NCBI GenBank assembly: GCA_015680905.1
Contig: CM027377.1
Coordinates: forward strand, 89,905,454-89,969,453
Origin: Coptis chinensis
Lineage: Eukaryota > Streptophyta > Magnoliopsida > Ranunculales > Ranunculaceae
Reading direction: 5' to 3'
Length of the DNA: 64,000 nt
The position numbers and the translations under genes are program-made. The notes beneath the pieces are model-generated. The model was not told the DNA's origin, ran no database searches, and saw nothing but the letters and a program-made list of their open reading frames with translations. Below are positions 1-64,000 of this stretch, in pieces (position 1 is the first letter of the stretch; each line of letters begins with the position of its first letter).

Positions 1-299
1 ATAGTATCAATTTAGCATTTCCGTAGTTGAATTAGCGTATCTTGTTATTTTAATTTGCATCGTAGTATAATTCCACCATTACTCTCATTAGACTTTGGAT
101 ATATTCGCAATATTAGAAAAAATTGAATGCTAAAGAACTAGGAGTGGAACGAATCTTCTATTCCAACTCTATTTCAATAGTATCGAGAGTAGAAATCTTT
201 GGTAAGAACTGTCTTCGTAAAAGAAATAGTTTTACTTGCGTTTTGAAATTCATCATTTTATTCGTAAGTAGAGTTATATTCAATTTTATCGTTTTATCA
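1..299 (+). repeat. 3' end of a gypsy LTR (A-type), partial
   Basis: This stretch matches the 3' third of the element A LTR in plus orientation. It has the same order of landmarks: a block around 'aggagtggaacgaatct', then 'gagagtagaaatcttt', then 'ttttacttgcg', ending in 'ttttatca'. It is cut by the window start and is followed directly by a second LTR that lacks its own beginning. No primer site or coding sequence follows. Confidence 0.7.
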
Positions 300-1741
300 G
301 TTGCTAAGAAGTTCTGTGATTAAATGCCAACATTCAAGGAGAAAAAGCCTTTAAAAAGCCCGGTGAAAGCTGAAAAGTCAAAGTCAACGCTGGCAGAAAC
401 ATCACACAAAAGTCAGCAGAACTTCTGAAGATCGTATCTTTGGGCTCAGACTTTAGAATTTGGCCTACTTTATTTCAAAATGACCGGCTCAGAAAGAGCT
501 TTCCAATGTTTTAAGCCTTGACCTAATAAGAGGAGAACAAGTGGACGAAAAGTTGGTTGAAGTTAAAGCTAACTGAAAAGGGCTCTGTGGACTGAAGAAA
601 TTGGGCTTTGGGCTCGATTTTCCGGCCCAAAACATGGCTCCTCAACCCATGCACGAAAATGTGGATCTTGTCTCCTCCATTTTAGATAGAGAAGACTGAA
701 CTCTGAAGAAATAATTAGGTTAGGTAGGAAGTAGCCATTAGAGATAGTTCTAGATCTAGTTTTGAGTTTTTATTCCACTAATTAGTTTCAATTATTGCTG
801 TTAAATCTAGTTTTACCTTTCAAGTAATGAGTGTTAGAACAAGTAGATTATTATTGTAGAATCAATATTAGTTCATAATAAAGTATTCATTTTCATTCTG
901 ATTTAGTTTATTGATTAAAGTCTTATTTAGTTTTAGTATTGTTAAATTCATAAATTAGTTGTCTTTATTTCATAATTAGTTAATCATAATCTAGTTTTAT
1001 TATTAAATTCATTAGAATTAATTTTGATCTTAGTTGTTAATCATTTCATAGTTATTAATTTAGTTTTGAATTATTGATTAGAATCTTTATGTTATTAAAG
1101 TTAGAATCTTTATATGATGTCTTGTTTGAATTCCATGAGAAATGATAGTTTTATGAATCAAGGCTAAACCTCCATTAGAGGGGTTTGATGAAGCCTTGAT
1201 GAAAATTTGATTGTGTAGTGTAGAATCATTGTAAGAGTCTATTCCACTCTAGAAGGTAGTTGATTCACCATGAGAATGGGTAGAACTTCCTCACATGCTA
1301 GTCATTAGTTGGTAGAGATTGCCATGAATGATTAGGGATTATAACACCCAATTCTTATCGTAAGAACGTAAAAATTTGATTACAACAATCTATGCTAGTT
1401 TATTAAGTTGGATTCAAGGTGGATTCAATCCCCCCTAATTCTTTATCTAGATTCAAACCTTAGTATTTTCTGTCATTTCGTTATTCGTATCTTGTTAGTT
1501 GAATTCACATCGTAGTATAAATTCCCACCATAACTCTCATTAACTTTGGCTAGGACTGATAATATATTAGAAAGCGCTAATACTAAAGAACTAGGAGTGG
1601 AATGAATCTTTTACTCCACTCTATTCGATAGATTCGAGAGTAGAAATCTTTGATAAATTAGTCTTCGTATAGAAATAGTTTTACTTGCGTTTGAATTTCA
1701 TCATTTATTCGTAGGTAAAAACACCATTTTTACGTTTATCA
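300..1741 (+). repeat. 5'-truncated gypsy LTR (A-type), plus strand
   Basis: The sequence follows the element A LTR from the block 'gttgctaagaagttctgtga' through 'aaaatgaccggctcagaaag', 'cccaaaacatggctcctcaa' and 'cctccattagaggggtttga' to a final 'tttatca'. The first roughly 200 bases of a complete LTR, including TGATAAGAGCCC, are missing. Joined to the LTR end before it, this looks like the product of unequal recombination between LTRs. No primer binding site follows, so it does not start an element here. Confidence 0.7.
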
Positions 1742-3258
1742 GAAGGCCATGGTAGGAAGTTTATCCATTCGGTTACAAGAAAACTTTGGCCCTTTATTAT
1801 TTAGGCTATTGGGTTGTGCTAAATTTTTTAGATTGAGTCTAAATTCTAAACCCCTGAATCTTTTATTTGGAACTCTACTGTGTACTAGAATGAACTATAA
1901 AATGATGAAACCAAGAAATATTAACAACTATTAAGACAATAATAGAGATGAGATGAGACCTAACATCGGTTTTGGCAAATAATTAACAAGAAGAAAATAA
2001 GAAATTACAACAATGGTGATAACGCAAGTCCAGGAATCATTAGAACATTCGATAATCATAGAAAAGTAGGATAACCTTACATATATTCCCCAATAGTCAT
2101 ATTTCTCTTTCATTTTTTTTGGCAAATCCCCAAAAGACATCATGAAATAAAGAAAAAAGAAAAAATGTATATAATAGAAAATCATAAACGAAAGAAAGCA
2201 AATTTATAGGAAATCTTTAAAGCTTATAATCACTTGCACAAAGGAAACTATGCATGTTAACTACTCTTAACAGCTTCATTCCGAATCCTGGATTAAAGTA
2301 TGTAGAAACCTTACCTCTGTAGCCACTAAAAAACATCTAACGAACAAATCTTCAACCAAATTTACACAATCATATTCCCTAATGTAGTATACGAGGAAAA
2401 TGAATTAATTCTTATTAATATATCACTTAGAGTGCATTTGTTTACCAGGAATTAGACTTGAGGAGTGGAATTAACTAGAATCTTTGGTGGACCACCCACT
2501 TTTGACATGTTTGGGAGGCATGGAATCCAATAGAATTGGATTTTAAAACGGACTCCAACTTCTTTTATTAAGTCTTTGAGAGACCCCTGTTAATCCAATG
2601 AAATTCTAGACTATGGGAATCGTTTCTTATTTCTAATCCAAAAATAGGAAAAATAAAATAAAATGAATTAAAATAAACTAAAAATTGGAGTCTGTTAGAG
2701 AATTATATACGACAACCAAACACAAAAATTTAAATAGGAATTGAATTCCGATAATTTATAAATATTTGCCAAATACACATTTTGTAAGTTGGAATCAAAT
2801 TCTATTATAGTGGATTCCATTCCGATGGTTTCCAACTCCATTATATTCTTGATTAGTTTCCAGTTTCAGTTGCCAAACACATTCTTAATTCTTCAAATTT
2901 AGTGAATGTCACGGGAAGAAGAGACAGAAGGATATAAGTCTTTCTAGTGATATTGACTAGATATAAATAGATTCGATAAGAATGCCTTCCATTGTTTTAT
3001 TGGAAAAGAAATGCATTTCAGTCAAAGTTGATTTTTCTCCCTAACATTTCTTGGTGCAATTATAAGACTCTTTGTTTTCTTGGTTTTGGCTTTGATTTGT
3101 TCACAATTATTGTAATTGGATTTATCTAGTATACATATATATTTCTAGATATCTGCCTCTATCAAGAGGCAAACAATCAACTTCTATTAAACAACACAAC
3201 TACTTCCATACTGTGTAGTAACATCAATTCCTGCAAGTGTACAAGCGAGCTATGTTAT
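1742..3258. other. Non-coding stretch between LTR remnants and copia element
   Basis: I see no gene here. The reading frames are short and lack recognisable domains. The stretch holds the possible MITE described separately and AT-rich sequence up to the copia LTR. Confidence 0.5.
2431..2892. mobile_element. Possible non-autonomous DNA transposon (hAT-like MITE)
   Basis: The left end 'agagtgcatttgtttacca' and the reverse complement of the right end 'aagaatgtgtttggcaact' are similar over their first dozen bases. Between them are AT-rich arms that roughly mirror each other ('ggaatccaatagaattgga' on the left, 'tggattccattccgatgg' on the right). Ends of the form 'tgtgtttggcaa' are common in plant hAT-like MITEs. 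I did not find a convincing 8-bp target duplication, so the borders and class are tentative. Confidence 0.35.
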
Positions 3259-3388
3259 TGTTAGAGTTCTATATTGTAAACAGACTATTTTCCCATATAA
3301 GAAAAAGTGTGAGGAGGGGATTTAACTCAACCAAGCCATTTTCTTTTCTTTCTCAACTTTCTTCTCGATTAGCTATAATAAAATTTCA
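3259..3388 (+). repeat. Ty1/copia 5' LTR (short, about 130 bp)
   Basis: The LTR begins 'tgttagagttctat' and ends 'aaatttca'. These are normal TG...CA ends, and the primer binding site follows two bases later. Such short LTRs occur in some plant copia lineages (Ale/Retrofit-like); that assignment is inference. The partner 3' LTR is not in the window. Confidence 0.65.
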
Positions 3389-3390
3389 CT

Positions 3391-3402
3391 TTGTATCAGA
3401 GC
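3391..3402 (+). promoter_or_regulatory. Copia primer binding site (initiator tRNA-Met type)
   Basis: 'ttgtatcagagc' matches the plant copia primer site TGGTATCAGAGC with one change (G to T at base 2). It is complementary to the 3' end of initiator tRNA-Met and lies two bases after the LTR, where minus-strand DNA synthesis starts in this family. Confidence 0.75.
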
Positions 3403-3764
3403 ATCAAATTAAAAACTGATCCTTTCCTTTCCTTTCGTTCTTCTTATTTTCATCTTTTATGAATCTATAAGTTTGCTGGTTTGATTAAAGTTTAGGGAAA
3501 CCCTAAATTTTATTTTTTTTGTAACCCTATTTTAGGGTTGCAACGATCAATCAGTCTCTGTTAGAAGGTTTGGCTCGAGTATTGGAGTTATTTTATTTTA
3601 TTGTTGCTAGGAGTTAATTTTGTCTTCTTAGATTTGTGGTGGATTGTGATTTTTCTGGGCTAAAACTCAATTTATTCGGTAATTCTTATTTGTTACACTG
3701 ATTGATCTCTGTTTATTGGATATTTTCATTGATTGTTATTGGTTTATCTCGGTATTGTTGAATT

Positions 3765-5085
3765 ATGGATGATATGTCTGATACTGGTAAAAATTCGTCT
3801 ATTGTTATTGGTGGTGAGAGTTCCAACTCTAACCAACCTCCTCGATATTTTCATGATGATATTGGTAAAAAAATTATGTCTATTAAGTTGGACGGTAAAA
3901 ATTATTTAGCGTTGTCACAAGCTGTTAGGGTTTTTCTTCGTGCTAAGATGAAATAGAAGTATTTGACTGATGATCCACCTGGTGAAAATTCTCCTAGTGC
4001 TGAATATTGGTGGAGTTAAATGTCCATGGTAATGACCTGGTTATGGCATAGTATGGAACCTTCTGTTGCTTCAACTGTTCAGTTTCTTGATATTGTAAAG
4101 AAGATATGGAACGCCCTTGAGGAGATGTATTCTCAGACTTCTAATGCTTTTCAGATTTCTGAAACGATGTTTTCTACTAAGCAGGGTGGCAAACCATTGA
4201 ATGAGCATTATGCTCTTCTTCACAACCTTTGGGAAGAGTTATTGATTTATCAACCTATAACTCCTGATGTTGAGACTCAATGCAAACAGAGGGAGGATTT
4301 TAAGTGTGCATTATTTCTATTCAGATTAAATCTTGATTATGTTGTGTTTAAAGATTAGATTTTAGCTAATGAGTCTTTTCCTAGTACTGCTAATGCTTAT
4401 TCTCGCCTCCAACGAGTGTCTATTGCTTACCTTATGTTTCCAAAGATGCATCTGCTGCTTTTGTTTCTAATGGTCGTGGTGGCTCTGTTAGAGGTGGTCG
4501 AGGTCATGGTGGTCATATAAGTGCTCCTCGTGGTGGTACACATGGTGGACGAGGGAGTCATGGACCTCGTCCAGATTGGCTTTGTGATTATTATGGAAAT
4601 ATTAGTCATACTAAGCCATTTTATTACAAGAAGAATGGCTATCCTCCTTCTGTTAATCATGCTTTTGAAGAGTTGAGTTCTAATAATCCTTAATCTGCTT
4701 CTACTCAGGATGATGTGCTTAGTCAGATTTTGCACAAGCTCAATCACATGACTCATGGTAGTTCTTCTATGGCAACTTTGGTTGCTTCAGGTAATTCTGT
4801 ATGTGTAGCATCACCATCCCCTGCTTGGGTTATTGATTCTAGTGCTAGTACACATATGTCTAGTATACCATCTCTCTTCTCTAATTTTGTGGCTTCTAAG
4901 TCTATTGTTCATTAGGCTGATGGTTCTTCTCGCATTGTTTATGGTTCTGGCATTGCACTATTCATCCCTGTCATTCTCATTCTTTGTCTAATGGTTTGCT
5001 TATTCCTGATTTTCCTACGAATTTACTATCCATTAGTCAGCTGACCAAATCCCTCCAGTGTTCTTTAACATTTACCTCTTCTGGC
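3765..5085 (+). pseudogene. Ty1/copia gag and protease remnant
   Basis: The frame begins MDDMSDTGKNSS and runs through a copia-type gag (UBN2 family). Visible signatures are 'SIKLDGKNYLALSQAVR', 'WNALEEMYSQTSN' and 'LHNLWEELLIYQP'. Stop codons and frame changes interrupt it near 3954, 4018 and 4356. The zinc knuckle near 4570-4640 has lost its second and third cysteines. The protease start reads 'AWVIDSSASTHM', so the catalytic DSGA has become DSSA. The pre-integrase stretch 'TNLLSISQLTKSLQCS' is readable near 5015-5065, and the element then ends abruptly at the LTR of element B. Integrase, reverse transcriptase and RNase H are missing. It is dead. Confidence 0.85.
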
Positions 5086-5911
5086 TGTTGAAGCTTTAGA
5101 TAGTGGTGGTAACTTCAAAAGAGTTTGTTTTAGAAGTGAGGTTCATCCTAAATTGTTTAGAGTTTGAGTGTAGGAGTTGTGAAGAAGAAATGTAGACTAT
5201 TATATATATTAGGTTGGTTTTAAGTTATCGAAAACATGAAAGCTTTAGTTGTTGATATTGAAATGACTTGAAAACATTGAAAGAAAGATTTATTAAAGAT
5301 TGAAATAAGAACAAGTAAAATAAGAACGAAGATTGAAATAAGAACAAGTAAAATAACAAGTTTTGATTGAAAGGAAATAAAACAAACAATAAAGTAAAAA
5401 CTTGAATTGAAAAACTAGACAAGAAATTAAACAAACCAAATGGTTTGGATCCTAAGACAATGGATGATTTCTCACTCCTTTACTTTTGGGTTATATACCT
5501 CTACTTTTGCCTTTTACAGATTTGCCCTTCTCCATTACCAATTAGACACCTCACACTTCACTTTTGTTTTTTCTTTTTCTTTTTGATTTCTTCTTGACAA
5601 ATGTAGCTTTTGGGAAAATGTTACATTTTGAGATAAGGGCCTCCATCTCTGGTCTTCTGAGTTGAGGGCTTTGACCTTTAACCTTGACCTTTGACTTTGA
5701 CTTTTTCAGCACTTTTCCATAACAGCTTCTGGTCTTCATAATAAGCGTGATTAAGGCTCCTTTTGGTGTTAAGACACAACTTTTATGATAAGTGGTCTGA
5801 AATACTCCATAACTTGAAAAAGGTAATAAAAGCTATGAGTTGTCTTTTTGTTAAGCGTAAGAAGTGTTGTAATGTAGCAATATACGGGTAATAAAACGCA
5901 CATTTGGGAGC
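5086..5911 (-). repeat. 3' LTR of gypsy element B (split by element A)
   Basis: Read on the minus strand the LTR starts with TGATCAGCTCCC and ends TTCAACA. Its first six bases (TGATCA) lie at 20774-20779, because element A inserted right after them and duplicated GGAGC. Inside are a TATA-like 'ggtatataaccc', a block 'ggatccaaaccatttggttt' and a run of 'ttatttcaatct' repeats, all shared in outline with the LTR of element C at 26103. The left border is set by the loss of copia similarity just before it. Confidence 0.7.
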
Positions 5912-7390
5912 TGATAAAAGTAAAATAATTAGTCTACTCACAAAATGAACGATTAACTCAAAACGTAAGTAAACTAAACTAATCTTATGATGATTATATT
6001 TATCAAAGTTTTCTCTACTCTCAATCCTATGAGATATAGTGGAGTAGAAAGTTCGTTCCACTCCTAGTGCTCTAGCATGGAATGTTTTCTAATCTAATTA
6101 GTCGGTCTTAAGTCAATGAGAGCTTTACGAAGGTGATATGCTATGATACTTACTGAATTTGATTACTTGATTTTAACTACGAATGCTATGGAAATATGAT
6201 TGTGCTTGAATCTAGATAAAGGATTAGAGGGGAATTGAATCCACCTTAACTCGACTTAATCCTATTAACGACGAATCGTCGTAATCCGAATTGAACTGCT
6301 TCGCAGAACAATTGGTTCTTCCTAATCCCTAATTACACATGGCATTCCTACCAATTCATAACTAGCATGTGAACGATTAAACCCATTCTCATGGTGAACT
6401 AATCGTTTCTAGAGTGGAAAGGAATTATGACGATTCTACGATATTCGGAATCAAGCTTTCATCAAGGCTTCTCAACCCCCTCTAATGGAGGTTTAGCCGA
6501 GAATCATTACGCAATCGTTTCCGATTACATTTAAACTAAACATGATATAAAGAATTGAAATTTACTTAATTAAACAATAATGAAATCTAATTTAATGACT
6601 CAAATGAAATAAAGATAGGAATTGAAATTAGATCTAGGAATGGAAATGACAAAATTCGAAATTGATAAAAATACTACTTTATTTATCTAATCAAAATGAA
6701 GAATAAGATTCAAAGGTTTAATCTAATACAATAATTGAAATGGAACTAAACTTAATTAATCTACATGAAAAACTAGATCTAGAATTCATTAATGGAGGCT
6801 ACTAATCTAATCTATTTCTAGGTCTAACTATCTACCATTAACAAAGAGCTAAACTTTTGTTTTTAAACTTTCAGATCCAAAAATCGTGCATGGGCTTGGA
6901 GCCATGTTTTGGGCCAGAGAATCAGGCCCAAAACCCAATTCTTTCAGTCAAAAAGGCCTCTTCAGCTGCAGTTGGCTTCTATAGACGTTTCGTCCACTTC
7001 TGCTCCTCTGATTGGGTCAAGGCTTAGACCATTGCAAAGCTCTTTCCGAGCCGGTCGTTTTGACATAAGGTAGGCCCAATTCCGAGGTCCGAGTCCAAAG
7101 ATACGGCTTTTGGAAGTTCTGCTGACTTGTGTGCTGTTTCAGCCCGTGTCGACTTTTCAGCTTTTGACCGGGCTTTAGGAAGGCTTTATCTTCTTGAATC
7201 ACGGAACTCCTTAGTAACCGACCTTTTCTCCTTTATCTCACTAAAGTGGCACATTTCTGCACATAATAGACTTTGAAGACTGAAATGCATAAAAACACGT
7301 AATCAGTGTTAACTCTTAATTATTACTCACATAATTGGTCCAAAAGTATGACTGTTAAAGGGTTAAAACTACAGTTTTGGGCTCTTATCA
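5912..7390 (-). repeat. Element A 3' LTR
   Basis: Read on the minus strand it starts TGATAAGAGCCCAAAACTG and ends ACTTTTATCA. It lies directly after the polypurine tract. Compared with the 5' LTR it has scattered substitutions and lacks the 12-bp stretch 'ttggcctttaat' found near 20569. The missing piece is bounded by 'aatc', which suggests a small deletion at microhomology. Confidence 0.9.
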
Positions 7391-7428
7391 AACCACCCCC
7401 AAACAGCATTTTGCTTGTCCTCAAGCAA
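7391..7428 (-). promoter_or_regulatory. Element A polypurine tract and upstream stem-loop
   Basis: On the minus strand CTGTTTGGGGGTGGTT directly precedes the 3' LTR, where plus-strand DNA synthesis starts in gypsy elements. Just upstream (7411-7428) is a perfect 7-bp stem, TTGCTTG/CAAGCAA, with a 4-base loop. The same arrangement recurs at other polypurine tracts in the window. Confidence 0.8.
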
Positions 7429-9239
7429 AGATGAGAAATTAAAATAAGTGACCAAAAATGGAGTTCTTACTACTCTCGTTTCGCTGAGTGCGATTGCATT
7501 GACCCTATGCAATAAGGCCTTAAACCACTAGGAATTCCCTAGTGGACGAGTTATAGCCTCGTGAGAGTTTTCCAGTGAAGGTACTCACAAACTTCAACTA
7601 TACTACAACGACTAAGAAATAAAACTATTGTTTCCTCATTCATGTCCCAACTATCTATACATCTCACTAGCAAATGAATAAGAATAACCAAGTCAAAAAC
7701 CTAAGCTAATATATGCATAATAATCAATCATCTATGATACAAATATATATACTATGAGTAATACTATGAAATGCCTAGCAGGTTCGTTTCTGAAAACTCG
7801 GAATAGCGTCCTTAAGTAGGTCCTCACATAAATGTCAAGACAAAAACCACTATGATTTTTCCACTCAAGTTTCGCTACTCCAGTGTGCAGTGGGCACACT
7901 TTACCTTACAACTCAATGACAACAAGAAAGCCGGGGTCGATCAAACACATCTGCCACTTACTATCACACTAACCTATTCCTAATTGAGCTAGAGGTCTTT
8001 ATTAGGTGTTGCGGGGATTAGGAGATGGTTTAAGAAGGAAGGAAATGGATATTCAAAAGGACAAGTCTGAGATAATAGAGTCTTCATATTATGTAACTTA
8101 GAGAAAACCTTGTTATTTTCTTTTGCTTCTATACTTTGTTTCCATCCTTAGCCATATTTTTCTTTTTCTTTTCTTTGGCTTTTGACTCCCTTTTATTGGA
8201 GTTTTTATTTATTTCTATATTATTTTTTTTTTCTTTTCCTTGGATGGAAACTTCTTTTCTTTTTCTGAAGCAACTAACTAATTTTTGTTTACACAGGTTT
8301 TTCTCTTCTTCTTTCTTCACTCATTCTATTCTCAGACTTATTCTAAATTGGGTAGGTTGATTTATTTTATTTTGTTTTTGTTTTTGTAACAGGGTAAAGG
8401 AATTGTGGTTTATGGAAGGCTAAAGAAAGGCTCAGAGGGGCGACTAGCGGAAAATAATTCATAGGTTTGAATTTCGGCTATATCGATCCAAAAGGTCCTA
8501 AATTCTCGCTTTTAGGATATGGCATAGTGATCAAGCAAGTGGACGTGTGATATCTCTATCCGGATTTTACTTCTCCCTTTGTGTCATTTCTCAAATGTTT
8601 CGCTTTCATATAAGGCTTTTTAGGCTATATTCTCACAGGATTTGTAGAATAAGTACTCTAGCCTAGATTTGAAAACTTATCGCTAACAATCATAGATACT
8701 CATGTAATATATTTATAGATAGATGCAAAGATTATTACCTATATATTAACCTAAGTTTCTAACAATTATTCTGGATGCAAAAGCTACGTGAGACTTCTAG
8801 ATTGTTAAGAGCATGGAGAAAGAAAACAGTACCAATATTCCTAAGTGTATAACATAACTTATTTATTTATATTTTTGAATTGAATTTTTTTTTTAAAAAA
8901 TTTTAACTAGAAAACAAATGCATATTATACATATCTATATCCTAACAGATGCCTCAATTACATGTGTTTCTATGCCACCCCCAAACAAGAATCATGCTTT
9001 GTCCTCAAAGTATTGTAAATAAAGAGGGTAGGAAAAATACCATTGAAACGTGTGAAATTCAGGAACATCTGCAAAACAAAGTTAGAACGTACTACTATAG
9101 GAAATAAACCGACGCGAACTCTATCTGAGTTCCACCCATTATGGGGTTAACAAAAATGAAATTGCTTGGGACATAAGCGGACACTAAAAAATCAAAAAAC
9201 TTACCTTATCTCCCCGCTTTAGCATCCTCCTCCTCATTA
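7429..9239 (-). other. Element A 3' untranslated region with purine-rich block
   Basis: No gene is visible. On the sense strand it holds a roughly 200-base purine-rich block (8107-8330), seen on the plus strand as runs of 'ttttctttt'. It also holds a second copy of the polypurine motif (8975-8988) with its own stem-loop (8996-9010, GCTTTG/CAAAG around TCCT). Homologous purine-rich blocks occur in elements B (21500-21770), D (34370-34460) and E (56870-57060), so the region is a conserved part of the family. Confidence 0.7.
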
Positions 9240-10011
9240 AAGATATGAGGTTCCTTCGCGATCCTGCCAAATCCATTATAACTTGCCAAGCTTGCCGTCA
9301 TTTATCATCTACTAATGCTAACCTTTGTTAAGTGTTATTATGTCCGATGGGATGTAATGGGCGACCAAATGAGGCAAAGACTGCCATCCCAGCCAAGTCA
9401 TTATTCGCGAATGAGCGAACCACTTATTGGTGGGTCTCATGACTTCAACCCTTTTCCAATCTGTGAATTGTGCACGAATACAAGTAAACAACTACGCGAT
9501 GATGCGAAACACCAACACAGGCATAAGAAGATACTTATGCCTCATGGTTTAGGCTCTTTAAGACTAGTGACCAAAACTTCGGGAATGTCATAGTGGCGGC
9601 GTCCCTCATTCTAAAGCGAGGAAAATGTCACCAGCGATTTATTTGCGTATGAACCGCCATTCCCCAAAATATTCATCGGGATAAATAACATGGTGGTGCC
9701 TATGTTTAAGGAAAGGCTACCAAGGGCAATGCTATATCGCCCGGGTCCATTACTTTCGAAATACCCTCCCCATAATAATCATGGAAATATGTATAATCAT
9801 AAAGATATGCATTATCAGTCATATATGCCCATGTGTGAACAGGATCAGGTATTGGTATTCCTAAAACTAAGGCAACCAAATTTTTATTGAATTCATGTGT
9901 CGTGTCATCGACTACGACGGAGAATTCTTGATCTCCATCCTGATTACAATAGAATTTAACGTGGTCATAGAAATAAGCGATGAAGTTGTGGTGAATATGA
10001 CTCGTCATCAC
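9240..10011 (-). pseudogene. Remnant ORF downstream of integrase in element A (unknown)
   Basis: An open minus-strand frame at 9706-10011 reads MMTSHIHHNFIAYFYDH onward and contains 'VALVLGIPIPDPVHTWAY'. Similar-looking coding sequence continues with stops down to about 9250, for example 'KRVEVMRPTNKWFAHSRI'. It lies between the integrase and the 3' LTR, where Athila elements carry an envelope-like or unknown extra ORF. I see no clear signal peptide or membrane helix and do not assign a function. Confidence 0.4.
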
Positions 10012-10992
10012 TTACCAGTAGATGACGCCATCCTAACTGCAGGATCCTGTGTCGGAACCAGTGTCCATAGGTCTCGGTGCCCAACACATCTTTGAAAGAC
10101 TGTTCAGGTATGACTATAGGAGATGTCATCACAATAACTCTTTGAACAGTTCCACAAAAATCCTGGAATGACCGTCTGAAAATTGGAAATTTCCGCGTTC
10201 CGCGAGAAACGGGGCTCGCTCGTGTAGGGCGCTCGGCGTTTTATGTAAATGCGATTACAGTGTTTTTAAGTTTTATGAGGGCTGGTCGCTTCTCTAGGTC
10301 TAGTATGAGGGCGGTCGCTCGATATGAGGGCGGTCGGGCTCGACAAAATTCTTCAAAAAAAAAAGTAAAGAACGCCAGTAAAGTTACTGAAACCGGAGTT
10401 TAGATGAAAAAGAAAGTAAACTTGGAGTGGATGGTGCGGGATGATGGTGGAATGTATTGTGGTTTGTTAGTGTAGAAAGAAGGGAGTTTAAATAGGTTAT
10501 GAGCTTCCAAAACGAATTGGGAAATTCCCTATTTGTTTGAAGGCAATTTCCGGAAATAGGAAAATTCCCAAAACCGAAAACGGAAACAAGCCATTTTCAG
10601 ATTTCCTAAAAATCCTGGTATCTTTCATACTGGATTTAGAATAGTAACTTCTAAACTCTCCTAGATTTCATGCTACCACCACACAAGTCATAGATATGCC
10701 GATATCGGCCAAATTATCAACCTTTCCTCCAAGACAACATAACATATATATGATCATATAACGACTTATGCTCGGTCTAAATATTTCCACCCCCAAACAA
10801 GTTCGGAAGGTGGGATAAATGATAAAACAAGCGATTACTTTCGAAAATAACCAATTATATTAAAGACAAAATAAAATATAAATCCAAACAACATTAAATA
10901 AACACATTATTATTTAAATTTAACTACTGAATTAAAATCCTTCTAATAAAACGAAATATGAAATAACAGCGAACTCCAACTGGGGTGAACAC
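10012..10992 (-). other. Element A spacer with GC-rich repeats and an internal polypurine motif
   Basis: No gene is visible. A GC-rich island at about 10195-10345 repeats the unit 'gagggcggtcg'. The unit also occurs in the element's leader near 18930-19110. A third copy of the polypurine motif is at 10787-10800 (plus-strand 'ccacccccaaacaa'). Confidence 0.6.
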
Positions 10993-12156
10993 CTAGTTTT
11001 GTGATGATGATGGACCTTGAGATGGAGATTGGCTCTGGGATGGAGAATGGCTTGAACCATCTGTCCTTCGGCGACGACGCTCATGCCTGTCGGACTCGGA
11101 TGAAACAGAGTCCTCCACAGGTGGCATGCGTCGTAGCATCTCTATTCGGAACAAGCGTTGGGCTTCCATCTCAGTACCGAGTACTGCATACTTGGTTTGT
11201 TGTTGCTGGTGGATAGTCTCCATGTTATACAAGATATCATCCAGAACCCCTTCAAGTATTTCAAATCTCCTCTGAAGGTTCCCTTGCTTCTTTTGAACTA
11301 CTATCTGTCTATTTCGGATATCTCCAACAAATACCATAAACGCACCGCAAGGCAGTTTGCAACACTTGCATGCGTTCTACATTAGAATTACACTTCTCTA
11401 ATGCATCTTCATCCATCCATGTCATATCTTCCCTTTCATCCTTCGACTCATCCATTTTTTCTTCAGACAACGCCAAGTCTCTTGGATGCAATCCATTATA
11501 GATACTTGCATTAGAATGCAATTTGATCTTAATAGGAGCAGATCTTTGCGACAACTCTAAAGGAGAGCATGATCTTAGTGATCAATACGGGAAGAGGCTT
11601 AAACTCTTCCCCACTCCTCGAATCACATTAAACATTAAATCAAGGATGCAGAAATTATACTTCTTTGTTTGCAAAATCTAGAGAACATGCATACATTGTA
11701 GGCCGATATCACTGACTTTGTCTTTCCCGAGGACGTTCCTACCAATCCACTGAGCTCTGACCCGGATTGATTGGTTCTCGAAAATGGTCGGCGGGGACCT
11801 TGGGATGTCAGATTGTATTCACCCTCCACGACAGTATCCTTCATCAAAGCAGGAACTCCAGTATACTGGGGTTCCTGAATTGTCGTTACTAGGTTGCTTT
11901 CAAGCGTAATTCCTAACAGTTCAGCTAACAACTGTCGCGTTACTTCTCTCCGCGTTCCTCCTAACTTTATGAAAATCCTATCCCCTTCCAATTCTCGCTT
12001 TTTATAAAACTGTTCTACCAAATCATAGTGATAGAACTCCTCAGTTGAGTACCACAGTCCGTTCCAATGTCTCTTGAACATCTCCGCGTCATAAAATGGC
12101 GCGAAACTGTCGGAAGCAAACGCGTTTTCCGGCAAAATTCTACGTCGTAGCGCCAT
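10993..12156 (-). pseudogene. Athila-type third ORF (envelope position), broken
   Basis: The first part (12156-11635) begins MALRRRILPENAFASDSF and contains 'RRVTRQ'-like basic residues and 'LLAELLGITLESN'. The frame then shifts to 11554-11309 and again to 11337-10993. That last part has a likely coiled coil with 'MNETIHQQQQTK'-like glutamines and ends in a basic RHERRRRR stretch and a Ser/Pro/Gln-rich tail. Its place after integrase is that of the Athila extra ORF, sometimes called envelope-like. I see no transmembrane segment or cleavage site, so an envelope role is not shown. At least two frameshifts separate the parts. Confidence 0.5.
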
Positions 12157-13059
12157 TGAAATTTCTTAGACTACTAATGGTTTGTAGACTGTGGGGGAGG
12201 CGAGTTTGAAGAAAACTACTAAAACGGCGTTGGTGGTGGTGGTGGTGATTGTTTAGAGAAGATTTAAGGTGGATTTGATTTCCTTGTTGTAGGTGTAGTT
12301 AGGTTTTCTTCCCTCTCTCTATAATTATTTATTTTATTTTTTTTATTTTGGTTTCCAAACTTGTAACCAGCGGTTTGGGGTTGAAGTGGAAACACTGTGC
12401 GTGTGGGTTGGGAAGGAAGGAGACGCGCAACGTGCGTGCGGTTTGGGCCCAAGCCCAGTTTGAATTGCGAAATTTTCCGATTTTTCACGCAATTTCAAAC
12501 TCAATTTGCCGTTTCGTTACTGGCCCGATTTTGGCGAATGAGTTATAGAAATGATCAGTAGAGAATTTCCAATCCAATGATCCATAAAACACTCAATTCC
12601 AACCATGGGTGACGTATAATAGGGTGGAAGAACGCCTCGAAGTGCGTGTGTGACGTAAGTTATGCGAACGAAGGAAATCTAAGTTTAGATTACGTCAACC
12701 CAATTGAACTAATGGGCCTAAACAAAACCAATGGAAAGTTCGAGCAATCCTGATGGAAAGATCGACTTTCCACCCCCAAACAAATTTTTAAACACAAAAT
12801 TTGTTTACAACGTGGGTCGTTTAAGAATTTTAATTTTAATTTTATTTGTTTATTATTAAAAACACGAAAAACAATAAATACATAATTCACTCCATAGAGG
12901 AACATGACTCAAAAACCGAGAAAACATGCAAAAGTGGAAAACGTGAATTATGTGAACTGTGGACTTAGGATCCGGTACTTACACCACACACTCCATAGGG
13001 AGGGCCGGGTTACCTGAATGGTGTACTTATCGATATGGAAATGAAAGTAAGTACACCAA
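12157..13059 (-). other. Element A spacer between integrase and third ORF
   Basis: No gene is visible. It contains a short GGT repeat (12228-12247), GC-richer sequence (12360-12460) and a fourth copy of the polypurine motif at 12770-12783. Confidence 0.6.
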
Positions 13060-14185
13060 ATGACAAGGGTCGATCCTCATAGACGGTCCCCGTAAAAGGA
13101 CTTCCTCTACATCGTGGGGGACGAAGTTCGTAAAAATGTTTTAACCGTTGACCATTAACTTGAAAGGTACTGTTGTCATTTGGATTTACCAAGGTGATTG
13201 CCCGTAAGGGTGACTTCAAGAATAACTAGAAAAGGGCGGACCAACGGGTTTTAGTTTGCCTAGGAAAACATGTAGGCGGGAGTTGTAAAGCAAAACCTTT
13301 TGACCGACCACAAACTCTTTGGCGCAAGATATGCTTATCATGAACACGTTTCATGTTAGCTTTATAATCCTTCAGCGAGATCGCATGCGAATCGCCACGG
13401 TTTCTTCAAAGCTCATTCAATTGCAACTTAAGTTTGACACCTGCCTCATCAATATTGAAGTTAAGGCTTTTATAGCCCACGAGCACGGTGCTCTAATTCA
13501 AATCCGCAAATGACATGGTTTCCCAAATACAAGTCTAAAGGGAGACATACCTATAGGAGTTTTGAAAGCAGTTCTATACGCCCATAAGGCATCCGATAGA
13601 CGCTTTGACCAGTCTTTCCTATCAGGGTTTACAGTTGTTTCTAAAATCTTTTTGATTTCCCTATTAGAAACTTCTACTTGTCCGCTAGTTTGTGGATGAT
13701 AAGGAGTTGCTACTTTGTGTGTAACTCCATACTTTTTCACTAGGGATGCAACAACTCTGTTGCAAAAATGTGTACCACCATCACTAATGATGGCTTTAGG
13801 AATGCCAAACCAACAGAAAATATATTCTTTAATAAAAAATACAACGGTCTTATGGTCATTGCTACGGCAAGCTAGGGCCTCTATCCATTTTGACACGTAG
13901 TCCACGGCAACTAGAATATAAATGAAACCGTGGGAAACTGGGAAAGGACCCATGAAATCAATGCCCCAAACGTCGAAAATTTCTATGATCAAGATTGGAT
14001 TTAATGGCATCATATTATGTTTTGTAATTCGCCCAAGTTGTTGGCAACGTATACACGTCTTGCAATGCACTTGGGCATCCTTAAAAAGGGTAGGCCAATA
14101 AAATCCACATTACAGAACTTTAGCGGCTGTTTTCATCCCACTAAAATGTCCACCACACTCTTTGTCATGGCAGAATGATAGAACT
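13060..14185 (-). pseudogene. Element A integrase, nearly complete but interrupted
   Basis: The main open part (14070-13498) has '[12 protein letters not shown]' from the zinc-binding domain. It also has all three catalytic acidic residues: D in '[10 protein letters not shown]', D in 'IISDGGTHF' and E in '[12 protein letters not shown]'. It is followed by '[19 protein letters not shown]', typical of gypsy integrases. A stop lies upstream in the HHCC region near 14113, within 'GMKTAAKVL'. The C-terminal tail continues, broken, to 'FQVNGQRLKHFYE' near 13150. No chromodomain is seen, as expected for Athila. Confidence 0.85.
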
Positions 14186-14911
14186 TCATTATATTCCCAC
14201 CGGGAATACAACGAACGAATAATCGATCCGCACAATACTTAAAAAGTAGGGCTCATCCCAAAGAGTATAATAACTTAACTCTAGCCAAAAACTTTTACGT
14301 TCATTCCTTGACCAATTATAAGGCATAACATCAGCCGCTAGATAATTTACAATGTCGAAGATACCATGGTCTTTGAAAAATGGCATCTGGATGCTCATCG
14401 GGAAAAGAGTCCGGTATGGACTCGAGTCGATCGATCGTCGTTTGTGAGTCTAGATAAGTGCTTTCGGCAACTACGTTTTCGACCCTCTTTTGTCCTTTAT
14501 TTCTAATGTGAACTCTTGCGGGAGAAGGATCCATCGGATTAATCTGCTTAGCATCCTTCTTTGCAAGAAGGTACTTAAAAATTGCATGGTCCGTGTAAAC
14601 TAAATTTTAGAACCAACCAAATAAGGACCGAAACTTATCTAAAGCATAAATGACGGCTAAGAATTCTTTTTCGTAGTTGAATAATTTCGTTGAGCATCGT
14701 TTAATGTTTTACTAGCATAATAAATGACAAATGGACTTATTATCTAGTTTTGTCCCAAGACCGCACCAACCTGCATAATCACTAGCATCACACATGAGTT
14801 CGAAAGGTTTAGACCAATCGGGAGGCTTTATAATTGGTGCAGAGGTTAGAGCGACTTTTAAAGTTTCAAAAAGCCTGCTTACGCTTAAAATTAAAATCAA
14901 AGATTGCATCT
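14186..14911 (-). pseudogene. Element A RNase H and connection region, degraded
   Basis: 'FELMCDASDYAGWCGLG' near 14750-14810 holds the first RNase H aspartate (CDASD). Further pieces follow in shifted frames: 'TKLFNYEKEF'-like sequence near 14660-14690 and 'VVAESTYLDSQTTIDRL' near 14430-14480. This stretch has several frameshifts and no complete catalytic set. Confidence 0.65.
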
Positions 14912-15891
14912 TTCAAAAGCAGATTAGTTAAAGGCCTAGCTATTTTTGAGAAGTCTTTAATAAATCGCCTATAAAAACCTGCATGGCCTAGAAAGGCTCT
15001 AATATCACGGACAGTCCGTGGTTTAGGTAGAGTCGCTACCTTATCTAGTTTGGCCTTATCTACTTCGATGCCATCACTAGATACAATGTGACCTAGTACT
15101 ATGCCCTTTTTCACCATGAAATGACACTTTTCCCAGTTTAAAACGAGGCTTTTTTCTTCACACCGTGTCAAAATCTTAGACAGGTTAGACAAGTAGTCTG
15201 TGAAGGAGTCTCCATAGATAGAAAAATCATCCATGAAAACTTCCATAAACCGCTGGAAGGTTCCAGGAGCATTACAAAGGCCAAAAGGCATTCGTTTATA
15301 GGCATACGTTCCAAAGGGACATGTGAAGGTAGTCTTTTCTTGGTCATCAATATCAATAATAATCTGAAAATAGCCCGAAGTAGCCATCCGAAAACAATAA
15401 AAGCATGACCAGCTAGGCGCTCGAAAGCATTTGATCTATAAAGGGTAAAGGAAAGTGATTCTTTCGTGTCATAGCATTTAAACGTCGTAATCAATACGGA
15501 TCCTCCATTTCATAGGACCTTGTGTGACAACATAATCACCTTTTCCGCTCACGAACCATGGTAACTCCCCGATTTTTAGGAACTACATGAATGGGGCTTA
15601 CCCATTCACTATCGAGATGGGGTATATGATACCGCGCGATCGAGTAATCGTAAGACTTCTTCCCTAACCACCTCTTTCATGGCGGGGTTCAAGCAAGGCG
15701 AGGTTCGCGAGAAGTCTTCGCGTTATCCTCCAAATGGATACGATGAGTGCAAACATTAGGGTCAATTCCTTAATGTCAGCTAGGGACCAACCAATCGCAG
15801 ACCGATGTTCCCTAATCACCCGGATTAAACGCGTGTCTCTTCATCCTTAGATAATAGAGAAGATATAATTACCGGATGATTACCATCCGGA
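14912..15891 (-). pseudogene. Element A reverse transcriptase with internal deletion
   Basis: The main frame (15387-14866) reads 'GTYAYKRMPFGLCNAPGTFQR' and then directly 'FMEVFMDDFSIYGDS'. FMDD is the catalytic box. In related elements about 13 residues lie between TFQR and the segment before FMDD, and they are absent here. 'GHIVSSDGIEVDKAKL' and 'RAFLGHAGFYRRFIKDFSKI' follow. The upstream fingers (15400-15560, 'YRRLNAMTRKNHFPLP'-like) are present only in shifted frames. The enzyme cannot be functional. Confidence 0.85.
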
Positions 15892-17098
15892 TCAAGTTGT
15901 ATATTTTAACTCTGGGGGAAGGGGTTTAAGCACTGGGGTGGGAGGAAAATCAATAGATGTTTCGTCGGGGTCCTCATTTTGCATAATGAATACTTGCTTA
16001 GGTAGCAAGTCTTTATACTCAATATGTGGAGCAACCGAAGTGTCTACAATTGGTGTGGACTCAAGGATGGTGTTGACTTCCTCTAAGTAGGAGTCATTTA
16101 CAAAATCTGACTTTCCAAAAGAAAGGAATTTGTACATATTGTTTTTAGGAAACGTGTTGTTAAAATAATCTTGAGCTAAGCTCTCGATCATGCTAACCTC
16201 CCCATCTATAGACGAATCTGGTAACTGTTTCATCATTTTAAAAACATTTACCTCAACTGTGAGATGGCCAAAAGATAAGGACATCTTACCATCGCGGCAA
16301 TTAATAAGTGTGTTGGCAGTTGCTAAAAAGGGGCGCCCTAAGGTGATCGGTACAGAGTCATTAGCGACTTCTGTATCGAGGATAACAAAATCCGCAGGAT
16401 AGTAGAAATCCTGAACCTTAACAAGCACGTTTTCCACTACACCCTTAGGATACTTAATAGACACGTCCGCTAATTGCAACGCGTTATTTTTGTAGGTTGC
16501 ATTTCTGTAGACCTATTTGTTTATACAAGTAATACGGGGAGTAAGTTAACACTTTCGCCCCAAAGTGTCTAATAAAGCGGTCGTCGTGTGGGAATCTCCT
16601 AAGGTGCATTTTACACGATAGGGACGACCGGGGTCCTTGTACTTAACAATTCCATTATTTTCGGATAAAGTTGGGAATTGTTCAGTTAAAAAGCGTCTTT
16701 TAGGTATGTTGGTCTTCGCCTAGTAGTGCACAACTCTTTAAAAACTTTAGCGTGATTAGGTAGCTTTTTAATAGCTTCGAAAAGGAAGGTTTATCGTTAG
16801 ATTTTTGAAAACGCGTTCTAATCTCCTCGAAGTTGGTATCCCCTGGTTAGCATGGCTAATTTTTGAGGAATGGTGGTTTAAGCTCTATATTTAGCATATG
16901 GCTCGACTTGATGTGTAACCTTGGCTTCTGTTTCTTAGGTTGTGGTTTAACCGGGTACCTCTACGGTGGTAGGTTCTTCGGTTTCTATTTCAGTATCTAG
17001 TTCGATATCCGGTGTAGGAGTATCGATGGGGTAACTATAGGCATAGTTACTTTGTTATCAACCACCTTTCCGAGGCGGAGAGTGGTGATGGCATTCAG
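15892..17098 (-). pseudogene. Element A protease and linker
   Basis: The open part (16479-15892) starts 'MQLADVSIKYPKGVVENV' and includes 'VPITLGRPFLATANTLINC', the second half of a retroviral-type aspartic protease. The active-site region lies just upstream near 16530-16570 ('ALLDTLGAK'-like) and is frameshifted. A linker to reverse transcriptase ends 'PVLKPLPPELKYTT'. 'LDAIKKLPNHAKV'-like sequence before the protease is recognisable near 16740-16800 with frame errors. Confidence 0.75.
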
Positions 17099-18697
17099 TC
17101 ACCTAATATTGTCGTTTCCGTTACTAGTATTACCGTTTACCTTAAAGGCTGTGTTTGTTGTTTTAGGGTTTGGTATCGCTTGTCCCGAAACACGCCTTTT
17201 GGTTGGGCTTTCTCTTGGGCTAACTATTGTATGCCCCGATTTATGGATTGTAATATCTGTTGGTTTGATTGAGTCATTGATTGGAAAAGTTGTTGGGTAA
17301 CTCATATAAAGCGTCGATCGGTCCGGTTGTGTAGGTGTAGTAGTCACAGGTGGTGCGACTGGAACTATCTCACGTTGATTATTTATGGGTGGGTTTTGAT
17401 AGTTACTATTGTTAACCGGAACGATACCTCTATTGGTATTATAATTATTATAATTATTCTGACCTTGTGCTACACCTTGTCGTGGTTGAGCTTGGTTGTT
17501 ATAATTATTATAATTTCCCTGACCTTGTCCCTGTCCTTGCCTAGGTGGAGCTTGATTATAGTTGTTTGTTTGCCTAACATTTTGGTTATTAAACCCTGGA
17601 GTTGTAACTTGTTGATTGTTTCGCCAACTAAAGTTGGGATGTTGTCTCCATGGGGCATTAGGAATAGGATAGTTATTAATGGAGCAAACATTATCTTGCT
17701 CTAATTGTTGTTGTTCATAGGCGAGAGGGCAATAGGAGTCAGGGTGCTCAGGACTCAAACAGAAATTACATGGGTTGGAGTTGACATTCATGACGGGAAT
17801 AGGCTTTTGTTGAATAGAAATAGCCTCTACTTTTTTAGTTAGAGATTCGATTAAATTTTTAAGTTCTGGGTCGGGTTTCATCTCAAACATACCGGGCGGC
17901 CTTAATCATGTTGAAGAAGAACTAGCGAGCCGGGGATATCATCACTCCCCACCCAATTGTTATTAAGGTTTAGTTTGTTCTTCTAAAAGTTATAAGCCTC
18001 CTCGAGGCTCCTTTACTTAGGAAACTACACCCATTCATTATGTCAAGGACTTCTTTATGGTGATGTTGAAGTCCTTTGAAAAAGGCACGAACTAACGTGT
18101 CTTTTGCTAGGTTATGGTGTGGACACTCTATTAGCGGTCGGTGAAACGATTCCAAGCCTCGAAAATGATTCATGAGGGTTACGTCCGGAAGAAATGAAGC
18201 TTGGAAAGCATTTCATCCGTCTTTAGGGGGTGGGTAAAAATGTTCCATAAATAGGTGAACAAGTTTAGCCCACGAGTCCACAGAGTTAAGCGCCAGGCGC
18301 TTAACCAAGACGCCCTTATCGGCTAAGGTGAAGGGAAATACCCTCGGTTTAATTTGTTCCGCACCAACCGTAGGATGATGGAATGTTGTAAGGACTTGTT
18401 CAATCCTACGCATGTGTTGGTAAGGTTTTCATGGCCTAAACCATGGAAAACGGATAACAAATTAAATATGTTTGGGGATTCAAAATCCCCAATCGGGTCT
18501 GCTAGAACGATGCAAGATTTAGGGCTATCTCTCAAAGCTTTATAGAAGTCGAGAGGAGTCTCTCTTTCTTCACCCATTATGTCGGTATGGTTGGTGGAAT
18601 AGTAGTTAGAGGTGTTATGGACCGGTATACTCGATATGTTTGTTTGTTGACGGTTAATTACGTTCGGTGTTTTTCTCCGACCAGACCTTAATCTCAT
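17099..18697 (-). pseudogene. Element A gag, frameshifted
   Basis: It starts MRLRSGRRKTPNVINRQQTN. The capsid core is spread over three frames: 'RVFPFTLADKGV' near 18350, 'SVDSWAKLVHLFMEHFYPP' near 18240, and 'LVRAFFKGLQHHHKEVLDIM' near 18050. The last part (17890-17099) has a zinc knuckle 'CNFCLSPEHPDSYCP' (CX2CX4HX4C) followed by a long Asn/Gln/Gly-rich low-complexity tail. At least three frameshifts break it. Confidence 0.85.
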
Positions 18698-19258
18698 GCA
18701 AGTCTAAGTCTAAACACGAAAAACAACCCAAACAATCTTGATATATTAGTATGAACCTCTAACGGAGATCACGAGGTATGGAAGAAAGGAATACCTGAAA
18801 GCGTCCTTGCTTCGCTTATGAATAGCATCTTGTTTACGCGTGTTCAGTGTAAATAACAAGTTAGAACACTGAAAAACTTAAAAAATCGAAGTTCGAAACA
18901 AACCTGTAGAAATCCGCAAAATTTTGCTTAGGGCGCAAGTCGCTTCTTCGGAGAGGGCGCGTCATCGCTCCTCTAGTCCAAGACGTGAGCTGGTCGTCGC
19001 TTTGGTAAGAGGGCGGTCAAAAGTCCAATAAGTTAGGGCGGTCGCGACTTTCGGGGAAGAGGGCGTCGGCTCAAAGTCCAGACTATAGAGCGGTAGCGCT
19101 CCTTATAAGCGCCGATCGGCTCCGTGTAATTTTTTCCGGAATTTTTTCAACGCTGAAACGAATAACCACAGTATGAATCAAACAAGGGTGGGTGGGTTTA
19201 ATGGGACTTAAAAATGACTAATTCTACTATGAAAACAATGCTAAAGTGCAACTAAGAT
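18698..19258 (-). other. Element A leader with GC-rich repeats
   Basis: This untranslated leader lies between the primer site and gag. About 18930-19110 is GC-rich and repeats 'agggcggtcg' or 'gagggcgtcg' units several times. No gene is visible. Confidence 0.6.
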
Positions 19259-19271
19259 GGCAGCGGCGCCA
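19259..19271 (-). promoter_or_regulatory. Element A primer binding site (tRNA-Asp)
   Basis: On the minus strand TGGCGCCGCTGCC follows the 5' LTR after two bases (AA). It complements the 3' end of plant tRNA-Asp (GGCAACGGCGCCA) with one mismatch. tRNA-Asp priming is characteristic of Athila elements. Confidence 0.85.
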
Positions 19272-19273
19272 TT

Positions 19274-20768
19274 TGATAAAAGTAAAATAATTAGTCTACT
19301 CACGAAATGAACGATTAACTCAAAACGTAAGTAAACTAAACTAATCTTATGATGCTTATATTTATCAAAGTTTTCTCTACTCTCAATCCTATGAGATATA
19401 GTGGAGTAGAAAGTTCGTTCCACTCCTAGTGCTCTAGCATGGAATGTTTTCTAATCTAATTAGTCGGTCTTAAGTCAATGAGAGCTTTACGAAGGTGACA
19501 TGCTACGATACTTACTGAATTTGATTACTTGATTTTAACTACGAATGCTATGGAAATATGATTGTGCTTGAATCTAGATAAAGGATTAGAGGGGAATTGA
19601 ATCCACCTTAACTCGACTTAATCCTATTAACGACGAATCGTCGTAATCCGAATTGAATCGCTTGCCAAGAACAATTTGGTTCTTCCTAATCCCTAATTAC
19701 ACATGGCATTCCTACCAATTCATAACTAGCATGTGAACGATTAAACCCATTCTCATGGTGAACTAATCGTTTCTAGAGTGGAAAGGAAATTACGACGATT
19801 CTACGATATTTGGAATCAAGCTTTCATTAAGGCTTCTCAACCTCCTCTAATGGAGGTTTAGCCGAGAATCATTACGCAATCATTTCCGATTACATTTAAA
19901 CTAAACATGATATAAATAATTGAAATTTACTTAATTAAACAATAATGAAATCTAATTTAATGACTCAAATGAAATAAAGACAGGAATTGAAATTAGATCT
20001 AGGAATGGAAATGACAAAATTCGAAATTGATAAAAATACTACTTTATTTATCTAATCAAAATGAAGAATAAGATTCAAAGGTTTAATTTAATACAATAAT
20101 TGAAATGGAACTAAACTTAATTAATCTACATGAAAAACTAGATCTAGAATTCATTAATGGAGGCTACTAATCTAATCTATTTCTAGGTCTAACTATCTAC
20201 CATTAACAAAGAGCTAAACTTTTGTTTTTATACTTTCAGATCCAAAAATCGTGCATGGGCTTGGAGCCATATTTTGGGCCAGAGAATCAGGCCCAAAACC
20301 CAATCTTCGAAATCCAAAAGGCCTCTTCAGCTGCAGTTGGCTTCCACAGACTTTTCGTCCACTTCTGCTCCTCTGATTGGGTCAAGGCTTAGACCATTGG
20401 AAAGCTCTTTCCGAGCCGGTCGTTTTGACATAAGGTAGGCCCAATTCCGAGGTCTGAGTCCAAAGATACGGCTTTCGGAAGTTCTGCTGACTTGTGTGAT
20501 GTTTCAGCCCGTGTCGACTTTTCAGCTTTTGAGTAGGCTTTAGGAAGGCTTTATCTTCTTGAATCTTGGCCTTTAATCACGGAACTCCTTAGTAACCGAC
20601 ATTTTCTCCTTTATCTCACTAAAGTGGCACATTTCTGCACATAATGGACTTTGAAGCCTGAAATGCATAAAAACACGTAATCAGTGTTAACTCTTAATTA
20701 TTACTCACATAATTGGTCCAAAAGTATGACTGTTAAAGGGTTAAAACTACAGTTTTGGGCTCTTATCA
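19274..20768 (-). repeat. Element A 5' LTR
   Basis: Read on the minus strand it runs from TGATAAGAGCCC to ACTTTTATCA, 1495 bp, against 1479 bp for the 3' LTR. It is followed inward by the primer site. The target duplication GGAGC is immediately outside at 20769-20773. Confidence 0.9.
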
Positions 20769-20816
20769 GGAGCTGATCACCACCCCTAAATATCATCTTG
20801 CTTGTCCTAAAGCAAG

Positions 20817-22259
20817 GATGAGAGAAAAAACTAAGATCACAAATGAGTGCTTTATTATAAGTTATACTAATCTCATTTCGCAGAGTGATATTGCATTGAC
20901 CATATGCAACAAGGTATTAAACCACTAGGAATTCCCTAGTGGAGGAGGTTTAAGCCTCGTGAGAGTTTTCTAGTGAATGTACTAACAAACTTCTTCTATT
21001 TTGTACAAAAGGTCTTGTTTCCTTATTTATTCTCAGAAGTTCATACATCTCATTAGCTGTTAATAAAGACAAGCTCCTTCGAACTTAGAATAACATATAT
21101 ACGATAATTTAATCATCTAGAGATAAATGCACAAAACATGAGCAATGAAATGCAAAAGTAGAGTCGTTTCCGATGCGTTTGAAGAGCGTCCTTAAGATAG
21201 GTTCTCACAGGGGTGTGTTACAATCACAACTCTCTGATAGATTCACTCAAGGTTTGTTCTATTAAGTTCAGTGGGCACTTATATTCCTCACATACTAAAA
21301 TGATGTCCAAGGAAACCGGGTCGATTGATCATGCTTGCCACCTACTATCACACCATCCTATTCCTAATCGAGCTAAATGTCTTTTATTAAGAGTTACGGG
21401 GCGAGGGTGATGGTTTAGAAAGAAAAAGGAAGGGAAAAACAAAATAAGATAAGTAGAGAAATTGGGTCTTCATTATACTTGTAACTAGAGAAGAACTTCG
21501 TTTTGTTTTTTTTCTTCGGAATTGTGATACATTCTTTTAGCCCTTTAGCTTTGTGACTCCATATGATTTTGAAGTTTTAGGAGTTTCAACTTGGCTTTTA
21601 TTTCTTTTTGTTTCTGATATCATTTCCTTTTGATTTTGAACTTTTGAGAGATTCGATTTTTTTGGAGTTTCAGTTTTTGATGGATCTTTCTTTTCTTTTC
21701 TTTTCTTTTTGAAGAAAATAAATGTTCTGTTTTTGTACAAGGTCTTCTTTTCTCTTTTTCTGATTTCCATCCAGTTCTCAACTTGTCAACTGGGTAAGCT
21801 TTTTATTGTGTGTTGTAACGAGTTAGAAATTTTAGGTGAAGAATAAAAAGGCTTTGAGAAAGGGTGAAAGCTCATGAGGGATAACTAGAGGAAAACTATC
21901 TTTTTGGGTTTTTAACGTTTATTTGGCTATATCGATCCAAAAAGGGCCTAAATTCTCTATTAGAATATGGCGTGGTGATAAAGCAAGTGGACGTGTGGTG
22001 TTTCTATCCGGACATCCTTTGTGTCATCACTCAATAATCATTCAGATGAGGCTTTTGGCTAGATTCTCACAGGATATGGAACTTAATTGTTCTAACCTTG
22101 GCTATAATGTACAAGTCCTTACTCTATTGCTATAATGAGACTTTTAAACTTTTTATTCATCATAGAAAAAGGAAACAAGAATTTTTAGTACTAAACGGAA
22201 AAATATTTTTGGTCTTTTTCAAAAAAAATTTTAGAAAGGAAGAAATAGTCATTTCTTGA
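20817..22259 (-). other. Element B 3' untranslated region
   Basis: No gene is visible. Blocks shared with the 3' UTRs of A, D and E include 'ggaattccctagtggagga', 'ggcgtggtgataaagcaag' and a purine-rich tract seen on the plus strand as 'tttctttttctttt' (21500-21770). Confidence 0.65.
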
Positions 22260-22908
22260 TCTGCTTCATCAATTAAAATCTAAAAGTGCCCTGAATACCC
22301 ATCCAAGAAACAGTAATAAGCATGTCCTGCTTAACGTTCAAGCATCTGATCTACAAATGGTAGGGGGAAATGATCTTTCCTTGTGATGGCATTCAACTTC
22401 CGATAATCAATACAAATCCTCCACATGATGGGAACACGTGCTGGTATTAACTCCCCTTCCTCATTACGGCCCATTGTAATCCCATATTTCTTTGGCACCA
22501 CATGAATAGGGCTGACCCATTCACTATCAGATATGGCCTAAATGATTCCAGCATCAGTAATCTTAGGATCTCAGCCTTTACTACCTCTTTCATAGAAGGA
22601 TTTAACCGACGCTGTGGCTCTCTAGAGGTTTTGGCATTCTCTTCTAGGTGAATCTGGTTGGTGCAAATCTTTGGATCAATTCCTTTTATATCATCAAGAA
22701 ACCAACCAATGGCAGAATGGTGTTCTTGAATCACTCTAATTAAGCCCTCTTCTTCCTCTTTTGATGACTGGGATGAAATGATGATGGGATGTGTACCATC
22801 GGTATCAAGATAGATATATTTTAGGTCAAGAGGGAGAGGCTTAAGAGCAAGAGTAGATGTTGTGGGTAATAATGTCTCTACAGGATTATGTTTTTCCATT
22901 GAAAACAC
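22260..22908 (-). pseudogene. Element B reverse transcriptase N-terminus, truncated
   Basis: The frame beginning MFSMEKHNPVETLLPTT (22908) passes through 'STLALKPLPLDLKYIYLD' and 'RRLNPSMKEVVKAEILRLL', the usual entry into gypsy reverse transcriptase. In shifted frames the finger motif 'CIDYRKLNAITRKDHFPLP' is readable at about 22350-22410. It is followed by a palm start near 22260-22300. Sequence then changes to 3' UTR, so the catalytic FMDD box, RNase H and integrase are missing. Confidence 0.75.
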
Positions 22909-23965
22909 CTGGGCTGGTGATGTCTTTTTATGTTAAAGTAACTCATCATCTAGAGTGCATAAGGGAACTAATTCCAAAGTTACCGATTATACTGATCCAT
23001 ATCAAACTCTGAATCTCTAAAGGATAAGAACTGATGCACCTCATTTTTTGGGAACGTCCAGCCATAGTATTCTTGCATTACATTGTCCATCATACTAACT
23101 TTGTCATCCAACTCTTCTTCCATATGCTGTTGTATCATCATGAAAATATTGACTTCTATTGAGAGGTTCCCGGAAGACATGGTCATAGCTCAAATATGGC
23201 AATTTATGAGGGCATTGGCAGTTGCCAAGAATGGGCGCCCTAGAATGATGGGTATGGCATCATGAACAATTTCGTTGTCGAGGATGACAAAATCAACAGG
23301 GTAGTAAAAATCCTTAACCTTGACAAGCACATTTTCGACCACTCCCTTTGGGTATTTGATGGATCGTCGGCTAATTGCAATGTCATGGTGGTAGGTGTAA
23401 GCTCGTGGAAACCGAGTTGTTTAAATAAGTAGTATGGAAGGAGGTTAACACTTGCTCCAAGATCGAGGAAGGCAGTTGTAGTGTACTTGTCTCCTATAGT
23501 GCAAGGTATACTAGGACGACCAGGATCTTTATATTTGACGATTCCGTTGGTCTCTGTGAGAAATGGAAATTGTTTTGTAAGGAAGGCATCTTTTGGAATG
23601 TTAGTTTTCCTTTTGTTGGTGCACATATCCTTAAGAAACTTGGCATTCTTGGGTAAATGTTTGATGGCATCGAGAAATGGCAGGTTTATGGTTAGACTTT
23701 TGAATGTTTCTTTGATTTCATCAAAATTTTCATCCTCCTTGGGTGTCATTAGGCGAGTTGGAAAAGGTGCCTTTGGTTTGTAATGTCAAACTAGATTTGG
23801 TGGAGGAATTGGTGATTTAGGGACTGGAACATTGCTAGGGATATGTGGAGGTATTTGGTTTTCAATTTCTGGTTCTGGTACTGGAATGGTTACCTCTACA
23901 GGTGTAGGGTCTTCTGGTAAGACTACTTTGTTGTCAACAGTTTTGCTAGATCGCAAGGTTGTGAC
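22909..23965 (-). pseudogene. Element B protease
   Basis: The frame at 23749-23240 begins MTPKEDENFDEIKETFKSL and contains 'FLDLGASVNLLPYYLFKQL', the aspartic protease active site in the DLGAS form usual for this lineage. The flap and second half follow in other frames near 23200-23390 ('FVILDNEIVHDA', 'IILGRPFLATANALI'). The end (23186-22980) reads 'MTMSSGNLSIEVNIFMMIQ'. It is interrupted by frameshifts. Confidence 0.75.
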
Positions 23966-25232
23966 TGATAGGGTTATATACTAAAAGCATTACTTTTGTA
24001 TTAACTCTAATTCTTTATATTTTGAATGAGAATCATATGGGCAAATGTTATGCATATTATATATGTTATTAGTTATATGCATGTGTCTAATACTTTATGT
24101 TGTAGATGATATGGTGTGAACACACAGAAAATCATATCATCAGTACCTTATAAAGTATAAATAATCGTTCACAACCTAGATGGATTTGGACAAACCATTA
24201 GTACGATTGTAGTATAATCTGGTATTAGTCTATCTTGACTATAGGATTATACTAGTACACTTTGTGTGTATTGAACAGGACCAAGTGAGGTTGTTTCTCT
24301 TTATACTGACTATATAAGAGAACAAATGCCTCTGTTATTATGGATGCTTGTTCTCCTAATCAGGATATAATATCAGGCACTTACATGCATTGTACATTGC
24401 TTTAAATCATCAATGAGTGAGATTCATTTGTGAATCAACAAACTCGATGGATTGGGTAATGACATTGTATGTAAGGTGTGCTATTGATAATAGAAGGAAT
24501 CCATGTCCCGCAAGAAGTCGGGTTGATGATGTCCCCTTGAGGAGCTCAAAAAGATTGTCATGTAAACCTTGCAGGTGGATTTATTCCGACATGACAATGA
24601 GGTTGAGTTGTACTACTCAAGGACATAAGAAGTTGATTAATGTAGTTGTCAGTAACTTGACTTAATCAACGGACATTCGGTATCTTAAACACGGGGAGAT
24701 CAACGAGCATATAATATGGAGCCCATAAACACTAACACGTAATTTGGGATTAGGGCGGTAGTACAACAATGGCCTTTAATGGAATACGCCATTTGTTAAC
24801 GGACTTGGGCCGTGTGTTCTGGGCGAACATGGGAAGCCCAAGCCTGTCATAGGAGGCCCAACCCTAATTTCTCCTCATGGTCCCTGTTGTAGCCTATAAA
24901 TAGAATACTCTCTTTCTGGCCGAAATTCACTATTCACTATATTAGAAAAAGAGGCAAGGAAAGATAGATCCAAAATTAGATCTAGCTTTGAGAGAAAGAA
25001 GGGGATTGGTAGATCGTTGCCCACACAACGTCCAATCTATTCTGAAGGAATACAATAGAAGATTAAGGGGTTGATTTTGGATTTGATAAAGCTTTGATTC
25101 TCAGAGATTACATCTAAGCGGATTCTTAAAAGGTATGTTCTCTATCCAAAATCGTGAGAACCCCATTGATTCCGCTGCGCGTAGGTTCTCGCAGTTTGTA
25201 GAAATATTCATTCTGAAATAACGGTTCCTACA
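23966..25232 (+). repeat. Solo LTR F (1267 bp)
   Basis: It starts TGATAGGGTTATATACT and ends GGTTCCTACA. The flanks are gtgac (23961-23965) and gtgaa (25233-25237), a 5-bp target duplication with one mismatch. No internal domain or primer site follows. A TATA-like 'cctataaatag' lies near 24893. It interrupts the gag-protease region of element B. A second, inverted copy (G) is at 29927-31194. Confidence 0.75.
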
Positions 25233-26102
25233 GTGAATGCCTTAATCTCTTGGGTTTTAAGGTTTTGAACTTTTTGGCTAGGCAATAAACTTTTTTGGGT
25301 TTTATCTTGGGCTAACAAGTTTAGAAATTGTTGCATGGATGCTAGGATAGTTAACCAAGATAGGTGGTCTGCCACTATGGTGGGCTTATCTGTTTGGACA
25401 GTAGTTGATGGTGTAATGGGAACTAGGTTTGTTTGGTTCTTGATAGGTGGGTTTTGATAATTCTAGTTAAATTGGGATGGAACCAATGCTCTGTTCTGAT
25501 TGTTATAGGTACCTTGTCCTTGTCCTTGTTTGAATGTATTTGTTGGTTTGTCGAAACTTGGTGGTGTTTGGTTTTGTGGAATGTTGGTCCATGCGAAGTT
25601 TGGATGTTGTCTCTATGGTGCATTTGGTACATTGAAAACACATACTTCTTCTGACTGAAGTGATGATAGGTATGTGATCAAAGGACAGGTGGCATCAATA
25701 TGATTTAAGCTCAGACAGAAATTGCGTGGTGAAGTATTTACATTCATGACATGATGAGGGTTTTGGTATTTTTGTTTGGTTGTGAGGGTCTCTATCTTTC
25801 TTGTGAGGGTTCTAATTAAGGTTTTGATTTCTGGATCTAATTTCACCTAAAAAATACCAATAGCCTTAGATGTACTAGGTTGGACTATTCTAGAATTGTT
25901 TATGTCACCCCAATGGGTACTCTTTTCAGCTTGGTTTCCAAGAAAAGTTAAGGCTTCAGATGCACCTCTATCAAAAAAATTATCATTACTTATGTTGTCA
26001 AGGGTTACTTTGTGTTATGGGAGAAGGCCTTTGAAGAAACATTGGACAAAAGTGGATTTTTCTAGTTTATGGTGAGGACATGAATAGAGTAGGTCGGAGA
26101 AT
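25233..26102 (-). pseudogene. Element B gag, C-terminal part
   Basis: The minus-strand frame at 25846-25613 begins MKLDPEIKTLIRTLTRKIE. It holds the zinc knuckle 'NFCLSLNHIDATCPL', whose first cysteine has become arginine in 'SPRNFC'. A capsid end, readable as 'LEKSTFVQCFFKGLLP', lies at about 26020-26090. A Gln/Asn-rich tail follows the knuckle (25641-25423). The gag N-terminus is lost where element C begins. Confidence 0.75.
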
Positions 26103-26893
26103 TGATCAGTCCCAAAATGTGCATTTTATTACCTTTACAATGCTTTATATATGCCCTTTTATGCTTAATGAATAGACAACTTATAGCTTTTGCTACCGTT
26201 TGCAGGATACAGGCCATTTAGGAAGCATATTCCTAATACGTGCATTTGGGCACAAAAAGGATGGTTATTTACGCTGCTTGGGAAGATTCCAGCTTCAGAG
26301 CAAAGTTACCAGAAAGTCAAAGTCAAAAGTCAAATTCAAAAGTCAAGTCAACTTTCAAAGTCAAAGACTCAAGGCTGGAAGCTACTGACCCAGGGACGAC
26401 CAAAAACCAAATTAAAGACTTATAATATGTGGGCTTAGGTCAAAGGCCCATAAGTTTGTTTCTAGAAGGAAGTGTATAATTGTAAATGGTATCCTATATA
26501 AACCAAAGAGATGTAGAGAAATTCTAATTCAATATTTTAGGGTCCAAACCAATTGGTTTGTTAGGAGTAGAAACCCTATATCTAATTTTTGGTCATTAGG
26601 AGTAGGTTAAATGTTTTTAAATTAAATTGTTATTTCCTTATTTTCCATTTTCATGTTCTTTAAGCTTTAGTGTAAACCAAAGTTCTTAATCAATTCAATG
26701 CAAGTTTTCTAATAATTTCAATACAAGTTCTAAATCATTTCAATACAAGTCAAGATTGAGAGTAATTCCAAAAGCCAAATATGAGAGAAGAGTTACAAAA
26801 GTTAGTGTTTTATCCAACACAAACCTTCCTCTAAACAAAGAGTCTAAGTTGAACTTCAACACCGTTCTCACCACTACCAAAACTCATTCTTCA
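26103..26893 (+). repeat. Element C 5' LTR
   Basis: It starts TGATCAGTCCCAAAATGTG and ends CATTCTTCA, followed by AA and a primer-site-like sequence. It resembles the LTR of element B in plan (same TGATCAG start, 'ggtccaaaccaattggtt', TATA-like 'cctatataaacc') but is on the opposite strand. No partner LTR is visible downstream. Confidence 0.7.
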
Positions 26894-26895
26894 AA

Positions 26896-26908
26896 TGGTG
26901 CCACCGTC
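26896..26908 (+). promoter_or_regulatory. Element C primer binding site (degenerate tRNA-Asp)
   Basis: TGGTGCCACCGTC lies two bases after the LTR, as in element A. It resembles TGGCGCCGYTGCC with several changes, so a decayed tRNA-Asp primer site is likely. Confidence 0.55.
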
Positions 26909-26989
26909 ATGGATTCTTATGGGAAGAGGAAGATGGAGAAAATATCAACCATTAAACCTTTCTTCTTAATCTCCATTTCAATTTTTGTA

Positions 26990-27027
<38 letters not shown>

Positions 27028-28636
27028 CGCTACTGATGTTTCGTTTTTGTGTGTTTCCAATACTTTTCTACCCAAATGGAGCCTGACAGTAGCACGAGGA
27101 GACCCACCGAAACTTGCTGTAGAAAATAGAGTGCAAATGGAGAAAAAGGACACGCGCCCGCGCCTGCAACACTCGTGCCAACGTGCGAAATGAGCATGCG
27201 AACCATTTCCCCGCATCCGTGTGAGACACACACCCGCGAACCATTTCCCATCGGACGCGAAAGATATACAACCGCGCCTCCTTGGACCCGCACTGCGCCT
27301 CGTTTTTTCTAGATGAAGATTCTGTTGGCTCAGAATCTTCATATGTAAGTCTACATTAATATTTCATAGTTTTTTTAATTTAACTGTTAGTAGGTAAAAA
27401 GTAGATAGATTTACAAGTTTTTGAGTTTTCAAAAACCAAAAAAATTCAATTAAAAATGCATTTTAAAAATTAAAGGTTTTTATTAATTAAAATGAATTAG
27501 TAAGACATCAACAAGATTAAAAATTAAAAATTTAGTTTAGTAGCATGTTTAAGTTTAGTATTCATTAATTGTTGTCTATACATGTTTAGATTAAGATAAT
27601 ATCATATAAGTAATTCAAAAAATTAAATAAAAATAATAATTAGGTTAAACACAAAATAGTTTAAGCTATGGAAGTTTAGTCTTTTGGTTTAAGTTTACTT
27701 ACCAAGAGTTGGGGATTCAACCAACTTGGACCGGTTGGATGTGTGTGGCACGAAAAAGTAGTACCACGAGTGCACATTACAACCCAACTTGGGGGTTGAA
27801 GTTCCAATCTTCGACGAACACTTTCCAAACTTTTATGTATTTTGTTTAATTAAGTCATTAGTTAATTAAGTTAAACATAGTCATTAGGCAAAATTGTTTT
27901 AGGCCCACGAAGACAATCAATTGTAATTTATTGGCTTTGCCAATATTTCAACCTGACTTGTGGGTCTTAGTTAGATTAAACTTGTAATCGTAAGGAAAAG
28001 CTCAAATGGTGGGTTGACACGCAAGACACCAAACACTTCGTCAACCCACCACGTCGCCTTCACCCCAATGGTCGTGTACGAACACCTTGGGTGGTAATTT
28101 CTAAACCTCCTCGCTACAAAATATAAGATGATACTTATGTGTTAATAATAATGCTTGGATGATAATGTGATTTACATTTCAGTCTCGTCTTTACATTTAA
28201 CGCTAAGGCTAAACCCGAGTCATAAAAGAGCAAAAAGTGACCCACTTTAAAATGGACGTTGCATGAAATGATTGTTACATAGACCCAATTAAAAAGATAA
28301 ATCAACCAAGCATAGCCAATTTAGTCATGTCCATCAGGACAAACATCTAGCATGAACAAAGAGAGTAGTAAACTACCAGATTCCAGTGGACCAACCACCT
28401 TCCTCACTCCCCTCCCTCAGAAATACCGTGGGTGAGATTCTTGGTGGCACACCATCTGGTGAAGTAGTGATCTTCTCCCTCGACGTGTGTAGTTCCCAAA
28501 ACCTAGTTTCGCACCCATTGTTAAATTCAAACAAGGTATAGTTTCTAATCTATAGACATTGCATGCAAACTTTTCAAAAACTTCAAGGTCACAAATGAAT
28601 TTTTGTAGATTGTGCATCATTCTTGTTTGAACATCT
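26909..28636 (+). other. Element C leader region
   Basis: I see no credible gene. It holds a poly-T run (about 26992-27020), a GC-rich stretch at 27060-27310 with several overlapping short minus-strand frames that lack any domain, and AT-rich sequence. Confidence 0.5.
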
Positions 28637-29926
28637 ATGTCTTATCAATATGCATCGCAACCGTCATGAAATTATAATGCAAACCCAGAACCTTGTCCTT
28701 GTTGTGGTAGTCCATATCATTGGGCATCTCAATGCACATCATATATCGAGTTCAAGCCTTTTATGGAATATTCTTATGATTACGAACCTCAAATTTCAAA
28801 TTTCCCGAGTACCTAATACACGCATGAGTTTTCTAATCATGCAACCAATTCATGGAGTTCCATCACAGATAGTCAACCATCATTGATATATGCACCCGGT
28901 CAGTTAGAATATAGGTTCACTAACAGTCCATTACCATTCACATCACCATCCATTTCGAATTCATATTCCACTCCACCATTTATCAAAGACCAACTTTACC
29001 AAGCAAAGGTCGAGAAAACAATTCAAATACAACAAATAGCAAAGACCTTATCTTCTCTCCAATCTATTTTAATCAATACCACCTCAGAGACTAATATTCT
29101 TCCCACCAGTCCATAACCCAACCAAAAAGAGGAACAAGGTGTTGCTATAACAAAACCAATTGCTAAAACCCATCCTGATATTTTTGACCAATTAAAACCA
29201 CATCGCCATCCACTTAACTATCGTGTGAATTCCATATTCTATAATGATAACTATATACATGAGAACACTTCAACAAAAGAAACTCTAGAACCTATGTTGG
29301 AGAGTAACTCGACACACTTGGACAATGATAAAGAGGACAAAGAAAATGAAGTGCTTGGAGAAGATGATATAAATTATATAGTGGAAAGTGGATCTAATTT
29401 TAGTTTGGCCGTTAAAGACTTATCAATGGAACAAATTTGTGACATCCTTAATATTACCGATATGAACCACAAATTTGTGGAAATGTCAAAGTTAGATGAA
29501 GAGTTCCCTGAGTCCTCGAGATTATATGAGGAACCACCACCCGACCATCATTTCTCCGAGTTAACACCTCTTGAAAGCTAACCTCCATTCATAAAAAATC
29601 TACTAAATTCTGAGGACTGCACCACTAAACCATTTCAAAGAAACCTCAAGGTCGCACTTAAGCCAATTGCCTTTGAAATCCTTCATAATTTTCTAAACCT
29701 TTCCAGTAAAGAGACTTTGCCCAACATAGAAATTCTCGAGACTATCATGCCAGTTCAGAAAAGCCCCACATTGATTGAGGTACCAGGAAAAGAGGAAATA
29801 GAATCTAAAGTGGAATATGAGTTCTTGAGAGCATACAATGATCCCTTTATTCAAGTGGTTGAAAAACCCAGTTTGCCATATGTCACATCATCTAAGCCTT
29901 ATGAAGAACAACTACTACCACACTAA
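28637..29926 (+). pseudogene. Element C gag-like frame with stops
   Basis: One continuous frame of about 430 codons runs from ATG at 28637 to a stop at 29924-29926. It is interrupted by several in-frame stops (for example after MSYQYASQPS, and near 28814, 29114 and 29579). Near its start is a zinc-knuckle motif 'CPCCGSPYHWASQC'. It is followed by an aromatic and acidic stretch ('EFKPFMEYSYDYEP'), a Ser/Pro stretch, a likely helix ('AKVEKTIQIQQIAKTL') and a long acidic C-terminal part. Position and knuckle suggest a gag-derived protein. It differs from the gags of A, B and E. The frame ends at the first base before LTR G. Confidence 0.6.
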
Positions 29927-31194
29927 TGTAGGAACCGTTATGGTTTCGCCGAATAATTACTTAACCGAACAAAACACCCACACGCAGCGGAATAAGGGGT
30001 GTCACGGTTTGGTTAGAAATTTACCTTTAGATCGGCTAAGATAACTCTGAGAATCCAATAGCTATGAAATCAACAACCTCTTGATCTTCTGTTGTATTCC
30101 TATCAATAAATTAGACGTTGTGTGGGCAACGATCTACCAACCCCCTTCTTTCTCCCTTGGCCTATCTCACTCACAAAGTTAGAAATGAATTCAGATATAC
30201 TTTTCTTTCCTCTCTTTTTCAACCAATGAAAATAGTGAATTCGGCCAGGAGAGAAGGGTTTGTTTTTATAGGCTACAATAGGGACAATGAGGAGAAATTA
30301 GGGTTGGGTCTCCTGACGGGCTTGGGCTTCCTATGTTCGCCCATAACACATGGCCCAAGTCCGTCAACAAATGGCTTATTCCACTAAAGGCCATTGTTGC
30401 ACTACCACCCTAATCTCAAATTACGCGTATGAGCTCCATATTATATGCTCGTTGATCTCCCCGTGTTTAAGATATCGAATGCCCGTTGATTAAGTCAAGT
30501 TACTAACAACTACATTAATCAACTTCTTATGTCCTTGAGTAGTACCACTCAACCTCACTGTCATGTCTGATTAAATCCACCTGCAGGGTTTACATGATAG
30601 TCCCAATGAGCTCCTCAAGGGGACATCATCAACCCGACTGCCTGCGGGTCATGGATTCCTTCTATAATCAACATCACACCTTACATACAATGTCATTACC
30701 CAATCCATCGATTTTGTTAATTCACAAATGAATCTCACTCATTGATGATTTAAAGCAATGTACAATGCACGTAAGTGTCCGTTATTTTATCCGGATTAAG
30801 AGGACAAGCATCCAAAATAACATAGGTGTTTGTTCTCTTATATAGTCAGTATAAAGAGAAACAACCTCACTTGGTCCTGTTCAATACACACAAAGTGTAC
30901 TAGTGTAATCCTGTAGTTAAGATAGACTAATACCAGATTATACCTACAACCGTACCAATGGTTTGTCCAAATCCATCTAGGTGGTGAACGTTTACTTATA
31001 CTTTATAAGGTACTGATGATATGATCTTTTGTGTGTCACCACACACCATATTATCTGCAATATAAAGTATTAGGCGCATGCATATAACTAATAACATATA
31101 TAATATGCATAACATTTGCCTATATAATTCTCAATCAAAATATAAAGAATTAGAGTTAATACAAAAGTAATACTTTTAGTATATAACCCTATCA
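29927..31194 (-). repeat. LTR G (inverted copy of LTR F)
   Basis: Read on the minus strand it starts TGATAGGGTTATATACT and ends GGTTCCTACA, 1268 bp, like LTR F. The flanks (actaa on the left, gatgc on the right) do not match, so there is no target duplication. The left neighbour is element C and the right neighbour is element D, so it marks a junction between unrelated elements. Confidence 0.75.
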
Positions 31195-32574
31195 GATGCA
31201 GCAAACGATGCAAATGATGTAGTCTTTGTGCCAAAAGGTTATTGACATCACTCCTAACCAAAAGAATAACAATACAGGCGTGTTTCCAGGTCAAGCAGTG
31301 CCTAATCCAAAGTCAACAAACACCGCCTTCAAAATAAACAGTATTCAATGTAATGGTAATATAACCCCATGGAACCTACAAGCAGTCACTACCCTTCGTT
31401 CAAGTAAAGTAGTTGATAAAAAAGTAACTATGCCTGAAGATCGCCCGAAACAGAAGTTGAAAATGAAACCATACCGAATACTGTTATAGAAACTGAAGAC
31501 CCTACAACTGTAGAAGTTCCAGTCCAACCACAACCAAAAGGTACAACCTTACTAAATACTACTATAGAAATTGATGATCCTACACCGGTAGAGGTTCCAA
31601 TATGGACACCGAGATGGAAAATGGCTAAAGATAAAGCAAAGACTAATAATACTTTTGACCCTTATGCTAAATATAGAGATAAACCACTGTATCCCCAAAG
31701 ACTAATTGTGTCCAAAAAGGACACAAATTTTGATGAGATTATGGAAGTGTTTAAAAATTTGACTATAAACCTACCTTTTCTAGATGTTATAAAAAATATA
31801 CCTGGACACGCTAAGTTTCTAAAAGAGTTGTGCACCAAGAAGAGGAAAACCAACATACCCAACAAAGCCTTCTTAACTAAACAATATCCCTCTTTATCTA
31901 AACATAAGAAAATTATTAAGTACAATTACCCTGGTCGTCCTACTGTATAATGCACCTTTGGAGATTACTTCATAATAACTGCTCTATTAGACCTGGGGGT
32001 GAGTGCTAACTTACTCCCTTTTTATTTATATAAACAACTAGGTCTAACAAAACTTCAAGCAACCAAAATAACTTTACAGTTAGCTGATCGTTCTATTAAG
32101 TATCCCAAGGGTATAGTTGAAAATATTCTCGTTAAAGTTTAGGATTTTTACTATCTAGTTGACTTCGTTATTCTCGACACAGAAGTTGCTCATGATTCTA
32201 TTCCCATCATCTTAGGGCATCCTTTCTTGGCAACCGCCAATGCCTAAATCAATTGTCGGGATGGCTCAATGACTCTTTCTTTTGGAAATCTTTCTGTGGA
32301 AGTTAACATATTTAGACAAAAGTAGGGACAACTAGGTTTGCCTGTAGAAGGAGAAGTGAAGTCCATTGAGAGTTTTGAACTTCACATTAGTGTGGCTGAC
32401 GCTTTCATCCCTACACTTGTAGATGCCCCTCTAATGGAAGAAGACAAAGATCACAATTTCTACTCCCTAGACGTAGATAACATCGAGGAAGATTTCCTTC
32501 GACTCTTTTGCAACCCTTTTTTACCACCTCGCGAGTCCCCTCCTATTGACTCCATTCATCCCTTGACGCCATGA
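31195..32574 (+). pseudogene. Element D gag end and protease
   Basis: The frame starting at 31226 (MCQKVIDITPNQKNNNTG) shifts near 31450-31480. It continues through 'VEVPVQPQPKGTTLLN', the pre-protease linker 'NFDEIMEVFKNLTINLPFL' and the active site 'LLDLGVSANLLPFYLYKQL' near 31985-32040. The active site normally reads DLGAS. Then come 'ITLQLADRSIKYPKGIVEN' and 'PIILGHPFLATANA'. Single stop codons interrupt at about 31948, 32140, 32245 and 32323. The tail (32338-32574) is acidic and ends PLTP. Confidence 0.8.
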
Positions 32575-33020
32575 CGAAAGAAATTTTTTTCACCCTCTAT
32601 CCCAGTGATTCTTCTGACCCACCTATTGAGGAATGTCTTGTATATCTCAAAGCCTTTGATGATATAGAACTAAGACCACTAGTTGAACACCATTCACCCA
32701 CCTCACATCCCCATGTCACTCATTCACTTTCCATCACGAATGTTCCTCGCCCTCCACCTTTTCAAAGAACCATTGAGTTTGCACTTGACCTTCTTGATTC
32801 TCCTGTGCTTCATGATTTTCTAAACCCTCCTGATACGGAAATAATACCCAAGGACAAGCCACCAGACACTTTTTCATTTTTTCTATTCCATCCTTCTAAA
32901 ACTTATCCACATCCCACGTATTTTCCAAAACCATCTATTTTCTCACACTCATTCACTTGGACACCCTTTCGTTCAAAGAAGAAAAAGAAGGTGCATACTC
33001 CGTTACGCTCTAGGACCTAG
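32571..33020 (+). pseudogene. Element D extra ORF after protease (unknown)
   Basis: The 149-codon frame begins MTKEIFFTLYPSDSSDPP, contains 'TIEFALDLLDSPVLHDFL' and 'KTYPHPTYFPKPSIF', and ends in a lysine-rich patch running into the hairpin at 32979-33051. Its start overlaps the previous frame's stop by four bases. The mirrored copy in element E (58232-58688) is clearly homologous. It takes the place where reverse transcriptase would be. I recognise no domain. Confidence 0.6.
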
Positions 33021-33051
33021 AGCGTAACGGAGCATGCACCTTCTTTTTCTT
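32979..33051. repeat. Near-perfect inverted repeat (36-bp arms)
   Basis: Arms 32979-33014 and 33016-33051 are reverse complements with one mismatch, separated by a single base. The centre reads 'cgctctaggacctagagcg'. A (TA)n run follows at once. Element E has only one arm equivalent at about 58190-58232, so the second arm arose in D. Confidence 0.9.
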
Positions 33052-33059
33052 ATATATAT

Positions 33060-34898
33060 ATATATATATATAGATAAAGTCTCAACTATCTGACTATAAA
33101 CGACTCATTTTATTATTCAGTGTACTCTATTCCAATCTAATGTTATGGGAGTACACCATTAAGGTAACAGGAAACTCCTTTTGGAGTGAGTGGTTGTAAG
33201 TGTCGGATTCTTAGTCCATGTTTCATGTGACTCACGCATTCATCAATTGCAGTTTTTCTTGTTGTTTGAGTAGTGTTTCTCTATGGAGTGAGTTTCATTT
33301 TTATTTCTTCTTCATAATTTTGCTTTTCTAAAAATCAAATATATAAAAACTAAATAAAATAAAAACATAAACATATATTAGTAAGTCTAGGGAATCTGAC
33401 TTTAAAAGTACAATACCACCTTTCTGGAGTATAGGCCAAACAAAAATTTTCAAACATAAAAAGAGTTTTCCAATTTTGTTTGGGGGTGGCATATTTTGGT
33501 ATTTCATTTCAAATTTTTTTGCCACCCTTTGTCTGTCATGTTTACTCTAGTAGAGTCTATGTTAGTTCGTACGTAATAGTTTAATTATACTTTATGTTAT
33601 CATATCATCTTTATAATATTTCTATTATAGGTACTGCCAATTTTTACCACGTTTCTATGGTAAATTCTTTATTTATCTCTTTACACTTTGAGGACAAAGC
33701 GTTTGATTGTTTGGGGGTGGGATAGAAATATTTGCAAAAATTAGGCACTTTTAAGATATAAATTACGCACTTTTCTTTATAAAATATTAAAAATAATAAA
33801 TATTATTTATACTAGGCACTTAGTGATAATGGTATTGTTCCCTTCTCCATGATGATATTAGTTTAGAAATCTCATGTAGTACTTGAATTAGGATTTAATT
33901 TTTGAAACTTAGAATAATATATAGGTAATAGTCATTGCATCTTTTCATGAACATCTTGCATGAGCATCTTTGATTGTACTTGGTAGTATTTTTCTGAGAC
34001 CTAGGTTAGAGTACTTAATACATATCGTGTGAGCATCTAGCCTAAAAGCTTCATAAGAGTGAAATATCTGAGTGATGACATAAGGGAGAAGTAAATTTCA
34101 AGTAGATAAATGACACATCCACTTGCTTGATCACCACACCATATCCTAAGCGAGAATTTAGGCCCTATTTAGATCGATATAGCCAGAAGCTCATACCTAT
34201 ATGAAATTTATTATCCGCTAGTTGTCCAACCGAGCTTTTCATTAGCCTTTTCACAAACCACAAATCTTTTACCCAATAAAACAAAATAAAAAACTAAAAT
34301 CAGCCAACCTATATGGATATGTCTGAGAAATAGAATGAGTGAATAAAAGAAAAGAGAAAAACCTGTGTAAACAAAAATTAGTTAGTTGCTTCAGAAAAAG
34401 AAAAGAAAAGAAAGCTTCCAAAAGGAAATAAAAATAAAAGTTAGAACTCCAAAAGTAGAATCAAAAGGAGTCAAAAGCCAAAATAAAGGCTAAGTATGGA
34501 GCAAAAAGTGTAGAAGCAAAAGAACAATATTTTCTCTAAGTTACATAATATGAAAACCCTATTTTCTCAGACTTGTCTTTTTGAATATCCATTGTCTTCC
34601 TTCTTTAACCAACACCTACGCCCCGTATCACCTAATAAAGACCTCTAGCTCAATTAGGAATAGGTTGGTGTAATAGTAAGTGGTAGATGTGTTTGATCGA
34701 TCTCGATTTTCTTGGATTGTCAATAAGATTGTGAGGAAATGTGTGCCCACTACACACTGGAGTTAGAAAACTTGAGTGGAAAAATTAGATTGTTATGTGT
34801 TTTGACACATTCCTTATAAGAACCTACTTAGGCACGCTACCCAAAAGTTTCAGAAATGGACCTGCCATTGCATTTCATATAATAGTTCAGTGTATAGC
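33060..34898 (+). other. Element D 3' UTR with two polypurine motifs
   Basis: No gene is visible. It holds the motif 'ttgtttgggggtgg' twice (33476-33489 and 33707-33720). The second is preceded by a stem-loop CTTTG/CAAAG (33686-33699). A purine-rich block at about 34370-34460 corresponds to those in A, B and E. Confidence 0.7.
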
Positions 34899-34993
34899 CA
34901 CTACTAAAAAAATGACATATTATGACGCTTGTTTTTTATATATCTTGACGGCTTTGTTAAAAACCGTCAAGATAGGTGTTTTAGTAATATTTT

Positions 34994-35235
34994 TATGACG
35001 GCTATTGCAACATTATGTCGTGTATGACACAAGCGTCACGAAATTATAATAAATTTATGACGGCTATCGCAACATTATGTCATGTATGACACAAGCGTCA
35101 AGAAAATATAATAAATTTATGACGGCTGTTGCAACATTGTCGTGTATGACACAAGCGTCAAAAAAATATAATAAATTTATGACGGCTGTTGCAACATTAT
35201 GTCATGTATGACACAAGTGTCAAAAAAATATAATG
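34994..35235 (+). repeat. CACTA-1 left subterminal tandem repeats
   Basis: Four units of about 60-63 bp repeat 'atgacggctrttgcaacatt', then 'gtatgacacaagcgtca', then an AT-rich link. Each unit carries TGACGG and, inverted, 'gcgtca'. Such subterminal repeats bind element-encoded proteins in known CACTA elements; binding here is inference. Scattered single copies (tgacgg, ccgtca, atgacg) occur in the right subterminal region, about 52560-52945. Confidence 0.8.
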
Positions 35236-35239
35236 GTAT

Positions 35240-36735
35240 TTCTTACAATAGTCAAATTAGCAATAGAATAAATCGTCAAGCTTCTCACAATTTTTTTGGG
35301 CACTAGCTTTGGTCCATTTTTCCTTTCAATTAAACCGTCAACAATTTAACCGAAAAAAGGAATACCAAAATCAATAGACTCCTTAGTTAGAATTGAACCA
35401 TCAATATACTCCTCACTTTTGGAAACAACACCTTTATAAAAAAAAAACTTATCGTATAAAAAAAAATCTTATCGAAATAGCAATAATGAGAAATTCCCCT
35501 CGCGATGAAAATTCTCCCGCTCACCCCAATTATTTTTCCCTCTCGCCGGATATTAAGGGATTGATGTTAGGGTTACGCCTATATATCCTTCTTCCCCTTC
35601 CATTGCAAACCCTAACAATTACGCCTTTTTTCTTCTTCATCTCATTGGTCTCTTGCACACTCACTTCTTCACTGCTGCGCTGAAACTTGTTTGAGAAGGG
35701 ATCAGTCTGATGACTACTACAACAAAGGTTTCTGAAATATAAAAGTAAGTATTTTTTTGGTTTATCTCTTTTTTCTTGTTTAAATTGTTTGTAAAAATAT
35801 TTGTTATTGCATTTGAATTTTTTTTTTTTTAATGAGAACCTCAGTCTGAGGCTATTAACACTTGTTATTTCAACACAGCCATGAGCACTTATTTTTGTAA
35901 TTTCATCCCACCTCTTTTCCGATCATAATTCAAACAATGACTCATGGCCGTTGTTTATGCATGTTTTGGTGTTACTGGTTGTTGTTTATTGTGACAGTAC
36001 ATTTTTTTTTTCTTTGTTTACTTCTTTGTTTTTCCATTTCATATTGAATATTTCAACAAAACTAATCCCAGGTAACCAGTTTTAGGTACAGCGAAGCTCC
36101 CAATAGAACTAAGATAGAAGAAAACCCACCTTTCCTTATTGGACTCCTTCCTTTACCAATGAAACAAGGCACTAAAAGTACTTCTATATTTATTTTGTAT
36201 GGCATTAGGTATTTCTTGGTCAAGCACCTGAAAGTAATGTTAATTATTAGTATATGTCAAAGTACTCTACAAGGAAAAAGTAAAACATACAAGAAATGTG
36301 AAGTATTCGATCAACACGCCTGCACTGCCTAATAGGTATATTTGCTATTATATATGTTAGATTGTCATATGCATGGTGACCAGAAAGTAGGTATTCTAGG
36401 TAAGATTCATGCATTAAGTGTTGCTTCACGCATGAAGCTAGGAACCAATAAACTGTGAGTATTCTTACAAGTGTTGTTCTACTCTGCATGCATACATGAA
36501 TAATTACCCTACAAATAGACATATTATATTAAACGTTGTAGATAATTTTTTTTAGAGTATGTAAATATAGAAAATGGCCATGTGTGTGCCACATGTCAAT
36601 ACAGTTACAACAACAGAAGGAAACTTTTTCAAGCAAGTTTGTTAGATAATATTGTTAATTTTATATATTCTAAAAAAAATGATTAGTTTTTACCCATTAC
36701 AAATGTAGTGACAACTAACTAACTAATTACCATAC
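35240..36735 (+). promoter_or_regulatory. CACTA-1 5' region with a possible promoter
   Basis: At 35580-35586 there is a TATA-like 'tatatat'. About 25 bases further is a telo-box 'aaaccctaa' (35607-35615), followed by pyrimidine-rich sequence. This layout is common at plant promoters of highly expressed genes. A possible splice donor follows near 35743 ('aaaagtaagta'). The rest is AT-rich with no gene visible. Confidence 0.35.
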
Positions 36736-37503
36736 CTTGCATAGTGAGATGAAGAGATGATCATGAACACTATTTGAACTCCCAAGGCCAATATCAGGTT
36801 TGTCATCTCCAAAGAATTCTATAAGAGCCTTGTGCTTTACAAGCAACCCCGGCCCATCAACAAAACTAATGAAGTACATACCCTCCATAATTCTGTAATT
36901 CAAGCTAGGAAACTATAACAACATTGACGTTCAAGTAGTCTTTGAGAAACCATTCAACCATCACCTTTGGAACACTAGTAAATACAACCTTCCTCCCTGT
37001 TGATGCTAACACTTCATAGGCTTGAAGATTAAGATTCTCAAGATAAAACTTAGGTAAAACAGCCCTGCCAACACTGTCCATATACTTCAACTTAAGTCCA
37101 TAAAATGTTATGAACACCATGACCCTCAATCTAATCTCATGATTCATAGCCAACAGAAACGGGTATGATAGAAGTAACATAAAGGCTCTAATAATGCTAC
37201 CACCTTCAAAAGCAACCAACATGAAGTAAGGAATTGAAAAAAAGATTGAGACCTTAATAAGGCACCATATATATCACAAACCAATGTTTGTGATTCTCTA
37301 CCTTCCAAACAACACTTGGTAACACTAGCTAGGAAACAAAGAAGAATGTTGTGATGATGATTTAATGACAGATTGGTTTTTAAAGTAATAACCATAGTTT
37401 GTGATTTTCCTTTTGTCTGGCGGATGCTATAACACGAAGAGTTAGCTAAAAGTTGATACAAGAGCCATTCAACAAGCTTTAGAAGAACAACAGATAACAC
37501 CAT
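36736..37503 (-). pseudogene. Captured fragment of a glycerol-3-phosphate acyltransferase gene (GPAT1-8 family)
   Basis: The minus strand starts at ATG 37503 (MVLSVVLLKLVEWLLYQLL) and includes 'LEGRESQTLVCDIYGALLR'. After a frameshift near 37230 it continues 'MLVAFEGGSIIRAFMLLLSY', 'DSVGRAVLPKFYLENLNL' and 'GRKVVFTSVPKVMVEWFLK'. After another shift it reads 'GLLVKHKALIEFFGDDKP' and 'VHDHLFISLCK', ending at an intact splice donor (AAG|GTATGG). These are signatures of the N-terminal phosphatase-like half of plant sn-2 glycerol-3-phosphate acyltransferases, which make cutin and suberin precursors. The acyltransferase half is absent. It lies antisense to the transposase gene. I infer capture of exon 1 from a host gene, closest in feel to GPAT5/7. 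Confidence 0.85.
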
Positions 37504-37720
37504 GTTTGTATGAATTGAGAGAGTACAAATAAAGCGTTGTGTGTGAAGATGAATAGATACTGGTGATGTTAAGAAGAGATATATAGAGTAGTGTACATGA
37601 TGGTCTTTTAGTGTGAGTGCTTTAACGTTTTGTTGTGTGTACATGTGTGTGTGTGTCCTACTTGTGTGTGTGCGTCTGTATTCGAACAAAGAACTTAACA
37701 TAAAGCTTAACAACTGAAAT
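37504..37720 (-). promoter_or_regulatory. Captured upstream region of the acyltransferase fragment
   Basis: On the minus strand a TATA-like CTATATATCTC lies near 37579-37588, about 80 bases before the fragment's ATG. It is preceded by a CACACA microsatellite (37632-37678). The leader between is CT- and CA-rich like a plant 5' UTR. This suggests the host promoter and 5' UTR were captured with exon 1. Confidence 0.45.
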
Positions 37721-38499
37721 GAATTCTAACTTACTAATTTTAACATATAAAAAGGTAAACAAAGCGTTTGCTTATTAAAAAAGTGAAAAAGAAAAGATAA
37801 AAACCATTAAAGTAGCCAAGGAAATACTGGTACACCACCTACCCTTAGTCTTTACCAAAGTATACAACAACCAAAACCTACTCAAGTAACAAATAATATA
37901 CTAATTAATGGATTTTTCATGTATACAACATCCTATTTTGACTAAGGACATTACCAGCTAGGCTTGGAAACAATAAAGTCATTCTCTTGCATAAAATATT
38001 TCATGAAAAGAAAGCAGTTTAATAAAACCACGTTCAATAATTTGTTGGGTACTGTTGTTCCCTACAGACTCACCAAGCCAAAATCGTGTATTGCTCAACT
38101 ACAAGCCAAAGTAGCCATTCTTTAGACAAATTTAATAAACCGAAATTCTAACCTTGATATATGAATACTATTCCAGCTCTAGTAAAACAGTAAGAAATCT
38201 GCACTTCTACTTCTCATATTCACATCTAATTTTTCAGCATAACACCCATATCTACTATAAGTATTAGACCAATCGCAAACTACACGAAAATAGTAATTTC
38301 AAGAATTAGTAGTGAGCTTTCTATCTAAGGAAACCTGCCTTGAACCCCAACAAAGCCACATGTACAAACCAAATTAATCTAAGGTATTTCCTTTATATAC
38401 TTTTGCATTTTTTATTTATTTATATTTTTAGCAAAATTGAGTGCTCTGTTTGGATGTCTTCAGGAACTTCTTGCCACGCACAAACTTATTAGATACTAA
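37721..38499 (+). other. CACTA-1 sequence upstream of the transposase
   Basis: No gene is visible. It is AT-rich, probably the 5' UTR or an intron of the transposase gene. Confidence 0.4.
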
Positions 38500-41400
38500 A
38501 TGGACAAATCATGGATGTCCAAGGATAGGTTGTCAGATGAATATATTCAAGGGGTTGCAAATTTTCTTTTATTTGCAAACCCCACAGAGAATCAGGAGAC
38601 TTGTATGATATGTCCATGTGAGCACTGTGTCAATCTTTGCGAGTTAAAGTCAAAAGGTGGTTAGAAATCACCTTTTCCATCACGGGATTGATAAGCAATA
38701 CATAAGATGGGTATTTCATGGGGAGAAAATTCTTAGTGCAGCTCCTTGTTTTGATAGACAGGATGCCTTCCTTCACGGGATGGAAACTCCAGACAATGTA
38801 GCGAGCACAAAAAACTTGCTACAAGCCGGACTTGAACAATATCCGGGGGATCCTGGAGAGTTTGGAAAACTACTCAATGATGCTGAGAAACTATTATATG
38901 AAGGGTATTCCAAGTATACCAAGTTATCAATGGCGAAATTGTACAATCTAAAAGTGAAGGGTGGGTGGTCTGATAAGTCTTTTTCTGAGTTATTGAGATT
39001 GTTTGGAGACGGGCTTCCTGAAGGTAATTTACTACCCTCTTCAATAGGGAAGGTGAAAAAGATGTTGTCCGTTTATGGAATGAAGTATGAAAAGATACAT
39101 GCATGTCCTAACGATTGCATACTATATAGAGGTGATGCTAATAAGGACCGCACTACATGTCCTACTTATGGAGTGTCAAGGTTTAAAGAGAATAAGAATA
39201 TGACTGAGACAAGCAAAGGTGTGCCCGCAAAAGTTATATAGTACTTTCCACCCATCCCGAGGTTCAGAAAGATGTTTCAGTCTGTAAAAACTGCTGAGGA
39301 TTTGACATGGCATGCCAATGAAAGAGAAGTTGATGACAAACTTCGTCACCCAGCAGATTCCCCGACATGGAAGTCTGTAAATGCTATGTGGCCAGAGTTT
39401 GCAGCAGATTCGAGAAATCTTCGTCTAGCCCTTTCTACAGATGGATTCAACCCACATGGTTCTTTGAGTAGTAAGTACAGTTGTTGACCTGTTATGTTGA
39501 TCACTTACAACCTTCCACCTTGGTTATGCGTGAAAAGAAAGTTCATGATGTTAACTATGTTAATATCAGGTCCACGACAACCAGGAAACGATATAGATGT
39601 GTACTTGCAGCCTTTGATTGATGACTTAAAAGTTCTATGGAATACTGGGGTTGATGTTTATGATGCTTACCGACAAGAAACCTTCACATTCAGATCTGTG
39701 TTATTATGGACAATAAATGATTTCCCCGTGTTTGGTAATCTATCTGGTTGTTGTGTTAAAGGGTATTATGCTTGTCCTGTATGTGGTGAAAAAACACATT
39801 CGTTTAGATTAAAGCATTCTTGTAAAAATGTATACATGGCCACCAGAAGATTCCTCCCAAAGAACCACCCATTTAGAAAAGAAAGGAAGGCATTTTATGG
39901 CAAGCAAGAGTTTCAGTTACAGCCAGAAGTGTTTGATGGTGATAAAGTAAAAGCAAAGGTTAGCATGATCAAAGTCTCTTGGGGGAAAAAAGTGAAGAAC
40001 ACAGGTTTGAGCAAATCAGTAATGCCAAAAGGGGGGAAAAAGGTCACAGGAGGAAAATCAGTAAAGCGAGTGGGTAAAAGGAAGCGACAAGGTGTAGGAG
40101 GACAAGCAAAGAGGTCAACCACACCAAGGTCAAAACAGGTTGATGATGGAGTCGACGAAGTTGTTAAGAAATGTTGGAAGAAGAAGTCAGTGTTTTTTAA
40201 ATTGGACTACTGGGAGTTTTGCTTATCAGACACATTTTGGATGTCATGCACATTGAGAAAAATGTGTGTGACAACATTATTGGTACATTGCTTAACATTC
40301 CCTCGAAAACAAAGGACACTGTTAATGGTCGTCTTGACCTTCAGGACATGGGAAAGGATGAACTAGCACCAAAGATTGGTAAAACTAGGACATTCTTACC
40401 CCCAGCTTGTTACACATTGTCTAGAGCTGAAAAACATAGGGTTTGCCAAACATTGCATGAGATGAAAGTCCCAGAAGGATACTCTTCTAATTTCAAGACA
40501 TGTGTTTCAATGGAAGACTTGAAGTTACAAGGGCTGAAGTCACATGATTGCCATGTTTTGATACATCAATTGCTTCCAGTGGCAATACGGTCTGTCTTGC
40601 CGAAACATGTGAGGTATACAATTATTAGACTGTGCTTATTCTTTAATGCACTTTGTGCGAAAGTAATAGATGTGATGCAGTTGAGTAAAATTCAAAGGGA
40701 TGTCGTCGTCACACTATGTTTGTTAGAGAAATACTTTCCACCGTCGTTCTTCGACATCATGGTTCATCTCACTATCCATCTCGTTAGAGAGGTTAAACTT
40801 TGTGGTCCAGTTTTCTTCCGATGGATGTACCCATTTGAGAGGTAAAAAAACTTTATCCCACTTTTTTATCTTTATAATGTATGAAAAATGGAGAATCATC
40901 CTATCCTTTTGTCTTATAATGTCTTAGGTATATAAGTGTGTTGAAGGGTTATGTACGAAATCACAATCGTCCAGAAGGTTGCATGGCTGAAAATTATATT
41001 GTAGAGGAAGCAATTGAGTTTTGTAGTGAATTCTTATATGATTTGGACCCAATTGGAGTTCCTGCCAACTCTAAAATCACACCTGATGATATGCTTCTAG
41101 AAGGAATCACTCCAGTTGGGGGTGTTGCCACTGCAGTTGATGGTATTGCATTAGAGCAAGCACATCTTTATGTCTTGCGAAACACAAGAGTTGTTGAACC
41201 TTACATTGGGTAAATTTCTTTAAGTGTTTCCGTGTTGATTATTCCATTGGCTTAGAAATTCTATAACTAATTCATTCTAAAACTTAATAGGGAGCACATG
41301 GAGTACCTAAAGAAAAAACACACCCCCGTTCCTCAAAGAAACCAACTTGGTTACAAGAAGAACACATCTGTACTTTTAGTGATTGGCTGAAAGGAAGGGT

Positions 41401-42125
41401 AAGATAAACTATTGTTAAGTAATAATTTTGTGTACGCCTTGGTTACTAAATTTAAACATAATATAGGTTTCAGAAGAGCAAAGCCGAATAACAAAATCTT
41501 AAGTGTGTTAACTTGGATAGCTCAGGGACCTCGAATGCATGCATTGAAATATGAGAGTTATGTCATCAATGGTTATCGGTTTTCCATAAAAGGTCGTGAT
41601 GCTTCACGATTGAATCAAAATAGTGGTGTAAGCTTGGTGGCAGGAGCAATGCAAGTTGCAAGTGCAAAGGACAAAAATCCAGACTTTTCCAACATGTCCT
41701 TCTATGGTGTTGTCGTTGAAATATGGCTTCTTGATTATTTTCAGTTTCACATTCCAATGTTCAAGTGTGATTGGGTTGACAGCGGGAATGGAATAAAGAC
41801 CGATGATCTGGGTTTCACACTAGTGGATCTTGATAGAGTTGGGCATAAATATGTTCCCTTTATCTTAGCCTCTCAAGCCAAGCAAGTCTTTTATGTTCCC
41901 GATCAACTTGATCCTAAATGGTCGATTGCTCTAACAACTCCTAAAAGATGTTATAATGTTAGTGATATTGGTAATGACGTGTTTGATGGGGATATTGGAG
42001 ATAGGGTTCAGCCTGAAGTCATGCCAAGTGTTGATTCATTTGATGTGAATGATGAATCTCAACCAATTTTCTCACGTAAAGACTGTGATGGAATATGGGT
42101 CGAGAATGATTCTTCTAAAACCTAG
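38500..42125 (+). pseudogene. CACTA-1 TNP2-type transposase, broken
   Basis: It starts MDKSWMSKDRLSDEYIQG (transposase-associated domain, cysteine motif 'CPCEHCVNLC'). A one-base shift follows near 38650, then 'RNHLFHHGIDKQYIRWVFHGE'. Transposase core motifs are 'LALSTDGFNPHG', 'LPPWLCVKRKFMMLTMLISG', 'LLWTINDFPVFGNLSG', zinc-type 'YYACPVCGEKTHS' and 'LDVMHIEKNVCD'. Nonsense codons lie at 39239-39241 and 39485-39487, both where a tryptophan is expected. Frameshifts lie near 40215 and 41345. The 3' half has DUF4218 ('LLPVAIRSVLPKHVR', 'SVLKGYVRNHNRPEGCMAENY') and DUF4216 ('SFYGVVVEIWLLDYFQF') with GT-AG introns at about 40843-40928, 41212-41290 and 41400-41466. In functional CACTA elements this protein cuts the TIRs. 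Confidence 0.9.
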
Positions 42126-42388
42126 TGTTTCTTTTTCCTCTCTTTATTGCAATTTTTTTGGTTGTAAGACTTTTATTAAGTGTTTTTAATAATTTCAAGT
42201 GATTGAGATTTTTTTTTTAAAAGTGGTTATCCCATCTTGTATTTATTCATTTTAATCGTCTATTTACTATTGCATTCAGTTTACTACTCTATATAATATG
42301 GTTTGAATGTAGATAATATGGTTTGAATGTGGATAATATGGTTTATCTTACGTACTAATTACTACTATATGTTATTCATAGTTCAACG
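42126..42388 (+). other. Spacer between the two CACTA-1 genes
   Basis: This short AT-rich spacer includes 'gtagataatatggtttgaat' in near-tandem copies (42296-42345). It is likely the terminator of one gene and the leader of the next. Confidence 0.4.
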
Positions 42389-45247
42389 ATGGATCCATAA
42401 GAGGTTGTCCATTCCGAAGACGAAGAAGAACTAAGTGACACTGAAACACTAAGTGACACTGAAGCACTAAGTGAGAGAGGTGCGACCATAATGCATGCCT
42501 TGTCTTGTAAGTGGGATGGCATAATAATTATTGTTGAATTTAATGGAAAAGGTAAGCCTATAGGTCAAAAGGTGCACAACAAGCTTTCTGGTTGGGAAGG
42601 TGCTCTTGCGAGGGCCATAATTCCTTTAAGTGCTTTTCAAACATGGAAAAAAGCACCTGAGGAGCTTCTAAATCTTTTGTGGGTCGGCATTCTGGTAAAT
42701 ATATCTTGTATAGTTCCTTTTTGGTTTGTTTTTATTTCTTGCTTGTATCTTGAATTTTTTTTGTTTGTTCATTACTCAAATTAGATTCAATATAGATGTT
42801 AAGTATAGGAAGGCAGTTTTGAAATCAATTGGAGTTAGTTGGAGGACCTTCAAGAATATGCTTACGAAGAAGTTTATCTTCCCTTTTAAAGATGATCAAG
42901 ATGCGTTTACAAATCCATCTAAAAAATATAAGATAAGGAAACCCGACTGGCATGCATTTGTGAAATCGAGATTAATGGGAGAGGTCCAGGTATATCATAA
43001 ATTTTATTAGAATAGAATTTTTAGTAAATTGGTTGTGTTTATTCATGTGTACTTGTGAGATATATATACTAAGAATGCATGTAAACCATTTTTGAAAGGA
43101 GAGAAGCAAATTACAATCAGCACGAAGGAAAATGAATAAGTATAACCACCGAATCAGCAGGCTTGGATATGGTGGCCTAGAAGATAAATTGGTAAGTACT
43201 TGCATAAATCTTTTAAATATCAATTTATATATTGAACGTAACATAGACTCTACAAATAATTGGACTTCCTATTTATATGTTTTATAATAGAAAGAAGAGT
43301 TGGGAGAATCTTTTGATGAGGATGATAGAGCTAATTTGTGGCATTTAGCTCGTCAAGACAAGAATGGTGGATATTATGATGATGATATGATGGAAGTGGC
43401 AGAAAAAATTGTAAGTTGTTTATATCCTTTTATAGACATTTAAGTATATGTACTTATGTGTAATGTGTAGTAATATTATTAGATATAGCAAACATGTAGT
43501 AGGTTGTGTGCTGGTATAGCAAACAAAGAGTTTTCTGCTACCCCCTTTAGGAAGTAAAGTTTTTCCAGACGAAGCCCTCCACCAGCCCCACTTGATCATC
43601 TGCCTGCTGATCCTTCGTGTGATTTTCCTTCGGTGTGTTTTTCCTACCTGCTAATCCTTCATTTGTTTTTTCTGAAGGACTTGTGTTCTCCCACAGAACA
43701 CACATCGATCATTTACTCCTAACTTCAATTCCATTCTTGTAGTTTCTTCAAGGGTTTATGACCACCATTCATCACCATCCAGCAGTAATGGTGGGAAATT
43801 CTATTTTGAAACCATGCTGCTGATTCTTGTTCCGTCTTTCATTCAACTGTCATTAACTTGCTACTTATTTCCTCAATCTCTGATCTCACTAACTGATGAG
43901 CATAGTTAGATTTCCTAACCTTATCATTTACTTAGGTTGTGCTGCACTTTGCTTAGATTCTTTGCCATTCTCTCCCCCCTCATGAAGGAAGTAGATTGAT
44001 CAACAGTCCGCGAGCTCCCTTCCCCTTGATTTTTTCGAGCTCGACATCTATGTTTCTTGCTGGGAGACTCCCATCTAGTTTCTGATCTTGATTTTCTGTG
44101 TCCTTGATTTTTTGGTCTTGATTTCCTGTGTCCTTGCTTTCTGATCTTGCTATTTTTTGATGGTCAAATGGTCAAATGGTTTTCTGATCTTGCTATTTTC
44201 TAATGGTCAAATGGTCAAATGTTTGCTGTTTTCTGATCTTGCTTTTTTTTTTGGGAACTCGTCAAATGGTCATCCTATCAAACACATAGCATTAATACTC
44301 TTTCTTTTCCCAAAGATGCTGCTATTTAGGGAGTTCAAGTACAATACTCCAAAGGTCCCTGACCTTTAAGGTTATTTCAAAGATAAACAGTATCAACAAT
44401 AAAGATATTGACTTAGTCTTCTTCTAAAAGTTAAAGCAGTGCAGGCATGTTCAAAACAACAAACAAGAAACCTCGCAAGTATATCCAATCAAGTAATCCC
44501 CGACCTATTACAATATATGATCACCAAAAAAGTCATACCGAAAAAAATGTGCAAATTCTAAAGTTGTTGCCACCACAAACCACAGGCAATCCTAACAATT
44601 CTACCACTTACCTCAAGCCTTGTTTGCAATGTTGTTTGATAGCCAATCCCGGCCCTCATAAAGGCCTTACTCCAGAGGTTGCACAAGAACTCTGATCAAT
44701 GGCTTATCTAAGGATGATATATATTGAGCCTTGTTTGCAATGTTGTTTCTTTTATGTTCCGATTGTCACTTTAATTAAATAAAAGTTCAATTGATGTGCA
44801 GGACCAACTAAAAAAAGAAGAAGCTAATAGGAAATTAGTAACCCAAGGAAGCGACGATGTTCTTGCGAAGGCACTAGGGACTCCAGAACATTGTGGAAGG
44901 GTAAGAGCAGGAGGTAAGTATGTCACTCCAACAACTTACTTCAATATCCCAGAAAGGGGTCAAGGCACATAGAGCGAGATATGGAATCCGTGATCTGTAA
45001 GAAAGAAGATGAGAACAAGGCGTTAAAGGAAAGAGTGAGACAGTTAGAGGCATTAGGTATTATACAAGGAATTACCACCAACGTACAAGAACTAGAGAAA
45101 GTTGCTTCCAACAGTTCTAAAAATGAGGGGAGAAAGCGAATGTCAAGCCCATTGGGTGACCAACTATCTAATGGTGCTAACAATAAGACAAATTATGAAT
45201 GTCTTAACATTGAGCTTGAAGCAAATGTGAGAAAGAAGTGCAAACAG
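42389..45247 (+). pseudogene. CACTA-1 second gene, 5' exons (TNP1/Spm-type protein)
   Basis: ATG at 42389 opens MDP followed at once by a stop, then an acidic 'EEELSDTETLSDTE'. Exons with GT-AG borders read on: 42389-42694 ('HALSCKWDGIIIIVEFNGKG', 'NKLSGWEGALARAI'), 42785-42989 ('KSIGVSWRTFKNMLTKKF'), 43099-43191 ('RKMNKYNHRISRLGYGGLED'), 43291-43410 ('NLWHLARQDKNGGYYDDD') and 44802-45247. The last includes 'KALGTPEHCGRVRAGGKYV', a motif of plant CACTA second genes, a stop near 44970, and a coiled coil 'KEDENKALKERVRQLEALG'. The order matches the N-terminal half of Spm-like proteins of plant CACTA elements. The intron at 43411-44801 is unusually long. Confidence 0.7.
43411..44801 (+). other. 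Enlarged intron with tandem repeats
   Basis: This 1.39-kb intron has higher GC than its neighbours. It contains a repeat array at about 44080-44275 built from 'tgatcttgctattttctaa' and 'tggtcaaatggtcaaatg'. It also contains a direct repeat 'gccttgtttgcaatgttgtt' (44617-44636 and 44729-44748). I recognise no gene. It could contain captured DNA. Confidence 0.5.
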
Positions 45248-45320
45248 GTAAATTTTTACGCTTGTGATTATATAATGCAAATAGGTAATTATATTTAATA
45301 ACTCAAACTATCCAATGCGT

Positions 45321-46564
45321 AGACAAAGAGTAGTGCTAAATCAAAAATCAACAAGGCAATCTCAAAACCTAAATATGGAAAGGAGCAGGTATATGTTACT
45401 TAATGTTTAAACTGTAAATGTTATTTTATGTATATAATTGTTCAATTTTACTTTTATTTTTTTGTTAGGCTATGGGCTTGAAAAACAAGAGTGTTGCTAA
45501 GACCAAATGCAAAGTGGCGGTCGTGAAACCTACTCTAGGAAATGAGCAGGTACTTGTTATTTTAGTGTAAACTACAATAAATAGTTGTACTATCAATATT
45601 AGTGTATGATTTTCATTGTGTGTTTATTAGGCTATGGGCTCAAAATGTGAGGTGGCAATCCCAAAACCTAAATCAGGAAATGCGACGGTAAATGTTGTGT
45701 AATTTCTATAGTGAGTTATCATGGTATTCTAGGATATTTTAACTTATCATTATTGTTATATTTGACATTGATATCAAAAGTGTAAGCTGGCTTTGGAGTC
45801 AAAAGACAATGTTGTTGCTGATGCTAGTCTCATTGAGGGGTCAGGACTAGACGAGAAGATCCATTACGTTACATTGGGGGAAGGATATGTACGTGTTCAT
45901 ATTATACGTGCAATTTCAGCAACTGCCATTTTGCCAAGACCAGTTCTTGATGATGCTGTTACCACTGTTGGAGGAGCGGTTGGTTACATTGTGGCTTGGC
46001 CTCGTGAATTTGTGCTACTTTGTGATAATGCAATATCACAACCTAAGTCGGGAAATGAGCAGGTACTTGATATTAACATGTTTACTAAAGGTTATACACT
46101 CACCATATTATTAAAAACATTATTATTATGCTTGTTAGGCTATTCGCTTGAAGGACAATAACAAGGTTCTTGAAGCCAAAAAGGACATACCAATCTCTAA
46201 GTCTAAATCAGGAAATGCGAAGGTAAACTCTGTGTAATGTCCATAATTAGTGACCATAGTACTCTATTATCTCCAAACTTACTATTATTGCTATGTTTGT
46301 CGTAGTTTCCAATGTGTAAGTTAATTTTGGAGTTAAAAGGCAATGTTGTTGCTGATGCTAGTCTAATTGAGGGGTCAGGAGCAGATGAAATGATAAATGA
46401 TGCTAGATTGGGGAAGGTTATGTATGCGAAACTTCAAATTATCGTGCAATTTTTGCAATTGCCCTTTGCCAAGACCGATTTTTGATGATGACATTACCAA
46501 TCATTGAGGTGCGGTTGGGTACCATGTGGCTTGGCCTCGTGACTTTGTGCTGCTTGAAAATATG
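45321..46564 (+). pseudogene. CACTA-1 second gene, repeated middle exons (DUF8039-like)
   Basis: Small exons repeat a common pattern, each flanked by AG and GT and most ending in a lysine/glycine motif. Examples are 'AMGLKNKSVAKTKCK' ending 'LGNEQ', 'AMGSKCEVAIPKPKSGNAT', and 'AIRLKDNNKVLE' ending 'KSKSGNAK' (46139-46222). A longer exon (45781-46062, 'CKLALESKDNVVADASLIEG', 'TTVGGAVGYIVAWPREFVLL') resembles a domain usual in plant CACTA second proteins, which I take to be DUF8039. A second, decayed copy of it starts at 46315, 534 bp downstream ('CKLILELKGNVVADASLIEG'). Confidence 0.6.
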
Positions 46565-46661
46565 GTAAAACATTTAACACTTTTTACATATATCTATAAC
46601 TATTTATTCTTTTTTTTTCTATAACTATTTATTCTTATTATTAGTTGTTTTTTTTTGTTAG

Positions 46662-47836
46662 ACTGATGAAGTTGAATGTGATGAGTTTGATGAATGTACG
46701 CTGAAAGAGTTTGGGGCTTTGGTGGGAAGTGTAATGAAAGGAAATCACATAAGTCAAATGGACACTAGGGTTTTTGAGCGTGAGTTGCAATTTTTTATCG
46801 CCAAAGATGAGATCATGGATGTTTGTCAACCTAAGAATTTGTTGAATGCCAATTGCATTATTGCTTATATCAGGTGTGTCAAATATTTTTGATTGATGGG
46901 TTGTTTGATTACTCCTCTTTGATGTGTAGATGTACTAATGTTTACTTTCCCTTTTAGATATTTGTTTGAGAAATATGAAAGTTCTCAACAAAGGTTTGGA
47001 TTTTGCTATCCCAACATTTCAGCCGTTATCTTTGATAAGAAAGAGATGAGCCGTTTTGTCTTGAATAGATTACAAGCAAGACAAAGAGACGAAGTTATTT
47101 TCCTTCCTTACAACCCAGGGTAAACATGTGGGCTATGTTAATTAAGATCTGTTGGATCTCATTAATTTTGTTTTATATTATTTTGTGATGTTATTGTTCT
47201 ATATATAATTTTAGGAGTCATTGGGTCTTGGTAATGATTGACGTAAGTGCAAAAGAAGTATATTATCTTGATTCAATTGGACGTGAACTGAATATAAACC
47301 TAAAAGTGATGGTGAACACGTGAGTTGATTTTACTTTTACTTTTAATTTTTGTATGATAATGCACATATGCCTACATCTTTTAACATATTGAAATTCTTC
47401 TTTAGTGGGATCAAAACACTAGCATTGGGTGAAGGAAAGAGAGGAACCAAAATGGCAAAAAAGTGTCCAGTAAATAAGCATTACATGAATATACAATGTA
47501 AATTATAGTCCATTATCGATCGAATGTTGATCAACAATTTTTTGATGTTGGTGTGTAGTGCCCTAAACAACCAGGAGATTTTGAATGTGGATATTACGTC
47601 ATGCGGTTCATGAGACACTTTATGAAGAATCCTAATCAATCACTTAAAACAAAGGTTAATAGTTGTTATTTCTCATACTAATTGCAAGTATATAAAAAGA
47701 ACAGAGATGATTGTAATTTCTTTGTTGACTTATGTAGCTAATGGAGTTGGCTAACACTAGGACATATGCAAGCGCGGACCTTATTGAAATTCGTCTGGAG
47801 TTTATCGAGTACATCGAGAAATTTATCTCGGCATAG
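46662..47836 (+). CDS. CACTA-1 second gene, Ulp1-like cysteine protease (C48) exons
   Basis: Exons with GT-AG borders are 46662-46873, 46958-47119, 47215-47319, 47406-47469, 47559-47654 and 47738-47836 (stop TAG). The joined frame reads without a stop. Catalytic residues of the Ulp1/SENP fold are visible: His in 'SHWVLVMIDVSAK', Asp in 'VYYLDSIGREL', and Cys in 'KQPGDFECGYYVMRFM', with the upstream Gln of the oxyanion hole. Family members remove SUMO from proteins. Several plant CACTA and Mutator-like elements encode one, with unknown benefit. Here it is the C-terminal part of a gene whose 5' exons carry stops, so expression as one protein is doubtful. Confidence 0.8.
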
Positions 47837-47989
47837 GTATGTGCACCATTTATATATCTTTTATGTTTGATAGGTATTTGGGGGTTGTATATAAAACTTT
47901 AGTCTGAAATTTTTCCACCATACATTTCGAATTTAGGTCTGATTTCTTATGTTCTTTCCTTTGCTTATTAGCTAAAGGGTTATTTGTTG
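47837..47989 (+). other. 3' flank of the protease gene
   Basis: AT-rich and likely the 3' UTR. No gene is visible. Confidence 0.4.
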
Positions 47990-48880
47990 TCGGGAAAAGG
48001 AGCTCTAATGGTACTTTAGAATAATAGGGACTAATAGCCAAATCCAGGCTTTTGAGTTTGTAGCTAGGCAGCTACTCTCTAGCTTCCAGCTATTCTTCCT
48101 TCTCTTATGGGACTTGAAGCCAAGTAAAGGCAGCTTGCTGTTGAGTTATAGTCTTTAAGATATGGGACTTAGGCGGGGAACCTCAGTTAAACAAACTAGT
48201 AATCTTAGGCTTCGCTACCTGACTTATCAGCCAGCAAGTAAACTACCTTAACCCCCTGAAATCTAAGTAAGGAGTTGGCAGCATTTCGAGCTAGGAGTTG
48301 AACCAAGGCCGCTATTCCTAACTTAGAGATAGTAGTTCCCAAGTATGATATGAAATAGGAAGGATAAAGGCCTTGCCCTACTCTAATACAAGTAAGTAGC
48401 TAACACTACCTTAATCCCCTGAAGTAAGGATTTTGAAGCTCAGGAGCAAGAGTAATCTGTGGTTTGTTTTGACCCGGGAGGGAGCTAGTCCTTTCAAGAT
48501 GGGAACCAGTAGCTAACAAGTGTGCCCCGAGTGGAATCCTACTTATACTCTTTCTACTATATTGGCGTGGATGGGTGCCAAGTTATTAGTAGGTAGGCTA
48601 AAGGCAAGAAGTAGTTCAGTCGTTTAGGTCAGGGCATGAAGCTACAGGTTCTATTTGTGGTCATGAGACAGAAGTCAGAGGCAACTTGTTATATAGGTAG
48701 CCATGCGTGTTAATAGATCTTCTTCTATACTAGTAGTAGCAGTAGTGGGTGAATCGATTTCTTAGGTTATTAGGCTTAGTTTTTTTTTATTAGAAGGATA
48801 AGCATGGTTATTGCTGTTTGTCCTAACATCCAGCCGAGGTAGGCTACTAACTTGCTCGTTAGAAGTAGTTAATGAATGGA
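47990..48880. other. Sequence resembling plant mitochondrial spacer DNA, part 1
   Basis: Composition changes sharply to a balanced base use, rich in short words such as 'tagctaggcagctactc', 'ccaagtaaaggcagct' and 'gggcatgaagctacaggt'. Coding bias is absent and no transposon features are seen. This texture is typical of intergenic DNA of plant mitochondria. I have no direct match, so the origin is inferred. No tRNA or known mitochondrial gene is recognised. Confidence 0.35.
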
Positions 48881-48927
48881 AATAAGGCCATTTGATGTCT
48901 ATAAGTGAAGATTGGATGGATGCCCGC
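48881..48927 (+). repeat. 47-bp direct repeat, left copy
   Basis: It begins 'aataaggccatttgatgtct' and ends 'ggatggatgcccgc'. The right copy at 50761-50807 differs by one base. The two copies exactly bracket the captured NET1-like gene fragment. Confidence 0.9.
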
Positions 48928-50760
48928 TCGTTCAATACAGTCAGAGCCAGCCTACACTCCTTCAATACTGACTTAAGACGCAAGTATTTATGGTGGTGGG
49001 ACAGCCATATACCAAAGAATTCAAAATGGCTTCAGGAAAATCTTACAGGTATTGCTTTCCCATTACCAGTTTTGGCTACATTTCTGTTTGAGAATGTTGC
49101 GTGTTGTTCTGATCCTTGTTTTGTTCATATAGATAAAAAAAAAAAAAAAAAAGTGCATTTGTCTCTGCTTTTCTAATGAGCGAAAGTCGCGAGGTTTTTC
49201 CTTACTAAAGGATTATATGATACAAAGGTTTAGCTGCAGAGGTTTCATATGCATTAGTTTGTCTATCTTTATCCATTGTCAGTCCTTTCCATTGCTCTCT
49301 CATCAATTGTCAAACCAGTTTGTTGTGTTCTCAAGTCGTTTTATCATGAAATTGGTACCTCTTGGAAATTTGTATTCTTTTGTATCAAGGTTCAAAAACA
49401 CACTTTGGTTTTTATATACTTGCTCAGTTGCACCATAAAGGCATATGCGTAGAGTAATCATATCTGAAACTATAATGGGTTAGTAATATTCTCTAAGCAA
49501 TTATCGATTATCAATATTCTCCTAATAAATTCAAAACACATTTTAATGTGGAAATTTAAAAGAGAAAAAAAAGAAGGAAAGGGACTTTTCTAAATATAAA
49601 GGGTGTTTGATTAAAATATTCTACCTATATTTTGTTGATTCTGTATTTTTTGTGAGATTTTTTTCTTAGGATTTCAACTAGGTTGATCACACCAAAAGTT
49701 GTGGTTATGCCAAGTGAAATCTTAACATTCTTTCTTTCTGTTTTTATTTTTCATGAATATCTTTACTAATTAACAACCTAAAATAAGAAAAGAAGGCATG
49801 TTAATTTTTCTTTTTCTTTTTCAATGTAAAGGATGTCTGATTAGACTTGTTATTTTTGTTTCTATTTATTTAAATATTTGAGTTCTGTTGGACTTTCTCC
49901 TAAACATTTTTGTAAATCAACCTTGTACTGCACATGATGTGAAATCACTCTCAATAATAACCTGTTGAACCATCTCATTTTACATATTTACTATGTTGTT
50001 ACTGTTATGACATCTTAAATTGATAGATTACACTTGTGTATTCATGTTGAATGCACCAGCTTTTATTTAGTATTGGCTCAAGAGCACACATGATTTCTGA
50101 TCAATGATGTTCACTGTAAGAGATATGGATTCCAAGGTCAAAGCAATGATCAAGCTTATTGAAGAAGATGCAGATTCTTTTGCGAGAAGGGTAAAGATGT
50201 ACTACAAGAAACGTCCAGAGCTAATGAAACTAGTCGAAGAGTTCTACAGAGCTTATCATGCTTTTTTAGCGAAAGATATGATCACGCTACGGGGAGCACT
50301 CCGCCCATCCCATCTACCATGGCGAGCGTTTCCCAACCAAGTTCCCATTGTAATTTATTGATTCACCATCCTCCGCGAATTGAGACCGAATCGCTCTACT
50401 CCTGAGATGACACGTCATGTACGTGCATCCCTTTGACCTCGATGATTTACGAAGGATGCTTTGGGTATGCCATCATCCCAATTTACCTCTGTTAGTAGAA
50501 ATGGGGCATACTCTGATGAATATGATCACTTTATAAGCAAAAGGGATTAAAGCAGCTCAATGAGTTGTTTGGATCAGGAGAAAGAAGGGTTAGAAAAGGC
50601 CTCCATTTTCATGATGATGACTGAATCGACTCCGAGAGCTAGAATCTCAAGGCAAAGGTAGATGTAGAGTCGGTAAGAGCAATAAATGCTGAGACTGAAG
50701 TTCAGATCCTAAAGGATGCCCTTGCAAAATTAGAAGCAGAAAAGGAAGCTGGCCTCCTTC
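48928..50760 (+). pseudogene. Captured fragment of a NETWORKED1/KIP1-like gene (NAB domain)
   Basis: Exon 1 ends at 49048 and reads 'RRKYLWWWDSHIPKNSKWLQ'. A GT-AG intron (49049-50122) sits at the position expected inside the NAB domain. Exon 2 continues 'MDSKVKAMIKLIEEDADSFA' and 'YYKKRPELMKLVEEFYRAYH'. A frameshift near 50275 is followed by 'YDHATGALRPSHLTMA'-like sequence. Further decayed pieces read 'TPEMTRHVRAS', 'KDALGMPSSQF', 'GLKQLNELFGSGE'-like, and finally 'AETEVQILKDALAKLEAEKE' up to 50760. NET1 proteins bind actin through the NAB domain and have long coiled coils. Only about the first fifth of the gene is present, with an internal deletion. Retention of the intron means DNA-level capture, not retroposition. 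Confidence 0.88.
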
Positions 50761-50807
50761 AATAAGGCCATTTGATGTCTATAAGTGAATATTGGATGGA
50801 TGCCCGC
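50761..50807 (+). repeat. 47-bp direct repeat, right copy
   Basis: One mismatch (g to t at base 30) relative to 48881-48927. It follows the last NET1-like codons ('EAGLLQ') without a gap. Confidence 0.9.
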
Positions 50808-52040
50808 CCCTTGGGTATGCTTTCAAAAGGGCTGTTTTCATGCGTCCTGGTGTTCGTGGTCTGTTGGTTTTTCTATTCTCGTGGGGGAGCATCTACAAGT
50901 TGAGTCTCTTAGGTTTTCATTCCTTAATGTACTCGGTAGTGTAATAAGGCTAGTCTTCGGGTCCCTCCTATCTAGAGGGACGCTATAAAGGGCTTTGTTC
51001 TTGCTTTTCTTGATCTTCCCTTCAGCCGCTTAATAGTTGCCCTCGTAGGTTAGCCAATAAGGAGTGAAGGGCTTCCCGTCCCGATCCCGTTTTTAGCTCT
51101 TTCTTTTGATTTCTATGCCTAACCAACCGTGAGCAAACCATTTATAGAAGAGTCAAAAAAGCCTTCTTGCTCTTATCTTCCTCCTTCGTGTAGTAAGGGA
51201 TTGTAATAGGTAGCTAGCTTCGAGTCCGATAGTACTCCCTTCTTGCTGGATCCTAATTCGATCCATTGGACTCTTAGCGGGGAGGGAGATGGGCCCCTTG
51301 GGCACGCGTCTAGTTCTTGTCCATTTTCCTTGCTTTGCTTCCTTTCCGTCCTTCTTTCCCAATGAGTGTAATATAGCCCGTAGCTTCTTGTTTTCACTTG
51401 CTAGTCTTTGATTGAACCATTCTCATTGCCTCTATCCCTATGAGTGAGTCATCCTTTCTTCTAATGCTACCGATTGGAAATTCCTTACTCTATCTCTTCT
51501 AGTATCGGGCCATATTTCACTAAAAAAGAGTTACTGCCTCCAGTTAGGTTTTTTTTTTTTTTCCTTCTTATGATTAATTCATCTTTGATATGTCCTTGAG
51601 TCCAATGAGGCCAAAGAGTTAGAAGTCTTAGACTCCAAGAGCAAGTGGGCTAACCCGAACTACTAGTAACGGGATTTGCCTGCCATACGAGTAAGGGGAA
51701 TGGAACTCTTGTTTGAGAACTTTAGCTACGGACTTAGGTTAGCTAGCTCAGCTTCTCCTATGGCTATTTGGATTAAGGAAGTAGGGAAATGCACAGACAA
51801 AGAAGGCCTAATCTAATAATGGTGAGTCGAATCGCACACGCAGCCGCTCCAAGGCTTTTATGCCACCTAAAGGCCTAAAATAGGAGAATGAGATTCATGT
51901 TTAAGTATCCTTCGGGTTTTGCCTATATTCTTTGCTTTAACGATTGAGTTCCCCTTTTCGAGTGGTAGCGCCTATACCTTTTAGTGTTCCGGCTAGTTAG
52001 TACATATCAGATATATCCTACAGTGGTGTACGTTATTTGG
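50808..52040. other. Sequence resembling plant mitochondrial spacer DNA, part 2
   Basis: It has the same texture as 47990-48880: 'ggagggagatgggccccttg', 'ccgattggaaattccttact', 'gagtccaatgaggcc'-like words, balanced bases and no coding signature. With part 1 it encloses the NET1-like fragment. The origin is inferred from texture only. Confidence 0.35.
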
Positions 52041-52951
52041 GGCTTAACCAATATGATTCTCTATCATAGTTGATTGTATCTCTTTTGTTTAGTAGTTATT
52101 GACTTAGTGTGCTAACACATTGTTTGTGAATTTTTTTAATACTGTGTAGAAGTTGTTATATGATTATATTTTTTAGTTTACTTATTAAACAAACTAACAC
52201 ATTCTTCTTCATATTGCTTTTTAGGTTATAAGTGAGATAACACGGTAGCTCAATTAAGTTTGTTTGAGATGGATCGGTTTATTAGCAATTTGTTGGATAG
52301 GTTATGTAAATTGCATTGTTGTTGGATTATGAGACTTGATTTTGAATCAAGTGCTTAGGTTATTTAATTTTTTTCTCCGTGAATAAATCATGTAATATGA
52401 ACAAGTTCTTGGAATGATTTATGTTAGTAATAAAAGTATGATTCTTGTTTCAGTAATGGACTCCAGCTGTCAAGTGTCTGAATGTATTGGTGGTGTCAGA
52501 ATGTCTTGGTTTATAGGAATTTTCAGATTTACAGGAAAAAAAAAAAAAAAAAAAAAGGAGTTATGATGGCTTCCAAAGAACTGTCGTGTGGCATACCAAT
52601 TCTTGACAGTTTTTAGTGTTAATTTCTTGACGCTTTTGTTTCTCAGGATGACAAATAAAAACAGTCATAAATGAAGGTTTATTTTTTGACACATTTTCTA
52701 ATAAATTATGATGGTTAAGTAAAACATGTCATGCAAAAGGATCCAGTTATGACGTTTATAAATGAGTTTTTGTCATATTAAATTCGAGCTTTGATGTCAG
52801 CTTCTCCAGAACCGTCATCAAAAGTATGACGCTTTTGGTTAACTTTTATGACGGGCTCTATAATGACTGTAGTTTTTTTAATGAAAAAATGTCATTAAAC
52901 CTGTTTCATGACGGCTAAAAGTCGTCATCACAAGTCACTTTTTTAGTAGTG
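52041..52951 (+). other. CACTA-1 right subterminal region and TIR
   Basis: AT-rich sequence with a poly-A run (52537-52556) leads into the subterminal block. There, 'ttgacgc', 'atgacgg', 'ccgtcat' and 'gtcatca' words occur in both orientations from about 52560. The element ends at TTTTTTAGTAGTG. No gene is visible. Confidence 0.75.
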
Positions 52952-53317
52952 AGTTGTTTATCTTAAGATAATTTGATTATTATGCATGTATTAGTTTAAG
53001 TTTTAGAATGATCATCCTTGTTTAAATTCTAGTGAGATGTATAGATTCCTCGAGATAAAAAGTAGGAACAATTACTTTTATTTCTCTCAGTCGTTTGTAG
53101 TATAAATGAAGTTTGTGAGTACCTTCTCTAGAAAACACTTACGAGGCTATAGCTGCAGCCCACTAAAGGAATTCTTAGTGGTTTAAAGGCCTTATTATAT
53201 GGTATGGTCAATGGTAAAGACTCAAAAAACGAGACTAGTTAAATATACATTTTTGGTCACTTATTTTAATTCCACATATTTGCTTGAGGACAAACAAAAT
53301 ACTGTTTGGGGGTGGTT
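52952..53317 (+). other. Element D, right part: end of 3' UTR and polypurine tract
   Basis: It continues element D after CACTA-1. 'ttgtttatcttaagataatt' here matches, inverted, the uninterrupted sequence of element E near 56475-56510. A stem-loop (53280-53297, TTGCTTG/CAAACAA) precedes the polypurine tract CTGTTTGGGGGTGG (53302-53315). Confidence 0.8.
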
Positions 53318-54708
53318 TGATAAGAGCCCAAAACTGTAGTTTAAACCCTTTAATAGTATTTCTATTTAGCCAATTATGTTATTAATAATATAGGTTTATC
53401 AGTAATTCGTGCTTTTTGAGTATTACAGGCTTCGGAGTTGAATAAATGTCAATTCGTTACTAATTAGGTGCTTAAAGGAGCTAAAAAGTGATTGCCGGGA
53501 AGTTTCATGAAGAAATCCCAAGTTTAATGGTGAAAAAGCCCTTAAAAAGCACAAGTCAAAACTGTTAAGTGAAAGTCAAACCGGATTAGAGAGTAGAAGA
53601 AAAGTCAACAGAACTTCAAAAGGCCATATTTTTGGACTCATGCCTCAGATTTGGGCCCATTTTATATCAAAATGACCGGCTCAGAAATCTCTTTCCAATA
53701 ATCCTATACTTGACTCAAGAAAAGTAGTATAAGTCAGTGAAAATGTGTGCTACATTAATACAATCGACTGTAAGTCTTGGATTCAACCAATTGGGTTATG
53801 GACTTGATTTATGGGTCCATAACCTAGCCTGAAAACCCATGTACAATTTTGTATCATTATATAAGAGAATAAAAATCCTAAACTCTCTCTCTCCTTTTTT
53901 ACTTTTATTTAGGTTTAGTTAATGAGTTTAGTTTTGTAGCCTCCATTAGAACCTTTTTAATAAAAGTTTTAGTTTATTCAATTCAATTACTTCTTCTTTA
54001 TATTATGTCTTCCTTTCATTATTTTTGTTTAATTAATCCAATGATATTAGGCTAACCCCCCTCATTCGAATGAGTGATGATTAAACCTATTAAGGAATAT
54101 ATTGCTTAGTAGAATTATTTAATTGTGCATGTATTTCAATGAGTTTAGTTTATTGTATAACTTTCAAAATAAGCATATAGTAAATTAAACTAGGGATTGT
54201 TTTAATTAAGTCGAGAGATTTGGTTGTAATAATCCTACATGCTAGTAATAATGACTATAGAGATGTAGGTTGTTGCTAGGGATGATAAAGTTTTAGGCTT
54301 TAGGTTGGATCATTATGTGAAAACCTAAAGATGATCTCTTTTCAATGAATAATTCTATTCTTGCTTGAAACTAATCATTAGGTGGATTGATTACTCTTCT
54401 CTACAACTTTCTCTTCCATCAAAACCCTATTTCTATTAGTTTAGTTAATTTAGATTTATTTGAATCCATAGTATAATCTTAAAATAGAAATCTCTCAACA
54501 TAATATTACTCTCACCATTGTTTCTTTTTGATTTAAATTAGTTTAATTTCTTTTATGTCTTGGTAGTTTAGGAGTGGAACGAATCCGTACTCTTTATATT
54601 ACTTCATTATTATTTGAGAGTAGGAATATTGATCTAAGTACTTGTTTAGTTGATTGATTAATTATGTTTATGCATAGATAGTTAGTTTACATAAACTTGT
54701 AGCTATAA
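53318..54708 (+). repeat. Element D 3' LTR
   Basis: It starts TGATAAGAGCCCAAAACTG directly after the polypurine tract. Alignment with the inverted E LTR places its end at 54708, where the expected TGTCA has become TATAA. The sequence beyond continues AATGGCGCC, as after a 5' LTR. It resembles the E LTR at roughly 90% by eye and the A LTR more distantly. Confidence 0.8.
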
Positions 54709-54791
54709 AATGGCGCCGCTGCTTGGGATCGAACCCGGGTCACCCGTGGATGCGCGAATACTCACCACTATACTACAGTTTTTGTGCCATT
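54709..54791 (-). other. tRNA-Asp-like sequence between two inverted LTRs
   Basis: Read on the minus strand, 54789-54711 contains 'tagtatagtggtgagtattc' and, after a divergent anticodon region, 'gggtgacccgggttcgatcc' and a 3' end 'gcggcgcca'. These match the D arm, T arm and acceptor 3' strand of plant tRNA-Asp, and CCA, not encoded in nuclear tRNA genes, is present. The anticodon arm is shorter by about three bases with no GTC visible. The 5' acceptor strand does not pair. It is not a working tRNA gene. From the plus strand it looks like the usual primer site extended over the whole tRNA. Confidence 0.75.
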
Positions 54792-56151
54792 TGACAATTA
54801 CAAGTTTATGTAAATTAACTATCTATGCGTAAACACAAATAATCAATCAACTAAACAAGTGATTAGATTAATATTCCTACTCTCAAATAATAATGAAGTA
54901 ATATAAAGAGTACGGATTCGTTCCATTCCTAAACTACCAAGACATAAAAGAAATTCAACTAAATTAAATCACAAAGAAACAATGGTGAGAATAATATTAT
55001 ATTGAGAGGTTTCAATTCTACGATTATATTACGGATTCAAATAAATATAAATTAACTAAACTAATAGAAATAGAGTTTTGATGGAAGAGAAAGTTATAGA
55101 GAGGAGTAATCAATCCACTTAATTATTAGTTTCAAACAAGAATAGAATTATTCATTGAAAAGAGATCATCTTTAGGTTTTCACACAATGATCTAACCTAA
55201 AGCCTCAAACTTTATCATCCCTAGCAATAACCTACATCTCTATAGTCATTATTACTAGCATGTAGGATTATTACAACCAAATCTCTTGACTTAATTACAA
55301 CAATCCCTAGTTTAATTTACTATATGCTTATTTTGGAAGTCATACAATAAACTAAACTTATTAAAATACATACATAATTAAATAATTCGACTAAGCAATC
55401 TATTCCTCGTTAGGCTTCATAATCACTCCTAATGGGGGGGATTAGCCTAATATCATTGGATTAATTAAACTAAAATAATAAAAAGAAGACATAAAGAAAG
55501 AATTAATTAAATTGAATAAACTAAAGCTTTTATTAAAAGGTTCTAATGGAGGCAACAAACTAAACTCATAAACTAAAACTAAAAAGGGAGAGAGAGAGTT
55601 TTTGGTTTTTATTCTCTTATATAATGATACCAAATCGTGCATGGGTTTTTAGGATAGGTTATGGACCCATAAATAACCTAATTGGTTAAATTCAAGACTT
55701 CCAATTCTGGTCGTATTACTGTAGCGAGCATTTTCACCAACTTTTACTGCTCTAATCGAGTTAAAGCTTGGACTATTGAAAAAAGCTTTATGAGCCAGTC
55801 ATTTTGATATAAAATGGGCCCAAACCGAGGTCTGAGTCTAAAGATATGGATTTTTGAAGTTCTGTTGACTTTTCTTCACTCTAATCTGGTTTAACTTTCA
55901 CATAACGATTTTGACTTTGACTTTTCGGGGCTTTTTCTCCATTAAACTTGGGCTTTCTTCATAGAAATTTCCTAGCAATCACTTTTAGCTCCTTTAAGCA
56001 CCTAATTAGTAACGTGATTGACATTTATTCAACTCAAGCCTAGAATACTCAAAAACATATAATTAGTGATAAACCTATATTATTAATAACATAATTGGCT
56101 AAATAGAAATATTATTAAAAGGGTTTAAATTACAGTTTTGGGCTCTTATCA
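54792..56151 (-). repeat. Element E 3' LTR
   Basis: Read on the minus strand it starts TGATAAGAGCCCAAAACTG and ends AATTGTCA, 1360 bp. It mirrors the D LTR. Internal sequence of E lies to its right, making it a 3' LTR. Confidence 0.8.
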
Positions 56152-58231
56152 AACCACGGAAACAGTATTTTTGTTTGTCCTCAAGCAAATATGTGAAATT
56201 AAAATAAACGGCCAAAATGTATTTTTAACTAGTCTCGTTTTGTTGAGTGCGACTACATTGACCATATGTAATAAGGCATTAAACCACTAAGAATTTTCTA
56301 GTGAATGAGTTATAGCCCCGAGAGTTTTCTAGAGAAGGTACTCACAGACTTCATTTATACTACAACCACTAAAAATAAAAAGTAATTGTTCCCTAATTTT
56401 ATCTCGAGAGCTTATACATCTCACTTAGTATTTAAACAAGGATGGTCATTCTAAAACTTAAACTAATACATCCATAATAATCAAATTATCTTAAGATAAA
56501 CAATACACTGAATTATGATATGAAATGCAATGGCGGTTCATTTCTCAAACTTTTGGGTAAGCGTGCCTAAGTAGGTTCTCACAAGTAATGTGTCAAAACA
56601 CATAATACTCTAATTTTTCCACTCAAGTTTGCTAACTCCAGTTATATAGTGGGCACACATTTCTTTACAATCTCAATGACAATCTAAGGAAGTCGAGGTC
56701 AATCAACACATCTACCACTTACTATCACACCAACCTATTCCCCGATTGAGCTAGAAGTCTTTATTAGGTGATACTTTAGGGGGTTAGTTAAAAAGGAAGG
56801 AAATTGATATTCAAAAAAAGACAGGGTTTGAAAAATAGGGGTTTTCATATTATGTAACTTAGAGAAAACCTTGTTCTTTTGTTTCTACTCTTTTTTTTCT
56901 CCATACTTAGCCCTTATTTTGGCTTTTGACTCCTTTTGATTATATTTTAGGAGTTCTAACTTTTATTTTTATTTCCTTTTGGAAGTTTTCTTTTCTTTTC
57001 TTTTTCTAAAACAACTAACTAATTTTTGTTTACACAGCTTTTTCTCTTCTCTTTTTCTTCACTCATCCTATTTCTCGAAGCTTATCCAGATAGGTAGGCT
57101 TCTTTTATTTTTTAATTTATTTTATTGGGTAAAGGATTTGCGGTTTGTGAAAAGTCTAATGAAAGGCTCGATTGGGATAACTAGCGGATAATAAATTTCA
57201 TATAAGTGTGAATTTAAGGCTATATTGATCTAAAGAGGCCTAAATTCTAGCTTAAGATATGGTGTGGTGATCAAGCAAGTTGATGTGTGATTTCTTTATT
57301 TCTCTCCTTGTGTCATCACTTTCGATATTTCACTCTTTATGCTTTTTTAGGCTAGATGCTCACAACATATGTATTAAGTACTTTAACCTAGGTCTCAGAA
57401 AAATATTGCTAAGTATAATCAAAGATGCTCATGCAAGATGTTCATGAAAAGATGCAATAACTATTACCTATATATTAATCTAAGTTTCAAAAATTAAATC
57501 ATAATTCAAGTACTACGTGAGATTTCTAAAATAATATCATCATAGAGAAGGGAACAATACCATTATCACTAAGTGCCTAGTATAAACAGTATTTATGATT
57601 TCTAATATTTTATAAATATAAGTGCATAATTTACATCCTAAAAGTGCCTAATTTTTGCAAATGTTTCTATCCCACCCCCAAACAATCGAACGCTTTGTCC
57701 TCAAAGTGTAAAGAGATAAAGAAAGAATTTACCATAGAAACGTGGTAAAAATTGGCGTACACAGAACATGAAATATTATAAAGATAATATGATAATATGA
57801 AGCACAATAAAACTGCATTGCGTTCACTAACTAACACAAATTCTACTGGAGTAAACATGATGAGGCAAAGGGTGGCAAAAAGATTTGAAATGAAATACCA
57901 AAATACGCACCCCAAACAAAATTTGGAAACTCCTTTTTAAGATTAAAAATTTTTGTGGCCTATACTCGAAAAAGGTGGTATGTTACAAAAATTATATGGG
58001 TCTTTTTAAGTTAGATTCCCTTGACTTAATGTGATATATATGTATTAACATGCAGTTTACCATATATCAATAATCTAAATAATTATGGATCTTTCCATAA
58101 ATAGTTAACACCGAATGCACCATCAAATAAAATCACGCACCAAGATTTCCTATGATGTGGCTTAGTGGAATGAGAGTGAAGCCTAATAGACCTAGAACGC
58201 GTAGCTGAGCATGCACTTTCTTCTTCCTCCT
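56152..58231 (-). other. Element E 3' UTR
   Basis: No gene is visible. It holds a stem-loop (56171-56188), a purine-rich block on the sense strand (56870-57060), a polypurine motif at 57672-57685 with stem-loop CTTTG/CAAAG (57693-57706), and a degenerate one near 57907-57918. Confidence 0.7.
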
Positions 58232-58688
58232 CTACAAAAGTGATGCCAAGTTAATGAAGCGGAGAAAAATAGATGGTTTTGGAAAATACGTGGGATGTGG
58301 ATAAGTTTTAGAAGGATGGAATGGAAAAAATGAAAAAGTGTCAAGTGGCTTGTCCTTGGGTATTATTTCCATATTAGGAGGGTTTAGGAAATCATAAAGC
58401 ACAGGAGAATCAAGAAGGTCAAGTGCAAACTCAATGGTTCTTTGAAAGGTAGAGGGCTTAGGAATATTAAGTGATGGAAGGTGAATGAGTGACATGTAGA
58501 TGTGAGGTGGGTGAATGGTGCTTAACTAGTGTTCTTAGTTCTATATCATCAGAGGCCTTGAGATATGCAAGACATTCCTTAATAGGTGGGTAAGATAAAT
58601 CACTGGGATAGAGGGTGAAAAATTCTTCTTTCGTTTTGGCATCAAAGGATGAATGGATATTAATAGGAGGGGACTCGCGAGGTGGCAA
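58232..58688 (-). pseudogene. Element E extra ORF after protease (unknown)
   Basis: Two overlapping frames (58688-58467 and 58495-58232) together match the 149-codon ORF of element D. They include 'FFTLYPSDLSYPPIKECLAY', 'TIEFALDLLDSPVLYDFLNP' and 'KTYPHPTYFPKPSIF'. A frameshift near 58480 splits it. Function is unknown. Confidence 0.6.
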
Positions 58689-59570
58689 AGAAGGGTTGCA
58701 AATGAGTTGAAGGAAATCTTCCTAGATGTTATCTACGCCTAGGGAGTAGAAATTGTGATCTTTGTCCTCTTCCATAAGAGGGGTATCTACTAGTGTGGGG
58801 ATGAAAGTGTCACCGTGCATTAATATGAGATACAAAGCTCTCAATGGACTTCACTTCTCCTTCTACAGGCAAACCTAGTTGATTTGGGCAAACCACAAAA
58901 AGATTTCCAAGAGAAAGAGTCATTGAGCTATCCCTACAATTGATTTGGGTATTGGCGGTTGCCAAGAAAGGGCATACTAAGATATTGGGAATTGAATCAT
59001 GAGCAACTTCGTAGTCGAGAATAACTGAGTCGGGTTTGGATAGTAAAAAAATCGAGCTTTAAAGAGAATGTTTTCAACTATACTCTTGGGATGCTTAATA
59101 GAACGATCGGGCTAACTGCAAAAGTCATTTTGGTTGGTTGAAGTTTTGTTAGACCTAGTTATTTATATAAATAAAATGGGAGTAAGTTAACACTACAAGC
59201 CCCAAAGTCTAATAGAGTAGTTGTTATGAAGTAATCTCCCAAGGTGCATTGAACAAGAAGATGACCAAGTTCCTTGTACTTAATAATTCTGTTATGTTGA
59301 GGATAAAGAGGATATTGTTTTGTTAGGAATGCTTCATTGGGTATGTTGGTTTTATAACATCTAGAAAAGGTAGGCTTAAATGTCATCTTCTTGGTGCACA
59401 ACTCTTTTTAGAAACTTAGCGTGTCAGTAGGTTTTTTATAGCATCTAGAAAAGGTAGGTTTATAGTCGATTTTTAAACACTTCCCTAATCTCATCAAAAT
59501 TTACGTCCATTTTAGACACAATTAGTCTCTGGGGATACAATGTTTTATCTCTATATTTAGCATAAGGGCC
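58689..59570 (-). pseudogene. Element E protease
   Basis: The minus strand reads 'TNIPNEAFLTKQYPLYPQHN' and the active site 'TTLLDFGACSVNLLPFYLYK', which carries an inserted residue in the normal FGASVN. The second half follows toward 58900 in shifted frames. A short duplication of 'catctagaaaaggtagg' (59359 and 59439) lies in the linker before it. Confidence 0.7.
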
Positions 59571-60383
59571 AAAAGTATTATTAGTCTTTGCTTTATCTTT
59601 TATCGTTTCCATCTAGGTTTCCATATCGAACCTCTAGTGTAGGATCATCAATTTCTATGGTGGTATTTAGTAAGGTTGTACATTTTGGTTGTGGTTGGAT
59701 TGGAACTTCTACAGGTTGTAGGGTCTTCACGGCTATGACAATATTCGGTATGGTTTCATTTTTCATCTTATGCCAGGGCAATCTTCGTGCATAACTACTT
59801 TGTTATCAACTACTCTCCCCTGAGAATGAAGTGGTAGTATTACTGTAAGCCCCCCTCGTTATTTTACCATTACACTGAATACTGTTTATTTCGAAGGCGG
59901 TGTTTGTTGACTTAGGATTAGACATCGCTTGACACAGGAAACAAGCTTTGTTTGGTTATTATTTTTGGTTAGGAGACATGTCAATAACCTTTTGGAACAA
60001 AGACACCGCATCATTTGCATCGTTTGTTGCATCATTTTAGAGTTTTGATCATGCTGATATTTTATTAAGTTGGAGTTTTGTTACATAATTTGATTTTGTT
60101 TTTCTAACAAGGTCACAACTACTTTGTCTTTAGATGGTTGAACTAGAATTAATGCTTGTTGAGCGTTCATGTCTTGATGTTTATAGTTCTAGGTCATGGG
60201 CACTAAACCTCTATTACGGTCACCTAAGTTTCCTTTTCCTTGAGGGTTGAAGTTAATGGTTGAAGTTTGATGGTTGTGGTGGGTGGTTGTGCATAGACAA
60301 GAGGACAATAGAAATTGGAATGCTCAAGACTAAAACAAACATTACAATGAGTAGAGTTAATGTTCATGACTGAGCTGGTTGTT
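59571..60383 (-). pseudogene. Element E gag C-terminal part
   Basis: A zinc knuckle readable as 'CNVCFSLEHSNFYCPL' lies near 60300-60350 on the minus strand. A glutamine-containing linker follows, including 'KVIDMSPNQK' near 59965-59995, homologous to the start of element D at 31230. A Pro/Gln-rich part lies before the protease (59781-59593). The N-terminal capsid is removed by CACTA-2. Confidence 0.65.
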
Positions 60384-60699
60384 CACTACTATAGAAATGC
60401 ACATTAACCACGGTAACCGAATGGTATATATCACTGCTTTTCACAAGAATGGTGGCTAATAGTCAATAACCACGGAAGGAAGGCTTTTTAGTTGTAGTAC
60501 AAGCAAAATACCATTAATCGCTAGTAAAATGGTGGGATATAATATGACATATACCTCGAACAACCTAAAATTCCTAATTTGTTTTTCACATTAATATACC
60601 TCACCGCTTCTACGTAAAAAGGTGGCTAATGCTTTGCCAAAAAAATAGGCCTACCGCGGGTAAAACAATCTAGCAAAACCCGAAAAATCTGTCTCCCCG

Positions 60700-63600
60700 T
60701 AAAACATAGTCTTTTCAACTTCCAGAGCTCTTCTCAAGTCTCAACTTCTATCGGTTTCTCTTTAAACTAGGGATTTGTACAAAGGTTTGAAGTAGTGATT
60801 TTGTTCATCTCTCCCCACCCTCACTATCATCGGTATTTGTGTTTTTTTCTCTCCGATTTCGGGCCGTAATATAATTAGTTTTGATGTTAATAGGGTTTTC
60901 TAAAAGTTTGATTTTCTTCTCCAAGCACATAATTTTGATAAAAAATTGGTTCTTGTTTTGTGTTAGTCCCGAATGAAGTGAGTATTACCATAAGGAAGGA
61001 TCAAACCAGCCCACTTTTGTCGTTTGTTTGTTACACAAAAGGTTACTTGTTGGCGATTGCTACTACTTCCAAGTAATCCTCTTATATCATCCTTTATGCG
61101 GGTTTTCTTGATTGTTTGTTTGTGGTTTCTTTATCCTTTCTTCTATTAGATATTTAGAATTTTGGAAGAATAAAGCTAGATGTGTGTTTGTTGTTTTCTC
61201 AGAGAATAATTTGTTATTATTATTATAAGATGTGTGTTTGATTTATTATGATTGGATATATAATTCTCTATGAGGAAAAGTTTGTAATGTTGGCTAAAGT
61301 TGGGGTTCATCACTTGATGGAAACAATGTGGATCTCGAATCGCTGCGAGGAAACACTTATCGAGTGTGTTGTCTCAAATCATCGACCCGGTGATTCTAAT
61401 ATCATTAATACCTTCCTGTGATCGGTGAAGATAAGAGACAATTAGATTAACTCCTTGTTTTGATTTTCTTTCATCATAGCGGTTTATTTCAAGAAGGGGT
61501 TCTTCGAGTATGTGACCAAACCTTCAACGACGCCCAGACGTTGGGGTACATATCGTGATGTGGCCTCTGCGGTTGCATTCGAGGATCTAAGAAAACCATA
61601 CGTTCTCCGTTCACACTACACTCCCCCCAAGAAATTTGATCGAGACCTGTGTGGTGGGTCTTCAAGTCCATAGCCCTCATCATAAAATTTGATTACAAGG
61701 TATGTTGCATAGGTAGTCTTTGGCAAAAGGATTTAAGTATCTATGTTCACTTTGATGTCAAGCCAACACACATTTATAAGTTCAACAAACTTCCCCAAAC
61801 CTAGTATTATCCGACCGTAAATATTTAAAGAGCTAGAAATAGAGCAAACCTATAATATAGTATTTGTTTAAGTCATCAAAACTAAATAACGAAAAAGATC
61901 GAAAAGGGACCTGCGAAGAAGAATGCTAGTGATGTTAAAGCAAACTAACAATATGAAAAATGGAATAAGAAAGTTATGTCGTTGATCTCAAATACTTTTT
62001 CTACTAAGAAATTAGAGGAAGTGTCCGATGTTATAAGTGCTAAAAAGGCGGAGAATAGTTATGTTTGTGATCGACAAGATAGTCTTTTTCCTAGAAGTTG
62101 TAATTGTTTTTTGCTCTATTTAATTTCAATTTTGGCTGTAAAACAATTGTTTTTGCTTTATATCATTGGTAGCTGTTGATAGGGTTCACAAAAAAAATTC
62201 TTTCCAATTTTTCTTTGCAAAATTTGGACTCTAAAATTTGGGGATTTTAGTGTAAAAATTGGAGACTTGTTATGGGACTTGAAAAAATCGGAGTAGATAG
62301 TAGATGTTATGTTATGTTGTCGTTCAAGTTTAACTTTGCTCAATCTTTTCTTTTGATGTTTAAAAAAAAAAGATTTCCTAAACTGTGTTCTTCACCGCTT
62401 TGAGTTGATGTTTATTTTATATTTTAATTTTCTTTATGTGGTCCATTTTTCTGTCTATTTTCCACCTTTGTGCTCATTTGGTTTTACTGAATCATTATCG
62501 ATCTACAATGCATCAACCCATGTATCGCCTTGGAGTAGATAGATGAAAAGCGAACATTGTTTTCCTTCTTACCGAGAGCCCGATAAAACTTGTACAGCTA
62601 GGGGATCCGCTAACCAAAAATCCTTTGGTTGATACTAAACTTGTAAAAGAGGTGGGGTGGGGAATGTAAATATACTCAAATTCTATTAGAATCACTAAGT
62701 TATTCCTAGTAGGCTAGTACTTTCAATTGAATCACCTTAAGAAAATTGTTCTTGTTTGTCGAAACTCTAGAAGGATTTGAAGCGGAATCAGTCGAATAGA
62801 TTTTTGTATCACACTGCCTGCCGTGTGTTTAGTGTTTTTCTTCCCCAAGATAGTAGGTGCATTGATCGGTGTTTGCATTCCTCAAATTATGATTCACTGA
62901 ACTTTGCTTGGGGATATTTTTTCACTTGAATTCCATGTGAGGTCCCAAAATTATATGAAATCCCATAGACGTCTCGATGTGTCAAAATGTGGTCCAATGA
63001 ATGGTTTAGCAAGGTTTTAGCTCTCACCCGAGATACTTGCCTTTTAGTAGCCTAGTAGAACTTGTAATGGCCTAGTGATGGATGTAGTTGCCTATATAGT
63101 GGCACGGTAGTTACAATTTTTCTTAGGTAACCCAGGTGTTTGACTAAAAAGAATAAGATATGGAGATTGTTCATTACATAAAACTGGTTTTAGAAACTTA
63201 TACATGTTATTTTATTTTTTAGTTTGCAAGTTTGCTTATTGTTAATTGATATATTGGCCTAGTGATGGGATGGGATGTAGTTGCTTGTATAGTGGCTTTA
63301 CAGCTCATGTTTTGTTTTGTTAATGGTGAAGGTGTTTGATTGAATGAAAAGAGATGGAGATCCGCTCTCGTCATAAACCGATATTCAAGCTCTTATGCCC
63401 GTTGTTTTACTATTAGTTTGCAAGTTTGCTTATTGTTGATTGATATATTGGGCAAAAACGCTTAGGCGATCGTGATTTGAGTGACAAATTGATAAACACT
63501 CAACGGTAAAAAGATTACTAGCTTTCAATTTGTTGATTGTGTGTGTGTGTCTTTTTGCAAATGTTAAGGTCTTCAATATTTTGATTGCTAGGAATTTCGA

Positions 63601-63902
63601 CATCGAGACCTTAATCTTTATGCAACACTTAGCTATTTCATTTTATTCTACCAAGTATCTAGGTGGTCGGCGGGGCACATGTAAGGAAAATAGAATTTCC
63701 CCATCCATAAAACCTAATCCATTCCCACGCTTACACTTTTGACACCTTAGGTTGATTAGTACAAGGTTATATTGTATGTTTTATTTTGCTTCAACTACCA
63801 GATTGAGAGCTAAAATCTATGAATTAGTGATTTTATCTTGCTTAATCACCTTTTTATTTCATGTGTATGTAGTACTTATGTATTGAATTTCTGACATTGA
63901 GT
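60700..63902 (+). other. CACTA-2 5' region
   Basis: No clear gene is visible. It holds pyrimidine-rich and AT-rich sequence, probably a promoter, 5' UTR and introns of the transposase. One GC-richer stretch (61483-61671) has an open frame described separately. A near-repeat 'tatattggcctagtgatgg' or 'tagtggc' occurs at about 63060-63110 and 63250-63300. Confidence 0.5.
61483..61671 (+). other. Possible exon of unknown origin in CACTA-2
   Basis: After a pyrimidine tract ending 'catcatag' an open frame reads 'VYFKKGFFEYVTKPSTTPRR' and later 'AVAFEDLRKPYVLRSHY', then stops at a TAG. It has higher GC than its flanks. The opposite strand is also open here, so coding is not certain. I do not recognise the protein. 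It could be a captured exon. Confidence 0.3.
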
Positions 63903-64000
63903 ATGGATAAGCCTTGGATGTCTATGGATAATCATTCGATGAGTCACGAGGAAGGGGTCAAGTATTTTATAAAATGTGTTGAAGAGCATGCAGGCCCAGA
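63903..64000 (+). CDS. CACTA-2 TNP2-type transposase, N-terminus (cut by window end)
   Basis: The frame opens MDKPWMSMDNHSMSHEEGV and continues 'KYFIKCVEEHAGP' to the window edge. MDK-x-W-M followed by a short helix is the start of the transposase-associated domain that precedes TNP2, as in CACTA-1 (MDKSWMSKDRLS). No stop is seen in the 98 bases visible. Confidence 0.75.
   Translation, partial: MDKPWMSMDNHSMSHEEGVKYFIKCVEEHAGP

What the first reader, a model, noticed from the sequence alone, without database searches (positions are those of the whole stretch)
53318..56151. Two inverted LTRs joined through an almost full-length tRNA-Asp copy
LTR D (plus) and LTR E (minus) point at each other and are separated only by 83 bp beginning AATGGC and ending GCCATT. 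Both LTRs are therefore followed by what looks like a primer site, although each is a 3' LTR by position. The spacer matches tRNA-Asp from the D arm to the terminal CCA. Nuclear tRNA genes do not encode CCA, so a reverse-transcribed primer is more likely than a tRNA gene used as target. This could be a trace of aberrant reverse transcription, where the tRNA primer was copied beyond its normal stop and two elements were joined tail to tail. I do not know of a standard description of such a junction.
Basis: partly seen in the sequence, partly recalled or inferred. Interest (0 to 1): 0.8.

Follow-up and report, generated by a model that had tools for sequence, protein, structure and literature searches.

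The report
Copied tRNA primer joining retrotransposon ends
In a plant genome, the transfer RNA that starts copying of a jumping gene was itself copied into DNA and left between two jumping-gene ends joined tail to tail, and the same mistake recurs at many other places in that genome.

Summary
LTR D (53318-54708) and LTR E (54792-56151, inverted) face each other across 83 bp holding a copy of host tRNA-Asp(GUC) from nt 6 to the terminal CCA. The junction also stands in a 94.7% identical copy of the region on contig C6, so it is not a local assembly slip. A host tRNA-Asp gene on C4 has the copied sequence but no CCA. It is not a one-off: tRNA-Asp complement with CCA, running past A58, matches at 174 places (95 with at most 1 mismatch; the rest may include host genes). 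Of 80 sampled places, 77 lie directly behind an LTR end, with 78 distinct joints. Copying ends cluster at tRNA nt 10-12 (33 of 77) and nt 1 (11 of 77). Misplaced leaders, forward or inverted LTRs, or inverted internal DNA follow. The initiator-tRNA-Met pattern gives at most one case. Best explanation: plus-strand DNA often ran through the primer tRNA-Asp and its surplus end joined the wrong partner, here the U5 end of another cDNA. Isolated cases are reported for MMLV and HIV; my searches found no genome-wide record or tail-to-tail joints. Whether D and E came from one or two RNAs is unresolved.

The parts
53318..54708 (+). LTR D, 3' LTR by position
   Evidence: starts TGATAAG, last bases TATAA (TATCA in relatives)
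54709..54710 (+). AA between LTR and primer site, as in 5' LTR B
54711..54777 (-). copy of mature tRNA-Asp(GUC), nt 6 to CCA (complement on + strand); 3 nt lost in the anticodon arm relative to the C6 copy
54778..54785 (.). 8-nt filler GTTTTTGT where tRNA nt 1-5 would be expected
54786..54791 (-). GCCATT: the first 4 nt of a primer site (TGGC) plus AA belonging to LTR E
54792..56151 (-). LTR E, 3' LTR by position, inverted
52952..53317 (+). 3' internal region and PPT of the left arm, right of the CACTA insertion
31195..34898 (+). rest of the left arm's internal region, split off by the CACTA element; homologous to the right arm
34899..52951 (+). CACTA transposon inside the left arm (flanks AGC/AGT; Transposase_21)
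56152..60383 (-). internal region of the right arm up to a second CACTA element

Best explanation
The junction is a fossil of aberrant reverse transcription of a tRNA-Asp-primed Ty3/gypsy retrotransposon. Plus-strand DNA copied U3-R-U5 and then did not stop at A58 of the primer but ran on through the tRNA (here to about nt 6, elsewhere often to nt 10-12 or nt 1). The surplus anti-tRNA tail hindered normal second-strand transfer to the short, 13-nt primer site. Instead the tail was joined to the U5 end of another cDNA copy, which carried only 4 nt of tRNA complement, by end joining or a template jump. The tail-to-tail product entered the genome, and the region now exists in two places (C1 and C6). 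Shown: LTR-AA-tRNA-CCA order, recurrence, stop clusters, inverted joints, a second genomic copy. Inferred: the order of steps, the joining enzyme, the role of the short primer site, and modified bases as the cause of the stops.
For: Pattern for CCA + 32 nt of tRNA-Asp complement (17 nt past A58), <=3 mismatches: 174 places, reversed control 0; 53 with none and 42 with one mismatch. Of 80 sampled places, 77 have an LTR end (TATCAAA, <=1 mismatch) directly upstream; one (L120) is a host tRNA gene without CCA. 78 distinct joints among 80. Without the gene and two duplicates, 33 of 77 end at tRNA nt 10-12 and 11 of 77 at nt 1, p 2e-18 and 2e-6 against uniform ends. Downstream, of 80, by best match: forward PBS/leader 28, forward LTR 9, forward gag-pol or 3' internal 10, inverted LTR 13, inverted internal 7, no match 13. 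Of 12 forward cases with upstream DNA fetched, 11 have no element 3' end before the LTR, as 5' LTRs; two of the 11 lie beside other element DNA. Control primer: the iMet complement with CCA gives 8 matches, all with 2-3 mismatches, 7 lacking TGG, hence at most 1, against 3594 iMet PBS 12-mers (reversed control 24). tRNA-Asp: 94 places with <=1 mismatch other than L120, against 9530 ordinary sites, Fisher p 2e-13 versus 0 for iMet. In L136 and L137 the left LTR starts at the U3 TG beside DNA with no internal match (71 and 261 bp seen), while the inverted right LTR runs on into PPT and internal DNA, as expected if the left part is over-extended plus-strand strong-stop DNA. L109: complete tRNA copy joined directly to GCCA-TT-inverted LTR; its two LTR ends match each other at 60 of 74, but other copies at up to 92% and 97%. 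In the C6 copy the right arm ends inside the PBS with no 5' LTR, as expected of cDNA that never completed second-strand transfer.
Against: D/E has an 8-nt filler and stops at nt 6, so its exact end is not one of the two preferred stops. A cause in tRNA modification is not tested: I found no data on plant tRNA-Asp modification. The missing 5' LTR of the right arm could be a later loss. D and E are 10.1% apart, typical of the family (median 0.105), which fits two molecules or one early event.
Confidence: 0.82

Rival explanations
1. Fold-back of one molecule: the anti-tRNA tail folds like a cloverleaf, its 3' end pairs with the primer-site part of the same strand, primes itself, and makes a palindrome from a single cDNA.
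For: Spacer ends are inverted (AATGGC/GCCATT); filling in the 4-nt TGGC overhang predicts GCCA exactly as in L109. A D+E sister pair is not rejected (AU p 0.457). D and E share 4 rare variants, rank 14 of 300 pairs. In L124 and L132 the first bases of the two arms next to the tRNA are nearly identical.
Against: L109 joins LTR ends that differ more from each other than from other copies. The exact signature occurs once among the 211 matches with <=3 mismatches (100 listed); most of the listed near matches look like mutated ordinary primer sites. In L136/L137 the right arm passes U3 into internal DNA while the left starts at U3, which self-copying of strong-stop DNA does not give. The best tree does not pair D with E.
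Confidence: 0.15
2. The spacer is a host tRNA-Asp gene or pseudogene between two independently inserted, inverted elements.
For: Near full-length tRNA-Asp; some retrotransposons target tRNA genes (titles and abstracts; otherwise recalled).
Against: CCA is present and in phase with LTR-AA; the host gene L120 lacks CCA; both LTRs lie with U5 inward; 77 of 80 sampled copies have the same LTR-AA-CCA order.
Confidence: 0.02
3. The tRNA copy is an inherited part of a subfamily's leader and the inversion is a later chromosomal rearrangement.
For: L003, L004 and L005 share one joint and so descend from one event; int-LTR-int arrangements occur there.
Against: 78 distinct joints among 80; ordinary relatives have LTR-13-nt PBS-leader (9530 places); D/E flips just behind the tRNA copy.
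Confidence: 0.08
4. Assembly artefact at a palindrome.
For: The window lies at the very end of contig C1.
Against: Junction present at C6 too, 97% over 301 bp, inside 94.7% over 23 kb; the arms differ by 10-15%, so no mirror collapse; similar joints at other places.
Confidence: 0.02

Closest known systems
Circular MMLV DNA with a copied tRNA-Gly between its LTRs (Colicelli and Goff, as described in PMC12220202, Discussion part 1 read)
   Same: Mature tRNA copied into DNA next to an LTR end, four bases missing at the tRNA 5' end
   Different: Single cloned circle, a non-cognate primer; here the cognate tRNA-Asp, integrated, tail-to-tail and recurrent
HIV provirus with a reverse-transcribed tRNA-Gly beside its 3' end (PMC12220202; abstract and Discussion part 1 read)
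   Same: CCA side joined to the U5 end, 5' end of the tRNA shortened by five bases
   Different: One clone; its authors prefer insertion of the tRNA DNA after the provirus; no inverted second LTR
Full tRNA read-through of plus-strand strong-stop DNA (P1 product) when primer lacks m1A58 (review PMC13191261, passages read)
   Same: Same intermediate: U3-R-U5 plus the whole tRNA complement
   Different: Known from in vitro and cell work in HIV; here a genomic record of what becomes of such ends in a plant
Helenus TRIM elements with tRNA-like sequence (PMC10886601, passages read)
   Same: LTR element carrying a tRNA sequence
   Different: There the tRNA lies inside the LTR as a possible pol III promoter; here it lies outside, starts at CCA and follows the LTR

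Membership tests
Over-extended plus-strand strong-stop DNA product | tRNA complement begins directly behind U5 (+AA) with CCA | tested here: met
   77 of 80 sampled relatives
Over-extended plus-strand strong-stop DNA product | copying passes A58 | tested here: met
   copy reaches tRNA nt 6
Over-extended plus-strand strong-stop DNA product | copy ends exactly at tRNA nt 1 | tested here: not met
   window: nt 6 then 8-nt filler; met in 11 of 77 other joints
Over-extended plus-strand strong-stop DNA product | 5' end at the PPT/U3 border | tested here: not met
   window arm D continues into internal DNA; met in L109, L136, L137
Ty3/gypsy LTR retrotransposon, Athila-like | RT precedes integrase | tested here: met
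   related element 1 in the window: RVT_1 then rve; D/E arms themselves only compared by DNA similarity
Ty3/gypsy LTR retrotransposon, Athila-like | primer site matching a non-Met tRNA such as tRNA-Asp | tested here: met
   tRNA-Asp among primers of plant non-chromoviruses in PMC6317226 (passages)
Ty3/gypsy LTR retrotransposon, Athila-like | Athila clade by RT/INT phylogeny | not tested
   no tree of protein domains made; no Athila Pfam hit among the ten ORFs tried; the name rests on recall
Host nuclear tRNA gene | no encoded CCA | tested here: not met
   CCA present; host gene L120 has none
Two-LTR circle junction with a tRNA copy | two LTRs in the same direction around the tRNA copy (recalled as the usual circle order) | tested here: not met
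   LTRs are inverted

The most novel reading that the evidence does not exclude
The genome holds a fossil primer-extension assay of plant tRNA-Asp. In this lineage the primer has no effective stop at A58, the next barrier lies at A9/G10, and run-through plus-strand ends form a standing source of new element architectures, including palindromic tail-to-tail units that integrate by U3 ends on the outside.
Probability: 0.45. Interest if true: 0.82.

Novelty: new variant of a known kind. Interest (0 to 1): 0.72.

Why it matters
Second-strand transfer depends on plus-strand synthesis stopping at the right base of the primer tRNA. For plants I found nothing in my searches on what sets that stop. This genome preserves dozens of distinct failures, with readable stop positions and joining partners, and an apparent contrast between tRNA-Asp and initiator tRNA-Met primers. 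That makes the role of tRNA modification in plant retrotransposon replication directly testable, explains LTR-tRNA-LTR palindromes, and warns annotators that perfect tRNA-Asp calls with CCA can be retrotransposon debris: ARAGORN called L066, L109, L014 and others as tRNA genes.

Tried and rejected
Rejected: a host tRNA gene between elements (CCA, LTR phase); assembly error (second locus). I first favoured an intramolecular hairpin because L109 fits its fill-in prediction exactly, but gave it up as main reading when L109's two LTR ends proved to differ, the exact signature was found once and D/E was not a sister pair in the best tree; the AU test leaves it open.

Led nowhere: Rfam and ARAGORN on the window, as the copy is decayed; folding the spacer as DNA (z near 0); outer LTRs of the palindrome: left arm lost at 31195, right arm lacks a 5' LTR in the C6 copy, so no target-site duplication could be tested. 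Paper searches listed no report of LTR-tRNA-LTR inverted joints in plants that I could recognise by title, abstract or passages; only open-licence PMC text was searched. No data on m1A58 in plant tRNA-Asp were found (passages only).

Limits: the 80 sampled places are 52 of the 53 exact and 28 of the 42 one-mismatch matches, in listing order, not a random sample; the 79 places with 2-3 mismatches were not sampled, and host tRNA-Asp genes (no TGG) would fall there. The pattern needs 35 nt, so shorter run-through is not seen. Stop positions come from gapless extension, so small indels misplace some (L079, counted at 37 nt, runs on after a 2-nt insertion). 13 of 80 downstream stretches had no match in my reference pieces. 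The 9530 ordinary sites are one leader type at <=2 mismatches. One search aligned L006 in the wrong orientation, so that row is void.

Full report
What is there. The window holds two LTRs pointing at each other, D (53318-54708, +) and E (54792-56151, -), 83 bp apart. Outside each LTR lies the 3' internal region with the PPT border, so each is a 3' LTR by position; the palindrome with these flanks runs 52948-56509 at 85.7%. The left arm goes on at 31195-34898, cut off from D by an 18-kb CACTA element (34899-52951, Transposase_21). The right arm runs to 60383, where a second CACTA element starts.

The spacer. Reading from D it is AA, then the complement of tRNA-Asp from CCA to nt 6 (54711-54777), then GTTTTTGT, then GCCATT, the first bases of E's own AA+primer site in reverse. 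LTR-AA-TGGCGCCGCTGCC is the arrangement at 5' LTR B of an element in the same window whose ends show a GCTCC duplication. The copied tRNA is the host's: L120 on C4 is a tRNA-Asp(GUC) gene with the same sequence and without CCA. The C6 copy of the spacer agrees with 67 of 70 nt.

Not a local artefact. The window is G000:C1:89905454-89969453, at the end of that contig. The junction recurs at C6:53080524-53080827, 97% identical, inside a duplicate of window 40793-64000 at 94.7%.

Not unique. Neighbouring hits of the first search showed other LTR ends followed by tRNA-Asp complement: L012 (complete copy, then inverted 3' internal DNA), L014/L006 (complete copy, then the leader/gag region forward), L003-L005 (copy to nt 11, then the LTR end and primer site again). 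A pattern of CCA plus 32 nt of complement, up to 3 mismatches, found 174 places, none in the reversed control; of the 100 listed, 53 are exact and 42 have one mismatch. I fetched 80 of them in listing order. 77 of 80 have TATCAAA (<=1 mismatch) directly upstream. The three others are L120 (the host gene), L119 (another LTR-like end) and L064 (altered end). Joints fall into 78 distinct groups. By the best reference match, what follows is forward PBS/leader 28, inverted LTR 13, forward gag-pol or 3' internal 10, forward LTR 9, inverted internal 7, no match 13, the last including L120. The 79 places with 2-3 mismatches were not sampled and may include host genes.

Where copying stopped. With L120 and the two duplicate places removed, 77 joints remain: 33 end at tRNA nt 10-12, with 65 copied nt (stop just before G10) the commonest value at 16, and 11 reach nt 1. 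A reverse transcriptase halted by a modified base near position 9-10, or running off the tRNA's 5' end, gives this picture. m1A9 is known in human tRNA-Asp (PMC7293042, passages), but a block there would be expected one nt further on (66 copied nt; 4 of 77), so G10 fits at least as well. For plants I found no data. The expected first barrier, m1A58, is known as the stop in HIV (PMC13191261, passages).

Primer control. For initiator tRNA-Met, the equivalent pattern gives 8 matches, all with 2-3 mismatches, of which 7 lack TGG and look like genes, against 3594 exact primer-site 12-mers (reversed control 24). For tRNA-Asp there are 94 places with at most one mismatch (without L120) against 9530 ordinary U5-PBS-leader sites (reversed control 0), about 1%; Fisher p 2e-13 against 0 for iMet. 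With all matches, 173 against at most 1, the odds ratio is 65, but that count may hold host genes.

How the tail-to-tail joint arose. In L136 and L137 the left LTR begins exactly at its U3 TG beside DNA without an internal match (71 and 261 bp seen), whereas the inverted right LTR continues into PPT and internal DNA. The left part therefore looks like over-extended plus-strand strong-stop DNA, joined to the U5 end of a longer cDNA. In L109 the complete tRNA copy meets GCCA-TT-inverted LTR without filler, and the two LTR ends are 60 of 74 identical to each other, but up to 92% and 97% to other copies, hence probably two molecules. In the window both arms carry internal DNA. In the C6 copy the right arm ends inside the primer site with no 5' LTR, against sequence that looks copia-like to me (not tested), as cDNA would before second-strand transfer; a later loss is not excluded. 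Single cDNA or two: LTR D and E differ by 10.1%, the internal arms by 14.8%; the family is star-like, D-E distance 0.098 against a median of 0.105, the best tree does not pair them, and the AU test does not reject the pair (p 0.457).

Why so often in this family. The common leader type has a primer site matching only 13 nt of the tRNA (TGGCGCCGCTGCC, then ATCTTAG). A plus strand of 18 nt or more would end in unpaired bases after normal transfer. This may favour wrong transfers; it is inference. Of 12 forward cases examined, 11 have no element 3' end before the LTR, as 5' LTRs of integrated elements do; one (L084) has, and two of the 11 (L091, L110) lie beside other element DNA. Over-extended ends thus seem compatible with integration; target-site duplications were not tested.

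What is known. A copied tRNA-Gly between LTRs of a MMLV circle and one beside an HIV provirus are described in PMC12220202 (abstract, passages and Discussion part 1 read). Read-through of unmodified primer is known in vitro and in TRMT6-mutant cells (PMC13191261, passages). Helenus elements carry tRNA-like sequence inside the LTR (PMC10886601, passages) and are different. That the Ty1 primer sequence is not inherited (Lauermann and Boeke 1994) I know from a title in a reference list only. My ten paper searches listed no report, recognisable from what I saw, of a genome-wide record of primer run-through or of LTR-tRNA-LTR inverted joints.

Verdict. The kind of event is known from isolated retroviral cases; its frequency, its stop clusters, its apparent preference for the tRNA-Asp primer and its tail-to-tail products make it a new variant.

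Noticed in passing
5912-20792: Complete Ty3/gypsy element on the minus strand: LTR B (5') and LTR A (3'), 3.1% apart, GCTCC at both ends, nested in a related element.
   Followed up: partly
19271 and genome-wide: The common leader type has a primer site matching only 13 nt of tRNA-Asp (9530 places), so a normal 18-nt plus-strand end would be mismatched at its 3' end.
   Followed up: partly
L012:4613-4687 and L069: Two places share the joint complete tRNA / TAAGAAATAAAA of inverted 3' internal DNA in different subfamilies: one old event or a preferred site.
   Followed up: no
L013: U5 end, primer site and first leader bases duplicated in tandem about 265 bp apart.
   Followed up: no
L079, L081, L134: Between the tRNA copy and the inverted LTR lie short stretches that resemble further tRNA pieces (for L134).
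   Followed up: no
about 29925-31195 and 23965-25186: A TG..CA repeat of about 1.2-1.3 kb, 86% alike in two elements; near-matching flanks at the second, none at the first, where it ends the left arm.
   Followed up: no
1-1750: Fused plus-strand LTR fragments: an LTR end runs directly into the middle of another LTR.
   Followed up: no
60384-64000; C6:53086314 to about 53127998: A second CACTA element interrupts the right arm; in the C6 copy the interruption is about 42 kb long and holds other retrotransposon pieces.
   Followed up: partly
45656-46555: Two copies of about 365 bp at 535-bp spacing, 78% alike, inside the CACTA element.
   Followed up: no
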